This document shows, piece by piece, positions 1 to 64,000 of a DNA stretch of 64,000 nt. The number at the start of each line of letters is the position of its first letter. Within the stretch, counting starts at the first letter, position 1. The DNA comes from an uncultured Elioraea sp. GTDB lineage: Bacteria; Pseudomonadota; Alphaproteobacteria; Acetobacterales; Acetobacteraceae. The stretch is from the NCBI GenBank assembly GCA_937928775.1, contig CALFVI010000019.1, forward strand, positions 1 through 64,000, given 5' to 3'. Below the pieces are notes generated by a model, which did not search any database, was not told the DNA's origin, and saw only the letters and a list, made by a program, of their open reading frames with translations. Made by a program: the position numbers and the translations under genes.

Positions 1-412
1 GCCAGAGCGCGAGCTCGACCGGCTGATCGAGGGCTTCGAGGTTGGCGAGGAAGAGATCACGGCGCGGCGATATCGTGCGACGCTGACGGTGCTCTTTCGC
101 CCCGAGGCCGTGCGCGCCCTGTTCGCGCGCGAGCTTGGCCCTGGCGAAACCGTGGAGGTGAGGGCGCGCTTCGCCTCGCCCGGCGAATGGGCGGAGCTTC
201 GCCGCCGCCTTGCCGCCGTGCCAATCGTTTCGCGGGTCGAGCTGCGCGGCCTTGCCGCCGATGAGGCGCGCCTTGCCCTAACCCTGTTCGGTGGTGCGAC
301 GAGGGCAAAATCGGCGCTTGCTGCCGCAGGCCTTATGCTGAAGACGGAGGGCGAAGGGCGCAGCCTTGTCCTCGCCCCGTCGTCGGCGGGCGAGGGCCAG
401 GCGAGCGACTGA
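1..412 (+). CDS. DUF2066 domain protein, C-terminal part (5' truncated)
   Basis: The reading frame is open from base 2 and has no start in the window, so the N-terminal part lies upstream. The visible 136 residues begin PERELDRLIEGF and include the pattern 'ITARRYRATLTVLFRPEAVR', which resembles the C-terminal part of DUF2066 proteins, a family of unknown function in alphaproteobacteria. The gene ends 9 bp before the CDP-alcohol phosphatidyltransferase and appears to head the same operon. No catalytic motif is visible. The family assignment is from pattern memory; the role is unknown. Confidence 0.7.
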   Translation, partial: PERELDRLIEGFEVGEEEITARRYRATLTVLFRPEAVRALFARELGPGETVEVRARFASPGEWAELRRRLAAVPIVSRVELRGLAADEARLALTLFGGATRAKSALAAAGLMLKTEGEGRSLVLAPSSAGEGQASD

Positions 413-421
413 GCCGCGGCG

Positions 422-964
422 ATGATCACGGCGCCCAACCTGATCACGCTGCTGCGCCTCTGCGCCGTGCCCGCTGCCGTGTGGCTGATCCTGCAGCGCG
501 AGATGGTCTGGGCGTTCTGGCTGTTCGTCGCCGCCGGCATCTCGGATGCGGTGGATGGGTTCATCGCCAAGCGGTTCGGCCTGCGCTCTCGGGTTGGCGC
601 AGTGCTTGACCCGGTGGCCGACAAGGCCCTGCTCGTCAGCGTCTACGTCACGCTCGGAGCGATCGGAATTCTGCCCTCATGGCTTGTCATCCTCGTCGTG
701 TTTCGCGATGTGCTCATCGTGGGCGGCGTGCTCACCCTCTATGTCCTCGGCGAGGACGTCGTCATTCGCCCGCTTTTCGTGAGCAAGGCTAATACGACCG
801 CGCAAATCGTGCTCGCCGCAGCCGTGCTCCTGCACGCGGCCTACGGCGTGCCCGGCGAGAGGACGGTGGCGATGCTCGTGTGGCTCGTGGCAGCCAGCAC
901 GGTGGCGTCTGGTGCGGCCTACCTCGTGCGCTGGCTGCGCGGTGGCGGGGCAGCGGCGCTGTGA
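422..964 (+). CDS. CDP-alcohol phosphatidyltransferase family protein (PgsA-like)
   Basis: This 180-residue integral membrane enzyme should transfer a phosphatidyl group from CDP-diacylglycerol to a small alcohol, most likely glycerol 3-phosphate. The CDP-alcohol phosphotransferase signature is present around residues 41-69: DAVDGFIAKRFG, then G, AVLDP and VADK, giving the conserved metal-binding aspartates. Several hydrophobic helices surround it. It overlaps the next gene (ATGA) and follows the DUF2066 gene by 9 bp, so the three are probably co-transcribed. The exact substrate (PG-phosphate or a related head group) cannot be read from sequence alone. Confidence 0.88.
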   Translation: MITAPNLITLLRLCAVPAAVWLILQREMVWAFWLFVAAGISDAVDGFIAKRFGLRSRVGAVLDPVADKALLVSVYVTLGAIGILPSWLVILVVFRDVLIVGGVLTLYVLGEDVVIRPLFVSKANTTAQIVLAAAVLLHAAYGVPGERTVAMLVWLVAASTVASGAAYLVRWLRGGGAAAL

Positions 965-2055
965 TGATGGAAACGCCGGCCCAAATCGCGGCGCGGCGGC
1001 AGCGCCTGGTGCTGATCCTGGGCACGATCGGGGCGCTGCTGTTTGCGCTGCACCTCTTTTCCTCGATCCTGCTTCCTTTTGTGCTCGCCGCTCTGATCGC
1101 CTACCTCTTGGATCCGATCGCCGATCGGCTCGAAGCCATCGGCGTGCCGCGGGGCCTCGGCGCCATTCTGCTGGTCGTTGCCCTGCTCGCGCTTATCGTC
1201 ACCTTCCTGCTGCTGTTCTATCCTCTGATCCTCGCCCAAATCACCATCCTGATCTCGCTGATCCCGCAGTACATTCGTCTGCTTGGTGACCTCATCCAGC
1301 AGTCCCTGTTATGGCTCGAGGAGGTTCTGGGCCCCGAGTTCGTCGATCAGCGGCTGCGCCAGCTTGCCCTGAACCAGATCAACACCATGATCGGCTGGTT
1401 GACGGGCGCCATTGCCAGCGTGGTTAGCGGCGGCGTGCAGCTGATCAACGTGCTGACGCTGATCGTCGTCACCCCCGTCGTCGCCTTCTACCTCTTGCGT
1501 GACTGGCCGAAGATTATCCGCAGCCTCGATTCCTGGGTTCCGCGCCGCTACGCGCCGAGCGTGCGCGAGATCGCCTCTGAGATCGATCGCATCCTCTCCG
1601 CCTGGGTGCGCGGCCAGGCCCTCGTCTGCCTGATCCTTGCCCTCTTCTACGCCATCGCTCTCACCGCAGCGGGGCTGCAGCTCGGCCTAATCGTCGGGCT
1701 TACTGCCGGCATCCTCTCCTTCATCCCGTATGTTGGCACGCTGACGGGCTTTGTCGTTGGCATCGGCATGGCAGCCGCCCAGTTCGGAACCTGGTCTGGG
1801 GTTGTAACGATTGCGGCGATCTTCGTGTTCGGCAACGTGGTCGAAGGCTATGTTCTCTATCCGCGCCTGCTCGGCGAGCGGGTGGAACTGCACGCGGTCT
1901 GGGTCATTTTCGCCTTGTTCGCGGGCGGGGCCGTGTTCGGCTTTCTGGGCGTCCTGCTCGCCGTGCCGGCTGCGGCGGCGATCGGGGTAATCGTGCGCCA
2001 TTGGCTGCGACGCTACCTCGCAAGCGAGCTCTACCATGACGAGGGGCGGCTGTGA
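964..2055 (+). CDS. AI-2E transporter / PerM family membrane protein
   Basis: A 363-residue polytopic membrane protein of the PerM/AI-2E (UPF0118) family. Hydrophobic segments form an N-terminal group and a C-terminal group, with a cytoplasmic helical stretch between them. The C-terminal part has the family's 'LTAGILSFIPYVGTLTGF' pattern and the 'YVLYPRLLGERVELHAVWV' stretch. The frame is open further upstream, but ATG at 964, overlapping the preceding TGA, gives the usual family length and a standard coupled start. The transported substrate is unknown; family members range from AI-2 exporters to Na+/H+ antiporters. Confidence 0.85.
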   Translation: MMETPAQIAARRQRLVLILGTIGALLFALHLFSSILLPFVLAALIAYLLDPIADRLEAIGVPRGLGAILLVVALLALIVTFLLLFYPLILAQITILISLIPQYIRLLGDLIQQSLLWLEEVLGPEFVDQRLRQLALNQINTMIGWLTGAIASVVSGGVQLINVLTLIVVTPVVAFYLLRDWPKIIRSLDSWVPRRYAPSVREIASEIDRILSAWVRGQALVCLILALFYAIALTAAGLQLGLIVGLTAGILSFIPYVGTLTGFVVGIGMAAAQFGTWSGVVTIAAIFVFGNVVEGYVLYPRLLGERVELHAVWVIFALFAGGAVFGFLGVLLAVPAAAAIGVIVRHWLRRYLASELYHDEGRL

Positions 2056-2738
2056 GCGCCGAGCAGCTCGTTTTTGCCTTTCCGGCGACAGAGTCGTTCG
2101 CCGCCGAGGATTTTATCCCCTCGCCTGCGACTGAGGAGGTTCGGCGCTGGCTTGCCCTCTGGCCGGACTGGCCGGCGGGGCGGCTCGTGCTGGTGGGGCC
2201 GGAAGCGTCGGGAAAAACCCATCTGGGCACGATCTGGCGCCAACGAAGCCGAGCGGCCGTGGTTGACGCCGCCGCGCTCAGCATCGCCAGCGTGCCGCAG
2301 CAGCTCAGCGCGACCGCGCATCTGCTGGTTGAGAACGCAGAAGCGGCGGCGGGCGAGCCGGAACGCGAGCGCGCGCTTCTGCACCTGCTCAACCTCGTCT
2401 GCGAACACGGCGGAACGGCGCTGCTGACCGCGCGCCTGCCCGCTTCCCATTGGCCGGTCGTGCTGCCCGATCTGCGCTCCCGCCTGATGGCGTCGGCCAG
2501 CGTGGCGATCGGCGCACCGGACGAGGCCCTGCTCGCTGCCGTGCTTGCCAAGCACCTAGCCGACCGCCAGCTCGCTTGCGATGGCGCCCTGCTGCGCTAC
2601 CTCGTGCTGCGGCTGCCGCGAAGTTTCGCTGCCATCGCCCGCGCTGCCCGGCTTCTCGACGGGATTGCGCTCGCCGAGGGGCGACGCGTCGGCCGCGCCC
2701 AGGCAGAGCGCGTGCTCGCTGCACTGGCCGAGGACTGA
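2052..2738 (+). CDS. hdaA: HdaA, DnaA-related AAA+ regulator of replication initiation
   Basis: This 228-residue DnaA-like protein is expected to work with the DNA-loaded sliding clamp to stimulate ATP hydrolysis by DnaA after initiation. The N-terminus has a possible clamp-binding motif, QLVFAF at residues 5-10. A Walker A loop (GPEASGKTHL) lies at residues 49-58. The Walker B region reads LLVENAEA rather than the usual paired aspartates, so its own ATPase may be weak. It starts at GTG overlapping the perM stop by 4 bp. In alphaproteobacteria hdaA is commonly found next to a PerM-type permease and ppk, as here. Confidence 0.85.
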   Translation: MSAEQLVFAFPATESFAAEDFIPSPATEEVRRWLALWPDWPAGRLVLVGPEASGKTHLGTIWRQRSRAAVVDAAALSIASVPQQLSATAHLLVENAEAAAGEPERERALLHLLNLVCEHGGTALLTARLPASHWPVVLPDLRSRLMASASVAIGAPDEALLAAVLAKHLADRQLACDGALLRYLVLRLPRSFAAIARAARLLDGIALAEGRRVGRAQAERVLAALAED

Positions 2739-2846
2739 TCCGTGCCGCGGCGTTCCCGCATGCGGACCCACTTGCCGTACCCTGGCCAGTCATGGGAGGG
2801 AAGCACGGTGCGGCAAGCCGCCGCGCACTCGGGGCAGGAGAGGAGC

Positions 2847-5051
2847 GTGAGCGAACGTCGCGAGCGCGCATCCGAGGTGGCGAGCGAATCCATTGCGGTC
2901 CCGTCCATCGGGATCGACGATCCGGCCCGCTTTATCAACCGCGAGCTGTCCTGGCTGGCCTTCAACGCGCGCGTGCTAGAGGAGGCGGACAACCCCCGCC
3001 ACCCTCTGCTCGAGCGTGTGCGCTTCGTCTCCATCTCCGCCACCAACCTCGACGAGTTCTACTCCGTCCGTGTCGCGGGGCTGGTCGGCCAGGCGGCGGC
3101 CGGGCTGAACGTGGTGAGCCAGGACGGGCTGACCCCCGGCCAGCAGCTCGCCGCCATCCACACCCGCGCCCAGGCGCTGATGGCGGAACAGCAGCGCGTC
3201 TGGCGCGTTCTCCGCGGGCTGTTGCGCGAACAGGGCCTCGCGGTCATCGAGCCCGCCGAGCTCGCCGCCGAGGATCGCACCTGGCTCGAGCAGTGGTTCA
3301 TGGAGCGGATCTTCCCCGTCCTCACCCCGCTCGCCATCGATCCCGCCCATCCGTTCCCGTTCATTCCCTCCCTCGGGCTGGTCATGGTGCTGAAGCTGGC
3401 GCGCGAAGACGATGGCACGGTGATGCGCGCGCTTTTGCCGATTCCGCCGCAGGTTGACCGCTTTGTTCGCCTGCCGGACCGAGAGGGTATCCGTTTCCTC
3501 CTCGTCGAGGATGTGATCGACCAATTTCTCGGTCGTCTCTTTCCCGGCTTCATCCTCGCCGGGCGCGGGATCTTTCGGATCATCCGCGACTCGGATGTTG
3601 AGTTCGAGGAAGAGGCGGAGGATCTCGTGCGCTCCTACGAGACAGCGCTGAAGCGTCGTCGGCGCGGACGCGTCATCCGCCTCAAGGTCGATCGCGAGAT
3701 GCCGCCTGACCTGCTTGAGTTCGTCGCCGACGAGCTCGATGCGCCACGCGCCGAGCTGTTCATTGTTGACGGCATGCTTGGCATTGGTGACGTCAAGCAG
3801 ATCATCGTCGATGACCGCCCTGATCTCCTCTTCAAACCGTTCACCCCCCGCTTCCCCGAGCGCATCCGCGACTTCGGCGGGGACTGCTTCGCCGCCATCC
3901 GGCAGAAGGACATTGTCGTCCACCACCCCTACGAGTCCTTCGATGTCGTGGTGCAGTTCCTGCGCCAAGCAGCGCGCGACCCGAACGTGGTGGCGATCAA
4001 GCAGACCCTCTACCGCACGAGCCGCGACAGCCCCATCGTGCGGGCGCTGATCGAAGCCGCGGAAGCGGGCAAGTCGGTCACCGCCATGGTGGAGTTGAAG
4101 GCGCGCTTCGACGAGGAGCAGAACATTCGCTGGGCGCGCGAGATGGAAGCGGCCGGCGTGCAGGTGGTGTACGGCTTCGTCGAACTGAAGATCCACGCCA
4201 AGGTGAGCCTGGTCGTGCGCCGCGAAGGTGGCGTGCTCCGCTCCTATGTGCACTATGGCACGGGAAACTACCATCCCTACACCGCGCGCGTGTACACCGA
4301 CCTCTCGTTCTTCACGTGCGATCCCGCTCTGACGCGCGACGCCGCACGGCTGTTCAACTTCATGACCGGCTATGCGCGCCCCGAGACCATGGACGCGATC
4401 GCCTACGCACCCGAAACACTGCGACCGCGCCTTCTTGACCTGATCGAGGAGGAGATCGCGCATGTGCGCGCGGGCCGCCCCGGCACGATCTGGCTGAAGA
4501 TGAACAGCCTGGTGGATGCGACCCTGATCGATGCGCTTTACCGCGCCTCGCAGGCGGGGGTGGAGATCGCCATCATCTGCCGTGGCATCTGCTGCCTCCG
4601 GCCCGGTGTCCCTGGTCTTTCCGAGACCATCCGCGTCAAGTCCATCGTCGGGCGCTTCCTCGAGCACAGTCGAATCTTCTGCTTCGGCAACGGCGAGGCG
4701 ATGCCCTCTCGCCGCGCCAAGGTGTTCATCTCCTCGGCCGACTGGATGCCGCGCAACATGGACTGGCGGGTCGAGGTGATGGTGCCGATCTTCAACGAAA
4801 CGGTGCATGCGCAGGTGCTTGATCAGATCATGGTCGTCAACCTGCGGGACGAGATGCAGACCTGGGAGCTACTGCCGACGGGGGAATACCGACGATGCGC
4901 GACGCGCGAAGGGGCGGTTTCCGCGCATGAGTATTTCATGACCAATCCTTCCCTCTCCGGCCGCGGCAGCGCGCTGCACGGGCCGGCCGCGGTGAACGTT
5001 CCGCCCTCCGTGTTCGGCCGCGACCGCCCAGACCGCGTGCTGGAGGACTGA
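2847..5051 (+). CDS. ppk: Polyphosphate kinase 1
   Basis: PPK1 reversibly transfers the gamma phosphate of ATP to inorganic polyphosphate. Starting at GTG 2847, directly after a GGAG-rich ribosome site, gives 734 residues, the normal family size; the frame is open upstream to 2742 but that extension has no PPK character. Family landmarks are the N-terminal '[19 protein letters not shown]', the phospho-histidine site in '[14 protein letters not shown]', the 'HYGTGNYHP' loop and the second catalytic histidine region '[12 protein letters not shown]'. It is followed 11 bp later by ppx, pairing polyphosphate synthesis and breakdown in one operon. Confidence 0.97.
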
Positions 5052-5062
5052 AGCGCCCTCAC

Positions 5063-6571
5063 ATGCGCGCTCCTCTGTCGCCTCATCCGCCGCGGCTCGG
5101 GGTGATCGATCTCGGGTCGAACTCGGTACGTCTCGTCGTGTTCGAGGGGCTCGGGCGCAACCCGCAGATCGTGTTCAACGAGAAGGCGATCCTCGGCCTC
5201 GGGCGCGGGCTGCATCTGACAGGCCGGCTGAATGAAGAGGCGATGGCGCAATCCGTCACGGTGCTGGAACGCTATGCCATCATCGCCGCAGCGATGCGCG
5301 CCGACCCAGTGGAAATGCTCGCCACCGCCGCGGTGCGCGATGCGCAGAATGGCTCCGCCTATGTCGAGATGCTGCGCCGGCGATTTCCGTCGTTGCCGAT
5401 CCGCGTGCTGGCGGGCGAGGAGGAGGCCCGGCTCTCCGCGCTCGGCGTCTTGTGCGGCATCCCGCAGGCGGACGGCATCCTCGGTGACCTGGGCGGTGGC
5501 AGCCTTGAACTCGTGCGGCTGGATCGTGGCGTGGTGCGGACCGCCACCGTGCCGCTCGGCGTGCTGCGGCTGATCGACCGTTCGGGTAACGACGTGGTGC
5601 GCGCGCGCGCCATCGTCGAGGAAGCGTTGCGCGCCATCCCCTGGCTTGTAGAAGGGGCGGGGCGCGACCTCTACCTAGTGGGTGGCTCCTGGCGCACGCT
5701 CGCCCGCATCCACATCAGCCAGACCGGCTATCCGCTCTCTGTCGTGCATCACTATACGCTGGCACGCGAGGAGGCGCGCGACCTCACCGGCGTCATCACC
5801 AACCTCTCGCGCAAGGCACTGGAGCGCCTTCCGGGCGTGTCGCGCCGCCGCCTTGACACTTTGCCGTTCGCCGCAGTGGTGCTGCGGCGGCTGCTGCGCG
5901 CGACGGGAGCCCGCCGCGTCGTGTTCAGCGCCAACGGCCTGCGCGAGGGCTGGTATGCGACTCATCTCGACCCCGAGATTGCAGCCGAAGACCCCGTGAT
6001 CGCCGCGGGGCGCGACCTCTGTCGCCGCTTCGGGCGCAGCGAGGATCTGCCACCTTCGCTGATCGTCTGGACCGCGCCGATCTTTCCCGACGAGACGCCG
6101 ACCTTGCGACGCCTGCGCGAGACCGCGTGCTGGGTGTCGGACATCGGCGCGCACGAGCACCCGGACTACAAGGCGGAGCAGGCGTTCCTCCGCTTGTTGC
6201 GGCAACCGGGGATTGGGGTTGATCACCACGCGCGGGCCTTTCTCGCCCTGACCTTGGCGATCCGCCACGAGGCGGACCCGCTCGCGCCGTGGCTTGCCTC
6301 GGCGCGTGCTCTGCTCGATGTCGCGTCGGCGAAGCGGGCCGAGGTGCTTGGGTTGGCACTGCGGCTCGCCTACACGCTCTGCGGCGGCACATCGGCGTTG
6401 CTCGCGCAGACCTCCCTCCGCATCGACCAGGGGCGCGTGGTGCTGAGGCTCGCGCGCGGCGGAGGCGTGTTCGCCGCCGAAGCGGTCTGGCGGCGGCTTG
6501 AGCGTCTCGCCGAGGCATTGGGAAGGGAACCGGCGACCGAGCTCGCGCCGCAGGCGGTCGCCGCCGCTTGA
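5063..6571 (+). CDS. ppx: Exopolyphosphatase (Ppx/GppA family)
   Basis: This 502-residue enzyme of the sugar kinase/Hsp70/actin fold removes terminal phosphate from polyphosphate; a GppA-like pppGpp phosphatase activity is possible. The phosphate-1 loop is 'VIDLGSNSVRLVVFE' near residue 14, and the phosphate-2 loop is 'GDLGGGSLELVRL' near residue 140. The C-terminal third is helical and HD-like, as in long Ppx proteins. Its position right after ppk supports the polyphosphate role. It is the last gene of the plus-strand run from 1; no gene is seen in the 251 bp after it. Confidence 0.94.
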   Translation: MRAPLSPHPPRLGVIDLGSNSVRLVVFEGLGRNPQIVFNEKAILGLGRGLHLTGRLNEEAMAQSVTVLERYAIIAAAMRADPVEMLATAAVRDAQNGSAYVEMLRRRFPSLPIRVLAGEEEARLSALGVLCGIPQADGILGDLGGGSLELVRLDRGVVRTATVPLGVLRLIDRSGNDVVRARAIVEEALRAIPWLVEGAGRDLYLVGGSWRTLARIHISQTGYPLSVVHHYTLAREEARDLTGVITNLSRKALERLPGVSRRRLDTLPFAAVVLRRLLRATGARRVVFSANGLREGWYATHLDPEIAAEDPVIAAGRDLCRRFGRSEDLPPSLIVWTAPIFPDETPTLRRLRETACWVSDIGAHEHPDYKAEQAFLRLLRQPGIGVDHHARAFLALTLAIRHEADPLAPWLASARALLDVASAKRAEVLGLALRLAYTLCGGTSALLAQTSLRIDQGRVVLRLARGGGVFAAEAVWRRLERLAEALGREPATELAPQAVAAA

Positions 6572-6822
6572 GCAGTTCCTCGCCTGGCGGTCGCTGCAGC
6601 CCGACGCAGTAGCCGGCAGACGACGTCGCACCGGCCGGGGTTTCCATGCCTGTGCGCGAGCGCCCCATCGGCGTGGAGGGGCCAGCTGCCGGGCTGACCC
6701 GCAGCTGGTGAGCGGGCTGCGCTGTGCGACCCGCGGGCGGCTTCTGCGTCGCTGACGTGCCGGGAGCCCTTCGCCCCTCACACCATGAAGGTGGTCAAGG
6801 GCTGCATGACGTGTCGCGCGGG

Positions 6823-7122
6823 TCAGGGGCCTGCCGTCGTGCGACCGAAACGAGCGACGAAGTCTGTGATCGCCATGCTTTCGGCGTCCGTAAGGCAGCT
6901 CGACCCGTCTGGGCCTGGTTCGAAACGATAGATGGTGATGTGAACGCCTTGAATTTGGGCCCGACAAAACACCCCTTCCCGTTCGGGCCGGCCTGGGCAA
7001 TCGACAAGATCAATGTGCGGCACGTTGGGCTCGAATTCCGCATAGGCGATGCGACAGGACGGCGAAGCAAGGGCGAGCGCAGGCAAAAGGAGGACAGCGG
7101 CGCAGGTAAAAAGGCAGTGCAT
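6823..7122 (-). CDS. Small secreted protein of unknown function
   Basis: A 99-residue protein with a clear signal peptide: 'MHCLFTCAAVLLLPALALA' followed by S-P-S-C. The mature part is about 80 residues with several cysteines (in SCRIAYA, DCPG, FCRAQ and SCLT), suggesting an oxidised periplasmic or secreted domain. I recognise similar small proteins in related bacteria but no function. It stands alone between ppx and flbT on the minus strand. A possible Fur-type operator lies 54-74 bp upstream of its start, so it could be iron-responsive. Confidence 0.72.
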   Translation of the reverse strand: MHCLFTCAAVLLLPALALASPSCRIAYAEFEPNVPHIDLVDCPGRPEREGVFCRAQIQGVHITIYRFEPGPDGSSCLTDAESMAITDFVARFGRTTAGP

Positions 7123-7717
7123 CGGGTGACTTCCCCTCGTTCGGGTTGCGGGCTGATCTCAGTGCGCGAGGTTACTGCAACTCATTCGCATTTGCAACCT
7201 GAAGGAAGGAAGGCGGCAGCATGGGGGCCGAAGGCAGTCCGTACCCGCCGCCCCTTTGCCGGACCACGCCTCGGCAAGCCGGGCTGAATGGCACCGCAGC
7301 CGCCCTCAGCCGGCCGAGACAGGCTCTCCGCGGTTCACCCCAAGGGTCGGTTGGATCCGCCGAGGAGGGGAGGGGCATGCGCCAAAGCCCAGATCACCGA
7401 GGGACCGATCCTCGACATCCCGACGGGCAGGCCAGACGTGCGCCTCGGCTGGAGCCGCGGCTGTCGGGCTACGCCACCCGTCCGGCCGGGTTGGGGCTGG
7501 ACCACGCTGCGAAGGCCGTCCGCGGGACGCATGCGTGAACGAGCGCGTGTCCGGCGCGCTGCGCGGGCCGCGTCGGCTGATCCCGTTCGCCTCGGCCTCT
7601 CCGCGTCTCTCCCCTGGACCACGGCCGCGGGGACAGGGCGCCTGTTCGAGGCTCAGACGCCGCAGACGGCCTGTGAGAGGGGGAGGCGAGGAACCGACGT
7701 TCCCCCCCAGGCGGCGT
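7123..7717. other. 595-bp gap without a recognisable gene
   Basis: Apart from the possible Fur-type site near its left end I see no gene here. The open frames are high-GC frames with arginine/proline-rich translations and no family pattern. flaF and flagellin genes often sit beside flbT in alphaproteobacteria but are not present here. Confidence 0.5.
7176..7196 (-). promoter_or_regulatory. Possible Fur-type operator upstream of the small secreted protein
   Basis: On the minus strand the site has arms TGCAA and TTGCA separated by 11 bp, with an inner AATGCGAATGA stretch that resembles the AAT-rich half-sites seen in Fur boxes. It lies 54-74 bp upstream of the start at 7122, a plausible promoter position. 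The inner bases are not symmetrical, and no -10/-35 pair is obvious, so this is suggestive only. Confidence 0.3.
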
Positions 7718-8074
7718 TCAGGTCTTCCCCCGGAAGAGCCCGGCGCACAGCCGGAGGGCCTCATAGGCCCGACCCTCGGTCACCAGGGCACGCACGCGAT
7801 CGAGCACCGCCGCCGCCTCTGGCCTCGCCGCGCGGGCTGCGGCCAACGCGGCCTCGACGTCCTGGTCCGTCTCCGTGCCGAGATATCGACACTGGATCGC
7901 GAAATAGAGCGCGCGCTCCGGCCCATCCACATCCTCGGCGCGCAGCATGTCGCGCCCGCGCAGGAACTGGGCTCGGTTGTGCAGAAAGATGGTCGCGGTG
8001 CGGTCGCCGGCGCCAATCACCGCACCGTTCACCACCATCGTTTCACCCGGACGCAGAACCACCTTCAGCGGCAT
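7718..8074 (-). CDS. flbT: FlbT, flagellin synthesis regulator
   Basis: FlbT is a small cytoplasmic post-transcriptional regulator; in Caulobacter it binds the 5' leader of flagellin mRNA and couples flagellin synthesis to hook assembly. The 118-residue product begins MPLKVVLRPGETMVVNGAVI and continues with 'TIFLHNRAQFLRGRDML' and 'GPERALYFAIQCRYLG', the FlbT core. ATG 8074 is chosen over an in-frame start 14 codons upstream because the family begins at MPLKV. A sigma-54-type promoter lies about 70-85 bp upstream on the same strand, divergent from fliK. Confidence 0.93.
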   Translation of the reverse strand: MPLKVVLRPGETMVVNGAVIGAGDRTATIFLHNRAQFLRGRDMLRAEDVDGPERALYFAIQCRYLGTETDQDVEAALAAARAARPEAAAVLDRVRALVTEGRAYEALRLCAGLFRGKT

Positions 8075-8142
8075 CCTGCCCTTCCATCCTCGGTGCATTC
8101 CTGTCCATCGACACAATCAGCGCGTGTCTGCTGGGGGGCGTG

Positions 8143-8158
8143 AGCAACCACCGTGCCG
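8143..8158 (-). promoter_or_regulatory. Sigma-54-type promoter of flbT
   Basis: Read on the minus strand the site is CGGCACGGTGGTTGCT, against the sigma-54 consensus TGGCACG-N4-TTGCW. GG and GC are separated by exactly 10 bases and only the first base differs. The predicted transcript would start near 8132, giving a leader of about 58 bases before flbT at 8074. Confidence 0.75.
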
Positions 8159-8231
8159 GTCGCGCAGAGAGAAGCCAGGCTGCCCGCCAAGGCTTTTGCC
8201 CGGGGTGCACGCGGCAACATCCGCTGCGGCC

Positions 8232-8248
8232 GCGGCAAGTCCTGCCGC
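8232..8248. promoter_or_regulatory. Palindrome 1 between flbT and fliK, probable FlbD enhancer site
   Basis: GCGGCA-AGTCC-TGCCGC is a perfect inverted repeat with 6-bp arms. It resembles the ftr elements bound by FlbD in Caulobacter (GGCA...TGCC arms). Its centre (8240) is about 108 bp upstream of the predicted flbT transcript start and about 119 bp upstream of the predicted fliK start, typical enhancer distances. Confidence 0.65.
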
Positions 8249-8255
8249 AGCATCA

Positions 8256-8270
8256 CGGCAAGTCTTGCCG
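8256..8270. promoter_or_regulatory. Palindrome 2 between flbT and fliK, probable FlbD enhancer site
   Basis: CGGCAAG-T-CTTGCCG is a perfect 15-bp palindrome. Its centre (8263) is 23 bp from that of palindrome 1, about two helical turns, so two FlbD dimers could bind the same face of the DNA. The same pattern recurs upstream of fliF. Confidence 0.68.
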
Positions 8271-8332
8271 CCAGCCCTCCGCCCACCGCCGCAAGACCTC
8301 GCTTTGCCTGCCCGATCGTGCCATCCGCAGCG

Positions 8333-8348
8333 TGGCCCGAAAGTTGCG
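8333..8348 (+). promoter_or_regulatory. Sigma-54-type promoter of fliK-flgD
   Basis: TGGCCCGAAAGTTGCG matches TGGCACG-N4-TTGCW at all but two positions, with GG and GC 10 bases apart. The predicted transcript start is near 8359, only about 4 bases before the preferred fliK ATG at 8363, so translation would be nearly leaderless. Confidence 0.7.
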
Positions 8349-8362
8349 CCTGGGGCACCGCC

Positions 8363-9802
8363 ATGCCACCAGCAGTCGATGCCGTCGCGCTTGCCGCATC
8401 CGCCCGACAGGCCTGTCCGGCCTGCACGGACGCCCTCCCTGCGGCCGGGTCGGATTTCCTCGCTCTGCTCGTGGCCGCCCTGACGGCGGACCCGACCAGT
8501 GCCCCAGTGTCCGGCACGCAGACGGTCGAGCCGACCGGGGAGGTCACGCCTGGTCCAGTGTCCGCCACGCCGGCGGTCGAGCCCAGCCTGGAAGACACGC
8601 CAAGCGACGCTGCGGCGCCGGCGCATGCCGCCCCGGAGATGATCGATCCGTCTCTCGCTACCAACGCCGTCCCGTCGGGTCCCGCGACAGAGGGGGTCAC
8701 GCCGATCAACGTGTCGGCAGAGACAACGCAACCGCCCTCGCTCGCACCGCAGCATGGCAAGGGGTCGCCCCCGACGACGCGCGATACCGACATGACCGTG
8801 ACGCCAGGTGCGGCGCCGATGGTCGCCTCACCCTCTTCGCCCGAAGGCGCCGCCGCTCCGCCGGCCGTGCCTTCGCCCGGAGCGGTTTCGACGCCCGCGA
8901 TCCGGAGCGTGGACGAGGCCGCAGCAGCGGATCCGGAGCCCGGCCGTGCGGGCTTGCGCGGCGCAGCGGCAGCCCCTGTCAGCGAGACGGCGGGTCCCGC
9001 CGACGGCGAAGCGGCGCTGTCGCAGCCCATTGTGCGGCGCAGGGTCGACCTGCTGCCTTGCGCCGAACGGATCACCGAACGCCTCCCGCACCGATCAGAG
9101 GGGAGCGCGCCGCCCCTCTGCGACGACACGGAGCCTCAGGCAGGTTCGGATGTCCCCCGTTCCGCGTCCGCGCCCGTCGCACCGCAGGAGAATGATGGGA
9201 CACGTCCCACCGAGCCTGTTTTGGTTCGAACCTCGATCTCGTTCCCTGCCGAACTCCGCCTGGACGCCCCTTCGCGACCCTGTGTCGAGGCTCCCGTGCC
9301 CTTCGCGCCCGGTCCGTCCGCCTCGGCGGAGATTCCCGCCGCTTCGGGGCCGCATCCGCCTGCCTCCCCTTTGCGGGGCGCGCCCGCCCGGACGTTCATT
9401 CCGGTGGTCCGGCAGCTCGCGCCGGTGCTGATCACTCTCGCCCTCTCGCCGCAGGAGGGGCCCGTGCGTCTCACCCTCCTGCTCGAGCCGCAGGAACTCG
9501 GGCGGATCGAGGTCGCAGTGGAGAGGGCGAGCGAGGGCCGCCTCGCTATTGCGGTCATCGCCGAGCGGGCAGAGACCCTGCAGCTCCTACAGCGCGACCA
9601 CGCCCTGCTCGACCGCGCGCTGGCGCAAGCCGGGGTGGGTTCTCAGGGTCGCAGCCTCTCCTTCGCCTTCGGCGAGCCCGGCGGCCGTGCGCAGAGCGGG
9701 CGCGGCGACGGGCGCGGCCCCCGCACCGCTGAGCCTGAACGCGCCATGCCGGCACCAGCGCCGAGGTGGTCGCCCACTGCCCTCCTCGACATCGCTGTCT
9801 GA
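8363..9802 (+). CDS. fliK: FliK, flagellar hook-length control protein
   Basis: FliK is the secreted ruler that sets hook length and switches the export gate to late substrates. The product (479 residues) has an N-terminal 'DFLALLVAAL' segment, a long Pro/Ala/Thr-rich middle, and a compact C-terminal domain with 'GPVRLTLLLEPQELGRIEVA', the Flg_hook core, followed by a low-complexity tail. The frame is open from 8153, but ATG 8363 is preferred because two palindromes and a sigma-54 promoter occupy 8232-8348. The spacing to flgD is 16 bp, so both are likely one transcript. Confidence 0.85.
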   Translation: MPPAVDAVALAASARQACPACTDALPAAGSDFLALLVAALTADPTSAPVSGTQTVEPTGEVTPGPVSATPAVEPSLEDTPSDAAAPAHAAPEMIDPSLATNAVPSGPATEGVTPINVSAETTQPPSLAPQHGKGSPPTTRDTDMTVTPGAAPMVASPSSPEGAAAPPAVPSPGAVSTPAIRSVDEAAAADPEPGRAGLRGAAAAPVSETAGPADGEAALSQPIVRRRVDLLPCAERITERLPHRSEGSAPPLCDDTEPQAGSDVPRSASAPVAPQENDGTRPTEPVLVRTSISFPAELRLDAPSRPCVEAPVPFAPGPSASAEIPAASGPHPPASPLRGAPARTFIPVVRQLAPVLITLALSPQEGPVRLTLLLEPQELGRIEVAVERASEGRLAIAVIAERAETLQLLQRDHALLDRALAQAGVGSQGRSLSFAFGEPGGRAQSGRGDGRGPRTAEPERAMPAPAPRWSPTALLDIAV

Positions 9803-9818
9803 TGGGAGACGTCACACC

Positions 9819-10484
9819 ATGACCACCCAGGTCATCACCACCCTCAACCCGACGGAACGGCAGCAGACCGCACTCGCCTCGCGCCGGCAGATCGCCTCCA
9901 ACTTCCAAGATTTCCTCAAGCTTCTCACCACCCAGTTGCGCAACCAGGACCCGACGGCGCCGCTCGATACCAACCAGTTCACCCAGCAGCTCGTCATGTT
10001 CGCCCAAGTCGAACAGCAGCTCGCCACCAACCAAAGCCTCGAGCGCCTGATCAAGCTGCAGGAGATGAGCCAGCTCACCGCGCTCACCCCGTTGATCGGG
10101 CGCACGGTGGAGGCGGAGGCGAGCGCGATCGTGCTGCAGGACGGCGCGGCCCGCGGCGCCTATGTGCTGCGCGCGGATGCGACCGCGACCACGGTGACGA
10201 TCCGCGACACGGCGGGTCGGATCGTCGCCCAGTCGCCGGGGCAGACACGGGCAGGCCGGCACGAGTTCGCCTGGGACGGCCGGGACGCGTTCGGCCGCAG
10301 GCTGCCGGACGGAGTCTATCGGGTTTCGGTCGAGGCCCAGCGGGGCTCAAGCGTGGAGGCGGTTCCGACCACCGTGATCGGCCGCGTCACCGGGGCTGAG
10401 CGGGCCGAAGGCGGGCTTAGGCTCACCATCGGAGGGCTCGCGATCGAGAGCTCCGCCATCCGTTCCATCTCGCCCGACCGCTGA
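9819..10484 (+). CDS. flgD: FlgD, flagellar hook-capping protein
   Basis: FlgD forms the cap under which hook subunits polymerise. The 221-residue product has the family N-terminus 'NFQDFLKLLTTQLRNQDPTA' with 'TNQFTQQLVMFAQVEQQLATN', then a FlgD Ig/Tudor-type C-terminal half ('AWDGRDAFGRRLPDGVYRV'). The frame is open upstream into fliK, but ATG 9819 has a GGGAGA ribosome site and matches the family start. It follows fliK by 16 bp and is followed by a strong stem-loop before fliF. Confidence 0.95.
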   Translation: MTTQVITTLNPTERQQTALASRRQIASNFQDFLKLLTTQLRNQDPTAPLDTNQFTQQLVMFAQVEQQLATNQSLERLIKLQEMSQLTALTPLIGRTVEAEASAIVLQDGAARGAYVLRADATATTVTIRDTAGRIVAQSPGQTRAGRHEFAWDGRDAFGRRLPDGVYRVSVEAQRGSSVEAVPTTVIGRVTGAERAEGGLRLTIGGLAIESSAIRSISPDR

Positions 10485-10501
10485 GGCGCCCGTTCATAGG
10501 G

Positions 10502-10525
10502 GCCGGGCAGGTTTTTCCGCCCGGC
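10502..10525 (+). promoter_or_regulatory. Stem-loop between flgD and fliF
   Basis: GCCGGGC pairs with GCCCGGC around an A bulge, a GG/CC pair and a TTTTT loop. It could end the fliK-flgD transcript, though no U-tract follows, or act as a second regulatory site beside the adjoining palindrome. Confidence 0.5.
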
Positions 10526-10536
10526 AAATTTTGCCG
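10522..10536. promoter_or_regulatory. Palindrome upstream of fliF, probable FlbD site
   Basis: CGGCAAA-T-TTTGCCG is a perfect 15-bp palindrome of the same design as the two sites between flbT and fliK (shared pattern CGGCAARTYYTGCCG). GTTAAC, a CtrA-like half-site, starts two bases to the right. No convincing sigma-54 promoter follows before fliF. In Caulobacter FlbD represses the early fliF promoter, and a similar negative role is plausible here. Confidence 0.55.
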
Positions 10537-10635
10537 CGTTAACTCTGTTGCAACGCATTTCCTCCACGCTTGCGCGTGATGGCGCAGGGAGCGTGTGCAG
10601 CTCGACCGCGGCGGTGCACAAGGGAGTAATACGCG

Positions 10636-12297
10636 GTGAACGGTCTGCTTGTCGGGCTGAGGAGTTTAGGGCCGGTGCGGCTTGCCGTGCTCGGGGCGGT
10701 CGGAGCGGCGGTACTCGGGGTCATTCTCTTCCTTGCCATCCGCGCGAGCGACCCCCCGATGGCCTTATTGTACAGCGACCTTGATCAACGCGACGCGGCA
10801 CAAATCGTCCAAGCGCTCGAACGGCAGCGCGTGCCCTACCGCCTTGCCGCAAACGGGACGCAGATCCTCGTTCCGACCGAGCAAGTGCCGAGGCTTCGCC
10901 TCTCCCTGGCTGCCGAAGGCCTGCCGTCAGGGGGCTCCGTTGGCTACGAGATCTTCGACCGTGCGGATGGTCTCACCGCCTCCTCGTTCCAGCAGGAGAT
11001 GAATCGCCTGCGCGCGCTTGAGGGTGAGTTGGCGCGAACCATCCGTTCGCTGGCTGGTGTGCGCGGCGCGCGCGTGCATCTGGTCCTGCCGCGGCGCGAT
11101 CCCTTCTCCCGGCGGGAGGCCGAGGCGCAGGCCTCGATCGTGCTGACGATGAGCGGGGCGCAGCGCCTCGACCGCGAACAGGTGCAAGCGATCGTTCATC
11201 TGGTGGCTGCCGCCGTGCCGGGGCTCAAACCGCAGAACATTTCGGTGATCGACAATCGCGGCTCCCTTCTCGCCCGCTCAGGTCAGGCCGTGGGCGGGCT
11301 CGGTCTCGCGCTCAACGCGGAGGAGTTGCGCCGTGCACATGAGATGCGGCTCGCCCGCGCCGTCGAGGAGATGCTTGAACGCACGGTCGGGGTTGGCCGC
11401 GTGCGGGTCGAGGCCACGGTGGAGATGGATTTCGACCGCGTCACCGAAAGTCACGAGAGCTTCGACCCCGATCAGCAGGTCGCGCGGTCCGTGCACAGCG
11501 TGACGGAAGAGAGCCGCAGCGTCGATCGGGCGGAGAATGTGACCGTCGGCAACAACCTGCCGAATGCGCAGCCGCAAGGGGCTCAGGCGGGATCGCAGGA
11601 GAACCGGACGGAGGAGACGACGAACTACGAGATCGGCCGCGTGCTGCGCCAGATCACGCGCGACACGCCGACCGTTCGTCGCCTGTCCATCGCCGTGCTG
11701 GTCGATCACGCTCCCGTCGCCGGTGGAGAGCCGAGGCCGCGAACGGCGGAGGAACTTGATCGTCTCGCCGCCCTGGTCCGTTCCGCAGTTGGCTTCGACG
11801 AGTCGCGCGGCGACCGGATCGAGGTGGTCAATCTCCGCTTCGCCGATGCGGACCTGCCACTGATGGCGGACGAAAGCTTGTTCGGGCTTCCGATCGGCCG
11901 TGCGGAGCTCGTCCGGCTGGTGGAGACGGTCGTGTTCGGCGTCGTCGCGCTGCTCGCCCTTCTCCTGGTCGCTCGGCCGCTTGCAGGCCGTGCCATCGAA
12001 CGGCTGGGACGGGCGGGAACAGACGCGTCGGGCAACCTCGTCTCGGTCTCTGGTGTAGCCGCCCTGTCCGGTCCGTCGGGCAGCCAACCGCTCGCCACGA
12101 CGGCAAGTGCAGCCGGACAGATCGCGACCGAATCGAACGGCCTTGGCGCGCTGCCCGAACCAGAGAATATGATTGACGTCGCCAACATTGAGGGAAAACT
12201 TCGCGCCTCTTCGGTCCGCCGCATCACCGAACTTGTCGACAAGTACCCCGAAGAGGCGGTCGCCGTGGTGCGCAGTTGGATGGCAGAGGAGAACTGA
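10636..12297 (+). CDS. fliF: FliF, flagellar MS-ring protein
   Basis: FliF forms the membrane ring on which the basal body and export apparatus are built. The 553-residue product has a TM helix at about residues 14-36 (VRLAVLGAVGAAVLGVILFL), ring-building motifs 'ALLYSDLDQRDAAQIVQALE' and 'SFQQEMNRLRALEGELARTI', a second TM helix near 430-450, and an acidic C-terminal FliG-binding segment. It starts at GTG 10636 behind AGGGAG. fliG follows 3 bp after its stop. It heads the fliF-to-flhG run. Confidence 0.96.
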   Translation: MNGLLVGLRSLGPVRLAVLGAVGAAVLGVILFLAIRASDPPMALLYSDLDQRDAAQIVQALERQRVPYRLAANGTQILVPTEQVPRLRLSLAAEGLPSGGSVGYEIFDRADGLTASSFQQEMNRLRALEGELARTIRSLAGVRGARVHLVLPRRDPFSRREAEAQASIVLTMSGAQRLDREQVQAIVHLVAAAVPGLKPQNISVIDNRGSLLARSGQAVGGLGLALNAEELRRAHEMRLARAVEEMLERTVGVGRVRVEATVEMDFDRVTESHESFDPDQQVARSVHSVTEESRSVDRAENVTVGNNLPNAQPQGAQAGSQENRTEETTNYEIGRVLRQITRDTPTVRRLSIAVLVDHAPVAGGEPRPRTAEELDRLAALVRSAVGFDESRGDRIEVVNLRFADADLPLMADESLFGLPIGRAELVRLVETVVFGVVALLALLLVARPLAGRAIERLGRAGTDASGNLVSVSGVAALSGPSGSQPLATTASAAGQIATESNGLGALPEPENMIDVANIEGKLRASSVRRITELVDKYPEEAVAVVRSWMAEEN

Positions 12298-12300
12298 GCG

Positions 12301-13317
12301 ATGCCCCGCGTGCGCGACGACTACCGCAGCCTCACGGGCGCGCAGAAGGCCGCCGTATTGATGCTCACCCTGGGCGAGGAGAATGCCGCGAAACTGTTCG
12401 CCCAGATGCACGAGGATGAGATCAAGGAGATCTCAGCCGCCATGGCAACTCTGGGTCCCGTCGCATCATCCGTGGTGGAGCGGCTTTGCCAGGAATTTGC
12501 CAGTCAGATCAGCGCCGCGGGCAACCTAATCGGCAGTTACGAAAGCACCGAGCGTCTGCTGCTCAAAACTCTGCCTCGCGACCGTGTTGCCCAGATCATG
12601 GAGGAAATCCGCGGCCCCGCTGGCCGCACGATGTGGGACAAGCTCGGCAACGTCAATGAAGTCGTGCTCGCCAATTATCTGAAGCACGAATATCCGCAAA
12701 CCGTCGCCCTCGTCCTGTCCCGGATCAAATCAGACCACGCGGCACGTGTGCTGCAGCTGCTGCCCGAAGCCTTCGCCATGGAAGTCATCATGCGTATGTT
12801 GCGCATGGAATCCGTACAGAAAGAAATTCTTGATGGCGTGGAACGCACGTTGCGGCAGGAGTTCATGTCTAACCTCGCGCGCACGCAGCGGCGCGACGCG
12901 CACGAAATGATGGCGGATATCTTCAACAATCTCGATCGTTCGGTCGAAGCGCGCTTCCTCGCCGCTCTAGAGGAGCGCAACCGCGACGCGGCGGAGCGCA
13001 TTAAAAGCCTGATGTTCACCTTCGACGATCTCGTCCGGATCAACGGTCAGGGCATCCAGATTCTGATGCGATCGGTCGAGAAGGAGAAACTCGCGCTCGC
13101 GCTCAAAGGGGCGTCCGACACTATCAAGGATTTGTTCTTCAGCAATCTATCAGAGCGTGCAGGGAAGATGCTGCGTGAGGACATCGAGGCCCTCGGTCCC
13201 GTTCGCTTGAGGGATGTGGAAGAGGCGCAGGCGAGCATCGTCGCCGCCGCCAAGGAACTTGCCGCATCAGGACAAATCGTCCTCTCCGATGGCCGTGACG
13301 AGGAGATGGTGTACTGA
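12301..13317 (+). CDS. fliG: FliG, flagellar motor switch protein
   Basis: FliG couples the C-ring to the stator and carries torque. The product has 338 residues, normal for the family. The N-terminal domain opens with '[20 protein letters not shown]', the middle has '[13 protein letters not shown]', and the C-terminal domain has '[20 protein letters not shown]' with the charged residues used against MotA. It starts 3 bp after fliF and ends 1 bp before fliH. The fliF-fliG junction suits the known 1:1 assembly of these two proteins. Confidence 0.97.
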
Positions 13318-13318
13318 C

Positions 13319-14059
13319 ATGGCCGACCATCCGTCTCTTCCCACTTCCCCGCGCTCTCGTCCCCTGCCGCTTTCCGCCCTGGCCACGCGTCAGATCGCAC
13401 AGACGCAACGGCCGCGCAGGGTCCTGTTCGGCGAGAGCTTCGACCCGCCGCCCGCGACACCACCGGCAAGCGAGCCCGAAATCATCGCCCCCTCGTTCAC
13501 GCTCGAAGAGCTCGAACTCGCCCGCGCCGAAGCCTTCGCCGAGGGTCGCGCGGCCGGCGCGGCCGAGGCGGAAGCGAGCCTTGTCGCGCGCCAGGCCAGC
13601 GCACTCGAGACCTGCGCCACGGCGATCGCGGCGAGTGTGGCCGAGGCGCGTCGTGCCGCTGAGACGACCATCGCTGCGCTCGCGCGGGCGCTGATCGAGT
13701 CTCTTGCGACCATGCTGCCCGATCATGCAACAGCAGTGTTGCCCGTACGTATCGAACGCCTCGTCGCCGACCTGCAACGGAGTGTCGGCAGCGAAGTAGC
13801 GCTCGATCTTATCGCCTCGCCACAGACCGCGAGCCTGCTCGAAAAGTCGCTCGCAGTCCTGAGGCAAAGTGTTACGTCACCGCTACAGCTGCGGCTGCGT
13901 CCCGATAACACACTGCCGACGACGGAAGTCCGGGTCTGCTGGGCGTCAGCCGAGGCCGTGATCGACCCTGCCGAGGTGGCGGACGCGATGCGTCGTCTCC
14001 TCGGCGAACTTCTCCCTGCCCCATCCGATGACACATCGTCTTGTGGAGAGCATGCATGA
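13319..14059 (+). CDS. fliH: FliH-like flagellar export ATPase regulator
   Basis: FliH binds the export ATPase FliI and links it to the C-ring. The 246-residue product has a disordered Pro-rich N-terminus, a long Ala/Glu-rich helix ('LEELELARAEAFAEGRAAGA') typical of FliH, and a C-terminal FliH/SctL-like domain. ATG 13319 is chosen because it follows the fliG stop by 1 bp; the frame is open upstream into fliG. The stop overlaps the fliN start (ATGA). The sequence is divergent, so naming relies on position between fliG and fliN as well as on the helix pattern. Confidence 0.82.
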   Translation: MADHPSLPTSPRSRPLPLSALATRQIAQTQRPRRVLFGESFDPPPATPPASEPEIIAPSFTLEELELARAEAFAEGRAAGAAEAEASLVARQASALETCATAIAASVAEARRAAETTIAALARALIESLATMLPDHATAVLPVRIERLVADLQRSVGSEVALDLIASPQTASLLEKSLAVLRQSVTSPLQLRLRPDNTLPTTEVRVCWASAEAVIDPAEVADAMRRLLGELLPAPSDDTSSCGEHA

Positions 14060-14397
14060 GCAACGAGCCCTCGATCGAGCTCAAGGATCTCGACCCGTCT
14101 CTGCCGGCATCCGCCGGTACCGCTGATCAGCCAGTGCAGCGTTCGGCGCGCGACCTGGAAGCTGTCTACGACATCCCGGTCCAGGTCTCTGCCGTGCTCG
14201 GCAAATCGGTGATGCAGGTGAGCCAACTTTTGAAGATTGGGCGCGGCGCTGTCGTTGAGCTTGACCGCAAGCTCGGTGAGGCGATCGACATTTATGTCAA
14301 CAACCGACTCGTGGCGCGCGGCGAGGTGGTGATGGTCGACGATGACCGCCTCGGCGTGACAATGACCGAAATCGTCAAGGGCGAGCGCGGCGTCTGA
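14056..14397 (+). CDS. fliN: FliN, flagellar motor switch protein
   Basis: FliN is the main C-ring component with FliM. The product has 113 residues; the C-terminal SpoA domain reads '[20 protein letters not shown]', then '[18 protein letters not shown]', then '[16 protein letters not shown]', a near-canonical FliN. ATG 14056 overlaps the fliH stop. fliM is not in this window. Confidence 0.95.
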
Positions 14398-14434
14398 CCG
14401 ACGCACAAGGCGAAGACAGAGGAGTGGTGTCGAG

Positions 14435-15829
14435 ATGCGCGTGATGATCGTCGGATCGATGGCGGCGGAACTCGGCGAGGCGGCGCGGATTGCGATCGGT
14501 CGCGGGGCGAAGATCGCCCAGGCCGACGATGTGGTGTCGGCGCTGATGGAACTGCGCAGCGGCCGCGGCGCCGATGTCGTGCTGTGCGATGTGCAGCTGC
14601 CGATTGAAGAACTGATCGCGCAGATGGCAGCGGAACGGATCGCCGCTCCGGTGATTGCCTGCGGCACGCGCGCCGATGCCGTGCGTGCGGCGGCAGCGAT
14701 CAGGGCCGGCGCCCGCGAATATCTCCCCCTGCCGCCAGACGCCGAACTGATCGCTACCCTGTTCGAAACCCTGGGCGCCGACGGGCGGGCGCCGGTCGCG
14801 GTCGATCCGGCGATGCTGGCAACGCTCAGGCGCGCCGAGCAGATCGCGGCATCCGACGCCTCGGTGCTGATCCGCGGCGAGAGCGGAACCGGCAAGGAGG
14901 TTCTTGCCCGACATATCCACCGGCGCTCCCGTCGCGCTGCAGGACCATTCATCGCCGTCAATTGCGCCGCCATCCCCGAACATCTGCTCGAGAGCGAGCT
15001 GTTTGGCCATGAGAAAGGCGCTTTTTCGGGCGCGATCGCGCGCCGAATCGGCCGCTTCGAGGCCGCCGACGGCGGCACGCTCCTGCTCGACGAGATCAGC
15101 GAGATGGATGTCCGGCTGCAGGCAAAACTCCTGCGCGCGATCCAGGAGCGCGAGATCGACCGGCTCGGTGGCACCGAACCGGTGAAGGTGAACGTGCGGA
15201 TCCTCGCCACCACGAACCGCCCTCTCGAGGCCGAGGTGAAGAAGGGCACTTTCCGCGAAGACCTCTACTTCCGCCTCAACGTCATCACCCTGACTCTGCC
15301 GCCGCTGCGCAACCGGCCTCGCGATATCGTTCCTCTTGCGGAAATGTTCGCTCGCCGGTACGCGGAGCTCAATGGTCTTCCTGCGCGGCCGCTCACCGAG
15401 GCGGCGAAGCGCCTGCTTGAGGCGCAACCCTGGCGCGGCAATGTGCGTGAGCTCGAGAACACCATCCATCGCGCCGTGCTGCTTGCGACGGGTGATGTCA
15501 TCGACGTCGACGCGATCGAACTGCCAGCGGCCGAAGCGGAAACGGACGCGCCCACCCGCACTCCGGCTGCGCTTGGGGGCAATGGCTCCAGCGCGGTTTC
15601 GTCGGCTGCCGCAACGAAGGGTCTGGTCGGCCGAACCGTCGCCGACGTCGAGCGGGACCTGATTCTCGAAACGCTCACGCACTGCCTCGGCAACCGAACC
15701 CATGCCGCCGCCCTGCTCGGCATCTCCATCCGCACCCTGCGCAACAAGCTGCGCGAGTACTCGGCTGCCGGGCTGAGGGTCCCCGCCGCGCCGAACGCCA
15801 CCGCCGCGCAGGATCGGATTCCGGCCTAA
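14435..15829 (+). CDS. flbD: FlbD, sigma-54-dependent flagellar gene activator
   Basis: This NtrC-type enhancer-binding protein should activate late flagellar promoters and repress early ones. Residues 1-115 form a receiver-like domain with Asp52 present in 'VVLCDVQLP', but the acidic pair after beta-1 is missing ('MRVMIVGSM') and so is the usual Lys-Pro near residue 97. The AAA+ domain has Walker A GESGTGKE (148-155), GAFSGA (195-200) in place of GAFTGA, and Walker [10 protein letters not shown] Fis-type helix-turn-helix ends the protein (about 420-455). The partner sites are probably the CGGCA/TGCCG palindromes upstream of flbT, fliK and fliF. Confidence 0.92.
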
Positions 15830-15862
15830 GGCACGCGGGTCGCGGCGGACGGAGACGACGAC

Positions 15863-17962
15863 ATGACGAGCGAGGTGCAGGCCAGCACGCCTGTTGCTGC
15901 CGTACTCGGGCGGCTCAACGCCATCCGCCCGGGGTCGGACGTGCTGATGGCCGCCGGTGTCGGTCTGCTCGTCGTCATCCTCGTCGTTCCGCTCCCAACC
16001 CTCCTGCTCGACTTTGGCCTCGCTCTGTCGCTCACCGCCTCTATCCTGGTGCTGATGACGGCAGTGCTGATGCAGCGGCCGCTGGACTTCACCTCATTTC
16101 CGACCGTCCTCCTCATCACCACGCTGCTTCGGCTCGGGCTAAACATCGCCTCGACGCGGCTCATCCTCAGCGCGGGCCACGAGGGGCCGCAGGCTGCCGG
16201 TGCGGTAATCGCCGCCTTCGGTGGCTTCCTGATGGCAGGCGACGTGGTGATCGGGCTGATCGTGTTCGCGATCCTGGTTCTCGTGAACTTCGTCGTAATC
16301 ACCAAGGGCTCTGGGCGGATTGCCGAGGTCGCGGCGCGGTTCAGTCTGGATGCGATGCCAGGCAAGCAGATGGCGATCGACGCCGACCTCTCCGCCGGGC
16401 TGATCGACGAGGCCGGGGCGCGCGCGCGCCGCAAACAGCTTGAGGAGGAGAGCGCTTTTTTCGGCGCCATGGACGGTGCAGCGAAGTTCGTCCGCGGCGA
16501 TGCGATCGCGGGCCTCGTCATCACGTTGATCAACATCCTCGGCGGGCTCGCCCTCGGCATGGGCAGGGTCGGCCTGCCGCTGGCCGAGGCGGCGCGAACC
16601 TACACCCTGCTCACCATCGGCGACGGGCTGGTCAGCCAGATCCCGGCCCTGCTCGTCTCCACCGCTGCTGGCATTGTCGTCACCAAGGCGGGGGTGGACG
16701 GTACGACCGACCAGGCCCTGGCCCGCGAGCTCGCCGGTTCGCCGAAGCCGTTGGCCCTCGCCTCTGCGGCGGCGGGTACGCTCGCCCTGCTGCCGGGGCT
16801 TCCCGCCCTGCCGTTCCTGATGCTCGCCGCAGTCACTGGTGCGGCAGCCTGGGCTCGCCAGCGCGCGACCGAGGCAGCGACGGCCCGAGCGGCAGAAACA
16901 GCCTCCCAGCCAGCCCCCGCAGCCGCCGCCGAGGAACCGGCGCAGGCGCTGCGCATCGATGCGATCAGGCTCGAACTCGGCTACGGCCTGCTTCGGCTTG
17001 CCACCGGCGAGGCCGGCCAGCGTCTCACCGAACAGATCCGCGCGCTGCGACGAAGCCTCGCGCAGGAGTTCGGCTTCCTGCTGCCACCCGTGCGCATCCA
17101 GGACAATGTCCAGTTGCCGCCCACCACCTACGTCGTGCGTCTGAAAGAAATCGAGGCCGGACGCGCCGATCTCCGGCCGACCATGCTGCTGGCGATGGAC
17201 TCCACCGGCGCGCCGATCCAGCTCCCTGGCGAGCGCACGACGGAACCCGCCTTCGGCCTGCCTGCCGTCTGGATCGACGAAACGCTCCGCGACGAGGCCC
17301 AGGCGCGCGGCCTGACCGTCGTCGATCCGACCTCGGTGCTGGTCACCCACCTCACGGAACTCGTGCGCGACCACCTCGCCGAACTGCTCTCCTTTGCCGA
17401 TACACAGAAGCTTCTCGACGAGCTGCCGCGCGAGCAGCAGAAGCTTGTTTCGGATTTGAATGCGCAGCAGATCAGCACCGGCACCATCCAGCGTGTGCTG
17501 CAGGCCCTGCTTGCCGAGCGCGTGTCGATCCGCGACCTGCCGACGATCCTGGAGGGTATCCTCGAGGGGGCCGCATCGGCGCGGAGTTTCTCCGCCCTGC
17601 TCAGCACGGTGCGCATGCGGCTTGCCCGGCAGATCACCGACAGTTTGACCGGTCCGAAGGGCTACGTCCCGCTGATCACCCTCTCGGCCGAGTGGGAGCG
17701 CGCTTTCGCCGAGGCGCTGGTCGGGCCTGCCGAAGACCGCCAGCTCGCCATGGCGCCGTCGAAACTGCAGGAGTTCATCGCCCGCATGCGCGATGCGTTT
17801 GAGAAGGCCGCAGCGGCAGGCGAGCAGGCCGCCTTAGTGACGAGCCCGCAGGTGAGGCCGCATGTGCGCGCGGTGGTCGAGCGTTTCCGCCCCGCCACCC
17901 CTGTCATCAGCCAGGCCGAGATCCACCCGCGCGCGCGCGTGCGCACTGTCGGCACCATCTAA
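15863..17962 (+). CDS. flhA: FlhA, flagellar export gate protein
   Basis: FlhA is the large export-gate subunit of the flagellar type III system. The 699-residue product has about eight N-terminal TM helices, the FHIPEP signature region 'TSFPTVLLITTLLRLGLNIA', the cytoplasmic loop motif 'ARFSLDAMPGKQMAIDADL', and a C-terminal export-substrate domain from about residue 360 ('YVVRLKEIEAGRADLRPTML'). It starts 33 bp after flbD and is followed 3 bp later by flhF. fliP, fliQ, fliR and flhB are not in this window. Confidence 0.97.
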   Translation: MTSEVQASTPVAAVLGRLNAIRPGSDVLMAAGVGLLVVILVVPLPTLLLDFGLALSLTASILVLMTAVLMQRPLDFTSFPTVLLITTLLRLGLNIASTRLILSAGHEGPQAAGAVIAAFGGFLMAGDVVIGLIVFAILVLVNFVVITKGSGRIAEVAARFSLDAMPGKQMAIDADLSAGLIDEAGARARRKQLEEESAFFGAMDGAAKFVRGDAIAGLVITLINILGGLALGMGRVGLPLAEAARTYTLLTIGDGLVSQIPALLVSTAAGIVVTKAGVDGTTDQALARELAGSPKPLALASAAAGTLALLPGLPALPFLMLAAVTGAAAWARQRATEAATARAAETASQPAPAAAAEEPAQALRIDAIRLELGYGLLRLATGEAGQRLTEQIRALRRSLAQEFGFLLPPVRIQDNVQLPPTTYVVRLKEIEAGRADLRPTMLLAMDSTGAPIQLPGERTTEPAFGLPAVWIDETLRDEAQARGLTVVDPTSVLVTHLTELVRDHLAELLSFADTQKLLDELPREQQKLVSDLNAQQISTGTIQRVLQALLAERVSIRDLPTILEGILEGAASARSFSALLSTVRMRLARQITDSLTGPKGYVPLITLSAEWERAFAEALVGPAEDRQLAMAPSKLQEFIARMRDAFEKAAAAGEQAALVTSPQVRPHVRAVVERFRPATPVISQAEIHPRARVRTVGTI

Positions 17963-17965
17963 GCT

Positions 17966-18901
17966 ATGCGGCTTCGCATCTTCCACGCCCCCACCTCTGC
18001 CCAGGCGCTCGCCCGCGCGCGCGCGGAGCTAGGCGAGGACGCGCTGATCCTGGCCACGCGGCGCGTCGGGGGCGGGGTCGAGGTCACTGCAGCGGTGGGC
18101 GAAGCGGACGATGTGCCTGCCGCAGCAAGTCCCGCCGTGCCCGCGGGCCCGACCACATCGGCCTGGGATGTGGCAGCCTTGCGGGCGCACGGCGTGCCCG
18201 AACGTTGCCTCGCTCGGCTTGCCCGCACGCGGCCTCTCAGCGAGGCGATCGCGGAAGCCTTTCGCTTTGCCTCCCTGCCGCTCGCACCTGGGCGCGTGAT
18301 CATCCTTTGCGGGCCTCCCGGTGCAGGCAAAACGCTCACCACCGCCAAGCTCGCCACCCGGCTTCGCCTCGCCGGCGTCTTGCCCTCCGTCATCGCCGCC
18401 GACGGGCGTCGCGCCGGAGCCGTTGACCAGCTCGCCGCCTTCACCCGCCTCCTCGGCCTCAACCTCGTGGTCGCCCCCGACATTCCCCGTCTCGCCAAGG
18501 CGATCGCGCGCCGTGCCCCTGAGGCGCCCGCGCTGGTCGATTATGCCGGCACCGATCCGTTCTCCGACCAGGACGGCACCGAGCTCGCCGCCATTATCCA
18601 GGCGGTGGGCGCCGAGGCGGTGCTCGTGCTGCCGGCCGCTCTCGATGCCGAGGAAGCCGCCGACATCGCGCACGCCATGGCGGCGCGGGGGGTTGAGTAT
18701 CTTTTGCCGACTAAACTTGACCTCGCCCGCCGCCTGGGCTCCGTGCTCGCCGCCGCCTCGGCTGGCCTGGCCCTCGGCGAAGGGGGGATAGGGCCAGGGG
18801 CCGCCGATGGCCTCATCCCGCTCGACCCAGGCTTGCTTGGAGCCTGGCTTCTCTCCGCCCCGGCCGCACGCCGCCGTCCGACCTCGGAGCTCGCCGCATG
18901 A
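17966..18901 (+). CDS. flhF: FlhF, SRP-type GTPase for flagellar placement
   Basis: FlhF is a signal-recognition-particle-family GTPase that recruits early basal-body proteins to the cell pole. The 311-residue product starts with the FlhF N-terminal motif 'MRLRIFHAPTSAQALARARA', has the G1 loop GPPGAGKT at 117-124 and a TKLD motif toward the end. The G3 position reads DYAGTDPF instead of DTAG. The stop overlaps the flhG start by 4 bp. The FlhF/FlhG pair suggests a polar flagellum of controlled number. Confidence 0.88.
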   Translation: MRLRIFHAPTSAQALARARAELGEDALILATRRVGGGVEVTAAVGEADDVPAAASPAVPAGPTTSAWDVAALRAHGVPERCLARLARTRPLSEAIAEAFRFASLPLAPGRVIILCGPPGAGKTLTTAKLATRLRLAGVLPSVIAADGRRAGAVDQLAAFTRLLGLNLVVAPDIPRLAKAIARRAPEAPALVDYAGTDPFSDQDGTELAAIIQAVGAEAVLVLPAALDAEEAADIAHAMAARGVEYLLPTKLDLARRLGSVLAAASAGLALGEGGIGPGAADGLIPLDPGLLGAWLLSAPAARRRPTSELAA

Positions 18902-19668
18902 TTCTCCGCCCGGCTACCCTCGCCTCTCGCCCATGCCTGATCGCGGTCGCCTCTGGCAAGGGCGGAGTTGGCAAAACTTGGTTCGCAATCAGCCTCGCGC
19001 AGGCGCTCGCCGCGCAGGGGTTGCGCGTGCTTCTGGTCGATGCGGATGTCGGCCTCGCCAATGTCGACGTGCAGCTCGGGCTCAACCCGCGGCGCGACAT
19101 TTCGGCCCTGCTGCGCGGCGAGCCGATCGCAGCTTGCATCACACCGCTGCCGGAGGTTGGCTTTGACGTCGTCGCCGGCCGGTCGGGCTCGGGGGCGCTT
19201 TCTGGGGCCGACGAGGCAACGGCCGAGCGGATCCTTTCCGCCCTCGCCGCCCCGCTTGGGTATAACTTCGCTGTGCTCGATCTCGGCGCCGGCATCGAGC
19301 GGCTGCAGCGGCGGCTGTCGGCAGGCGCCGACACGCTGCTCGTGCTCACCACTGACGAGCCAACGTCCCTTACGGACGCCTATGCCTGCCTCAAGCTCGC
19401 CACGCTGGACAATCCCCAGGGCGACCGTCGCATCGTCGTCAACTTCGCCGCCTCCCGCTTGGCCGGAGAACGAACCGCGGCGATCCTGCAAAAATCCTGC
19501 CTCCGTTTCCTCGGCGCTGCTCCGCCGCTCGCTGGGGTGATCCGACGCGATCCGCGCGTTGCCGAGGCGATTCGACGCCAGCAACCTTTCCTCACCCGCC
19601 ACCCAACCAGCGAGGCGGCGCGCGACCTTGAGGCGATCGCGTCCGCCCTTCTGCCCCTGCCAGCCTGA
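18898..19668 (+). CDS. flhG: FlhG (FleN), MinD-like ATPase controlling flagellar number
   Basis: This 256-residue deviant-Walker ATPase stimulates FlhF and limits flagellum number. KGGVGKT sits at residues 21-27, followed by 'VLLVDADVGLANVDVQLGL', the FleN/FlhG pattern, and 'FAVLDLGAGIERLQR'. The end lacks a clear MinD-type amphipathic membrane helix. ATG overlaps the flhF stop. It closes the flagellar run; the next gene is on the opposite strand. Confidence 0.93.
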   Translation: MILRPATLASRPCLIAVASGKGGVGKTWFAISLAQALAAQGLRVLLVDADVGLANVDVQLGLNPRRDISALLRGEPIAACITPLPEVGFDVVAGRSGSGALSGADEATAERILSALAAPLGYNFAVLDLGAGIERLQRRLSAGADTLLVLTTDEPTSLTDAYACLKLATLDNPQGDRRIVVNFAASRLAGERTAAILQKSCLRFLGAAPPLAGVIRRDPRVAEAIRRQQPFLTRHPTSEAARDLEAIASALLPLPA

Positions 19669-19678
19669 GGCAGCACCG

Positions 19679-20329
19679 TCACGGCAGAACGCGATAGGTC
19701 GTCGTCTCGCGCTCCTCGCGGTCCTCAAGGTCGCGGCTGACCGGAACGCGGAAGCGGGCGAGCGGCTCGAGGCCCTCGCGCGGCAGGTAGGCGCGCCCGG
19801 GGTCGGCGAGCAGCACAGTCGCTCCGGCACGCGCGGCCGCCTGCAGCCAGGGCCAGACCCGGGCGGTCATGGCGCGCTCGTAACAGACATCGCCGGCAAG
19901 GACCACCCCTGCTGACGGTGGCGCAAGGAGAGCGTCACCCACCACAACCTCGACCGATACCCCGTTCAATGCTGCGTTTGCGCGAATTGCGGCGGCAGCG
20001 AGCGGGTCGATCTCGGTGGCCACCACCCGCTCTGCCCCAGCCATCGCTGCCGCGATCGCGGCCAAACCACAGCCGGCGGCGAAATCAAGCACAGACCGGC
20101 CTGCCACCAGACCAGGGCTGTCGAGCACGAACCGCGCGAGCGCCTGCCCGCCCGGCCAGGCGAAGGCCCAAAAGGGGGGCTCGATCCCCTCCCGCGCGAG
20201 CCAGGCTTCCGTCGCCTGCCAGATCGGCATGATCTGGTGGGCGAGGTGCAGCGCGACTTCAGGGACCAGCGGTGGACGGAGGATCTGGGTGTGGTCTGCG
20301 ATGAACGCGGTCGCCCGCTCGGGACTCAT
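19679..20329 (-). CDS. Class I SAM-dependent methyltransferase (ETFB lysine methyltransferase-like)
   Basis: The 216-residue product has the SAM-binding motif 'VLDFAAGCGLAAIAAAMAGA' and 'VVATEIDPLAAAAIRANAAL'. The N-terminal stretch 'ATEAWLAREGIEPPFWAFAW' resembles the Nnt1/ETFB lysine methyltransferase group, which modifies electron-transfer flavoprotein. ATG 20329 overlaps the ubiA stop by 4 bp, so the gene is translated after ubiA; longer frame upstream lies inside ubiA. The substrate assignment is by similarity of pattern only. Confidence 0.82.
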   Translation of the reverse strand: MSPERATAFIADHTQILRPPLVPEVALHLAHQIMPIWQATEAWLAREGIEPPFWAFAWPGGQALARFVLDSPGLVAGRSVLDFAAGCGLAAIAAAMAGAERVVATEIDPLAAAAIRANAALNGVSVEVVVGDALLAPPSAGVVLAGDVCYERAMTARVWPWLQAAARAGATVLLADPGRAYLPREGLEPLARFRVPVSRDLEDREERETTTYRVLP

Positions 20330-21234
20330 GCTACCCGGCCGGCGATGATCGCGAGCGCAATCACGACACCCACCTCGCGGTTGGCGCGGAACAGCCGAGC
20401 GCACATGGGCGCGTTGCGGATGTCGAGTACGATCACCTGGCGGGCAAGCAGCAGCCCTGCCACGGCAAGCCCGACGAAGTACCAGGCCGAGAGCCCGGCC
20501 AGTGCGCCCGAGGCCGCAGCCAGCGCAACCGTCGCTCCGTAGCAGACGGCGAGGAAGGGCCGCGTGCCCTCGCCGAACAGAAGCGCGGTGGAGCGCACGC
20601 CGATCAGTGCGTCGTCGTCACGGTCCTGGTGCGCGTAGATCGTGTCGTAGCCGAGCGTCCAGAAAAACGCTGCCGCGTAGAGCACCAGCGCCGCCGCATC
20701 CACCGTCCCAGTCGCCGCCGCGTAGCCCATCGGCACACCCCAGTTGAAGGTCAGGCCGAGGACCGCCTGAGGCCACCAGGTGATGCGTTTCATCGCGGGA
20801 TAGATCGTGACGGGAACAAGCGAGGCGATGCCGAGCATGACGGCGAGCGGGTGCAGCTGGATCAGCACGCAAAAGCCGATCGCGAGCAGGAGCGCGAGCA
20901 GTGCGACCGCCCTCAGCGGATCGACCGCGCCGGAGGCGAGGGGACGGGCGGCGGTGCGCGCCACCAGGCGGTCGATGTCGCGATCCCAGAGGTCGTTGAT
21001 CACGCAGCCCGCGCCGCGCATCACCACCGCCCCGAAGGCGAACAGGGCCACGAGCCCCGGGTCTGGCCACGGCGCGCCGCCGAGGGCCAGCCCCCACAGC
21101 CCGGGCAGGAAGAGAAGCCAGGTGCCGATCGGGCGATCGAGCCGCATCAGGAGCGCATAAGGCTGAACGCCGGCCGGCAGGGCGCCGACCAGTCCCCTAA
21201 GGCGGATGTCGCTCGCCTGCACCGTGCTGCTCAT
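20326..21234 (-). CDS. ubiA: UbiA, 4-hydroxybenzoate polyprenyltransferase
   Basis: UbiA prenylates 4-hydroxybenzoate in ubiquinone synthesis at the inner membrane. The 302-residue product has both aspartate-rich motifs, 'NDLWDRDIDRLVARTAARPL' and 'YAHQDRDDDALIGVRSTALL', and about eight or nine TM helices. ATG 21234 is chosen over an upstream in-frame start because the family begins near 'YALLMRLDRPIGTWLLFLPG'. It is divergent from rsmE with a 44-bp gap. Confidence 0.95.
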   Translation of the reverse strand: MSSTVQASDIRLRGLVGALPAGVQPYALLMRLDRPIGTWLLFLPGLWGLALGGAPWPDPGLVALFAFGAVVMRGAGCVINDLWDRDIDRLVARTAARPLASGAVDPLRAVALLALLLAIGFCVLIQLHPLAVMLGIASLVPVTIYPAMKRITWWPQAVLGLTFNWGVPMGYAAATGTVDAAALVLYAAAFFWTLGYDTIYAHQDRDDDALIGVRSTALLFGEGTRPFLAVCYGATVALAAASGALAGLSAWYFVGLAVAGLLLARQVIVLDIRNAPMCARLFRANREVGVVIALAIIAGRVA

Positions 21235-21278
21235 CGCTTGTATAGTCTTGGCATGATTCCCCAACCGACAAGCCGGCC

Positions 21279-22043
21279 GTGAGCAGGCCGCGGCTCTTCG
21301 TTCCCTGCCCGCTTGCCGCCGATCGAGCCATCCGGCTGAGCGAAGCACAGGCGCACTACCTCGCGAACGTGCTCCGGCGCAAGCTCGGCGACTGGGTGCA
21401 GCTGTTCAATGGTGAGGACGGCGAGTGGCAGGCGCGCATCACTGCCCTCTCACGCCGCGGTGGCGAAGTGGTTGCCCTTGCGCGCACGCGCGCGCAAGCG
21501 ATGGAGGAGGGGCCGATCCTGCTTGCTCCCGTGCTGCGGCGCGACACCACGGAGTGGATGGTGGAGAAAGCAACCGAACTCGGTGCCGCCGCCATCCTGC
21601 TTACCACCACGGCCCGCAGTGCAGTGACGCGCACCAACCCAACCCGCCTGGCGGCGATCGCGACCGAGGCCGCCGAACAGTGCGGCCGGCTCACCGTGCC
21701 GCGGATCGACCCGCCGCAGCCGCTAGACCGGCGTCTTGCTGACTGGCCCGAGGCGCTGCCCCTCGTCGTCTGCGACGAGACGGGCGCTTCCCCGCCTCTG
21801 GCCTCCGTTCTCGCCGGTTTGCCGCCCGCCGCCCGCCCGCCCGCCGTCCTGGTCGGACCGGAAGGCGGGTTCGAGCCCGGTGAACTTGACCGGCTGCGCG
21901 ATCTCCCCTTCTCTCTGCCGGCCTCGCTCGGCTCCCGAATCCTGCGCGCGGAGACGGCGGCCCTGACCAGTCTTGCGCTCGTCCAGGCGCTGACCAGGGA
22001 CTGGTGCGGGCCGCAAGTGCCGAGCCTGTCCGTCCCGACCTGA
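21279..22043 (+). CDS. rsmE: RsmE, 16S rRNA m3U1498 methyltransferase
   Basis: RsmE is a SPOUT-class enzyme that methylates N3 of U1498 in 16S rRNA. The 254-residue product has an N-terminal PUA-like part ('HYLANVLRRKLGD') and the trefoil-knot SAM motifs 'LVGPEGGFEPGELDRL' and 'LGSRILRAETAALTSLALVQ'. It starts at GTG 21279 with no strong ribosome site. gshA follows 22 bp downstream. Confidence 0.94.
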   Translation: MSRPRLFVPCPLAADRAIRLSEAQAHYLANVLRRKLGDWVQLFNGEDGEWQARITALSRRGGEVVALARTRAQAMEEGPILLAPVLRRDTTEWMVEKATELGAAAILLTTTARSAVTRTNPTRLAAIATEAAEQCGRLTVPRIDPPQPLDRRLADWPEALPLVVCDETGASPPLASVLAGLPPAARPPAVLVGPEGGFEPGELDRLRDLPFSLPASLGSRILRAETAALTSLALVQALTRDWCGPQVPSLSVPT

Positions 22044-22065
22044 CGCCACACGAAAGGATCGTCCC

Positions 22066-23415
22066 ATGTCCGGTCCCTCGGAGGGTGACGCGACCCCGAT
22101 CACCTCCGTCCGCCAACTCGTCGAATACGTGGCGGCAGGGGCCAAGCCGCGCGCGCAGTGGCGCATCGGCACCGAGCACGAGAAGTTCGTCTTCCGCCGC
22201 GCTGACCTCTCGCCCCCGCCCTATGACGGCCCGGACGGTATTCGGGCCTTGCTGGAGGGCCATCTCGACCATGGTTGGCAGCCGATTCGCGACGGCGGCA
22301 ACATCGTTGGCCTGGTGCGTGGGCGGGCCAATATCAGCCTCGAACCGGGAGGACAGTTCGAACTCTCCGGCGCCCCGCTCGCCGACCTGCACGAGACGAA
22401 AGCCGAACTCGAACTCCACTTCGCCGAGGCCCGTTCAGTCGCCGACCGTTTGGGCCTCGGCTTCCTGCCCTTGGGCTTCCACCCGATCGCGACGCGTGAG
22501 GCGATGCCGTGGATGCCGAAGAGCCGCTACGCGATTATGCGCCGCTATATGCCGACCAAGGGCAGGCTTGGCCTCGACATGATGTTGCGCACCTGCACCG
22601 TGCAGGTGAACCTCGATACCGAGAACGAAGCGGACATGGTGGAGAAGTTCCGCATCGGGCTCGCCCTGCAGCCGGTGGCGGTGGCCCTCTTTGCCAACTC
22701 CCCCTTCACCGACGGCAGACCCAACGGCTACCGGAGTTATCGCGCTGAGGTCTGGACCGATACGGATGCGGATCGGTGCGGCATCCCCTCCGTCGTGTTC
22801 GAGGAGGGCTTCGGCTACGAACGCTGGGTCGAGTGGGTGCTCGATGTGCCGATGTACTTCGTGCACAGGCGGGGCCGGTATTTCGACCTCGCCGGGCGGA
22901 GCTTCCGTGACTTCATGTCGGGGCGCCTCGCTGCCGAAACGGATGGGGCGAGGCCGACGATGGGCGATTTCGCCGACCACCTGACCACCGTGTTCACCGA
23001 AGTTCGGCTGAAGCGCTACCTCGAGATGCGCGGGGCGGACGCGGGTTCACCGGCGATGACGCTCGCCTTGCCTGCACTCTGGGTTGGCCTGCTCTATGAC
23101 CGCGGCGCGCAGAGCGAGGCGGCGGCGCTGATCCGCGACCATCCCTGCCGGGACTGGCAGACGCTGCACCGCAAGGTGCCGCGCCTCGGCCTTGACGCCC
23201 CGTTCTGCGACACCACCGTGCGCTGGCTCGCCCGCGAAATGGTGGCGATCGCGCACCGCGGCTTGCGCGCGCGGGGCCTTGGCGAGGAGGTTTATCTTGC
23301 GCCGCTGGAGGAGATCGTCGCCACCGGCCGCACCCAGGCCGACTACTGGCTGACACGGTGCGCGCAGGCCTGGGGTGGCGACGTCCGCAAGGTGTTCGCC
23401 GAAGCCGCGCTCTAA
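22066..23415 (+). CDS. gshA: Glutamate-cysteine ligase (alphaproteobacterial/plant type)
   Basis: This enzyme makes gamma-glutamylcysteine, the first step of glutathione synthesis. The 449-residue product has the plant/alphaproteobacterial pattern: 'WRIGTEHEKFVFRR', 'ISLEPGGQFELSGAPL' and 'RTCTVQVNLDTENEADMVEK', unlike the E. coli enzyme. It lies 22 bp after rsmE on the same strand and is convergent with the histidine kinase gene, 15 bp apart at their 3' ends. Confidence 0.96.
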   Translation: MSGPSEGDATPITSVRQLVEYVAAGAKPRAQWRIGTEHEKFVFRRADLSPPPYDGPDGIRALLEGHLDHGWQPIRDGGNIVGLVRGRANISLEPGGQFELSGAPLADLHETKAELELHFAEARSVADRLGLGFLPLGFHPIATREAMPWMPKSRYAIMRRYMPTKGRLGLDMMLRTCTVQVNLDTENEADMVEKFRIGLALQPVAVALFANSPFTDGRPNGYRSYRAEVWTDTDADRCGIPSVVFEEGFGYERWVEWVLDVPMYFVHRRGRYFDLAGRSFRDFMSGRLAAETDGARPTMGDFADHLTTVFTEVRLKRYLEMRGADAGSPAMTLALPALWVGLLYDRGAQSEAAALIRDHPCRDWQTLHRKVPRLGLDAPFCDTTVRWLAREMVAIAHRGLRARGLGEEVYLAPLEEIVATGRTQADYWLTRCAQAWGGDVRKVFAEAAL

Positions 23416-23430
23416 GCCGCCTTGCCGCTG

Positions 23431-26169
23431 TCAGCTGCCCGGTTCGGCGCGCGCGATCGGTGTGGCCGCTTCCCTGATCACGCGATCGGGCGGCAGGCGC
23501 AGCACGGCCGTCGTGCCGCGCCCTGGCTCGCTCTCAAGGTGGAGCGTCCCGCCATGCGCCGCGATCAGGGCGCGTGAGAGGAATAAGCCGAGCCCCGAGC
23601 CGGGGTAGCGACGGGCCAGTGAGGAATCGACTTGGGTGAAGGGCTGGAAAATTCGCTCAAGGTCGGCCTTGGCTATACCGATCCCGGTGTCGACGACGCG
23701 CAGTTCGATGCCGCCATCGGCCAGCATGTTGCCCTCAACCCGCACAGATCCTCCGGCGCGCGTGAACTTCACCGCGTTGGACAGAAGATTGAGCAGCACC
23801 TGGCGCAGCCTTCGTTCGTCGCCGCGCACAGGCGGCAGAGCGCATTCGAAGGCGACCGTAAGCGCCACCTGGGCTGTTCGCGCGGCGGGCTCAAGCAAGC
23901 GAAGGGCGGCTTCGGTAACGCGCGCGAGGTCAACCGTGTCCTCGGCGATGGCCAGCCTGCCCGCCTCGATGCAGGCAACGTCAAGGATGTCGTTGATCAG
24001 CGCGAGCAGATGCCGCCCCGCCTCATTGATCGCCGCGGCATATTCTTCGATCCGATGCGGGTCTGTGCGCAGCGAGTGGTGGGTCAGCGCCTCGGAGAAG
24101 CCGATAATTGCATTGAGCGGGGTGCGCAGTTCGTGGCTCATGGTGGCGAGGAACTGGCTTTTCGCGCGGCTTGCCGCCTCCGCCTCCACAGCCGCCCGTC
24201 GCAGCGCGCTCTCCGCCGCTTTCTGCTCCGTCACGTCGGTCCAGGTCAGCACGAAACCGCCCTCGGGAGTGGGGTCCGAGCGCAGCTCGAGGATCCGCCC
24301 ATCCGGACGGTACTGCCAAGTGACGGTGGGGACGGAGGGGTCGGGCGCGAGGAGAGATCCGTCCGAGCTGCCGCTCCGCGCCTCGCGGCCGTCGAGGAGG
24401 AGGGCGAGTTCGTCGAGCGTGCGGCCCGGGCGAAAGAGATCGGGCGACCGGCCGAGAAGTTCAGCGGCGACACGGTTGGCCGCAACGATCCGACGATCGC
24501 GGTCGAACAGGCAGATCCCGTGGCGGATGTGCTCGAGCATGGTGTTGAGCACAGCAGCGCGGCGCATGGCCTCGGCCTCGGCCTCGACGACGGGGGTGAT
24601 GTCGGTGACGACCGAAATGTGCCCGCCATCGGGCAGCGGGGCGGAGCGGACATCGATCGCCGTGCCGTTCGGCCGCACCCGGCGGCGACGCTGCGGGCGC
24701 GTGATGTCGCGAGCCAGTTCCCGCTGGATGATCTCCTCCACCTCGCCAGGCCCGTACTCGCCGGCCTCGGCGCGGCGACGCACGATTTCGGCGACGCTCT
24801 CGCCTACGCTGATCGGTGCGCCGGCCATAATCTGCCCATAGGCCGGGTTGACCATGGCAAGCCGCCGGTCGGGGCCGTAAACCGCAACCCCGTGCGGCAG
24901 AGCACTCAGGATCGCCTGCAGCAAATCCGCTCTGGCCTTGGCCTTGGCCTCGGCTTGAGCGAGGGCAGTGACGTCGTTGGCGGAAACCATGAACCCGCCA
25001 TCGGGCAGGGGGACGGAGGCGAAGTCGAGCACGGCGCCGTCAGGACGCCGACGCCGGCGCGTGCGGGGCACCGATCGATCCGCGCTCAAGAGCTCGGCGA
25101 CATAAGCGTCGGGGTCATCCAGGTTCGAGAATTCACCGCGCTCTTTCAGCACAGCGAGCAGCTCGGCGAACCGCATGCCGGGCCTGAGGAAGCCGGTCGG
25201 CAAGCCGAGGAGGCGGGCGTAACGGTCGTTGGCGAGCACGAGGCGATGGTCGGGCCCGAACACGCATAAACCGGTGCCGAGTCGCGACAGGACCATATCA
25301 AGCCGCTCTGCCTCGCGCCGCGCATGGGCTTCTGCCTCGACGATCGGCGTGACATCGACCGAACAGACGACGTGTCCGCCCTCGGGGATCGGCTCGCTGC
25401 GCATCTCGAAGGTCCGACCCGATACCGGATGTCGTCTTGTCCAGCGCAGCGGCTGCGAGCGATCGATAGCGAGGCGTGCGACCACCGCGGCTTCGGCGTC
25501 CGCTCCGTCACCGTACCAGCCAGCGGCGACGAGAAGACGCACCAGTTCGGCGAGGGGCAGGCCGGGCCTAAGCCGATCTGGGTCGAGCCCAGCGTCCATG
25601 GCGTAAGTGCGATTGGCCCAGATCAGCCGCTTGTCGGCGTCGAACACGCTGATGCCGACGGGGAGCCGGTCGAGCGTGTGGCGAAAGAGGGCTTCGGCGC
25701 GGGCCGAGGCGCGCGCCGCCTCGATTTCGGCCGTCACGTCGCGCGCCACCCCGCGATAGCCGCGGAAACGGCCGTCGCGGCCGAACACCGGCACGCCGCT
25801 GACGCGCAGCCAGACCGGTCCTTGCTTGGCTTTGGCGCGATAGACAAAGTCGCGGAACGGGCGGCGCGCAGCGAGATCGGCCAGATGCGCGGCCCACGCC
25901 TCCTCGTCTCCAGCTTCGCGCACGGCATGGTCCTCGCGCGTGCGCCCAAGCAGGGGGTCGTCGGGAGTCTGAGTGAGCGCGCGTGCCCGATGGCTTGGGT
26001 CGCGCACGGAGACGAAGGTGAAACGGAGCTTCTCGTCCTGTTCCCAAAACCAATCGCCTGACGCCTCTGTAAAGTCGAGCAGACGGCGCTCGCGCTCGGC
26101 AAGCGCTTGGAAGGCGGCCTGCAGGGCGGCCAGTTCAGCCCTGAGGCGCTGCAGGTCCTGTTCGCTCAC
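23431..26169 (-). CDS. Cytosolic hybrid-free sensor histidine kinase with five PAS domains
   Basis: The 912-residue product begins with a short coiled coil (residues 1-28) and a PAS domain (about 29-150), followed by four similar PAS repeats (about 171-280, 290-400, 415-525, 540-650), each with the pattern 'GICLFDRDRRIVAAN'. The HisKA H-box is 'FLATMSHELRTPLNAIIGFS' with phospho-acceptor His679, and a HATPase domain ends the protein. There is no TM segment, so it senses an internal signal. It overlaps the ctaA stop by 4 bp. No response regulator is adjacent. Confidence 0.92.
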   Translation of the reverse strand: MSEQDLQRLRAELAALQAAFQALAERERRLLDFTEASGDWFWEQDEKLRFTFVSVRDPSHRARALTQTPDDPLLGRTREDHAVREAGDEEAWAAHLADLAARRPFRDFVYRAKAKQGPVWLRVSGVPVFGRDGRFRGYRGVARDVTAEIEAARASARAEALFRHTLDRLPVGISVFDADKRLIWANRTYAMDAGLDPDRLRPGLPLAELVRLLVAAGWYGDGADAEAAVVARLAIDRSQPLRWTRRHPVSGRTFEMRSEPIPEGGHVVCSVDVTPIVEAEAHARREAERLDMVLSRLGTGLCVFGPDHRLVLANDRYARLLGLPTGFLRPGMRFAELLAVLKERGEFSNLDDPDAYVAELLSADRSVPRTRRRRRPDGAVLDFASVPLPDGGFMVSANDVTALAQAEAKAKARADLLQAILSALPHGVAVYGPDRRLAMVNPAYGQIMAGAPISVGESVAEIVRRRAEAGEYGPGEVEEIIQRELARDITRPQRRRRVRPNGTAIDVRSAPLPDGGHISVVTDITPVVEAEAEAMRRAAVLNTMLEHIRHGICLFDRDRRIVAANRVAAELLGRSPDLFRPGRTLDELALLLDGREARSGSSDGSLLAPDPSVPTVTWQYRPDGRILELRSDPTPEGGFVLTWTDVTEQKAAESALRRAAVEAEAASRAKSQFLATMSHELRTPLNAIIGFSEALTHHSLRTDPHRIEEYAAAINEAGRHLLALINDILDVACIEAGRLAIAEDTVDLARVTEAALRLLEPAARTAQVALTVAFECALPPVRGDERRLRQVLLNLLSNAVKFTRAGGSVRVEGNMLADGGIELRVVDTGIGIAKADLERIFQPFTQVDSSLARRYPGSGLGLFLSRALIAAHGGTLHLESEPGRGTTAVLRLPPDRVIREAATPIARAEPGS

Positions 26170-27251
26170 GCCACCTCGCGCCGCCTGCCACCCAGTCGGT
26201 CAAGGGCATTGACGAAGCCGGCCAGGACGAGCACGGCCATCGTCTGATGAAGAGTGCCGAGACTGACTGGCACAACCCAGAGCAGGGTCACCACGCCCAG
26301 AGCATACTGCGCCGCGACCAGAATGGCGAATGCGACCACGGCGCTGCGCCCCTCTGGCCCCGAACGGCGCATGGCGTGCCAGGCGAGGCCGATCGCCCCG
26401 ACCAGGGTGAGGGTGGCGAGCAGGCGGTGATTGAACTGCACCGCAGCGAGGTTCTCGGTCAGATTAAGAAGCCATGGCGAGAGATCGCCATAGCCCTCCG
26501 GCACCACTCGGCCGCCCATCAGAGGGAAGGTGTTGTGGGTGAACCCGGCGCGCGTGCCAGCGACGAAGCCGCCCGCCAGCATGGTCAGGATCGCGAGCGC
26601 GCCGACCGCGACGGTGCCGCGCCTGAGCCACGGGTCGGCTGCCGCCGCCGGCGCGGGGCGAAGCAGGCGCAGGGCTGTCGCCAAAAGCAAGGCGAAGATG
26701 AGGAACGCCATGCCGAGGTGGAGCACCAGCCGGTAGGGCGAGACGGCGGTGCGGTGTTCGAAGAAGCCCGAGGCGACCATGAACCAGCCGAGAAACCCCT
26801 GCAGCCCACCGAGGGCAAAGAGCAGCAAAAGCCGCGGCAAGAGGGCGGGGCGGATGCATCCCCTGGCCCAGAGCCAGATGAGCCCGCCCACGAACGCGAC
26901 ACCGATCAGCTGACCCCAGACACGGTGCAAGTATTCGAGCCAGAAGATCTGCTTGAAACCCTCAAGGCCAAACCCCTGGTTGACCAGCCGGTATTGCGGG
27001 ATGGCGCGGTAGAGGTCGAACAGGCGCTGCCACTCGGCCTCTGACAGCGGCGGCAGCCAGCCAGTGAATGGCCGCCATTCCATAATGGAGAGGCCCGAGC
27101 CGGTAAGCCTTGTCGCGCCGCCGAGGGCGACCATCACCAGCACCATCCCGGCGACGGTCAGCAGCCAGAGGCCGACGGCGCGATCGCCGTGCGTGGCGGC
27201 CTGGCGGGCACGCGGGTTGGCAAGGGGTGTTTCCATTGTGTCGAAAGGCAT
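26166..27251 (-). CDS. ctaA: Heme A synthase (COX15/CtaA family)
   Basis: CtaA oxidises the C8 methyl of heme O to give heme A for cytochrome oxidase. The 361-residue product has eight TM helices in two repeats; conserved histidines occur in 'WLEYLHRVWGQLIGV', 'SPYRLVLHLGMAF', 'AVQFNHRLLATL' and 'GTLHQTMAVLVLAGF'. ATG 27251 gives the expected length; the upstream open frame is opposite the glycosyltransferase gene. The stop overlaps the kinase start, so both are one transcript and the kinase might sense a redox or heme-related cue. Confidence 0.95.
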   Translation of the reverse strand: MPFDTMETPLANPRARQAATHGDRAVGLWLLTVAGMVLVMVALGGATRLTGSGLSIMEWRPFTGWLPPLSEAEWQRLFDLYRAIPQYRLVNQGFGLEGFKQIFWLEYLHRVWGQLIGVAFVGGLIWLWARGCIRPALLPRLLLLFALGGLQGFLGWFMVASGFFEHRTAVSPYRLVLHLGMAFLIFALLLATALRLLRPAPAAAADPWLRRGTVAVGALAILTMLAGGFVAGTRAGFTHNTFPLMGGRVVPEGYGDLSPWLLNLTENLAAVQFNHRLLATLTLVGAIGLAWHAMRRSGPEGRSAVVAFAILVAAQYALGVVTLLWVVPVSLGTLHQTMAVLVLAGFVNALDRLGGRRREVA

Positions 27252-27419
27252 GCTCGCGTCCTTGACCGTGCCGATCTGCCGCGCCCGCCAGTCGCGGGAC
27301 AGAGTTGCGGCGGGAAGCATCGTCTTGTCGCTGCCCGCCCCCTCTGGTATGGCCGCCGTGCGCCGGGACGCAAGCGTCGCGCCACTCGGCCCACGCCCCT
27401 TGCCGTGCGGCGCGCTCTG

Positions 27420-28280
27420 ATGCCGGACACGCTTTCCCACGCCGAAACCTCTCGCGCTGCTCCCTCCCCCGCCGCAGCCGCCGACCGCCCACGAAGCACC
27501 GTCAGCGGCGGCACGGGTGGCGCGGGTGGTGCGGGCGACCCTCCGCTCCTGTCCATCGTGGTGCCGGTTCGCAACGAGGGGCCGAACATCGCGCCCCTGA
27601 TCGCGGAGATCCGCGCCGCCGTCGCCGGCCTCGGCCGCTACGAAATCGTGTATGTCGATGATGGGTCGACCGACGAGACCGCGGCAGAGCTCGCGCGTGA
27701 AGCTGCAATGGGCGACCTCGTGCGCCTGCGCCATCGCGTCTCCTGCGGCCAGAGTGCAGCCATCATCACCGGGGTGAAGGCCGCGCGCGGCGCCTGGATC
27801 GTCACCCTGGACGGAGACGGCCAGAACGACCCTGCCGACATCCCCCGCCTGTTCGCCCTCGCGCTCGCGGAAGCGCAGCAAAGCCCCTTGCCGCTGCTGA
27901 TCGTCGGGCACCGCGTCAGCCGCAAGGACACGCGGGTGAAGCGAATCGTCAGCTGGCTTGCCAATGGGGTGCGGGCGCGTTTGCTCGGCGATGCGACACC
28001 TGACACTGGCTGCGGGCTGAAGGTGTTCCGCCGCGCCGATTTCCTCGACCTCCCGCGCTTCGACCACATGCACCGTTTTCTGCCTGCCCTGTTTTTGCGC
28101 TCGGGCGGGCGCGTGCTGAGCGTGCCGGTGAACCATCGTCCGCGGGTGCGCGGTCGCTCGAACTACGGCGTGTTCGACCGCGCCTCCGTCGCGCTGTTCG
28201 ACCTGATCGGCGTGATGTGGCTCAAGAGGCGGGGTAAGCGACCCGAGGTCGAGGTGCTGCCGGGGCCTGAGCAGGCGTGA
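27420..28280 (+). CDS. GT2 family glycosyltransferase (dolichol-phosphate mannosyltransferase-like)
   Basis: The 286-residue product has a disordered N-terminus of about 40 residues, then a GT-A fold: 'LSIVVPVRNEGPNIAPLIAE', 'YEIVYVDDGSTDETAAEL', 'VTLDGDGQNDPADIPRLF' (the DxD-like motif) and 'TPDTGCGLKVFRRADF'. This set matches polyprenyl-phosphate sugar transferases. ATG 27420 is 168 bp from the divergent ctaA start. The stop overlaps the GTG of the next gene, so it is coupled to a VTT membrane protein. Confidence 0.92.
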   Translation: MPDTLSHAETSRAAPSPAAAADRPRSTVSGGTGGAGGAGDPPLLSIVVPVRNEGPNIAPLIAEIRAAVAGLGRYEIVYVDDGSTDETAAELAREAAMGDLVRLRHRVSCGQSAAIITGVKAARGAWIVTLDGDGQNDPADIPRLFALALAEAQQSPLPLLIVGHRVSRKDTRVKRIVSWLANGVRARLLGDATPDTGCGLKVFRRADFLDLPRFDHMHRFLPALFLRSGGRVLSVPVNHRPRVRGRSNYGVFDRASVALFDLIGVMWLKRRGKRPEVEVLPGPEQA

Positions 28281-29020
28281 GGTCGATCCTGCTTCGCTTA
28301 TGGAAGCCCGCGCTGCTTGCGGCCGGGCTTGTTCTGGCGGGTGTGGCGCTGCGTGAGGGGCAGGCGCAGGGCCTGCTCGAGCCGGGGGAACTCGACCGCA
28401 TGCTCGGGTTTTGGGGCCTGCCGCGCGGGCTCACCTTCGTCGCCCTTGGTGCGGCTGCCTGCGCCGTCGGCGTGCCGCGCCAGGCGGTCGCCTTCGCCGG
28501 CGGCACCGTCTTCGGCGCTCTCGTCGGCGCCCAGCTCGCGCTTCTCGCGATGCTGGTCGGCGCGGCGGCAAGCTTCTTCTATGCCCGCGCGATCGGGCGG
28601 GAGTGGGCGCGGCGGCGGCTCAAGGGCGGCTTCGCCCGCCTCGACCGGTTCCTCGCCGCCAATCCGTTCACCGCCACCCTCACGCTCCGCCTGCTGCCCG
28701 TCGGCAACAATCTCGCGCTGAACCTGCTCGCCGGCCTGTCCGGGATCCCCGCACTTCCGTTCTTCGCCGCCTCGGCTCTGGGCTATCTGCCGCAGACGGT
28801 GGTCTTTTCCCTTCTTGGGAAGGGGGTCAGGGTCGATGGTGCGGCGCAGATCGCGCTTGGGGTGACGCTGTTTGTCGCCTCAGGCGCGTTCGGGCTCATG
28901 CTGCTGCGGCGCCATCGGCTGGCGCAGGCGGTCGTGCCAGCGGAGCCGGACGACGTCCTTGCATCACCGACAGGGATGCCGAGGTATCGAGAGTTGACGC
29001 CCGGTGGGCCGGGGGCGTGA
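28277..29020 (+). CDS. TVP38/TMEM64 (VTT domain) membrane protein
   Basis: A 247-residue inner-membrane protein with a VTT/SNARE-associated (DedA-like) domain: 'AAACAVGVPRQAVAFAGGTV' and 'FTATLTLRLLPVGNNLALNL', with hydrophobic helices on both sides. Family members are thought to move lipids across membranes. It starts at GTG overlapping the glycosyltransferase stop, which suggests that the two act together, for example in handling a lipid-linked sugar; this is an inference. Confidence 0.88.
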   Translation: MRSILLRLWKPALLAAGLVLAGVALREGQAQGLLEPGELDRMLGFWGLPRGLTFVALGAAACAVGVPRQAVAFAGGTVFGALVGAQLALLAMLVGAAASFFYARAIGREWARRRLKGGFARLDRFLAANPFTATLTLRLLPVGNNLALNLLAGLSGIPALPFFAASALGYLPQTVVFSLLGKGVRVDGAAQIALGVTLFVASGAFGLMLLRRHRLAQAVVPAEPDDVLASPTGMPRYRELTPGGPGA

Positions 29021-29037
29021 GACGAGGAGAAGCGAGC

Positions 29038-30228
29038 ATGCAGACGGATGTGGCGATCGTCGGGGCAGGTCCTGCCGGACTGTCGCTCGCCGCCTGTCTC
29101 GCCGGCAGCGGGCTCGGGGTCGTGCTTGTCGAACGGTTGGCTGAGCCGGTGCTTGCCCGTCCGCCCTTCGATGGGCGCGAGATCGCGCTCAACCACACGT
29201 CGCAGACGCTGCTCAAGCGGCTTGGCGCTTGGGGGCGGCTCGGCGCGGAGGAAATCGCGCCGATTCGCGAGGCACGGGTGCTGAACGGGCACATGCCGCT
29301 CACTCTTCGCCTGTCGCCGCCCGAACGGGCGGGAGAGCCGCTGGGGTGGTTTGTGCCCAACCATGCCATTCGCCGAACCCTCTACGAAACGGTGGCCGAA
29401 CGGGGCGAGGCGCGATTCCTCTGTGGTCGGAAAGCGGTGGGGCTCGAGCTTGGGGGCGGTGAGGCGCGCCTCCTGCTCGATGACGGCAGCAGGATCGGCG
29501 CCCGCCTGATCGTGGCCGCCGACACGCGCTTCTCCGCGTTGCGGGAGCTCGCCGGGATCGCCGCCGATCGGCTCGACTTCGGCAAGACGATGATCGTCGC
29601 CCGCGTGGAGCACGAGAGGCCGAACGGTCGGGTGGCGACCGAGTGGTACGCGCATGGCTACACGATTGCCATGCTGCCGCTCGGCGATCATGTCGCCTCA
29701 GCTGTGCTCACCGTGTCGCCGGCTGAGGCCGAACGGCTGATGGCGCTGTGCGATGAGGAATACGGGGCGGAGGTGACTCGGCGCTACGAGGGCCGGCTTG
29801 GGAGGATGCGTCTTGTCTCCACCCGCCACCCCTATCCGCTCGTTGCGGTGCTTGCTCGGCGCTTTGTCGCCCGCCGCCTCGCCCTGATCGGCGACGCGGC
29901 GGTGGGCATGCACCCGACGACGGCGCACGGGTACAATCTCGGTCTCAGCGGCGCCTGGGCCTTGGCCGAGCGTCTGCGTGAAGCGGCCTCGCGCGGGGCC
30001 GACCCGGGTGGCGCGGGTACGCTGTTCGCCTACGCGGTGGCGCACCGGCGGGCAAGCCTGCCGATGTATTACGCGACCAACGCGATCGCCCGCCTCTATA
30101 CCGACGAACGGGCACCGGCCTTCCTGGCCCGCGCTGCGGTGTTAGCCGCCGGGGCGGCGATCGCTCCGGTGCGGCGTGCCATCGTGGCGCACCTGATGGC
30201 GCGTCCAGCGGCACTTGCTGCAGCTTGA
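29038..30228 (+). CDS. ubiM: FAD-dependent ubiquinone biosynthesis hydroxylase, UbiM-like
   Basis: This 396-residue flavoprotein belongs to the UbiH/UbiF/UbiI class that hydroxylates the ubiquinone ring. It has the FAD motif 'DVAIVGAGPAGLSLAACLAG' at the N-terminus and 'RRLALIGDAAVGMHPTTAHG' near residue 285. The phrase GMHPTTAHGYNLGL, instead of the IHPLAGQGLNLGL of UbiH/UbiF, is why I favour UbiM. ATG 29038 follows a GAGGAG site; the frame is open further upstream inside the VTT gene. Any UbiH-class assignment is safe; the UbiM subtype is less sure. Confidence 0.8.
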   Translation: MQTDVAIVGAGPAGLSLAACLAGSGLGVVLVERLAEPVLARPPFDGREIALNHTSQTLLKRLGAWGRLGAEEIAPIREARVLNGHMPLTLRLSPPERAGEPLGWFVPNHAIRRTLYETVAERGEARFLCGRKAVGLELGGGEARLLLDDGSRIGARLIVAADTRFSALRELAGIAADRLDFGKTMIVARVEHERPNGRVATEWYAHGYTIAMLPLGDHVASAVLTVSPAEAERLMALCDEEYGAEVTRRYEGRLGRMRLVSTRHPYPLVAVLARRFVARRLALIGDAAVGMHPTTAHGYNLGLSGAWALAERLREAASRGADPGGAGTLFAYAVAHRRASLPMYYATNAIARLYTDERAPAFLARAAVLAAGAAIAPVRRAIVAHLMARPAALAAA

Positions 30229-30324
30229 GCCTGCACGAGGCTTGGGAAAGCACGCGGCTGAACGCGGCCACCCTGCCCGCCCGGTGGACGTGCGCCTCTG
30301 AGGCGCGCCTGGCGTCACGCGCGG

Positions 30325-30594
30325 TCAGTGCAGGGTGAACTGTCCGTCGGCGTAGCGCAGTTCGGCGCCCTGGATCAGCCCTGCCGTCGCCACCGTCACG
30401 GAATGCAGCCTGCCCTCGATCTCGCGCTGCCAGAAGGCGAGAAAGCGGTTCAGTTCTGGGAAATGGGGCGCGAGGTCGAGGTTCTGCCAGATGAAGGTCT
30501 GCAGCAGAGAGGGATGGTCTGGCAGATAGTAGAGGATTTTCGCCGTGGTCAGGCGATAACCGATCAGCTGCCTTTCGATCGCCGAGTGGGGCAT
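30325..30594 (-). CDS. usg: Usg family protein
   Basis: An 89-residue cytoplasmic protein matching the alphaproteobacterial Usg family: 'RQLIGYRLTTAKILYYLPDH', 'LLQTFIWQNLDLAPHFPEL' and 'NRFLAFWQREIEGRLHSV'. The family has no assigned function. It is divergent from groES and stands alone; the 282 bp between them hold the groES promoter and operator. Confidence 0.85.
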   Translation of the reverse strand: MPHSAIERQLIGYRLTTAKILYYLPDHPSLLQTFIWQNLDLAPHFPELNRFLAFWQREIEGRLHSVTVATAGLIQGAELRYADGQFTLH

Positions 30595-30749
30595 TCGTTG
30601 TCGGTCTCCGTCTCTGTTGTCGTGCCGTCTGAGGTGGCGAGTCCTCCGCGTGAACGTGTCGGAACGATGACACGAGATTGCGAAACGACCAATTAAAATT
30701 GTGTGGAATCAGAGATTTGGCAGCGGGCATCGGCGAGTGCTGCTGGGGG

Positions 30750-30778
30750 TTGACGGACAGCGGAGACGGTCTTAGATC
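30750..30778 (+). promoter_or_regulatory. Sigma-70-type promoter of groES-groEL
   Basis: TTGACG (30750-30755) and TAGATC (30773-30778) are separated by 17 bases, a good housekeeping promoter. The predicted start falls within the CIRCE element just downstream. Confidence 0.7.
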
Positions 30779-30779
30779 G

Positions 30780-30806
30780 TTGGCACTCGCGGACGGGGAG
30801 TGCTAA
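30780..30806. promoter_or_regulatory. CIRCE operator (HrcA site)
   Basis: TTGGCACTC-N9-GAGTGCTAA matches the CIRCE consensus TTAGCACTC-N9-GAGTGCTAA with one change in the left arm. It lies at the predicted transcript start, about 70 bp before groES, so HrcA should repress this operon in the absence of stress. Confidence 0.95.
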
Positions 30807-30876
30807 CAGCGGTGGCGCCACCGCCCGCTCCCCGGCGAGATCGCAACCTGACGTTGGCAAGCCACGGAGACGATCG

Positions 30877-31191
30877 ATGAAGTTCCGTCCCCTGCACGAT
30901 CGGGTGGTGGTGAAGCGCGTCTCGGCGGAGGAGAAGACCGCCGGCGGCATCATCATTCCCGACACCGCGAAGGAGAAGCCCCAGGAGGGTGAGGTGATTG
31001 CGGTCGGCCCCGGTGCCCGCAACGAGAAGGGCGAGATCGTCCCGCTTGAGGTGAAAGTCGGCGACCGCGTCCTGTTCGGCAAGTGGTCCGGCACCGAGGT
31101 GAAGATCGACGGCGAAGAGCTCCTGATCATGAAGGAGTCCGACATCATGGGCATCCTCGACGATGCCCAGGCCAAGAAGAAGGCGGCCTGA
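30877..31191 (+). CDS. groES: Co-chaperonin GroES
   Basis: The 104-residue GroES caps the GroEL chamber. '[20 protein letters not shown]' and the mobile-loop segment '[20 protein letters not shown]' are standard, as is '[20 protein letters not shown]'. groEL follows 62 bp downstream in the same CIRCE-controlled operon. Confidence 0.98.
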
Positions 31192-31247
31192 GCGGTTCGC
31201 CATCACGCCTCAGACCACTCTCTCCAAACACGGAACGGAATAGGTAG

Positions 31248-32891
<1,644 letters not shown>

Positions 32892-32922
32892 TCGCCCGCA
32901 ACTGCCTGACGCGGTTGCAAGA

Positions 32923-32948
32923 TGGGGGCGCCTTCCGGGGCGCCCCCA
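32923..32948 (+). terminator. Hairpin after groEL
   Basis: TGGGGGCGCC pairs perfectly with GGCGCCCCCA around TTCCGG, 31 bp after the groEL stop. No T-run follows, so it may be a terminator of the U-poor type or a 3' stabiliser. Confidence 0.6.
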
Positions 32949-33139
32949 ATGTACTCGGCTCCCCCTTCGCACCGCCCACGCTTGACCGCGACCGCCGAAC
33001 CTGCGCCTACTCAGCTCCGCAATCGCGTTTGGCTCGCCTTGGCTTCCCGCACGTCCGGGTTCGCTTGGCTGACGAAGACCGGTTGTCGGCACGGGGCACT
33101 TCCGCCCTGCGCCAACGTGCAAAAGCAAAGGAGGGCCTC

Positions 33140-33343
33140 ATGGCCACTGGCACTGTAAAGTGGTTCAACGCGACGAAGGGCTACGGCTTCATCGTCCCTG
33201 ATGACGGCGGCAAGGACGTGTTCGTCCACATCACCGCCGTCCAGGCGGCAGGCCTGCGCGGCCTGAACGAGGGACAGAAGGTGAGCTTCGAAGTCTCGAT
33301 GGAGCGCGGCAAGCCTGCCGCCGGGATGCTGCGCGTGATCTGA
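33140..33343 (+). CDS. Cold-shock domain protein (CspA family)
   Basis: A 67-residue single-stranded nucleic-acid-binding protein with RNP1 'KGYGFIVPD' and RNP2 'DVFVHITAV'. The start '[18 protein letters not shown]' is typical. ATG 33140 has an AAAGGAGGG ribosome site; the frame is open upstream but that part has no family pattern. About 190 bp separate it from the groEL hairpin, room for the long 5' leader often found on csp transcripts. A terminator follows. Confidence 0.95.
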
Positions 33344-33366
33344 GCGCGATTTCCTGCCATGACGAG

Positions 33367-33396
33367 GGGGCGGGGCCGCTCAGTCCCGCCCCTTTT
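33367..33396 (+). terminator. Rho-independent terminator of the csp gene
   Basis: GGGGCGGG pairs with CCCGCCCC around a 10-base loop and is followed by TTTT, 24 bp after the csp stop. Confidence 0.85.
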
Positions 33397-33532
33397 CACT
33401 TTGAGGTTGCGGCCAACTCGCTCGCTGTACGAGCCTCCTGGCAGTCGTCGGCACACCGGAACGCAAAAATCCGGGCCACGAAAGCGGCGCGGGCGACAGA
33501 AAAGAAACGACACCGGGAGGAGGGGCGTGGCC

Positions 33533-34513
33533 ATGTCGGTCGTCTCGCGTCGCTCTCTCTTGCAAGGCGGCTTAGCTGCAATCTTTGCGAAGCGCGCCTG
33601 GGGAGGGATCCTTTGGCCAACCGCACCCGTTCGCCTCGTGGTCCCGTTCGGTGCCGGCGGCGCGATCGATACCCTCGCGCGAACCCTCGCGAACGTCTTT
33701 CCTGCATACTCCAACGGCCAGCCTATTGTCGTCGAGAACCGCTCAGGTGCCGGCGGGACAATTGCCGGTCTGTTCGTTGCACAATCCCGCCCAGATGGAC
33801 ATACGCTGATGGTGGCCGATCTCGGTGCGAACGCGATCGGCAAAATGTTGCAACCGACCTTAGCCTACGATCCTGTGACGGCTTTCACGCCGATCACTCA
33901 CCTCGTCAACCTGCCGCTGGTGCTGGTCGTCCGCGCCGACTCTCGGTTTCACAGCCTCAGTCAACTCGTTGCTTGGGCGCATGAAGCGCCTGGCCGCCTC
34001 ACTTACGCATCGGCTGGCGTCGGCAATGTTTCCCATCTCGTGGTCGAATTGCTCGCCCAGCGGGCCGGAGTCCAGGTTACAGCCGTGCACTACCGCTCCG
34101 GTGCGGACGTCATCCGCGCCGTGCTCGCCGGCGAGACCGAGTTTGCTTTCCCATCGGTCTCAACTGCACTGCCCTTTGTGCACGACGGCAAAGCGCGAGC
34201 CCTCGCCGTCGCCTCGGCAAATCCGGTCGCTGTCTTGCCAGAGGTGCGTCCCGTCGCCGATCTCATACCGGGCTTCGACGTCATGATTTGGCACGGAATC
34301 GTTGGTCCTGCCGGCATGAAGCCCGATCTTGTCGCTCGCATCGACGAAGTCTTCCGAGCCATGGTGACGAGGCCGGAGGTTCGCAGCTTCGTTGAAACTC
34401 GGCAGGCCGGGGAGGTTGTTGCTGCCGGACCAGACGCGTTCGCCGCTTTCATCACTCGGCAGATCGAACTCTGGGCGCCTTTGATCAAGACACGGGGACT
34501 TCGCGCCGAGTGA
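33533..34513 (+). CDS. Tripartite tricarboxylate transporter substrate-binding protein (Bug/TctC family)
   Basis: A 326-residue periplasmic binding protein. A twin-arginine type signal (SRRSLLQGGLAAIF) precedes the mature start 'PVRLVVPFGAGGAIDTLART', and 'VENRSGAGGTIAG', 'TYASAGVGNVSHL' and 'HYRSGADVIRAVLAGETEFA' are Bug-family features. ATG 33533 lies about 10 bases after GGAGGAGG; GTG 33527 is an alternative. No TctA or TctB membrane subunit is nearby, so it is an orphan receptor. The ligand is unknown, but the next gene encodes a carboxylate-cleaving enzyme. Confidence 0.9.
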   Translation: MSVVSRRSLLQGGLAAIFAKRAWGGILWPTAPVRLVVPFGAGGAIDTLARTLANVFPAYSNGQPIVVENRSGAGGTIAGLFVAQSRPDGHTLMVADLGANAIGKMLQPTLAYDPVTAFTPITHLVNLPLVLVVRADSRFHSLSQLVAWAHEAPGRLTYASAGVGNVSHLVVELLAQRAGVQVTAVHYRSGADVIRAVLAGETEFAFPSVSTALPFVHDGKARALAVASANPVAVLPEVRPVADLIPGFDVMIWHGIVGPAGMKPDLVARIDEVFRAMVTRPEVRSFVETRQAGEVVAAGPDAFAAFITRQIELWAPLIKTRGLRAE

Positions 34514-34963
34514 AACGCCAAACGACGAATCATCGCTGCCCGAGCTAGCTTGCCACCTGACGTCTTGTGCCGCTTTGAAAAGGTTAGCGATCAAGCCTAA
34601 CAACACATGGGCGCACGTCACCTCAGCGCAGGCCTGTGGTGTGAGACAGGAGCTTTCTGCGTGATTACCGACCATTGTGTCGTCATCTTGGACGGGACGT
34701 CACTGTAGATGGGGCTTGGGCGATGGTTGCACTGCGTTTACCCACACCTTTGCGCAAGAATGCCAAAGCTTTCAGACGCGAAGTCACGCTCGTGGACGAC
34801 GCATGTGCGCACCCCAAGCATCGCGTGCGTAAACTGCTCGCTGTCGGCTTGAAGCCGCTCTACTGGCAACAGCAGGCGAAGTATGCACCACAAATCCGCA
34901 TCTCTAGCTCAGTAGAGGGCAAAAACGCGCGCAGCCTGATTGTCGGTTAGGAGGCGAATCATC
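34514..34963. other. 450-bp gap between tctC-like and lyase genes
   Basis: Base composition is visibly less GC-rich than in the flanking core genes. One open frame (34675-34950, plus strand) could encode 91 residues but shows no recognisable pattern and overlaps the next gene, so I do not call it. A degraded gene is possible. Confidence 0.4.
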
Positions 34964-35845
34964 TTGGCTAGTTCTGCACTTCGACTAGCGCTGAAAGAGC
35001 GGCGCTTCATTGTTGCTCCTGGTGTGTTTGATCTCATTTCGGCAAAAATCGCTGACGGCCTGGGCTTCGCATGCCTCTATGGCACCGGTTTCGGGGTCGT
35101 TGCATCCAGCTTCGGCCTACCGGACGCGGGCCTTGCGACGTACACTGAGATGGTTGCGCGAATGGGAGCAATCGCACGCGGCGTGCGGACACCGCTGATT
35201 GCCGATGCAGACACGGGATACGGCGGACTTCTCAATGTTCGTCGCACCGTTGAGGGTTACGAAGAGGCCGGCATCAGTGGCATACAGCTTGAGGATCAGG
35301 AGATGCCCAAGCGATGCGGCCACACGCCTGGGCGGCGGGTCATCCCCGCCGAAGAGATGGTGCTAAAAATCCGCGTGGCGGTGGAGACGAGACGCAGCGA
35401 GGACTTTCTCATCGTTGCGCGTACAGATGCGCGCGCCACACTCGGTCTTGCGGAAGCGATCCGGCGCGGCCGGCTTTATGCAGCAGCAGGGGCCGACGTG
35501 ATTTTTGTCGAAAGTCCAGAAAGCGAAGAGGAACTTGCCGCTATTGCGCAAGCTATTGATGCACCGTTGCTCGCCAACATGGTCGAGGGCGGGCGGACAC
35601 CAATCTTGCCGGCCAAACGTCTGCAGGAGCTTGGCTACGCGATCGCAATCTATCCCGCGATCGGTTTTCTTGCTGCTGCCCAGGCCCTCGAGCGCGTCTA
35701 TACTTACTTGCGTGAAGTCGGCGACACTCTGGCTTTGGGCGAACCCTATGGTTTTCGGCGGATGACCGAACTGATGGGCTTCCCTGACGTATGGGCTTTC
35801 GAGGCACGCTGGGCGCGAGAGGATCGCCGACCCATCGACCACTAA
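34964..35845 (+). CDS. Isocitrate lyase/PEP mutase family enzyme
   Basis: A 293-residue TIM-barrel enzyme that should cleave or rearrange a small carboxylate or phosphonate. Key motifs are 'PLIADADTGYGGLLNVRRTV' with the metal-binding aspartates and 'QLEDQEMPKRCGH', the family signature holding the catalytic cysteine. The start is TTG 34964, because TAGGAGGCG lies about 9 bases before it and no ATG is nearby; the frame is also open from TTG 34940. The methylisocitrate lyase, oxaloacetate decarboxylase and carboxyphosphonate mutase subtypes cannot be separated here. It follows a TctC-type receptor, a common pairing. Confidence 0.88.
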   Translation: MASSALRLALKERRFIVAPGVFDLISAKIADGLGFACLYGTGFGVVASSFGLPDAGLATYTEMVARMGAIARGVRTPLIADADTGYGGLLNVRRTVEGYEEAGISGIQLEDQEMPKRCGHTPGRRVIPAEEMVLKIRVAVETRRSEDFLIVARTDARATLGLAEAIRRGRLYAAAGADVIFVESPESEEELAAIAQAIDAPLLANMVEGGRTPILPAKRLQELGYAIAIYPAIGFLAAAQALERVYTYLREVGDTLALGEPYGFRRMTELMGFPDVWAFEARWAREDRRPIDH

Positions 35846-36011
35846 AAAAGGCCCTCTCTCGCGTCGTTCCCTCCGCATCAGCCGTCCTAGCGCTGGCGGA
35901 GATGGTGAGAAAAAATTTTGGTCGGCTTTCCTCTGCGCAATGGCAGCCATCGTCTCGCTAGTGGCGCACACATGCAAGCATCCCTCGTTTCGTACACGCT
36001 CTGGTGGCAAC

Positions 36012-37031
36012 ATGGAGACGACCCCACTCACTGCCTCGCCAGCCAAACATTGGCTCGCAGCGCGATGGCGCTGGTATCGGTACAAGCTTGGCCTCCTCGC
36101 GGACCGAACCTTCCCACCGCTCGAGCGATTCCGCGAACGCCAGCGTTTGATCACACACTACACCCGCGCGCACGGCAAACCGCCACGGCTTGATCCGCCC
36201 ACCACCTTCAACGAGAAGATCATCGCAGCGAGCCTGGCCGACCGCCACCCTCTCCTTGCCCTCTGCTCAGACAAGATCGCGGTGCGCGCTTACGTTGCGG
36301 CCCGCATCGGGGAGGAGTGGGTGCTGCCGCTTCTTGGCGCGTGGTGGCGCGCCGAAGACGTTGACTGGGACGCTCTGCCCGATGCCTTCGTGCTCAAGCC
36401 CTCGCACAGCTCCGGCCAGATCCTGAAGGTGGACAACAAGGCCAGGCTCGATCACACCCACACCATCGCGACGTTGCACGGCTGGCTCGCCATCGACTAC
36501 TACCGCCAGGGGCCAGGCGAGTGGCGCTACCGCGACATTCCACCGCGCATCCTCGCCGAACCTTTGCTCCCCAACGCGCCGGATGGCGGTTCGCCGCCTG
36601 ACGTCAAGGTCTTCATGTTCGAAGGTGAGCCGTTGGTGATGCAGGTGATGGGCGGGCGGCATCGCGCCCCAGACGCGGACGTTGCGGCCTCCTGGTTCGA
36701 TTGCCGCACTCTTGCCTTCCTGCCAATTCGGCAGAAACGACGGCAACATTTCGTAACAACACTTCCGCCCGAGATCGACCTCGACACTCTCTTCCGGCTC
36801 TGTCGCGCGCTTGCCGCGGACTTCCACCAGGTGCGGGTCGATTTCCTGCTCGCTGGCAGCAGGCTATGGTTCACGGAACTCACCTTCACCGATTTTGCCG
36901 GGTGTGCGACGTTCGATCCGCCAGAGTGGGATGAGCGCCTCGGCGCAGCCTGGCCGCTGCGCAATGGCCAAGCCTACTTTGTCAGACCCGGCGTGCCTGC
37001 CCCAACCGACTATCCGCCGCGACGGACCTGA
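36012..37031 (+). CDS. TupA-like ATP-grasp protein
   Basis: The 339-residue product resembles the TupA-like ATP-grasp family, often found in capsule and surface polysaccharide loci. Features are 'RLDPPTTFNEKIIAASLADR', 'LCSDKIAVRAYVAARIGEEW', 'DAFVLKPSHSSGQILKV' (ATP-grasp lysine region) and 'VRVDFLLAGSRLWFTELTFT' near the C-terminus (metal-binding acidic residues). ATG 36012 is preferred to an upstream ATG at 35940 whose 24 extra codons look non-conserved. No other polysaccharide gene is nearby. Its tail overlaps a possible minus-strand ORF. Confidence 0.85.
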   Translation: METTPLTASPAKHWLAARWRWYRYKLGLLADRTFPPLERFRERQRLITHYTRAHGKPPRLDPPTTFNEKIIAASLADRHPLLALCSDKIAVRAYVAARIGEEWVLPLLGAWWRAEDVDWDALPDAFVLKPSHSSGQILKVDNKARLDHTHTIATLHGWLAIDYYRQGPGEWRYRDIPPRILAEPLLPNAPDGGSPPDVKVFMFEGEPLVMQVMGGRHRAPDADVAASWFDCRTLAFLPIRQKRRQHFVTTLPPEIDLDTLFRLCRALAADFHQVRVDFLLAGSRLWFTELTFTDFAGCATFDPPEWDERLGAAWPLRNGQAYFVRPGVPAPTDYPPRRT

Positions 37032-37332
37032 GCCGCCCTCGACACCGCGCTGCGCGACACGGGCAGTGCCGCGCCTGCCGCGTCCGCGCGCCGCCCTCGA
37101 TTGCCGCCGCCTCCAGCCAATCCACCTCGAGGCAATGGCGGATCAGCTCCAGCAGCCGAAGCTCCTCCTGCGCGGCAGATCGGTCCGCTGCCGCCACCTC
37201 GACCGCGACGGCATCGGCCGTCTCGCGCAGCCTCTTGGGCAGGGCGTTCGCGATCACGCCAGCGCCTTGTCGAGCCCGCCTCGACCATGCCCCAACAGCT
37301 TCCGCATGCGGCGGAGCTGACCGCCGATGCAT
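36982..37332 (-). CDS. Possible small protein downstream of dinG
   Basis: This frame could encode 116 residues starting 7 bp after the helicase stop. Its middle ('LPKRLRETADAVAVEVAAAD', then 'AAQEELRLLELIRHCLEVDW') reads like a genuine helical protein, while the Arg-rich C-terminal tail overlaps the ATP-grasp gene by 50 bp and looks less natural. In a neighbouring frame 'MRKLLGHGRGGLDKALA' also looks protein-like, so a frameshift inside a real gene is possible. No function can be suggested. Confidence 0.4.
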   Translation of the reverse strand: MHRRSAPPHAEAVGAWSRRARQGAGVIANALPKRLRETADAVAVEVAAADRSAAQEELRLLELIRHCLEVDWLEAAAIEGGARTRQARHCPCRAARCRGRLRSVAADSRLGQARRV

Positions 37333-37339
37333 CTCTGCC

Positions 37340-40135
37340 TCAAGCGCGGCCAAGGAAGCTGCGGATCTCGCGCACTGCCTCGGCGAGGCCGACCCTGCGC
37401 ACCCCGACCCCCTCGGGAAGGGAAGCGAGAAGGCGCGACGGCACGCGGGCATCGAGGAGGACGAAACAGCCGCGATCGGTCTCGGCGCGGATCAGCCGCC
37501 CGAAAGCCTGGCGGAGACGCGCGCGCACGATCCGGTCGTCGATCGCGCCTGGGTTTGCGCCACCAAACCGGGCCCGCCGCGCGCGGTGCAGAATGGTCGG
37601 GCGCGGCCAGGGCACGCGGTCGAACACGATCAAGCGCAACGACCGGCCGGGAACATCCACCCCGTCGCGCATCGCGTCCGTGCCCAGCAAGCAAGAATCC
37701 TCTTCGGCACGGAACACCTCGACCAGGGTCGCGTTGTCCATCGCATCGACATGCTGGGCGTAGAGCGTGATGCCCGCTTCGGCGAGCGGCCCCGCGATTC
37801 GGGCGTGCACCTCGCGCAGGCGCGCGATTGCCGTGAACAGGCCCAAAGCGCCGCCGCCAGCGGCCTCGAACAGCGCGCGATAGGCCGAGGCAACCTGGGC
37901 TAGGTCGTCGCGCGCCACATCGGTGACGACGAAGGCGCGCGTGGCAGCCGCGTAGTCGAAGGGCGAAGCGACGGCGGCCCGCACAGCGGGACCGAGCAGG
38001 TGGATCGCCCCCGTCGTCTCCTCCGCTGCCGCCCAACTCGCCTCCTCGCTGCCTGCACCCGAATCGCGCAGCGTGGCCGAGGTGACAAGAAGCCCGTGCG
38101 CGGGTTCGGCCACCACGCGCACGAAGGGAACGGTCGGGTCGACCCAATGCCGACGCATGCCGACATCCATCTCCCGCCCCTGGCGATAGGCGATCTCAAA
38201 CCAATCGACAAAGCGTTCGCCTGGGCCCCCACTCTCGGCCCTCCTCTCTGCCACCGCGCGCAGCATCTCCCGCCATGCGGCGAGCGGCTCGAGCGCGCGT
38301 TTGGTGAGGCTTTTCGCCACACTCTCGATACGCCGCCGAGTCTCGGTCGCCAGCGTGTCGGCCTCTGTCGCGAGCCGATCAAGAAGCCCCTGGCGCAACC
38401 GCGCGAGCGGGTGTTCAAGCCGCGCCAGCGCGCGCTCAAGCCTCTCCGCTGCCTCGGCGAGGCCGGGAATAGTCGGCAGCACCTCGGTCTCGCGTGCCGC
38501 CCCCTCGACCTCGCGCGAGCGGGCAAGCACCTGGGCGCGCACGAGGCGGAGGAAGGCCTCGCAGGGGTTGGCTGCGCCAGGGTCAAGCCCGCCCAGCTCT
38601 GGCCGCTCGGCGTCCGCAAGCCGCGCAAGCCAGCCCTGGTCGGGCAAGGCCTTGGCGGCGACGATGGCGGCAGCGAGCGCCTCGGCCAGCAGGGGCCTGT
38701 CCGCCACCAGGTCCTCGACCCGCCGGCTGAGGCCCCGCGCGCGGCTTCTTCCCCCCTCAGCGCCTCTGATCCAGCGCCTGAGCTCAGCCGCCTCCGCACC
38801 GGACAGAACGGAAGAGAATACCGTGTCCGCCGCATCGAACAGGTGATGGCCCTCGTCGAACACGTAACGGTATGGCAGGGCGGCATCATCAAGCCCTCCC
38901 CAGGCGGCCTGCACCATGACGAGGGCGTGGTTGGCGATGACGAGGCTTGCTGCCCTGGCGCGGCGCACGGTGCGTTCGATGAAGCAGACGCGATAGTGAG
39001 GGCAGGCGGCGTGGACGCATTCGCCGCGTCGGTCGGCGAGACCGAGCGTGTAAACTTGCCCCACGAGCTCCGGCAGCCAGCCGGGAAAATCTGCCCCCAC
39101 GAGGTCGCCGTCGCGCGTCGCCTCGGCCCAGCGGCACATCAGCCCAAGCGCGACCGTGGCGCCACCGCCATGGCCGAGAGCCGCGACCGCCTCTTCGTAG
39201 TTGAGCAGACAGAGGTAGTTCTCCCTGCCCTTGCGCACCACCACGCGGGCGCGTCGTTCCCCCTCTTCCCGGTAGAGGCGCGCGGTTTCCGCTTCGACCT
39301 GACGCTGCAAGTTGCGCGTGTAGGTGCTGATCCAAACGGGGGCCCCGTTCCGTTCCGCCCACAGGCTCGCCGCTGCCAGGTAGCCAGCCGTCTTGCCCGT
39401 TCCCGTGCCGGCTTCCGCCAAAACCATGCACGGGACGCGCTCGGCCAGCCGAGGCGCAAACGCGGCGCAGGCGGCGGAGGCGAAGTCGGCTTGACCGGGA
39501 CGGTTCTCCGCCTCGGGGCCGAGCATCTCGGCCAGCCGTCGCCTCGCCTCCCGGGGGTCGACGGCATGCTGCCCTGGCTGCGGGGGAAGCGGGGTCTCTT
39601 CCCACTCCGTCAGCCGCTCCCAGACCCGTAGCGCATCGGGGGCGGGTGTTGCCTGCGGGGCGGCGAGAGCGGCGAGAACGGAGGCGGCCCAGGGCCAGCC
39701 CGCCTGACCCATCAGCGCGGCGAGCCCGGCTGCGGTCGCGTTGACCGCTGCCGCGCGCGCCGCGGCGAGGCCGCGCAGCAGCGCAATCGCCACCTCGCGG
39801 ATTAGTCCGGCCTCCGCCTCCAGGCCGGCGGGGCGGGAGAGTCCGAGCGCATCAGCAAGCCCCACGGGCGAAGGCACGATCACGTCGGCGGGGCGAACGA
39901 AGGTGAAGAGTTCAAGCACATCGGCGGCCGGGAATGGGCCGAGGCCGAGGCGCCGTGCGGTGGCCGGGGCGTGGCAGACGATCGGTATGCCGCCCCCCTT
40001 CAGCCGTGCCCGCACTGTGTCAGGGTCAGCGGGCACGAGCTCGCCAGAGGGTTCGAGAAGCACAGCGCGGCCATGTCGCGCGGCGATCACCGGCCCGTCG
40101 GGCAGGATCAGCTTCGGCTGCAGGCGTGCGCTCAC
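37340..40135 (-). CDS. ATP-dependent DNA helicase, DinG/XPD type
   Basis: A 931-residue superfamily 2 helicase expected to unwind 5'-3' DNA in repair. About 230 residues of a divergent N-terminal part precede Walker A 'AEAGTGTGKTAGYL' (about 241), an Fe-S-cluster type cysteine region ('ENYLCLLNYEEA', 'ECVHAACPHYRVCF'), the DEGHH Walker B box (about 426), and the C-terminal helicase domain with 'DAMRDGVDVPGRSLRLIVFD' and 'RLRQAFGRLIRAETDRGCFV'. It is divergent from lysS by 50 bp. Confidence 0.92.
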   Translation of the reverse strand: MSARLQPKLILPDGPVIAARHGRAVLLEPSGELVPADPDTVRARLKGGGIPIVCHAPATARRLGLGPFPAADVLELFTFVRPADVIVPSPVGLADALGLSRPAGLEAEAGLIREVAIALLRGLAAARAAAVNATAAGLAALMGQAGWPWAASVLAALAAPQATPAPDALRVWERLTEWEETPLPPQPGQHAVDPREARRRLAEMLGPEAENRPGQADFASAACAAFAPRLAERVPCMVLAEAGTGTGKTAGYLAAASLWAERNGAPVWISTYTRNLQRQVEAETARLYREEGERRARVVVRKGRENYLCLLNYEEAVAALGHGGGATVALGLMCRWAEATRDGDLVGADFPGWLPELVGQVYTLGLADRRGECVHAACPHYRVCFIERTVRRARAASLVIANHALVMVQAAWGGLDDAALPYRYVFDEGHHLFDAADTVFSSVLSGAEAAELRRWIRGAEGGRSRARGLSRRVEDLVADRPLLAEALAAAIVAAKALPDQGWLARLADAERPELGGLDPGAANPCEAFLRLVRAQVLARSREVEGAARETEVLPTIPGLAEAAERLERALARLEHPLARLRQGLLDRLATEADTLATETRRRIESVAKSLTKRALEPLAAWREMLRAVAERRAESGGPGERFVDWFEIAYRQGREMDVGMRRHWVDPTVPFVRVVAEPAHGLLVTSATLRDSGAGSEEASWAAAEETTGAIHLLGPAVRAAVASPFDYAAATRAFVVTDVARDDLAQVASAYRALFEAAGGGALGLFTAIARLREVHARIAGPLAEAGITLYAQHVDAMDNATLVEVFRAEEDSCLLGTDAMRDGVDVPGRSLRLIVFDRVPWPRPTILHRARRARFGGANPGAIDDRIVRARLRQAFGRLIRAETDRGCFVLLDARVPSRLLASLPEGVGVRRVGLAEAVREIRSFLGRA

Positions 40136-40185
40136 CCCCGGCCCCTCACGTTGACCGCCCGCTGACCCGTTCCTAGGTTGCCGCG

Positions 40186-41793
40186 ATGACCGCCGAACCC
40201 GTCCCGTCCTCTGCCGATCTGCGGCATGTCCGCGCTTGGCCGATCCAGGAGGCGTTGCGCGTGGTTGACCGCCTGGCGCGGACCGGCAAGCGCGAGGCGC
40301 TGTTCGAAACAGGCTACGGGCCCTCTGGCCTGCCGCACATCGGCACTTTCGGTGAGGTGGTGCGCACCACTATGGTGCGCCACGCCTTCTCGCGCCTCTC
40401 TCCCCTGCCCTCGCGCCTGATCGCCTTCTCCGACGACATGGACGGGCTGCGCAAGGTGCCGGACAACGTGCCGAACCGCGAACTGCTCGCCCAGCATCTG
40501 GGCAAGCCGCTCACCGCGGTGCCTGATCCCTTCGGCACGCACGAGTCCTTTGGCCATCACAACAATGCCCGGCTGCGCGCATTCCTCGACCAGTTCGGCT
40601 TCGACTACACGTTCGCCTCGTCCACCGAGTGCTACCGTTCGGGCCGATTCGACGGTGCTCTCCTGCGCGTACTTGCGGCCTATGACGAGGTGATGGCGGT
40701 CATCCTGCCCACGCTCGGGCCGGAACGGCGCGCCACCTACGCGCCCTTCCTGCCACTCTGCCCGCGCACGGGGCGTGTGATGCAGGTGCCGATCCTCGAG
40801 CGCAAGCTGGATGCGGGCACGGTGATCTGGCGCGACGAGGAGACCGGGCGGCTGATCGAAACCCCTGTCACGGGTGGGCATTGCAAGCTGCAGTGGAAGG
40901 TCGACTGGGCCATGCGCTGGTACGCGCTCGGCGTGGACTACGAGATGTCTGGCAAGGACCTGATCGACTCCGTCCGCCTCTCCTCGCGCATTTGTCGCAT
41001 CCTCGGCGCGGAGCCTCCCGAGTCGTTCATCTATGAACTCTTCCTTGACGAGAAGGGGGAGAAAATTTCGAAATCGAAGGGCAATGGGCTCACAGTGGAG
41101 GAGTGGCTGGCCTACGCCCCGCCCGAAAGTCTTGCTCAATTCATGTACAACAAGCCACAGACGGCGAAGCGTTTGTATTTCGACGTCATTCCGCGCTCTG
41201 TTGACGAGTATCTCGCCAATGTCGATCGCGCGCGACGCGAACCTCCCGAAGCGCTGCCCGAGAATCCCGCTTGGCACATCCATCTCGGCCACATTCCCGA
41301 CGATGCGGGATCTCCTATCCCGTTTTCCATGCTGCTCAACCTCGCTTCGGTGGTGAATGCGGATCGGCCCGAGATGCTGTGGGGCTTTATTCGCCGCTAC
41401 AACGCGGATGCCACGCCCGAACGGTTCCCCATGTTGGCGCGGCTTGTTGCCCACGCGGTTGCGTACTATCGCGATTTCGTCTTGCCGGCAAAACGCTTTC
41501 GCCAGCCCTCGGCCGAGGAGCGCGTGGCGCTCGCCGATCTGGCGGAGGCCCTGGCAAACGCGCCTGCCGCGGCGGATGCGGAAACCCTGCAGGATTTGGT
41601 CTACGAGGTGGGCAAGCGGCACTTTGGCAGGGAGCAGCTGCGCGCGTGGTTCGGCTGCCTGTATCAGGTGCTGCTGGGCCAGGCGGAGGGCCCGCGCTTC
41701 GGCGGCTTCATCGCCCTCTACGGGGTGGCGGAGACGGTGGCCTTGATCAGGGCAGCGCTGGCGCGAACGGACGCACCGGCGGGTGCCGCTTGA
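40186..41793 (+). CDS. lysS: Lysyl-tRNA synthetase, class I
   Basis: This 535-residue enzyme charges tRNA-Lys. It is the archaeal/spirochaete-type class I form, found in many alphaproteobacteria, not the class II LysS of E. coli. The HIGH motif is '[12 protein letters not shown]' (residues 46-57) and the KMSKS motif is '[10 protein letters not shown]' near residue 293. It overlaps the GTG of the MprF-like gene by 11 bp, which is notable because MprF enzymes use lysyl-tRNA as substrate. Confidence 0.96.
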
Positions 41794-43843
41794 GGTGGGG
41801 AAGAGGTCCAGGGGCGAGGTGGTGCGGGCAGGCTGGACGGCAGGCGTCAAACGCCACCTCCCGACTATCCTCGGCTTAGCACTCCTAGTCGGCGCGCTCT
41901 ACGTCGTCCAGCGCGAACTCGCCTCGCTCCGCCTCGACGATGTGCTGGCAGCGATGGCGTCGATTCCCCGTCAAGCTCTGGCACTGGCCGCTGTTCTCAC
42001 CGTCGCGGCCTACCTGGTGCTCACGCTTTACGACGCGCTGGGCACGCGCTTCGTCGGCCACCCGCTCTCGTACGGGCGGATTGCCTTCGCCTCCTTCACG
42101 GCCTACGCCCTCTCCCACAACATCGGCTTCGCGATGGTGTCGGGGGCGGCGATCCGTTACCGGCTCTATGCGCTCTGGGGCATGTCGGGGCTGCAGATCG
42201 CGGGCGTGGTGGCCTTCTGCAGCCTCACCTTCGTGCTGGGCGGCCTCACCTTGGGTGGGTTTGTGCTGCTCGCCGTGCCGCACGCCATTCCGGGCTTCGG
42301 GCCGTGGATGCCCAAACCGGTGATGCATGCGGTCGGTGTCGCGATGCTCGGCGTGGTGGGTTTTTACGTCGTCGCTGGGCGGTTGCGCGGGCGGCCCTTG
42401 CGCTTCGGCCGCACCGCGATCCCCTTGCCCGGCCCTCGCCTCGCCCTGATGCAGGTGGGGCTCGCCTCGTTCGACGTGGCGCTGACGGCAGCGATCTTCT
42501 TTGTGTTGCTACCATCTGCCCCTGGGCTCGACTTTCTCGTCTTCCTTGCCGTCTACGTCACGGCGTTGACGGCGGCGATGGCGAGCCACGTGCCGGGCGG
42601 CTTGGGCGTGTTCGACGGTACTGTGCTGCTCGGGCTCTCTGGGCTCGTGCCGACGGCAACGGCGGTTGGCGCGCTCCTTGTCTTCCGCCTGCTCTACTAC
42701 GTGCTGCCGCTCTTTCTCGCCGGCGGTCTGTTCGCGATGAACGAGATCGTGCTGCGGCGGGTGGCGATGGCACGCGCTTTCGACCAGATCGCCCGCTGGG
42801 GGGCGCCGTTCGTCGCCCCGGTTCTGTCCGCCACCGTCACGCTTGCCGGGCTGGTGATGCTGTTCCTCGGCACCATGCCACCCATCGAGGCGCCCTTCGC
42901 CTGGACCGGCGCGACAGCGCGGGTGCCGATCGCCGAAGTGAGCCACTTCGTGGCCTCTCTCCTCGGCGCGATCCTGCTCGTGCTCGCGTATGGGCTGTGG
43001 CGTCGGGTGACGATGGCCTGGGCCTCGGTGCTGGTGACCCTGGTGCTCGCTGCCGGGCTTGCCGCGGCCAAAGGCCATGGCTGGCCTGTGCCGGCACTGA
43101 TGCTGGCGGTCGCTGCTTGCGTGGTGCCGTTCCGCCGCGCCTTCTACCGCGATACGCGCCTGGTCGCGGAACCATTCACCGCCGGCTGGGTGGCGGCGGT
43201 GGTGGCGCTGGCCGTGTGCACGGTGAGCCTTGCCCTATTCACGCACCTCAGGCGGGACTGGATGGCGGAAACCTGGTGGCACTTCGTGCTGGCCGGAGAG
43301 GCTCCGTGGTCGCTGCGCGCCACCATTCTGCTTGGGGTCGTTTTGCTGCTTGTCGCCCTGGTCCGTCTCCTCCGTCCAGCGCGGATCGCGTGGGTCGACC
43401 TCTCTCCGACGACACAGGCGCGTTGGCAGGCGCTGGCCGGGGCACCGCTGCCGGAGCAGGCCGAGGCGCTGGTGTTCGGCGAGGATGGACGTGCGGCAAT
43501 TCCCTTCCTTCGTCTGCCCGGTATCTGGCTCGCGCTTGGCGACCCGGCTGGCGAGGCGACGGATCGGGTCTCGGCGATCTGGCGGTTTCGCGACCTCTGC
43601 GACCAGGAGGGGGTGGATGCGGCGTTCTGGCGCGTCGGGCCGGAGTTATTGTCGGTGTACGCCGATCTTGGGCTGACCGCCTTTCCGATCACGGACGAGG
43701 GCGAGGTCGCACCGGAAAGCCCTGGCGATGCGCCGCCTGCCCGCGCCTATCTGGTCTGCAAGGCGGAGCGCGATCTGGTGCGCCTATTGCCGGTGGTGAC
43801 GCACTTCGAGCGCCAGGCGCTGGCGGCCCGCGAACCCGCGTGA
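41783..43843 (+). CDS. MprF-like membrane protein with shortened aminoacyl-transfer domain
   Basis: The 686-residue product has an N-terminal polytopic flippase part of MprF type ('[20 protein letters not shown]' and '[20 protein letters not shown]') to about residue 530. About 150 residues of the C-terminal DUF2156 domain follow ('[20 protein letters not shown]', '[20 protein letters not shown]'), then the protein stops soon after '[11 protein letters not shown]'. Full-length lysyl-phosphatidylglycerol synthases have about 200 more residues, with a second GNAT fold needed for catalysis. It may act as a lipid flippase only. GTG 41783 overlaps lysS; a later GTG is possible. Confidence 0.85.
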
Positions 43844-43852
43844 GTGTCGGCG

Positions 43853-44503
43853 TCACTGGCTTGCCCAGACGATGCGGGCGATCCAGGCCACCTCATCGAG
43901 ATTGAGGCTTCGCCCCGGGTAAGCTGGGTTCAGCGAGGCGAGCTCGATCTTGCGGGCGGATTTGCGCACGAGCTCCTTCGCCATCACCTCGCCTTGGCGT
44001 GTCTTCACCACCACGCGATCGCCGCGGCGCGTCGGCGCGTTCGGCGAGACGATGATGACGTCGCCGTCGCGGTACACTGGCTCCATGGAGTCGCCGCTGA
44101 TCTCGAGCGCATAGGCATTGGGGTCGCTGATCGCGGGCAGTTCGATCTCGTCCCACCCACCTCCTGTCGGATAGCCTGCATCATCGAAGAAGGCATCCGA
44201 CCCCGCCTGGGCGAGGCCGATCAGCGGCACCCGCCGCGGCCCGAGCATACCGGGCCGACGCGCCTGCGCGGTTCCGCCGGTGATGAGGGCGGTGAAAGTC
44301 TCGAGCGGTGCTCCGACGGCGTCGAGGGCTTTGACGATGGTCTCGAAGGAGGGCCAGCGCGGCTTGCCGCCCTGTTTTCGCTTGGAGGGATTGAAGGTGG
44401 TGGGATCCAGTCCCGCCTTGCGGGCGAGCCCTGAGGGGCTGAGCCCGTGTTCGGCGGCGAGGGCGTCGATTGCCTTCCAGACGTCTTCGTGGCGGAGAGT
44501 CAT
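43853..44503 (-). CDS. S24/LexA-type transcriptional repressor
   Basis: The 216-residue product has an N-terminal helix-turn-helix ('HGLSPSGLARKAGLDPTTFN') and a C-terminal S24 peptidase domain. The self-cleavage machinery looks intact: an Ala-Gly bond in 'LAQAGSDAFF', the serine in 'EISGDSMEPVY' and the lysine in 'DRVVVKTRQGEVMAK'. Similar proteins are widespread chromosomal genes in alphaproteobacteria, so it may not be phage-derived, but it diverges from the virion cassette across a 127-bp gap like a prophage repressor. A palindrome TTGTAGG-N8-CCTACAA touches its start codon, suggesting self-repression. Confidence 0.9.
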   Translation of the reverse strand: MTLRHEDVWKAIDALAAEHGLSPSGLARKAGLDPTTFNPSKRKQGGKPRWPSFETIVKALDAVGAPLETFTALITGGTAQARRPGMLGPRRVPLIGLAQAGSDAFFDDAGYPTGGGWDEIELPAISDPNAYALEISGDSMEPVYRDGDVIIVSPNAPTRRGDRVVVKTRQGEVMAKELVRKSARKIELASLNPAYPGRSLNLDEVAWIARIVWASQ

Positions 44504-44524
44504 TGTAGGGACTTTGTCCTACAA
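44503..44524. promoter_or_regulatory. Palindromic operator at the repressor start
   Basis: TTGTAGG-N8-CCTACAA has perfect 7-bp arms and begins at the repressor's start codon. A bound repressor would block its own initiation region and could reach the divergent cassette promoter. Confidence 0.55.
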
Positions 44525-44630
44525 AACCCGACGATCGGCATTAGGAAAGAGTTCCGTTTAGGCTTGCGGTCCTGACACTCTTGTGGGTAAATGTTCCTGT
44601 TTTGTTCACTGCCCAGCCAAGAGGTTTGCT

Positions 44631-45005
44631 ATGCCCGCCGCAGCCACACGCCGCTCCGGACCCGTTCTCGCCGACCTCTCGCGCGCTGAACCGTTCGCCA
44701 GCGCGGAAGAGGCCTGGTTCTGGACCATGGCCGCGCTCGCCGCGCGCAACGCCGGTGCGCGCATCGTCGCTGGCCAGGGGCTGAAGGTCCGCCCCTGTGA
44801 ACCTGACGATGTGATCCGCTGCCTTGATCGTCTGTATCGCCAGCGCCGGATCGACATCGCGCATCTTCACGTGCTACGCCGCTTCGGCGATCTGCAGCGG
44901 GCGCCTGATCCGTATCATCCTGCAGACCGAACCGCGCTCGTGCTCTGGCGCGAGGCCATGTCGCGCCTGGAGTGGCCGTTGAAGATGAAGGGGATCGTGG
45001 CGTGA
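44631..45005 (+). CDS. Conserved hypothetical protein at the head of the virion cassette
   Basis: A 124-residue protein with 'SAEEAWFWTMAALAARNAGA', 'PCEPDDVIRCLDRLYRQRRI' and 'LWREAMSRLEWPLKMKGIVA'. I recognise this type from similar prophage-like loci in Acetobacteraceae but know no function. ATG 44631 follows AAGAGG. It overlaps the next gene by 4 bp and is the first gene after the divergent repressor, so it may be regulatory or early in the programme. Confidence 0.78.
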   Translation: MPAAATRRSGPVLADLSRAEPFASAEEAWFWTMAALAARNAGARIVAGQGLKVRPCEPDDVIRCLDRLYRQRRIDIAHLHVLRRFGDLQRAPDPYHPADRTALVLWREAMSRLEWPLKMKGIVA

Positions 45006-45445
45006 GTCGGTTCCCCGGTCGCGGCGCCGAGCCGCTGGTGTGGATCGCCTTCTCCGGCCGCGCCGACCTCGCCTGGCAGCGTCTGCTGCGCCCGGGCTTC
45101 CGCCATTGCTTCGCCGCGCTCGCCGATCAAGGGGGCTGGACGGTGGTCGACCCTCTGGCGGGGCGGGTGGTGGTCGAGCGACTCGGGGTTGCGCCGGATT
45201 TCGACCTGCCCGCGTTCTGGCGCCGGGCAGGGTTCCGGGTGCTTGGACCGTTCGTCCCCGCGCCGCCGCGCCGCAGCCTGTTTGCTCTCCTCGCCCCCTT
45301 CACCTGCGTGACGGTCTGTCTTCGCCTGCTTGGGCGTGACGATGCGCTCGTGCTGACGCCGCGCGGCCTCTATCGCCGGCTTGCCGTGCTGCTTGCGTCG
45401 TCTGATAGGAAAAAATTCTTGACTAGCACCGCCCTCTCCGCGTAG
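45002..45445 (+). CDS. Conserved hypothetical protein, cassette gene 2
   Basis: A 147-residue protein starting at GTG 45002 within the stop of the gene before. It has 'LVWIAFSGRADLAWQRLLRP', 'RHCFAALADQGGWTVVDPLA' and a hydrophobic stretch 'LLAPFTCVTVCLRLLG' around residue 105. No family or function is recognised. A perfect 11-bp stem-loop follows 63 bp downstream. Confidence 0.72.
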   Translation: MSRFPGRGAEPLVWIAFSGRADLAWQRLLRPGFRHCFAALADQGGWTVVDPLAGRVVVERLGVAPDFDLPAFWRRAGFRVLGPFVPAPPRRSLFALLAPFTCVTVCLRLLGRDDALVLTPRGLYRRLAVLLASSDRKKFLTSTALSA

Positions 45446-45507
45446 AAGGATCGCGCCAAGGGGCGTCCTGTGCCCCGACGGCGCCATCCTCCCTCCCCCG
45501 ACGACTA

Positions 45508-45536
45508 CGGCGGCCGGGCCAAGCACCCGGCCGCCG
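45508..45536 (+). repeat. Perfect 11-bp stem-loop before the virion genes
   Basis: CGGCGGCCGGG pairs with CCCGGCCGCCG around CCAAGCA. It separates the two leading genes from the structural genes and may end or process the transcript; no T-run follows. Confidence 0.55.
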
Positions 45537-45579
45537 GATTATCGTCCGCACCCCACCGCCAGATCATGGAGTGAGCACA

Positions 45580-45831
45580 ATGGGTGGCCTGTTCCGGGCG
45601 CCGAAGCCGCCGGCGCCGCAAGTCGCGACCCCGCCGGCCCCGCGCCCCGGCGCTGCGGCCACGTCTGCCGCCGCATCCGCCGCAGGCAGCGGGGACGAGG
45701 AGCGCGCCCGCCGCCTCGCCGCCCTCGAAGCCCGACGCCTCGGCCGCGCCGGCACTGTCGCCACCTCGTGGCGCGGTGTTCTTGCCGACTCCCTGCCGCC
45801 CGTCCGCCGCAAGTCGCTGCTCGGCGAATGA
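45580..45831 (+). CDS. Small phage protein before the portal gene
   Basis: An 83-residue protein starting 'MGGLFRAPKPPAPQ', with an Ala/Pro-rich N-terminal half and a basic C-terminal half ending 'PPVRRKSLLGE'. Proteins of this type commonly precede the portal gene in T7-like prophages. GTG 45571 is an alternative start, but GGAG lies 8-11 bases before ATG 45580. It overlaps the portal start (ATGA). Confidence 0.72.
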   Translation: MGGLFRAPKPPAPQVATPPAPRPGAAATSAAASAAGSGDEERARRLAALEARRLGRAGTVATSWRGVLADSLPPVRRKSLLGE

Positions 45832-47315
45832 CGCCCTCTCTTCCGCCCGAAACCATCCTGGCTCAGGCCGAGCGGGCCTTCGCCAGGCGCCGCCCGTGGG
45901 AAGCCCTCTGGAAGGACTGCTACGACCACGCTCTTCCGGCACGCCCTGGCGACGGCGCCACCCCGCTTTATGACGGCACCGCCCCCGATGCTGTCGAACA
46001 GCTCGCCGCCTCCCTGCTTGCCGAGCTCACTCCGCCATGGACGCGCTGGTTCTCCTTCGTTCCCGGCCGTGCGCTACCCCCCACGCTGGCGCGCGACGCA
46101 GCCGCGGAGGCGCTGGAGACCGCCGCCGAGACCCTGGCCGGCGAGTTCGAGCGCTCCAACTTCGTGGTCGAACTACACCAATGCTTCCTCGACCTGGTCA
46201 TCGCGGGCACGGCCTGCCTCGCGGTCGAGGAGCTTCCCCCTGGTGAGCCGAGCGCGCTTCGCTTCACCGCCGTCCCGCTCGCTGAGCTCGCGCTCGAGGA
46301 CGGGCCAACGCGACCGCTCGATACGGTCTATCGCAGGCTCCGCTTGACGGTGGCGGAACTGCGCTCGCGCTTTCCTGCCGCGCGCCTGCCAGAACGGCTG
46401 AGCAAAGAGGAGGGCGGAGGAGAAGCGGTTGGCCACACCGTGATCGAGGCGGTCGTGCCGGATGGCAGCGCCTATGCCTATACGGCCATCTTGCGCGACG
46501 ACGACGAGCCCTTCGTACTTGCCCGCGGCCGCTTCGAGGCTTCGCCCTTCATCGCCTTCCGTTGGATGAAGGCGCCCGGCGAGACCTACGGCCGATCCCC
46601 CGTTATGAAGGCTCTGCCCGACATCCGCACCGCCAACAAAGTGGTCGAGCTCATCCTGAAGAATGCCTCGATCGCCGTGACGGGGATCTGGCAAGCGGAC
46701 GACGACGGCGTGCTCAACCCAGCCAACATCCGTCTCGTGCCGGGCGCGATCATCCCAAAGGCGGTCGGCTCATCTGGCCTCACCCCTCTTGCCGCACCGG
46801 GCCGCTTCGATGTCAGCCAGATCGTGCTCAACGACCTTCGCGCGCGAATCCGCCACGCCCTGCTCGCCGACCGGCTCGGCCCGGTTCAGGGCGCACGTAT
46901 GACCGCGACCGAGGTGATGGAGCGCTCGGCTGAGATGGCGCGCCTGCTCGGCGCCACCTTCGGGCGGCTGCAGACCGAGCTCCTCTATCCGCTGATCGAG
47001 CGCTCTCTTGCCGTGCTGCGCCGCCGCGGTCTCGTGCCGCGCTTCGCTCTCGACGGGACAGAGGCGGCGATCGTCTGGCGGTCGCCGCTCGCACAGTGGC
47101 AGGCGCGGACGGAGGCCTCCGGCACGCTCGCCTGGCTTGAGGTGGTGCGCGCGCTCGGCCCCGCCGCCGCCGGCACCGCCGACCTCGCCGCCGCCTCGCG
47201 TTGGCTCGCCTCGCTCTACGGCGTGCCGCCCGACCTCGTCGTGTCCGAGGCGGAGGAACGCGCCGCCCTCGCCACCCTCGCGCTTGATCCCCTCGCCCCC
47301 GACGCCTCCGCCTGA
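45828..47315 (+). CDS. Portal (head-tail connector) protein, T7 gp8-like
   Basis: The portal forms the 12-subunit ring through which DNA enters and leaves the capsid. The 495-residue product has 'WKDCYDHALPARPG', 'YDGTAPDAVEQLAASLLAEL', 'WTRWFSFVPG', 'RWMKAPGETYGRSPVMKALP' and 'KVVELILKNASIAVTGIWQA', the pattern of podovirus head-to-tail connecting proteins. ATG 45828 overlaps the previous stop; the longer frame upstream is in another gene. Scaffold and capsid follow. Confidence 0.92.
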   Translation: MTPSLPPETILAQAERAFARRRPWEALWKDCYDHALPARPGDGATPLYDGTAPDAVEQLAASLLAELTPPWTRWFSFVPGRALPPTLARDAAAEALETAAETLAGEFERSNFVVELHQCFLDLVIAGTACLAVEELPPGEPSALRFTAVPLAELALEDGPTRPLDTVYRRLRLTVAELRSRFPAARLPERLSKEEGGGEAVGHTVIEAVVPDGSAYAYTAILRDDDEPFVLARGRFEASPFIAFRWMKAPGETYGRSPVMKALPDIRTANKVVELILKNASIAVTGIWQADDDGVLNPANIRLVPGAIIPKAVGSSGLTPLAAPGRFDVSQIVLNDLRARIRHALLADRLGPVQGARMTATEVMERSAEMARLLGATFGRLQTELLYPLIERSLAVLRRRGLVPRFALDGTEAAIVWRSPLAQWQARTEASGTLAWLEVVRALGPAAAGTADLAAASRWLASLYGVPPDLVVSEAEERAALATLALDPLAPDASA

Positions 47316-47329
47316 CAAGGACCAAACCG

Positions 47330-48088
47330 ATGGCCGATAACCTGATCACGATGACGCTCGAGGACGACAAGACCACCCGCCCCGAGCCGAAACGCGGCAA
47401 GCCCTGTCCGCCCGACGTGCCGGAGAAGTTCTGGGACGAGGAGACGGGCGAGATCCGGCTCGATGCCCTGCTGAAGTCATACCGCGAGCTCGAGCGCAAA
47501 CTGTCGCGCATGGTCAGCGTGCCGGGCGATGGCGCGGACGAGGAGGAGCGTCGCCGCTTCCTGCGCGCCCTCGGCGTGCCGGAGAGCCCGGAGGAGTATC
47601 ACATCGAACCTCGTCACCCTCTCGTCACCGCCGATCCGGACGTCAATCGCAGGCTGCATGAGGCGGGATTTACCCCGGCCCAGGTGCAGCTCGTCTACGA
47701 CCTCGCCGCCGAACGCCTGCTGCCGCTGATCGCCGAGGCGGCGCAGCTTTTCGAGGCGGAGCGGCAGATCGAACGGCTGAAGGAGCATTTCGGCGGCGAG
47801 GAGCGCTGGCAGCGCGCAGCGCGGCAGCTCGCTGCCTGGGGCAAGGCGAACCTGCCGGAGGCAGTGTTCGAAGCGCTTTCGTCGACGTACGAAGGCGTGC
47901 TCGCTATGCAGCGGATGATGCAGCGTAATGAGCCCGGCATCCTGAAAGATGCGGAGCCTGCGCGGGCGCCGAACGAGGATGAGCTGCGCGCGCTGATGCG
48001 CGACCCGCGCTACTGGCGCCGGCGCGACCCGGCGATCGTCGAGCGCGTGGCGGAAGGCTTCCGGCGGCTCTTCCCTGAGGAACGCTGA
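47330..48088 (+). CDS. Capsid assembly scaffold protein, T7 gp9-like
   Basis: A 252-residue acidic, helix-rich protein between the portal and capsid genes, the place of the T7 scaffold. It has 'EKFWDEETGEIRLDALLKSY' at the start, a coiled-coil-like centre ('EAERQIERLKEHFGGEERWQ'), and a charged C-terminus ('AIVERVAEGFRRLFPEER') as expected for binding capsid protein. The assignment rests mostly on order, size and composition. Confidence 0.82.
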   Translation: MADNLITMTLEDDKTTRPEPKRGKPCPPDVPEKFWDEETGEIRLDALLKSYRELERKLSRMVSVPGDGADEEERRRFLRALGVPESPEEYHIEPRHPLVTADPDVNRRLHEAGFTPAQVQLVYDLAAERLLPLIAEAAQLFEAERQIERLKEHFGGEERWQRAARQLAAWGKANLPEAVFEALSSTYEGVLAMQRMMQRNEPGILKDAEPARAPNEDELRALMRDPRYWRRRDPAIVERVAEGFRRLFPEER

Positions 48089-48115
48089 CCCCTCCGTTCG
48101 CTTGCCGTTTCGTTC

Positions 48116-48143
48116 CGCCCGCGCCTGGCATCCCGCGCGGGCG
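48116..48143 (+). repeat. Stem-loop between scaffold and capsid genes
   Basis: CGCCCGCGC pairs with GCGCGGGCG around a 10-base loop, 28 bp after the scaffold stop. The rest of the 253-bp gap shows no gene. It may be a processing site or a weak terminator. Confidence 0.5.
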
Positions 48144-48341
48144 TTGCGGCCGGGGTTTGAGCGTGCCCGCCTAATCCTCCCCGCGCTCGCCCCAGCCGCC
48201 CTCTCTTTCCCCCTGCGGTCAACCCTCTGCGGCCCGCAGGCTTCCCCAGCCCCGTGCCGGCCGCGCCCCGTTCCCCGGGCGCGACAACCGCGCCGGGCCC
48301 GCCTCACCCGACCCCGCAACCAGATCGCGAGAGACCGATCC

Positions 48342-49175
48342 GTGTCCACTTCCATCGACCGCGCCTTCGTCAAGCACTTCCAGGCGGAGGTGCACGAGGC
48401 CTATCAGCGCCTCGGCTCAAAGCTCCGCCCGACCGTCCGCTCTAAGTCAGGAGTCAAGGGCGCCTCGACTGTGTTCCAGCGCGTCGGTAAGGGTGTTGCC
48501 GGCACCAAGGCCCGCCACGGCGCCGTGCCGGTGATGAACCTCGACCACTCGCCTGTCGAATGCTTCCTCGCCGACTATTACGCCGGCGATTGGATCGATA
48601 AGCTTGATGAGCTCAAGGTCAACCACGATGAGCGGGCGGTGATCGCCAACGCCGGCGCCTATGCTCTCGGCCGTAAGACGGATGAGCTGATCATTGCGGC
48701 GCTCGATCAAGCAACGCGCGAGGCGACCGGCACCGATCCCGGCCTCACCGACGGCGACGGCCTGACGCGGGAGAAGATCCTGCTCGCTTTCGAGATGCTC
48801 GGCCAGGCCGACGTGCCAGACGACGGCGAGCGCTACGCCGTGATTGGCTGGAAGCAGTGGTCCGACCTGCTCAGGATCCCGGAGTTCGCTAACGCCGACT
48901 ATGTCGGCGCCGACGAGCTCCCCTGGCGCGGCACGCAGGCGAAGCGCTGGCTCGGCACGCTCTGGATCCCGCATTCCGGGCTGACGCGCACCGGCAACGT
49001 CCGCTTCTGCTACTGGTACCACCGCACCGCGGTCGGCCACGCTGTGGGCGCTGAAGTGCAGACCGACATCACCTGGCACGGTGAGCGCGCGGCCTGGTTC
49101 GTCAACAACATGATGAGCCAGGGTGCGGTGCTGATCGATGCCGAGGGTGTCGTGCGCCTGCGCTGCAGAGAATAA
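48342..49175 (+). CDS. Major capsid protein, podovirus type
   Basis: A 277-residue protein in the T7 gp10 position. It begins 'MSTSIDRAFVKHFQAEVHEA' and has 'VPVMNLDHSPVECFLADYYA', 'DERAVIANAGAYALGRKTDE' and a C-terminal part with 'NVRFCYWYHRTAVGHAVGAE' and 'WHGERAAWFVNNMMSQGAVL', the layout of HK97-fold podovirus capsids. GTG 48342 is used; the frame is open upstream but that part lacks family character. Hairpins flank the gene on both sides. Confidence 0.9.
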   Translation: MSTSIDRAFVKHFQAEVHEAYQRLGSKLRPTVRSKSGVKGASTVFQRVGKGVAGTKARHGAVPVMNLDHSPVECFLADYYAGDWIDKLDELKVNHDERAVIANAGAYALGRKTDELIIAALDQATREATGTDPGLTDGDGLTREKILLAFEMLGQADVPDDGERYAVIGWKQWSDLLRIPEFANADYVGADELPWRGTQAKRWLGTLWIPHSGLTRTGNVRFCYWYHRTAVGHAVGAEVQTDITWHGERAAWFVNNMMSQGAVLIDAEGVVRLRCRE

Positions 49176-49190
49176 TCCGCTGACCTGTCG

Positions 49191-49222
49191 GCGGCGCCCC
49201 GGGCCCGCGCCCGTGGCGCCGC
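49191..49222 (+). terminator. Hairpin after the capsid gene
   Basis: GCGGCGCC pairs with GGCGCCGC around a 16-base GC-rich loop, 15 bp after the capsid stop, and is followed by CCCTTTCCGTTTCCC. In T7 a partial terminator sits in this same position after gene 10. Confidence 0.5.
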
Positions 49223-49277
49223 GCCCTTTCCGTTTCCCGCAATCACCGTTGCGTCCTCGTCTCGAGGAGACCGACCG

Positions 49278-49847
49278 ATGGCACTCTCTGCCCTCGCTCT
49301 TTGCGCGCGCGCCCTGCTGAAGATCGGTGCCACCCCGATCGCCTCGTTCGACGAAGGCACCGCCGAAGCGGAAGTCGCGGCCAATCTCTACCCGTCGGTC
49401 CGCGACTCACTGCTCTCCGCCTATCCGTGGTCGTTCGCGACTGCACAAACGTCTCTGCCACGCCTTGCTGCCGCTCCGATTGCGGACTACGCGCACGCCT
49501 TCCAACTGCCCGCCGATTTCCTGCGTGCGCTCTCCGCCGGCCGGCCGGGCCAGGGTCGCGGTATCCCCTACCGCATCGCCGAAAACCGCTTGCACGCCGA
49601 CCCGCCGGAGATCGTGCTCACCTACATTTTCCGCCCACCTGAGCAGAACCTCCCGCCCTTCTTCGACTCCGCCCTGATCGCGCGTCTCGCCGCCGAGTTC
49701 ACCATTCCGCTGACCGAGAACACCGCCCGGGCCGACCTCTTGTTCCGGCTCGCCGAAGCCGAGTTCCGTGCTGCGCGGCTGACCGACAGCCAGCAGGACA
49801 CGCCGCCAGCGTTGCAGGACTTCACCCTGATCGGAGCCCGCGGCTGA
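49278..49847 (+). CDS. Tail tubular protein A-like (T7 gp11) connector protein
   Basis: A 189-residue protein after the capsid gene, in the gp11 place. Pattern: 'ALCARALLKIGATPIASFDE', 'SLLSAYPWSFATAQTSLPRL' and 'YAHAFQLPADFLRAL', the usual tail-tube/gatekeeper signature in T7-like prophages, and 'SALIARLAAEFTIPLTEN'. It should dock beneath the portal. The next gene follows after 1 bp. Confidence 0.88.
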   Translation: MALSALALCARALLKIGATPIASFDEGTAEAEVAANLYPSVRDSLLSAYPWSFATAQTSLPRLAAAPIADYAHAFQLPADFLRALSAGRPGQGRGIPYRIAENRLHADPPEIVLTYIFRPPEQNLPPFFDSALIARLAAEFTIPLTENTARADLLFRLAEAEFRAARLTDSQQDTPPALQDFTLIGARG

Positions 49848-49848
49848 G

Positions 49849-51729
49849 ATGAACCAGCTGAAGCGGATTAAGACGAGCTTCGCCGCCGGCGAGCTTTCGC
49901 CCGAACTGATCGGGCGAAGCGATCTGCGGGCCTACGAGAACGGTGCCGCTCGTCTGTCCAACGTCTTCATCCTGCCCACGGGCGGGCTGCGCCGCCGCCC
50001 TGGCCTTCGCCATCTCGGCATGCTGCCCGGCCGCGCCCGTCTGATCGCCTTCGAGTTCTCGACCGAGCAGACCTATCTTCTGGTGCTGACCGACCGCCGG
50101 TTAGGCGTTTGGCGCGGTGACGCGGAGATCGCCGCGATCGCAACCCCCTGGACGGACGCGCATCTCGCCAACCTCGCCTGGACACAGAGCGCTGATACGC
50201 TTCTCGTCGCTCACCCAGAGGTGGCGCCGCAGCGCATCACGCGCACGAGCCATACCGACTGGACCATCACGCCTTGGACGTTCCGCGCGGAGCCGTTCTA
50301 CAGGTTCGCCCCCGAAACGGTAACTCTCATCCCTTCGGACACCGCAGGAAGCATCACAGTCACGGCCTCGGCGCCCGTCTTCCAGCCCGCCCATGTCGGG
50401 GTGACATTCCGCATTGGCAGGAAGCGTGTTCGCATCGATTGGGTCGATTCCGCGACGTCTGCCGGCGCGACCGTGCTCGAGCCGCTGTCCGGCACCGCGC
50501 CGACGGCCGAGTGGGACGAGGCGGCCTTCTCGCCCGTGCGCGGCTGGCCCGTCTCGCTTTGCTTCCACCAGGACCGCCTCGTCATCGGCGGATCGCGCGA
50601 CCTGCCAAACCGTCTCTGGCTCTCGCGCACTGGCGACCTGTTCAACTTTGATCTCGGCACCGGGCTTGATGACGAGGCGATCGAGTTCGCCCTCGTCTCG
50701 GACCAGGTGAATGCGATCCGCGCCGTCTTCTCTGGTCGACACCTTCAAGTGTTCACCTCAGGTGCGGAATGGATGGTCTCTGGCGATCCGCTGACGCCTG
50801 CGAACATCCAGCTCAATCGCCAGACGCGCATCGGCAGCCCTGTCGATCGTACGGTACCGCCCGTCGACGTCGACGGGGCGACCATCTTCGTCGCGCGCTC
50901 GGGCCGTTCCGTCCACGAATTCGCCTACACGGACGTCGAGCAGGCCTACCAGGCGGCAGACCTTGCCGTGCTTGCCCGGCATCTCGTGCGCGATCCCGTC
51001 AGCATGGCCTATGACCAGACGCGGCGTCTGTTGCACATCGTGATGGCCGATGGTTCGCTCGCCACCCTCACCCTCTACCGCGCTGAACAGGTCACGGCCT
51101 GGACACGGCAGACGACCGAGGGCGCATTCCGTTCCGTTGCCGAGATTGACGGCGCGGTCTATGTGGTAACCGAGCGTTTCGGCACGCATCGTCTCGAGTG
51201 TTTCGACGACACGGTGCTGACCGATGCCGCGGTCACGGGGGAGAACCCGGCCGGAGCCACGCTCTGGTCCGGGCTCGACCATCTTGAAGGTCGCCAGGTC
51301 GCGATCGTCGGCGACGGCGCGCCGCGCGGACGGGACACCGTCATCGCTGGTCGAATCGAGATTCACCCGCCGGCGAAACGGCTTGAGGCGGGGCTGGCCT
51401 ACACCCACGTCGTTGAGCCGCTGCCGCCCGAGCTCCTGACTCCTATCGGTGCGCGCACAGGCCCGGTTCGTCTCGTCGCCGTCACCTTCCGCCTGCTCGA
51501 GACGGCCGCGCTTTCCGTCGATCTCGGCCGCGGTCCGATCGCCATACCGTTCCGCCGCCTCGGCCCTGGCGTGCTCGACGCGGAACCGCCGCGCTTCACC
51601 GGCGATCGCACCATTCGCGCCCTCGGCTGGCGCCGCGACGTCGCCTCCCCACTTTGGCGCATCGAAAGCGACGTGCCGCTGCCGATGACGCTGCTTTCCG
51701 TCACCACCGACATGAGGCTCAACGTTTGA
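49849..51729 (+). CDS. Tail tubular protein B-like (T7 gp12 / stabilisation) protein
   Basis: A 626-residue beta-rich protein that should form the tail nozzle. It starts with the typical 'IKTSFAAGELSPELIGRSDL' and 'LSNVFILPTGGLRRRPGLRH', then repeats such as 'RLIAFEFSTEQTYLLVLTDR', and 'VSLCFHQDRLVIGGSRDLPN'. It overlaps the next gene's ATG by 1 bp at the stop. Gene order and sequence agree. Confidence 0.9.
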   Translation: MNQLKRIKTSFAAGELSPELIGRSDLRAYENGAARLSNVFILPTGGLRRRPGLRHLGMLPGRARLIAFEFSTEQTYLLVLTDRRLGVWRGDAEIAAIATPWTDAHLANLAWTQSADTLLVAHPEVAPQRITRTSHTDWTITPWTFRAEPFYRFAPETVTLIPSDTAGSITVTASAPVFQPAHVGVTFRIGRKRVRIDWVDSATSAGATVLEPLSGTAPTAEWDEAAFSPVRGWPVSLCFHQDRLVIGGSRDLPNRLWLSRTGDLFNFDLGTGLDDEAIEFALVSDQVNAIRAVFSGRHLQVFTSGAEWMVSGDPLTPANIQLNRQTRIGSPVDRTVPPVDVDGATIFVARSGRSVHEFAYTDVEQAYQAADLAVLARHLVRDPVSMAYDQTRRLLHIVMADGSLATLTLYRAEQVTAWTRQTTEGAFRSVAEIDGAVYVVTERFGTHRLECFDDTVLTDAAVTGENPAGATLWSGLDHLEGRQVAIVGDGAPRGRDTVIAGRIEIHPPAKRLEAGLAYTHVVEPLPPELLTPIGARTGPVRLVAVTFRLLETAALSVDLGRGPIAIPFRRLGPGVLDAEPPRFTGDRTIRALGWRRDVASPLWRIESDVPLPMTLLSVTTDMRLNV

Positions 51730-52184
51730 TGGCCCAGCTCGTTCCCATCGCCTCGATCGTCACCGGCGTGGCCGGTCTCGTCGGGGCCCAGCAGCAGTAT
51801 CAGGCGCAGAAGCGCGCCTTCGCCGCCCAGCAGCAGGCGATGCAGCAGCAGGAGCAGGCACGCGAGGCGCAGCTTCGCGCGGCCGCCGAGGAGGCGCAGC
51901 GCCGGCGTCGCGACATGCTCGCCCGCACCATCGCCTCCACCCGCGCCCGTCTCGCCGCCGGCGGCGTCGCCGCGACGGACGGCTCGAGCGTGGCCTTGCT
52001 TTCCGGGCTCGAACAGGAGGCCGACGAGCAGGACGCCTTCGACGAACGCGCGCTTGCGCTCCGCCTCTCTGTGGGGCGGCGGTCGTTGCTTGAACCGACA
52101 GGCAACCTCACCCCTTTCATTCGCGCCGGCAGCCAGCTCGCGGCGGGGCTCTCGCAGAGCTTCCGATCCTTGCTCAACCTCTGA
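51729..52184 (+). CDS. Internal virion protein-like (T7 gp14 position)
   Basis: A 151-residue protein with an N-terminal small-residue hydrophobic helix ('IASIVTGVAGLVGAQQQYQA') and a Gln/Ala/Arg coiled coil (about 20-75), then a Ser/Gly part ending 'SQLAAGLSQSFRSLLNL'. Such proteins occupy the gp14 place and are thought to be ejected into the envelope at infection. gp15 and gp16 counterparts do not follow. ATG 51729 shares its A with the preceding TGA. Confidence 0.78.
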   Translation: MAQLVPIASIVTGVAGLVGAQQQYQAQKRAFAAQQQAMQQQEQAREAQLRAAAEEAQRRRRDMLARTIASTRARLAAGGVAATDGSSVALLSGLEQEADEQDAFDERALALRLSVGRRSLLEPTGNLTPFIRAGSQLAAGLSQSFRSLLNL

Positions 52185-52200
52185 ACCCGAGGCTCCGACT

Positions 52201-54492
52201 ATGTCCGAGCACATCGTGATCGGCGACGTCGCGCCGCGCATCCAGTATGTCGCCTCCGGCTCCCAGACCGTCTTCACCTATCCTTTCCCGATCTTCAAGC
52301 CAACCGACCTGCAGGTCTTTGTCGACGGCGAGCGTGTCACCGATGGCTATGCTGTGAGCGGCGCAGGCCGTTCCGAGGGCGGAGCCGTCACCTTCACCGC
52401 CGCGCCGCGGGCAGGTGCGGTGATCACGCTCCGCCGCCTGCTGCGCATCGAGCGCGTCAGCGACTTCCAGGAGAGCGGCGAGCTGCGGGCCCGTGTGCTC
52501 AATGACGAGTTCGACTATCAGACCGCAGCGCTGCAACAGCTCGCCGACGACTTCTCGCGCGCCGTCCAGACCGACCCCACCGACATCAGTGCCCCGTTGA
52601 TCCTACCTTCGCGCGCGGCGCGCGCCTCACGCCTGCTCGGGTTCGACTCGGGTGGGTCGCTCCAGCTCTATCCGTTCGAGTCGGGCGGCGGGCAGATCCT
52701 GTTTCGCCAGGACGGTGCTGGGGCGGTGCTGCGCACGGCACAGGACAAACTCACGGAGTCGCTCTCGGCGGCCGACTTCGGCGCCGTTGGCGACGGCGTG
52801 GTCGACGACACCGAGGCGCTCGCTGCTGCCTTCGCCGCCGCCAGCGCGCTGAAACGCACGCTGTTCATTCCATCGGGGACCTTCCGCATCACGCGCGGAC
52901 TTGTTCTGTCCGGCGGGGCGGCCGGTCTTGTCATGCAAGGCCAAATTGTCGCCGATCTCGCCGAACCCGAACCCGCCCTCACCCTTGGCGATGGTGGTTC
53001 GGCGCGCAATGGCGAGAAGCTCTACTGGAACATCCGCATCACCCGCTCCTCCCTCTCCTCGTGGCTTGACGAGCGCGAGGTCGGCGTCGTTGTGCGGAAC
53101 GTCGACGCAAGCCTCATCTACATCGCTGAGGTGAGCCGGTTCACGATCGGCGTACAAAGCCTCGGGGACCGCCGCGGCGTGGAGGACACAACGTTCATCT
53201 TCGGCCGTATCGTTGACAATCGCATCGGCCTGGATGTGCGTTGCGCCACCGCCGAAGGCTGGAATGCCTCGGTACGCTACTATGGCGGACATTTTGCAGT
53301 CAGTTCCTCCTCCTGGCCTGCACTCGACCGCTTCGGCGTGCGCTTCTCGACCGCGCCTGGCGCCTATCGGCTGCACAACCGGCATGTCTTCGATGCGCAA
53401 AATTTCGAACTCCGTCAGCAGGGTACGAACCGAGCCATTCCCTTCCTCGTCGAGGTCGATGCGCGGGCGATCATCGCCCGCGACATCCGCATGGAGGGAT
53501 GTTCGCCAATTGTCGCGCTGCATGAGGCCAACGCGACCGATTGCCGATACGACGTCGCCTGGGCCAGCCAGGCCTATCGTCTCGATGTCGATTATGGATC
53601 GGGCACAACCCGCGCAGGCGCCATTCTGCGCACGCACCACCAGGCTGCCGCCCATGTCGCCACCACGCGGCTGATTGGCAACGTGCCGAACCTCCGCACA
53701 GCGGCCTTCCGCTGGCAGGCCGACACTTTGGGGTTCGACCAGCTTGCTTGCGTCAGCACCGCGGTCAGCGGTACCCCCTCCACGCTCGGCGACTTCCTGT
53801 TTCCTGGCCTTGATGGTTACACCCTGACGTCCCGCGGCGTCATCCTGGGCCCATCGCGCGGGCTCGGTTTCGTGGTCGACACCCGCGGCTGTAAGGAGTT
53901 CGCCCTGGCGGTCGATGCTGACGACCCGCGGCTGTTCGTGCACTGCTTCGACGCGTCGGGACAGGTCCTGACTGACAGCGCGGGTCGTCTTGCGCGCGCC
54001 TCCAACCAGACACTCGAGTGGAACCCGACCGCGCGCTGGTGGCAAAGTTCGGCCGACCTTGCCGATGCAACGCTCACGCGCCTGCAGGCAATCCGTCTCG
54101 CGGCAGAGGTCGCCACCGCGGTAATTGGCCTCGCCCGCGTCGATCGCGACTATGAGGTGCGCGCCCTTCGTCTCTACTGCGAGCCGCGGCACGCGCCGGC
54201 GCTCCTCTACGGCCTGCCCAACCTGCCGCACGGATCGCGCGAGATCGTGGTCGAAACGAGCTGGGACCCGCCCTCGCTCGCCCCCGGTGCGACGACGCAG
54301 CTTAATATCCCGGTCCCTGGCGCGTTTCCGGGTGACTTCGTCCAGGCCTCCTTCTCCGTCTCTACCACCGGTGTGGTGTTCCTCGCCACGGTCGGTGCCG
54401 GCGGCGTGGTGACGGTGATCGCCTGGAATCGCTCAACGATCGCGATCGACCTCGCGGGAGGCACGCTCCGGGTCCGCGTGGTAAAGGCGTGA
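52201..54492 (+). CDS. Tail fibre / tailspike protein
   Basis: A 763-residue protein. Residues 1-130 match the T7 gp17 N-terminal attachment domain ('IQYVASGSQTVFTYPFPIFK', 'VITLRRLLRIERVSDFQESG'). At about residue 195 the motif 'DFGAVGDGVVDDTEAL' starts a pectate-lyase-like beta-helix, typical of tailspikes. The C-terminal part is beta-rich and receptor-like. It starts at ATG 52201, 16 bp after the gp14-like gene. A glycan-cleaving activity is possible but no catalytic residues can be assigned. Confidence 0.9.
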   Translation: MSEHIVIGDVAPRIQYVASGSQTVFTYPFPIFKPTDLQVFVDGERVTDGYAVSGAGRSEGGAVTFTAAPRAGAVITLRRLLRIERVSDFQESGELRARVLNDEFDYQTAALQQLADDFSRAVQTDPTDISAPLILPSRAARASRLLGFDSGGSLQLYPFESGGGQILFRQDGAGAVLRTAQDKLTESLSAADFGAVGDGVVDDTEALAAAFAAASALKRTLFIPSGTFRITRGLVLSGGAAGLVMQGQIVADLAEPEPALTLGDGGSARNGEKLYWNIRITRSSLSSWLDEREVGVVVRNVDASLIYIAEVSRFTIGVQSLGDRRGVEDTTFIFGRIVDNRIGLDVRCATAEGWNASVRYYGGHFAVSSSSWPALDRFGVRFSTAPGAYRLHNRHVFDAQNFELRQQGTNRAIPFLVEVDARAIIARDIRMEGCSPIVALHEANATDCRYDVAWASQAYRLDVDYGSGTTRAGAILRTHHQAAAHVATTRLIGNVPNLRTAAFRWQADTLGFDQLACVSTAVSGTPSTLGDFLFPGLDGYTLTSRGVILGPSRGLGFVVDTRGCKEFALAVDADDPRLFVHCFDASGQVLTDSAGRLARASNQTLEWNPTARWWQSSADLADATLTRLQAIRLAAEVATAVIGLARVDRDYEVRALRLYCEPRHAPALLYGLPNLPHGSREIVVETSWDPPSLAPGATTQLNIPVPGAFPGDFVQASFSVSTTGVVFLATVGAGGVVTVIAWNRSTIAIDLAGGTLRVRVVKA

Positions 54493-54782
54493 GACGGCTG
54501 CACGATCTCGTCAGCGCTGAGATCGAACGGGCGATCGAACGTGTGATTTCCTCCTACCAAGCCTTCGCCTCCTCGGCGCCAATCGCGACGGATGCGAAGG
54601 ACTTCGCTGCCCACCATGCCGCCTGCAAGGCGGCGCTCGCGCATCTCGACCTGTTGTTGAAGATCGCGAAGATCACCGAGGTTCCGACGACGGGGGGACA
54701 GGGCGAGGACGAACGCCTCGCCCTCGTCGCCGAGGCGCGGGCCGCCGTCTGCGCCGATGACGTTCGCGAGGACGATGCATGA
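54489..54782 (+). CDS. Small protein in the terminase small-subunit position
   Basis: A 97-residue, mostly helical, acidic protein ('ISSYQAFASSAPIATDAKDF', 'LDLLLKIAKITEV') between tail fibre and large terminase, each overlapping by 4 bp. T7 TerS (gp18, 89 residues) is in the same place and of similar size. There is no sequence motif that confirms this, so TerS is an inference. Confidence 0.7.
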   Translation: MRRLHDLVSAEIERAIERVISSYQAFASSAPIATDAKDFAAHHAACKAALAHLDLLLKIAKITEVPTTGGQGEDERLALVAEARAAVCADDVREDDA

Positions 54783-56260
54783 CGGCACCGACCGAGCTTC
54801 GCTTCCCGGAGTTCGTCTGGATCTGGAACCGCCTGAATGCCGCAACGACCCCGGCACATCACTTGCGCATCGCGCGCTGGCTCGGGCTTGCCTGGGAACG
54901 GGGGGAGACGCGGCTTCTGCTCATGTGCTTCCGCGGTGCTGGCAAGTCCACGGTGGTTGGTCTTTATTGCGCCTGGCTTCTGTCGCGGCGCCCCGACCTT
55001 CGCCTGCTCGTTCTGTCGGCTGAACAGGGGCTGGCGACACGGATGGTGCGCAACGTCCGCCAAATCATTCGCCGCCATCCCTTCTGCCGGCATCTCCTCC
55101 CGCGGCACGGCGGCGAATGGGCGGCCGACCGATTCACCGTCAGGCGGTCCGGTGTGTCGCGCGACCCGTCGATGGTCGCGCGCGGTATCGAGGCGAACAT
55201 CACTGGCAGCCGCGCCGACGTGGTGATCTGCGACGACGTGGAAGTACCTGGCAACAGCGATACGGCCACGAAACGGGCAGACTTGCGGGAGCGTCTGGCC
55301 GAGATCGCGTTCGTGCTGGTCCCTGGCGGGCAGATGCTCTTCATCGGCACGCCGCATACGACAGACACGATCTACGCCACGGAACAGCGACCCGGTCGCG
55401 ACACGCCATTCCTCGCGGGCTTCCGGCGCCTTGTCATTCCCCTCCTCGACTCGGATGGATCATCCGTGTGGCCGGAACGGTTCACGCCAGAACGGATTGC
55501 GGAACTGCGCGCCCGGGTTGGTCCGCGTGCCTTCGCCGCCCAAATGCAGCTGGAGCCGCAGCCGCCCGAGGACGCACGCCTCGACCCCGCGGCCATGGTT
55601 CCCTACGAGGACGAGCTGACACTGCATGCCGCAAACCACGGGTTCCGGCTGCTTCTAGGCGGGCGTACCTTGGTTGCCGCCTCTGCGTTCTGGGATCCGG
55701 CATTCGGCGCGCCGGGTCGCGGCGATGCCTCCGTCTTCGCCGCTCTGTTCACCGATGCCGAAGGAACGCGCTACCTGCACCGAGTCGCCTACCTCACGCA
55801 TGACCCGCGGGCAGGGACCGACGCCGCAACCCAGCTCTGCCGCCAGGTCGCGCGCCTCGCCCAGGAGCTTCACCTTCCCTCGGTCACGGTGGAGAACAAT
55901 GGGCTCGGCCGTTTCCTGCCCGGACTGTTGCGGGCAGAAATGGCGCGGGCGCGTGTCGCGTGCTCCGTGGTCGAACGCGCCTCGACACGGTCGAAGACGG
56001 AACGGATCCTCGCCGCCTTTGAGCCGCTCCTTGCGGCGCGGCGGCTTTGGGCGCATCAGAGCGTCTTCGCCACGCGGCTGATCGAGGAGATGCGCGAGTG
56101 GCGCGCCGAGGCCCGCGCCGCGGCCGATGATGGGCTCGACGCGGTGGCCGGCGCCATCCTGGCGGAACCCGCCCGTCTCGCCCGCATCGCACAGGTGATT
56201 CGCGAAACGGATTGGCGCCCGACCGAAAGCTTTCGCGGGGGCGAGGATTTCACCCCCTGA
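54779..56260 (+). CDS. Terminase large subunit, T7 gp19-like
   Basis: The motor that packages DNA into the prohead. The 493-residue product has Walker A 'CFRGAGKST' (50-58), Walker B 'ADVVICDDVEV' with Asp152-Asp153, and 'MLFIGTPHTTDTIYATEQRP'. The C-terminal nuclease part has acidic residues in 'SAFWDPAF' and 'RGDASVFAALF', and 'VTVENNGLGRFLPG'. No frameshift or lost motif is seen, so packaging could still work. Confidence 0.95.
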   Translation: MTAPTELRFPEFVWIWNRLNAATTPAHHLRIARWLGLAWERGETRLLLMCFRGAGKSTVVGLYCAWLLSRRPDLRLLVLSAEQGLATRMVRNVRQIIRRHPFCRHLLPRHGGEWAADRFTVRRSGVSRDPSMVARGIEANITGSRADVVICDDVEVPGNSDTATKRADLRERLAEIAFVLVPGGQMLFIGTPHTTDTIYATEQRPGRDTPFLAGFRRLVIPLLDSDGSSVWPERFTPERIAELRARVGPRAFAAQMQLEPQPPEDARLDPAAMVPYEDELTLHAANHGFRLLLGGRTLVAASAFWDPAFGAPGRGDASVFAALFTDAEGTRYLHRVAYLTHDPRAGTDAATQLCRQVARLAQELHLPSVTVENNGLGRFLPGLLRAEMARARVACSVVERASTRSKTERILAAFEPLLAARRLWAHQSVFATRLIEEMREWRAEARAAADDGLDAVAGAILAEPARLARIAQVIRETDWRPTESFRGGEDFTP

Positions 56261-56272
56261 GATTGCGCGCGC

Positions 56273-56566
56273 TCAGGCTGGGGCGGCTTCGGCCTGCTTG
56301 AGAATTTCGCTGCGGTGGCGCTCCACCCCCGCTGCGGTGATCTCGAACCAGCCATCGGCGCGTTCACGGCACAATCCCATCCCGGCGAGCCGGGCCAGAC
56401 AAGGACCATCCTTCATCGCCGGCGGGCGGCCGACCCGGCCGGCCACACGCAACCGGTGCAGAGCGGAGCGGCAACAGGTTTCCAGGTAGGGCTCGTTCCA
56501 GACCACACCGAAGATATCGTTCCGGCCCGCATGTCGCGCAAGGGTGGGCCGCAAGCGACGGAGCAA
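56273..56566 (-). CDS. Small conserved hypothetical protein, winged-helix-like
   Basis: A 97-residue protein with 'RNDIFGVVWNEPYLETCCRS', 'AMKDGPCLARLAGMGLCRER' and 'GWFEITAAGVERHRSEILKQ'. The last part reads like the wing of a winged-helix DNA-binding protein. It is on the opposite strand between the terminase and the small membrane protein; its start is only 5 bp from the plus-strand gene, so each promoter must lie inside the other gene or upstream. The true start may be further in. Confidence 0.68.
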   Translation of the reverse strand: MLRRLRPTLARHAGRNDIFGVVWNEPYLETCCRSALHRLRVAGRVGRPPAMKDGPCLARLAGMGLCRERADGWFEITAAGVERHRSEILKQAEAAPA

Positions 56567-56571
56567 CGACC

Positions 56572-56904
56572 ATGGACGGAAGCGGCATCACCATCGAATG
56601 GTGGGTCCGAGTGATCGAACTGCCCATCCTGGCGGGGCTGTTCAAGCTGATGTGGGACATCAAGAGGGATGTGATCGCGCGGATCGAGCGCATCGAGTTG
56701 CGCCACGCGGAAACCACGGCCGACCTTCGCGCCGAGATCGCTTCCTTCAAGCTCGAGGTCGCGCGCGGCTACGTGCCCATCCAGATGATGCGCGAACTCG
56801 ACCGCCGCCTATCGCTACAGCTGATGCGCATCGAGGAGAAGCTCGACGTGCTCGGGCCCCGCGCCCGCCCCCGCCGCAGCGAGGCCGAACTGCCGCACGA
56901 CTGA
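56572..56904 (+). CDS. Small one-TM phage protein, possible holin or spanin-like
   Basis: A 110-residue protein with one hydrophobic helix ('WWVRVIELPILAGLFKLMWD', about residues 10-29) followed by a long charged coiled coil (about 35-100). Proteins of this type close similar prophage-like loci. T7 has a one-TM holin (gp17.5) near its terminase genes; here the protein is longer and comes after TerL, so a holin role is only a guess. Confidence 0.72.
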   Translation: MDGSGITIEWWVRVIELPILAGLFKLMWDIKRDVIARIERIELRHAETTADLRAEIASFKLEVARGYVPIQMMRELDRRLSLQLMRIEEKLDVLGPRARPRRSEAELPHD

Positions 56905-56914
56905 CCACGCCCCG

Positions 56915-57757
56915 TCATCGCGGCCTCAGTCGGTATTCGGCCTGGTGACCGAGGGTGGCAAGGATGACGACGGCTGCGCCGACGAGATCGAGCGCGCCCG
57001 GCGCCAGCCCGAACACCAGAGCATCGAACAGCACAGCCCACAGCATGGCGGTGAAATCGAGCGGGGCAAGCCGCGACGGCTCCGTCGCCCGCACCGCAGC
57101 GGTGAGCGCGAGGTTCGCTCCGGTCCAGACGACGCCGTTGACCAGCAGCAAGGCGAGATCGCGCGCGACGGGCGGAACCCAGGTCGCCATCGCGACAGGA
57201 CCGAACAGCACCGCCCCCTGCAGTGCCGGCACCGCCAACGCCACCGCCAACCCCTCACGCGCGCCCAGCTTGCGCGTCGTGATCATCACCCCCGCGGTCG
57301 AGGCGGTGCCGACGAGCGCTGAAAGATAGCCGACCAGCGCCCCCTCGCCCGTCAGGGCCGGCACAATCGGCACCAGGACGCCGAGGAAGGCCAGCCCCGC
57401 CCAAGCCCAGGCGCGCGGCGCCACCCGCTCGCCGAGCACCGCGACCGCAAGCCCCATGGTGAAGAACGGGGCGAGGAAGAACACGATGTAGGCGTCGAGC
57501 AGGGGCAACAGCGCGAAAGCTTGGAAGAAAAAGAAAGCCGAACTCAGGATGAGCCCGCCCCGCAGAGCGTGCAACGCAAGACGCCCCGGCGGGATAGCGC
57601 CAGCCCGCACCGCGACCGGAGCGGAGAGTGCGAGCCCGACCGCGCTGCGCAGGGCGATCACCTGTGCCGAGCCATAAGCCCCCGAAAGCCACTTCGCGAT
57701 CGCATCCAGCACAGCGAACAGCGCGATCGCGATCAGCATCAGCAGAGGCCCGCGCAC
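56915..57757 (-). CDS. EamA/DMT-family transporter
   Basis: A 280-residue inner-membrane protein with ten predicted helices in two EamA repeats ('FFQAFALLPLLDAYIVFFLA' in the first, 'VWTGANLALTAAVRATEPSR' in the second). DMT exporters carry amino acids, nucleosides or other metabolites; the substrate cannot be read. It is divergent from pyrD (97 bp) and marks the return to chromosomal genes after the virion cassette. Confidence 0.9.
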   Translation of the reverse strand: MRGPLLMLIAIALFAVLDAIAKWLSGAYGSAQVIALRSAVGLALSAPVAVRAGAIPPGRLALHALRGGLILSSAFFFFQAFALLPLLDAYIVFFLAPFFTMGLAVAVLGERVAPRAWAWAGLAFLGVLVPIVPALTGEGALVGYLSALVGTASTAGVMITTRKLGAREGLAVALAVPALQGAVLFGPVAMATWVPPVARDLALLLVNGVVWTGANLALTAAVRATEPSRLAPLDFTAMLWAVLFDALVFGLAPGALDLVGAAVVILATLGHQAEYRLRPR

Positions 57758-57854
57758 CCCACTCCCCCTTCGCCGCGTGCGCTCCGCTCATGCCTGCCGC
57801 GCGGAGCCGCGTCCAGACTTCCGCCCGCGCCTCCGGTCGGGCAAAGGGCGTTCG

Positions 57855-58931
57855 ATGCTTCCACCAGCCCTCGCCTCGCGCCTGATGCCGCTTGTGCGCT
57901 GTCTCGACCCCGAGACCGCGCATCGTGCCGGCCTACTCGCCCTCCGCCTCGGTCTTGTTGCCGTCACCTCGACCAGACCCGACCCTCGCCTTCGGGTCTC
58001 CGCCCTGGGGCTCCGCTTCGCCAACCCGGTCGGCCTCGCTGCCGGCTTCGACAAGGATGCGGAGGCGATTCGCCCCCTCTTCGGCCTCGGTTTCGGCTTC
58101 GTCGAGGCGGGCGGGGTGACGCTTCGCCCGCAGCAGGGCAACCCGCGACCGCGCGTCTTCCGACTCGCCGAGGATCGCGCGGTGATCAACCGCCTCGGCC
58201 TCAACTCGGCCGGCTGGGCGGTGGTGAAGCGGCGCCTTGCGCGACTGCGGGCCGAAGGGCCTCTGCCTGGCCCCCTCTTCCTCAATGTCGCCCCGAACAA
58301 GGACTCGCAAGACCCGCTGACCGACATCGCACACGTGGTGGCCGAAGCGTCCCCTCTCGTCGAGGCCTGCGTGCTGAACGTCTCCTCGCCGAACACGCCG
58401 GGCTTGCGCGATTTGCAGGTGGGAGAGCGGCTCGGCGCGCTGGTTTCCGCAGCACGGCAGGCGCGCGGGCAGGCGAAGGCCCGGCTTCTCGTGAAGATCG
58501 CACCCGATCTTGATCCCAAAGCCCTTGAGGCGATCGTCGAGACCGCGATCGCGCACGGTGTTGATGGTCTGATCGTGTCCAACACCACCATCGCACGGCC
58601 GCCCTCGCTGCGCAGCCGGCACGCGTCGCAAGCGGGCGGGCTTTCTGGCAGCCCGCTGTTCGCTCCCTCCACAGCGCTGTTGCGCGAGGCGGCCCGCCTC
58701 GCGCGCGGGCGTCTGACCTTGATCGGCTGCGGCGGGGTCTCCTCCGCCGACCAGGCCTACGCCAAGATTCGCGCCGGAGCGTCTCTGGTGCAGCTCTACA
58801 CCGGGCTGATCTACGAGGGGCCGGGGCTCGTTGCGCGCATCCTCGCCGGCCTCTCCGCCCGCCTTGCCGCCGACGGCTTCGCCTCGATCGCGGATGCCGT
58901 CGGCGCCGATCTCGTCGAGGCCCGCGCATGA
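57855..58931 (+). CDS. pyrD: Dihydroorotate dehydrogenase (quinone), class 2
   Basis: PyrD oxidises dihydroorotate to orotate in pyrimidine synthesis and passes electrons to ubiquinone at the membrane. The 358-residue product has 'FANPVGLAAGFDKDAEAIRP', 'VEAGGVTLRPQQGNPRPRVF', 'INRLGLNSAGW' and the catalytic-serine loop 'NVSSPNTPGLRDLQ', all class 2 features. ATG 57855 gives the normal length; the frame is open upstream. It overlaps the HAD gene by 4 bp. Confidence 0.96.
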   Translation: MLPPALASRLMPLVRCLDPETAHRAGLLALRLGLVAVTSTRPDPRLRVSALGLRFANPVGLAAGFDKDAEAIRPLFGLGFGFVEAGGVTLRPQQGNPRPRVFRLAEDRAVINRLGLNSAGWAVVKRRLARLRAEGPLPGPLFLNVAPNKDSQDPLTDIAHVVAEASPLVEACVLNVSSPNTPGLRDLQVGERLGALVSAARQARGQAKARLLVKIAPDLDPKALEAIVETAIAHGVDGLIVSNTTIARPPSLRSRHASQAGGLSGSPLFAPSTALLREAARLARGRLTLIGCGGVSSADQAYAKIRAGASLVQLYTGLIYEGPGLVARILAGLSARLAADGFASIADAVGADLVEARA

Positions 58932-59800
58932 GGCTGCTTGAGGGGTTCGCACCACTCGCCGAGGCGTATGACGGGTTCATCGTCGACCTCTGGGGCGTGG
59001 TGCACGACGGGGTCGCGCCCTACCCTGGAGCGGTCGAAACTCTTGCGAACCTAAAACGTCTCCGCAAGCGGGTGGTGCTGCTCTCCAACGCTCCGCGCCG
59101 GGCGGAGGCGGCGGCGGCGGCGATGCGCGCCATGGGCATTGGCGATGCGCTCTACGACGCCATCCTTACCTCGGGCGAGGCGGTGCATCGGGCGTTGCGC
59201 GACCGCACCGACCCCTGGTTCGCGCGGCTTACGCCCCCGCTCTATCACTTGGGCCCTGAGCGCGACCGCAACGTGTTCGACACGCTCGGCCTGCCCGAGG
59301 CCGGTACCCCGGAGGAGGCGGGCTTTGTGCTGAACACCGGCCCCGACGACCAGCTCGCCGGGCAGACGCTCGAGCAGTTCCTGCCGCTGCTTCGCCGCTG
59401 CCTGGCGGCCGGCCTGCCGATGATCTGCGCCAACCCCGACCTTGAAGTGATCCGGGGCGGGGTGCGCGTCTTGTGCGCAGGCGCGCTCGCCGAAGCCTAC
59501 GCCGAGCTCGGCGGCGAGGTGCGCTCTCTCGGCAAGCCTGATCCTGCGATCTATGACATGGTGCTCGCTCTGCTCGGTGTTCCCGATCGCGCCCGCGTGC
59601 TCGCGGTTGGCGATTCGCTGCGCACCGACATCGCGGGCGCCAAGGCGGCGGGGATCGAGTCTGCTTGGGTGATCGGCGGCATCCATGCGGCGGAACTCAG
59701 CGCCCCGCCTGGGGGGCTGCCGCCCGCGCCTGTGGTGGAAGCCGCGCTCGCCCGCGCGGGGCTTGCTCCTGCCGCCGTGCTGCCGGCGTTCCGCTGGTGA
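58928..59800 (+). CDS. HAD-superfamily class IIA phosphatase (TIGR01459 type)
   Basis: A 290-residue HAD enzyme with motif I 'FIVDLWGVVHDGVAPYPGAV', motif II 'VVLLSNAPRR', and 'SLGKPDPAIYDMVLALLG' with 'VLAVGDSLRTDIAGAKAAGI' for motifs III and IV. This is the TIGR01459 pattern of alphaproteobacteria; natural substrates are unknown. ATG overlaps the pyrD stop, so it is translated with pyrD. Confidence 0.92.
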   Translation: MRLLEGFAPLAEAYDGFIVDLWGVVHDGVAPYPGAVETLANLKRLRKRVVLLSNAPRRAEAAAAAMRAMGIGDALYDAILTSGEAVHRALRDRTDPWFARLTPPLYHLGPERDRNVFDTLGLPEAGTPEEAGFVLNTGPDDQLAGQTLEQFLPLLRRCLAAGLPMICANPDLEVIRGGVRVLCAGALAEAYAELGGEVRSLGKPDPAIYDMVLALLGVPDRARVLAVGDSLRTDIAGAKAAGIESAWVIGGIHAAELSAPPGGLPPAPVVEAALARAGLAPAAVLPAFRW

Positions 59801-59840
59801 GACCCTGGCGGCCGGCCTCCCGTGACTCTAGGCTCGGGCG

Positions 59841-61076
59841 ATGAGCCCGCGCGACACCGCCGGTGCCGACCCGACCGCCAAGCCCTCTCCGGCCCGGGGC
59901 CTTCGCCCCGTCCCGCCCACCTGGCTTCTGGTCGCGCTCACCTCGATCGGCCCCTTTAGCTTGCAGATCCTGGTGCCGTCCCTGCCGGGCCTTGCGCGCC
60001 TGTTCGGGGTTGCGGCCGCCTCCGCCCAGTTGGCGCTGACGGGCTATCTCGCTGGCGTTGCGGTCGGCCAGCTGCTCTACGGGCCTCTGTCTGACCGGTT
60101 TGGGCGCAAGCCGCTCGCTGTGGCGGGTTTGGCGCTGTTCCTCACCGCCTCGCTCGCAGCGGCCTTTGCAACAACCGTAAGCGGGCTGATCCTCGGTCGC
60201 ATTATCCAGGCAGTGGGCGGGTGTTCGGGGATGGTGCTGGCGCGGGCGATGATCCGCGACTGTTTCCCGCGCGACCGCGCCGCTTCTGTCATGGCGTTTG
60301 TGCTGGCCGGCATGACGGCCGCGCCGATGCTTGCCCCTGTCATCGGGGGCCTGCTCGACGAGGCGTTCGGCTGGCGGGCCAACCTTGTGCTCACCACGCT
60401 TGCCGGGGCGGCCCTGCTCGCCGCTGTCGTGTTCAAGCTCGAAGAGACTTTGCCTGCGCCCCTTCCGTTGCCGGGCGTGGCTGGGTTCCTGCGCGCCAAT
60501 CTCGGGCTGTTGCGCCTGCCCGGGTTCCTCGTCTTCGCCGGCGCCTTCTCCGCCTCCTCGGGCGTGTTCTTCTCCTTCCTCGGCGGCGCGCCGTTCGTTG
60601 TGGTCGAAGGGCTTGGTCTCAACCCCACCACCTATGGGCTGGCCTTCGCCCTTGTCTCCATCGCCTACGCCGGCGGCAACATGGTCACCGCCCGGCTCGC
60701 GCAGCGTCTCGGCGTCGCGCGCCTCCTCCGTTTCGGGACCGGTGTGACATTCCTCGGCGCCGCGGCCGCGCTCGCCCTCGTCCTCTCTCGTCCGCCCTCG
60801 TTGCTCAACCTGTTCGGCCCGGCGCTGCTGATGGCGGTGGGCAACGGCATTGCGCAGGCGAATGCGCTCGCCGGCGCGGTCAGCGTGCGGCCGGGTCTCG
60901 CCGGTACGGCCTCCGGCCTGTCGGGTGCCTTGCAGATGGGGTTCGGAGCGCTGGCGACCGTGCTGGTCGGCGCGACGGAGACCGGTTCCGGAGCGGCGAC
61001 CGCCGCCTGCATGCTCGGCTCGGCCGCGGTTTGCCAGGCAATCCTGTTCGTCGCCGGCCGCTGCGGCCTGCTGTAG
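59841..61076 (+). CDS. Bcr/CflA-family MFS drug-efflux transporter
   Basis: A 411-residue major facilitator with 12 predicted helices. 'SLQILVPSLPGLARLFGVAA', 'LTGYLAGVAVGQLLYGPLSD' with RFGRKPL (MFS motif A), and 'ILGRIIQAVGGCSGMVLARA' with 'MIRDCFPRD' are Bcr/CflA features. It should export small molecules by proton antiport. It lies 40 bp after the HAD gene and is followed by an 858-bp gap. Confidence 0.92.
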   Translation: MSPRDTAGADPTAKPSPARGLRPVPPTWLLVALTSIGPFSLQILVPSLPGLARLFGVAAASAQLALTGYLAGVAVGQLLYGPLSDRFGRKPLAVAGLALFLTASLAAAFATTVSGLILGRIIQAVGGCSGMVLARAMIRDCFPRDRAASVMAFVLAGMTAAPMLAPVIGGLLDEAFGWRANLVLTTLAGAALLAAVVFKLEETLPAPLPLPGVAGFLRANLGLLRLPGFLVFAGAFSASSGVFFSFLGGAPFVVVEGLGLNPTTYGLAFALVSIAYAGGNMVTARLAQRLGVARLLRFGTGVTFLGAAAALALVLSRPPSLLNLFGPALLMAVGNGIAQANALAGAVSVRPGLAGTASGLSGALQMGFGALATVLVGATETGSGAATAACMLGSAAVCQAILFVAGRCGLL

Positions 61077-61934
61077 GGTCAGGAGGGGGGTGTTTCCTGG
61101 AACCGAGTGAGGGGCGCCCGGGAGGGGGTAGAGCTCGCTTCGACGCCGGTTGCGTTCCTGTTCATGCCGGGAGAGTAGGAGGGTTTGCGGGCCTCTTTCG
61201 CCCTCTCGCCTGGCGCCCGAGGGTGGATGGACGCCCGCTTCGGTGGCGCGCGGCGTGATGTGCCGGGGGGCGGATGGCCACTCCGACCGCCTCCGCTCCG
61301 AGTGCCGAGGGCGGCATTCGCCCGCCGGTGAAGCTCCCCAAGGCTGAAGACGACCGCCGCAACGACCGACAGCCGGATCCTCGATTCACGGACGGGGTCG
61401 ATCAGCCACAACGGGGGTCATCTCGGGCGGGGTCGGTTGGCTGCAGGCCGCGCGGAGCCGGCGCCGTGCTCACCCCAGCACTGCGAGATGCGCCGCGATC
61501 TTTGCGCACGCCCGGCAGGGAGAACCCGATTGCTACAGTTTCATTCGACAATGGCCGGCCTCAACGCACTGGACAGCACATGCAGGCAAGCGGCCAAAGG
61601 TGACACGGGAGAGCGCCTCGTTCGCCACGAAGGCGCAAGGCCCTTCTTTTCCCGTCTGCGTCTCACCCGTCTCCGCGGTCGACGCGTCCTGTGACACGTG
61701 TGGGCACGCCTTCCGCATCCGGCGCTGGTCGGGATCGTTGCTAACATTTCCATGCCGTACCAGTTGCACCGCGTTGCGACGCGGATGTCGCGACCCGCAG
61801 CGTCGGAGCTCGACGGGAAGAGCTGAGACGGAACGGCCTAGCCGGGAGTGCGGCGGCACGCTGATCGGTCTTGAGTGGCCGTCGTTTTTTGGCCTACTGT
61901 CCTTGCAATTCAAAATAGATCGAGGAAACGCCCA
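61077..61934. other. 858-bp gap without a recognisable gene
   Basis: Several frames are open but their translations are Arg/Pro/Ser-rich with no family pattern. The right part (61700-61930) is less GC-rich and may hold the promoter of the propeller gene. A small RNA or a degraded gene cannot be excluded. Confidence 0.45.
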
Positions 61935-63224
61935 ATGCTGGAACGTCGAAAGGTTTTGGCCACCGCCGGCTTATCGGCAAGCTTGCCGCTTTGGGCGCTT
62001 GGGGGCTGCGCCGGCGTCAACGGCGGAGGGGTCAGCGCGGCACAGCGCCCCGTGTTTGCCTTGCGCGGCGACGGTGCCGTGTTGGCGATCGATCCCGCAA
62101 CAGACCGCATCACGGCCCGCATCGTTACCGGCGGCGCAGGCGGAACGCTCGGCAGCCTCACCCCAGACGGGCGCTGGCTCTACGTCGCCAACAATGCGCC
62201 TGGGCAGAGGACTCTGAACAAGATCGACACCCAACTGTTGCGTGTCGCGGCGACGCTGGAGACCGGCAATCGGCCAAAGCATCCGGTGGTCTCGCCCGAC
62301 GGGCAGACTGTCGCGCTGAACCACTCGGGGCTCGATGCTGGCAAGACCCGCGTGGCTTTCATTGACGTCGCTTCAGATCGGATCCGCACGGTCGAGATCC
62401 CGGTGCGCAACAGCCAGCACACTGGCGATGTGACCATGCACGGCCTGTGGCTGCACGACGCCCGACACTACGTCGTCGGGAACTACGCTGACAATGAGGT
62501 CGTGGTCATCGATTCAAGTTCGTTGCAAGTCCATACCGTTCCGGTCGAGGGCAATCCGCACTACTTCGACAGTCGCGGGCGCGAACTGTGGGTCACGCTC
62601 GAGGCGGTCGAGCCGAAAACCATCCGCTCTCGGCCCCTGGTTGCTATGTTCGACGCGAGCCAGCCCATGGCTTTGCGTCGCACGGGGCAGGTCGCGATGA
62701 CCCTCTCAGCCGAAGAGACGGCCAACCTCGCGCGGATTGAAGGGCATCACGGTACCTTCACCACGGCGGGCGACGCCTTCATCGTCTGCAATCGCGGCAG
62801 CGGCAGTGCTCTGGAAGGCGGCTCGATCGAGGTGTTTGACGCCCACTCGCGCCAGCGCCTCGCCACGCTGCAGCTCGGCATCCGGGGTGCCGGACACGCC
62901 TATCTCACGCCGGACGGGCGGTTCGCGCTGATCACCCAATACAACGACACGCGCGTGCCCGTTCTCGACCTGCAGACATTCCGCACTGTCGCCACCATCG
63001 ATGCCGGACGCGGCGGCCATCTCGGCCACGTTGCCTTCACGGCCGATGGCCGCAAGGCCTACATCAGCAACCGCAGAAGCGACGAGGTTCTGGTGATCGA
63101 CACCGCGCAGTGGACGATTGCAGGACGGATCGCGACCGGAACCAGCGGCCAAGCCCAGGGGATGGTGCTGAACACGCACTATGCGGTGTTTGAGCGCGTA
63201 GGCAGCCGGGCCGTTCTCGCGTGA
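61935..63224 (+). CDS. Tat-exported YVTN-type beta-propeller lipoprotein
   Basis: A 429-residue protein with a twin-arginine start (ERRKVLATAG) and a lipobox-like LGGC at about residues 23-26, so it is likely a periplasmic lipoprotein. Repeats such as 'TPDGRWLYVANNAPGQR', 'VSPDGQTVALNHSGL', 'TPDGRFALITQYNDTRV' and 'TADGRKAYISNRRSDEVL' build a seven-bladed propeller. Histidines occur at 'TMHGLWLHDARHY', 'EGHHGTF' and 'GGHLGH'. It overlaps the COG0523 GTPase gene, hinting at a metal role such as that of AztD-like zinc chaperones; this is inference. ATG 61935 follows GAGGAAACG. Confidence 0.85.
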   Translation: MLERRKVLATAGLSASLPLWALGGCAGVNGGGVSAAQRPVFALRGDGAVLAIDPATDRITARIVTGGAGGTLGSLTPDGRWLYVANNAPGQRTLNKIDTQLLRVAATLETGNRPKHPVVSPDGQTVALNHSGLDAGKTRVAFIDVASDRIRTVEIPVRNSQHTGDVTMHGLWLHDARHYVVGNYADNEVVVIDSSSLQVHTVPVEGNPHYFDSRGRELWVTLEAVEPKTIRSRPLVAMFDASQPMALRRTGQVAMTLSAEETANLARIEGHHGTFTTAGDAFIVCNRGSGSALEGGSIEVFDAHSRQRLATLQLGIRGAGHAYLTPDGRFALITQYNDTRVPVLDLQTFRTVATIDAGRGGHLGHVAFTADGRKAYISNRRSDEVLVIDTAQWTIAGRIATGTSGQAQGMVLNTHYAVFERVGSRAVLA

Positions 63225-64000
63225 CCCCGCTTGCCGCCGAGAGTGATGGGCACGCCCTAGCGGAGGCGATCCTGGTCAGCGGATTTCTCGGCGCCGGGAA
63301 GACGAGTTTTATCGCGCACGTTTTGCTCCCGTGGCTGGTTCGGCGTCACCGGCCTGCCCTGCTCGTCAACGACTCGGGGGACGAAAATTTCGACGCCGAC
63401 CGCTTGGCGCAGGCGGGGGTGCCGCTGGTTTCGGTTGCTGGCGGGTGCGGCTGTTGCGCGGTCGAGGGGGCGATGGCGGAGGCAGTGGCGCGACTGGCGC
63501 GGGGCGAACATCGCCCGGTGGTGATCGAAGGCTCCGGGCTGGCCGATCCCGGCCCCATCCTCGAGGCCTTGCGCGCCGACGGTATCGCCAGCACCGTCGT
63601 GCTTGCTGTGGTGCATGGACCCACCTGGCGGGAGCGGCTGCCTCTGGCGCCGGTGCAAGGGCAGCTTGCTTTCGCGGATTGGGTCTTCATCACCGCTGCC
63701 GAGGAGATGCCGCCGGCCGAGATCAGGCGGCTGACCCGGGCGGTGTCGGAGCACCGAGCAAGACCGAACTCCTTCTGGCGGCGAGATGCGGGCGTGCTTG
63801 ATCCGCGCTGGCCCGGCGTGCTGGCAGCCTTGGCGGGAGCGCCTGATCGCGCCCAGCCCCTGGCACGCCGCCGCAGCGGCCCGACGCCACAGCATGCCGG
63901 CATGGCATCGCGGACTCTCCCGGTTCGGCATTGGGCCACCAGGGAGGCGTGGGAAGAGTGGGTGCATGCCCTGCCCGCGAGGGTTTGGCGGGTGAAAGGG
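63221..64000 (+). CDS. COG0523 (CobW/YjiA) metal-insertion GTPase, 3' truncated by the window
   Basis: The frame runs from GTG 63221, inside the propeller stop, to the end of the window (260 codons). The P-loop is 'GFLGAGKTSF', followed by the metal-binding GCGCCAVEG (CxCC) and 'VVIEGSGLADPGPILEALRA'. These G3E GTPases deliver zinc, cobalt or other metals. The end 'LPARVWRVKG' is like the start of the CobW C-terminal domain. Translation coupling with the propeller lipoprotein suggests they serve the same metal. The metal is not known. Confidence 0.92.
   Translation, partial: MTPLAAESDGHALAEAILVSGFLGAGKTSFIAHVLLPWLVRRHRPALLVNDSGDENFDADRLAQAGVPLVSVAGGCGCCAVEGAMAEAVARLARGEHRPVVIEGSGLADPGPILEALRADGIASTVVLAVVHGPTWRERLPLAPVQGQLAFADWVFITAAEEMPPAEIRRLTRAVSEHRARPNSFWRRDAGVLDPRWPGVLAALAGAPDRAQPLARRRSGPTPQHAGMASRTLPVRHWATREAWEEWVHALPARVWRVKG

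Follow-up and report, generated by a model that had tools for sequence, protein, structure and literature searches.

Gene transfer agents (GTAs) are defined by six features that, in the available text of PMC9662315, include particle proteins derived from caudoviricetes; full endogenization, often at multiple loci; mostly vertical inheritance and co-diversification with hosts; particles filled mostly with random host DNA; incomplete packaging of the agent's own genome; and delivery to other cells. RcGTA and CcGTA (Rhodogtaviriformidae and relatives) share with the locus described here their alphaproteobacterial hosts, vertical inheritance, and a virion cluster (~14 kb in their case) without replication of its own. 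BaGTA (Bartogtaviriformidae) is the second recognized alphaproteobacterial type (PMC9662315) and, like FpGTA, is set beside our locus by description only. FpGTA of Faecalibacterium is GTA-like and described as podovirus-like, with two virion operons that include lysis genes; it was present in twelve of twelve Faecalibacterium genomes and not in Gemmiger or Subdoligranulum, and packs 8.4-8.9 kb (PMC12946183, available parts). By that description, the podovirus-like type, the virion genes in two places, and the lysis genes resemble our locus. In a 1,423-genome survey, as far as its available text goes, RcGTA-like clusters were not found in Acetobacterales (62), Azospirillales (13), Rhodospirillales (24), Rickettsiales (70), Pelagibacterales (5), or several smaller orders (PMC6821227); Elioraea is assigned to Acetobacterales (PMC8597652). 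The T7-type module described here was nowhere recognized as a GTA in the literature that we covered, in which subscription journals and preprints are thinly represented.

We analyzed a 64,000-nucleotide stretch of an Elioraea metagenome-assembled genome (MAG; contig CALFVI010000019.1), hereafter the window. ORF calls and profile searches identified 14 intact ORFs at 43,853-56,904 (~13 kb), hereafter the cassette. The features, with the host genes on either side, are as follows:

40186..41793, plus strand, left host anchor lysS, class I lysyl-tRNA synthetase (PF01921)
43853..44503, minus strand, S24/CI-type repressor with HTH (PF00717, E 6e-24; phrog_4, 3e-29)
44503..44524, no strand assigned, possible operator, an inverted repeat (TTGTAGG-N8-CCTACAA) where the repressor starts (sequence pattern)
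44631..45005, plus strand, OrfA, predicted Q21-like antiterminator (AlphaFold model, structure matches)
45002..45445, plus strand, OrfB, predicted permuted papain/NlpC-P60-like cysteine hydrolase (model, conserved residues)
45419..45448, plus strand, putative late promoter TTGACT-N18-TAGAAG, with TAGGAAAAAATTC ahead of it (sequence pattern)
45508..45536, plus strand, GC-rich hairpin with an 11-bp stem, ~60 nt past the late promoter, candidate terminator
45580..45831, plus strand, small protein (MGGLF...KSLLGE), conserved, preceding the portal (cluster c19, 12 loci)
45819..47315, plus strand, portal, the head-tail connector (PF12236, E 1.4e-126)
47330..48088, plus strand, T7-type scaffold (PF05396, E 1.9e-16)
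48339..49175, plus strand, major capsid protein (PF19821, E 3.5e-87; phrog_3437)
49278..49847, plus strand, tail tube protein A (phrog_394, E 1.2e-44)
49849..51729, plus strand, tail tube protein B/nozzle (phrog_376, E 9.4e-147; PF25675)
51726..52184, plus strand, gp14-like internal virion protein (phrog_418, E 5.1e-8)
52198..54492, plus strand, tail fiber/spike (phrog_1640, E 7.3e-29; PF12708; PF03906 below its cut-off)
54489..54782, plus strand, small protein in the TerS slot (phrog_31793, E 1.5e-18, a phrog of unknown function)
54779..56260, plus strand, T7-type large terminase (TerL), motor and nuclease intact (phrog_38, E 2.9e-92)
56572..56904, plus strand, last cassette gene, protein with N-terminal TM and coiled coil assigned by eye (phrog_29007, E 8.8e-22)
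57777..58931, plus strand, right host anchor pyrD (PF01180)

The genes from portal to TerL lie on one strand, with several 4-nt overlaps and no frameshift, and Pfam and PHROGs matches bore out the order given in a preliminary description of this DNA: portal, scaffold, capsid, tubes A and B, gp14-like protein, fiber, TerS-slot ORF, and TerL. That description started the unit at 44,631 and left out the divergent S24 repressor; we place the start at 43,853 and count the repressor as part of the unit, with which it stays in other species. Upstream of the portal gene come two more genes (44,631-45,005 and 45,002-45,445), then a small ORF without a Pfam match (45,580-45,831). The fiber joins a T7-type N terminus to a pectate-lyase-like domain. 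The Walker A and B residues of TerL were present in all 61 relatives with letters there, and the nuclease acids in 58 of 58 (motifs assigned by eye).

As the preliminary description had stated, there was no integrase and no RNA or DNA polymerase among the scanned ORFs of the cassette and its flanks, nor was there a replication gene such as a functional T7-type temperate phage would carry; in the flanks the scan took in some of the window's ORFs, with PHROGs as the sole database for the three rightmost. The cassette also has no long protein of the gp15/gp16 kind, and no direct repeat of the att type brackets it (20 largest of 48 repeat families, 42,800-58,200). Among the recurrent gene clusters of 60 loci and the window, partly judged by eye, none was integrase- or replication-like. 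We dropped a capsid-forming satellite as an identity because the scanned ORFs hold no integrase or primase, and a tailocin because capsid and TerL are retained. The claim that the unit has no lysin held in part: PF07486 was absent from the window's whole MAG, as it was from the four Elioraea genomes searched. However, relatives have this hydrolase directly after terL, in a lysis region headed by the TM/coiled-coil protein and in some including a PF11351 holin, and the predicted fold of OrfB is cysteine-hydrolase-like.

We then followed the cassette across genomes. Among 200 genomes of the family, 50 had TerL of the cassette type (E up to 1e-20), as did 60 among 385 of the class. It is thus spread over the class; presence in one strain only would have spoken against domestication. 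The match was single in 47/50 and 52/60 of these, respectively, most of the remainder being pieces. No TerL match was found in 150 of the 200 sampled family genomes, indicating that the cassette is dispensable and often absent; it also occurs in small genomes of 0.9-1.5 Mb. The locus and flanks recurred in related genomes, as the preliminary description had asked of a domesticated particle. By hand count, 27 of the 50 terL-positive family genomes had lysS no more than 25 kb from terL (one more via a portal contig) and 28 had pyrD within 15 kb; one or both adjoined terL in 37. The lysS-cassette-pyrD arrangement was found in four families, with both anchors in f28, f97, and f128, and further families have the cassette next to just one of the two genes.

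To examine inheritance, we compared the cassette tree with an RpoB tree (ORFs chosen by similarity to the window's RpoB). The two agreed closely (Mantel r 0.874, reached by 0 of 999 permutations) and had 32 of 53 splits in common, against a maximum of 2 in 500 shuffles; 21/53 splits differed, and eight of nine families were monophyletic in the cassette tree, f51 being the exception. Cassette GC tracked host GC (r 0.991, 58 genomes), confirming the host-like base composition noted in the preliminary description. Pairs including the window gave dN/dS of 0.01-0.22, similar to host genes and as low as the preliminary description had anticipated, with omega in wider pairs up to 0.35 (G154-G197) and 0.41 (portal, G024-G112); gp14-like values, up to 0.84 in some pairs, were left out because they came with over-long ORFs or wrong frames. 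The virion genes of seven genomes were divided between two sites, separated by 60 kb to 1.23 Mb or lying on different contigs; where the distance is large, a single particle could hardly contain all of them. The sister species G125 had lost 11.8 kb by internal deletion and retained S24 and the lysis end. Descent with the host, a base composition that follows it, the divided loci, and the internal deletion together make domestication of the cassette well supported, upholding the earlier proposal of a domesticated particle and excluding a young prophage. By comparison across genomes, the cassette is one chromosomal module, inherited with its hosts over many alphaproteobacterial families, under purifying selection and with its packaging motor intact.

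Set against the GTA definition, caudoviricete-derived particle proteins are evident from the PHROGs and Pfam matches, endogenization at multiple loci from the chromosomal flanks and the two-place arrangement, and vertical inheritance with co-diversification from RpoB congruence and GC. The cassette nevertheless differs from RcGTA: its virion module is of T7 podovirus type and without GTA_TIM, it occurs in other families, and its TerL is T7-type, whereas the TerL of RcGTA falls among those of P22-like headful phages (PMC7947584, available text). The marker GTA_TIM (PF13547) had no match in G000 and co-occurred with cassette-type TerL only in G510, whose TerL match is partial, 35%, and phage-like. 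With G510 removed from the cassette set and ancestry ignored, cassette and RcGTA were mutually exclusive (Fisher p 0.005), which may reflect lineage alone. A likeness to RcGTA/CcGTA is the GTA-type 3TM holin (PF11351) in a cassette relative.

Homologous portal, capsid, and tube A genes, in similar order, are found in two T7-type phages, EXVC031P of Pelagibacter and L395 from IMG/VR. Unlike the cassette, their genomes are 34 kb, and L395 carries a Prim-Pol primase (PF09250) and a TerL not found in cassettes. The portals are 25-38% identical to those of cassettes; L395, a real phage, shares up to 72% (capsid) and up to 70% (tube A) with cassettes, indicating that exchange with phages has happened. 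In the stretch compared, the EXVC031P genes are annotated as hypothetical. Elioraea MAGs with "incomplete" prophages are listed in the available part of PMC8597652, and these may be the cassette.

We reasoned that the cassette is probably an ancient, vertically inherited GTA locus derived from a T7-type podovirus, to which we assign a probability of about three in four. A GTA in the sense of an agent that packs and delivers host DNA is our best reading of these genes, from which particles and DNA transfer would be expected. Several observations count against it: the missing PF07486 hydrolase in four Elioraea genomes, the 150/200 absences, the description of T7-like TerL as sequence-specific (PMC7947584, available text), the exchange seen with L395, the non-monophyly of f51, the 21/53 discordant splits, and the omega values of 0.35 and 0.41.

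Three alternatives were weighed. The first, which we consider unlikely, is a domesticated particle that packs DNA but does not deliver it and serves another purpose, for example killing kin or competitors in the manner of PBSX-like particles, or lysis as a means of DNA release. Such a particle would need the same genes, and both the pectate-lyase-like domain of the fiber and the linked release genes of relatives would suit it; however, a weapon is expected to diversify fast, and the fiber is under purifying selection, with omega of 0.055-0.089 in three window pairs and no higher than 0.29 elsewhere. Nor would a pure killer need a TerL whose nuclease and motor residues are invariant. Less probable again is a prophage relic in decay that now serves no function. 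Elioraea without the hydrolase, the frequent absence of the cassette in the family, and the loss of the cleavage apparatus in 12/51 repressors would fit decay, but the window ORFs are intact, dN/dS in window pairs is low, the cassette is present in genomes of 0.9-1.5 Mb, and a promoter element is common to different families. Very improbable, finally, is a minimal prophage or capsid-forming satellite that is still mobile, relying on a helper or the host for integration and replication: S24 repressor control, a complete virion set, and the listing of the copy from Elioraea tepidiphila in IMG/VR as a viral contig of 12.3 kb would agree with it, but the host-congruent tree, common chromosomal site, split loci, internal deletion, and scanned ORFs free of integrase and primase speak against it, as do IMG/VR contigs, none of which exceeds 25.6 kb among the best 80 of 476 for portal and, L395 alone excepted, the best 80 of 114 for capsid.

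Returning to the GTA reading, we examined how the locus might be controlled. By-eye assignment gives the S24 repressor an Ala-Gly cleavage site and Ser and Lys as catalytic residues, all conserved in 39 of 51 relatives; the HTH Trp is conserved in 51/51. The repeat TTGTAGG-N8-CCTACAA matches the window once and 100 shuffles not at all, and it was not among the repeats listed for the other genomes in the comparison of S24 upstream regions. We dropped an operator common to the class because inverted repeats upstream of the S24 gene vary between genomes. The OrfA model (pLDDT 81.7, 47 sequences) gave no significant Foldseek match (E up to 0.001); in a second look, phage 21 Q took the top three places with Z of 6.5, 6.2, and 6.2, under the level taken as safe, followed by 2.9. 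The OrfB model (pLDDT 88.5) likewise had no significant Foldseek match (E up to 0.001), its best second-look matches being 6v98 (Z 7.2) and 3kw0 (Z 5.2); His35 and Cys102 are at least 90% conserved. A late-type promoter lay downstream of orfB in 36 of 47 loci, where shuffles predict 1.3, and still followed orfB in L127, in which gene order is permuted. The 11-bp hairpin stem is a single match in the window (0 in 100 shuffles) and has no T run; its stretch folds with a z of only -0.6 in the window, no stronger than shuffles, and more strongly in several relatives (10 shuffles each). The operator, terminator, and antiterminator roles are therefore putative, drawn from models and sequence patterns. 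Separately, TAGGA/TCCTA inside a promoter-like site upstream of mcp occurred in 4/8 portal-less capsid blocks (L117, L128, L142, L143); L118 has such a site without the motif, and L123, L132, and L133 have no site. This motif is suggestive only.

We propose that the divergent early promoter is kept shut by the S24 repressor, whose cleavage, or relief by other means, would allow OrfA and OrfB to be made. At the conserved late promoter that follows orfB, OrfA would load onto RNA polymerase and, with a possible part for the upstream element TAGGAAAAA, carry it past the hairpin into the operon that runs from portal to lysis genes. T7-type heads would then assemble and be filled by TerL with host DNA, the unit having no genome that it could replicate. 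Cells would be lysed, in the relatives that carry these genes by the hydrolase and in some with the holin, and short-tailed particles would bind kin and deliver DNA. Antitermination would thus be common to the cassette and to CcGTA, which uses GafZ, a protein for which the available text reports no similarity to known antiterminators (PMC11150451); the S24 repressor and the predicted Q21-like OrfA differ from RogA and GafYZ of RcGTA/CcGTA.

With somewhat less confidence, we consider it probable that the cassette represents a second, unrelated class of alphaproteobacterial GTA, derived from a T7-type podovirus, predating many family splits, kept in streamlined 0.9-1.5 Mb genomes and in families without RcGTA, and run by a phage-21-like antitermination switch. 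If so, dedicated DNA-transfer particles would have arisen at least twice within one bacterial class, their ecology would be testable in culturable species, and "small" or "defective" proviruses in databases would have to be re-read as host genes.

The cassette, a 14-gene T7-type virion unit and proposed gene transfer agent (GTA) locus, lies on contig C19 of a 2.32 Mb assembly, 81.5% complete, from Elioraea or a very close relative. Its genes, at 43,853-56,904, follow in this order:

First genes: divergent CI-type S24 repressor, OrfA (predicted Q21-like antiterminator), OrfB (predicted cysteine hydrolase), small protein, portal, T7-type scaffold, capsid
Later genes: tubes A and B, gp14-like protein, tail fibre, TerS-slot protein, TerL, TM/coiled-coil protein

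The window TerL is 90% identical to that of E. thermophila and 77% to that of E. tepidiphila among named database matches. The preliminary description saw no integrase or polymerase next to the cassette, and this held: among the window's ORFs scanned outside the cassette we saw neither an integrase nor a polymerase nor a gene for phage replication, and ARAGORN reported no tRNA gene in the window. The flank ORFs scanned resemble household genes (polyphosphate kinase, flagellar FliF, FliG and FHIPEP, glutamate-cysteine ligase, a helicase, lysS and an LPG-synthase-like gene, followed by EamA, pyrD and a HAD hydrolase).

It had also been asked whether the locus belongs to one strain only. TerL matched in 50 of 200 family genomes (24/102 genera) and in 60 of 385 class genomes (48/277 genera; both E <= 1e-20), the latter count taking in G510 (partial, 35%) and several other fragments; about three quarters of the family sample had no match. 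A single match per genome was the rule (47/50 in the family, 52/60 in the class). The portal was present in six of seven Elioraea genomes, the one without it being only 75% complete, and some cassette-bearing genomes measure just 0.9-1.5 Mb. Across the phylum sample, 12 of 398 genomes matched TerL (E <= 1e-10): seven class members with a cassette-type TerL (>=50%; G269 as 50% and 37% pieces), one further class member at 35% (G755), and four genomes from other classes at 33-41%.

The same locus and flanks recurred in relatives, as the preliminary description had proposed to check: lysS or pyrD, the left and right host anchors, lay near terL in 37 of the 50 terL-positive family genomes (hand count). 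Separately, 27 of the 50 had lysS no more than 25 kb from terL (28 with G097, where it shares a contig with the portal), and 28 had pyrD within 15 kb, both counted by hand; in the remaining genomes the anchors were on separate contigs, more distant, or not among the matches listed. By eye, terL-negative genomes with both places among the matches listed showed no such linkage. The order S24-OrfA-OrfB-portal-scaffold-capsid-tubes-fibre-TerL recurred across the 60 loci fetched, at a locus GC of 31-77%. The fetched stretches contained lysS in families f1 (the window's own), f28, f59, f97, f128 and f151 (there beside the control half), pyrD in f1, f28, f40, f51, f62, f93, f97, f105 and f128, and both in f1, f28, f97 and f128. 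Two f131 loci (L124 and L149) carry a fibre-like gene upstream of S24 on the opposite strand, not before TerL. L015 (CP051228.1) has a TerL locus like those of the alphaproteobacterial cassettes under the record title Mesoflavibacter, which may be a mislabel.

We compared a six-protein cassette tree with an RpoB tree (FastTree) for 56 of 61 genomes; outside the trees stood G564 (by hand), G038 and G558 (without an rpoB match), and G290 and G372 (fewer than four markers). The two agreed at a Mantel r of 0.874, reached by 0/999 permutations, with 0.878 within the family (n=21) and 0.823 outside it (n=35). They shared 32 of 53 splits, whereas none of 500 label shuffles gave more than 2, and eight of nine multi-member families were monophyletic in the cassette tree, the exception being f51. 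GC of the cassette tracked that of the rpoB locus (r 0.991, 58 genomes). The low dN/dS suggested for relatives was borne out: in three pairs with the window, Nei-Gojobori values were 0.014-0.224 for cassette genes and 0.067-0.341 for neighbour genes, with dS alike. They were 0.10-0.35 in G154-G197 (gp14 excluded) and reached 0.41 in other pairs.

Where a capsid-TerL block had no portal, the portal was found elsewhere in the genome, at these distances from the block:

G577: 1.23 Mb
G500: ~235 kb
G375: 160 kb
G418: 140 kb
G252: 60 kb
G241: only ~11 kb
G306, G470: separate contigs

In G263, too, it was on another contig. The second place held S24, OrfB and portal in 8/8 fetched cases, and OrfA and scaffold in 7/8. 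LysS remains near the portal-bearing half in G418, and pyrD beside the capsid-TerL half in G375, G241 and G252. The portal gene of G252 is itself split into two parts ~17 kb apart (C2:1262464-1280781). G125, whose genus code is common to two cassette holders, has an 11.8-kb internal deletion: only ~135 bp separate the stretch with lysS, the LPG gene and S24 from the TM/coiled-coil gene, beyond which the downstream flank is unchanged. A prophage would be expected to depart at its ends, unlike this internal loss.

The nearest complete phage in INPHARED had 44% identity in capsid and 33% in portal, with TerL at most 33% among the matches listed. Closer was MT838907, a 5-kb INPHARED record from human faeces (capsid 58.5%, portal 52.9%), possibly a fragment of a cassette of this kind. 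An IMG/VR phage encoding a Prim-Pol primase (L395; IMGVR_UViG_2894471438_000002) matched cassettes at up to 72% in capsid and up to 70% in tube A, with portal at 25-34%, tube B at 21-36% and a different TerL; this mixture shows exchange between cassettes and phages.

Control is predicted to resemble a phage switch. Among 51 S24 sequences (two short ones removed), the HTH Trp was kept in all, and Ala-Gly, Ser and Lys in 39. The other 12 (f28, f47, f68, f93, f105, f131, f136) lack the catalytic Ser and Lys, and nearly all also Ala-Gly, with the HTH Trp retained; control in these has probably shifted away from self-cleavage. The OrfA model matched phage 21 Q at Z 6.5, 6.2 and 6.2 (next 2.9), values under the level that is safe alone. 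A TTGAC-N15-18-TA promoter lay behind orfB in 36 of 47 usable loci, against 1.3 expected (14 of 61 genomes were unusable). Upstream of it, 18 of the 21 listed members of the family had TAGGAA, and 4/4 of f90 had AAGGAAAAT; in L127, where terS and terL lie behind orfB, the element sits before terS. In several relatives the hairpin 3' of the promoter folded far more strongly than its shuffles, which the hairpin of the window did not (z -0.6; 10 shuffles for each sequence). We take the arrangement of OrfA, promoter and hairpin to be that of late control in phages (Q, pR', tR'). Like the switch proposed here, CcGTA uses antitermination, according to PMC11150451.

In the literature searched, we found no earlier description of a T7-type GTA that is host-congruent across a class. 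The podovirus-like kind is already known, since a 2026 report describes one in Faecalibacterium (PMC12946183). Three of the six features that define a GTA in PMC9662315 were tested and all three were found. The GTA_TIM marker occurred in 35 of the 385 genomes of the class, none of them a cassette genome apart from G510, in agreement with a genome survey that detected no RcGTA-like cluster in Acetobacterales or Rhodospirillales (PMC6821227). By this marker, the cassette is not RcGTA.

In three loci of one genus code (L144-L146; G269, G388, G558), TerL is two ORFs, ATPase and nuclease (202 and 287 aa in L145), separated by genes for a DnaB helicase and a double-HTH regulator plus a third ORF on the other strand, families having been scanned in L145 alone. 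In examples scanned from relatives, a PF07486 hydrolase lies downstream of the TM/coiled-coil gene, in some cases together with a PF11351 GTA-type holin. Across 17 family genomes searched, PF07486 was above cut-off in 6 and matched at E <= 1 in 10, with none in the four Elioraea genomes among them. With motifs read by eye, the TerL Walker residues were kept in 61/61 sequences and the nuclease acids in all 58 with letters there; with motor and nuclease conserved in this way, packaging is under selection.
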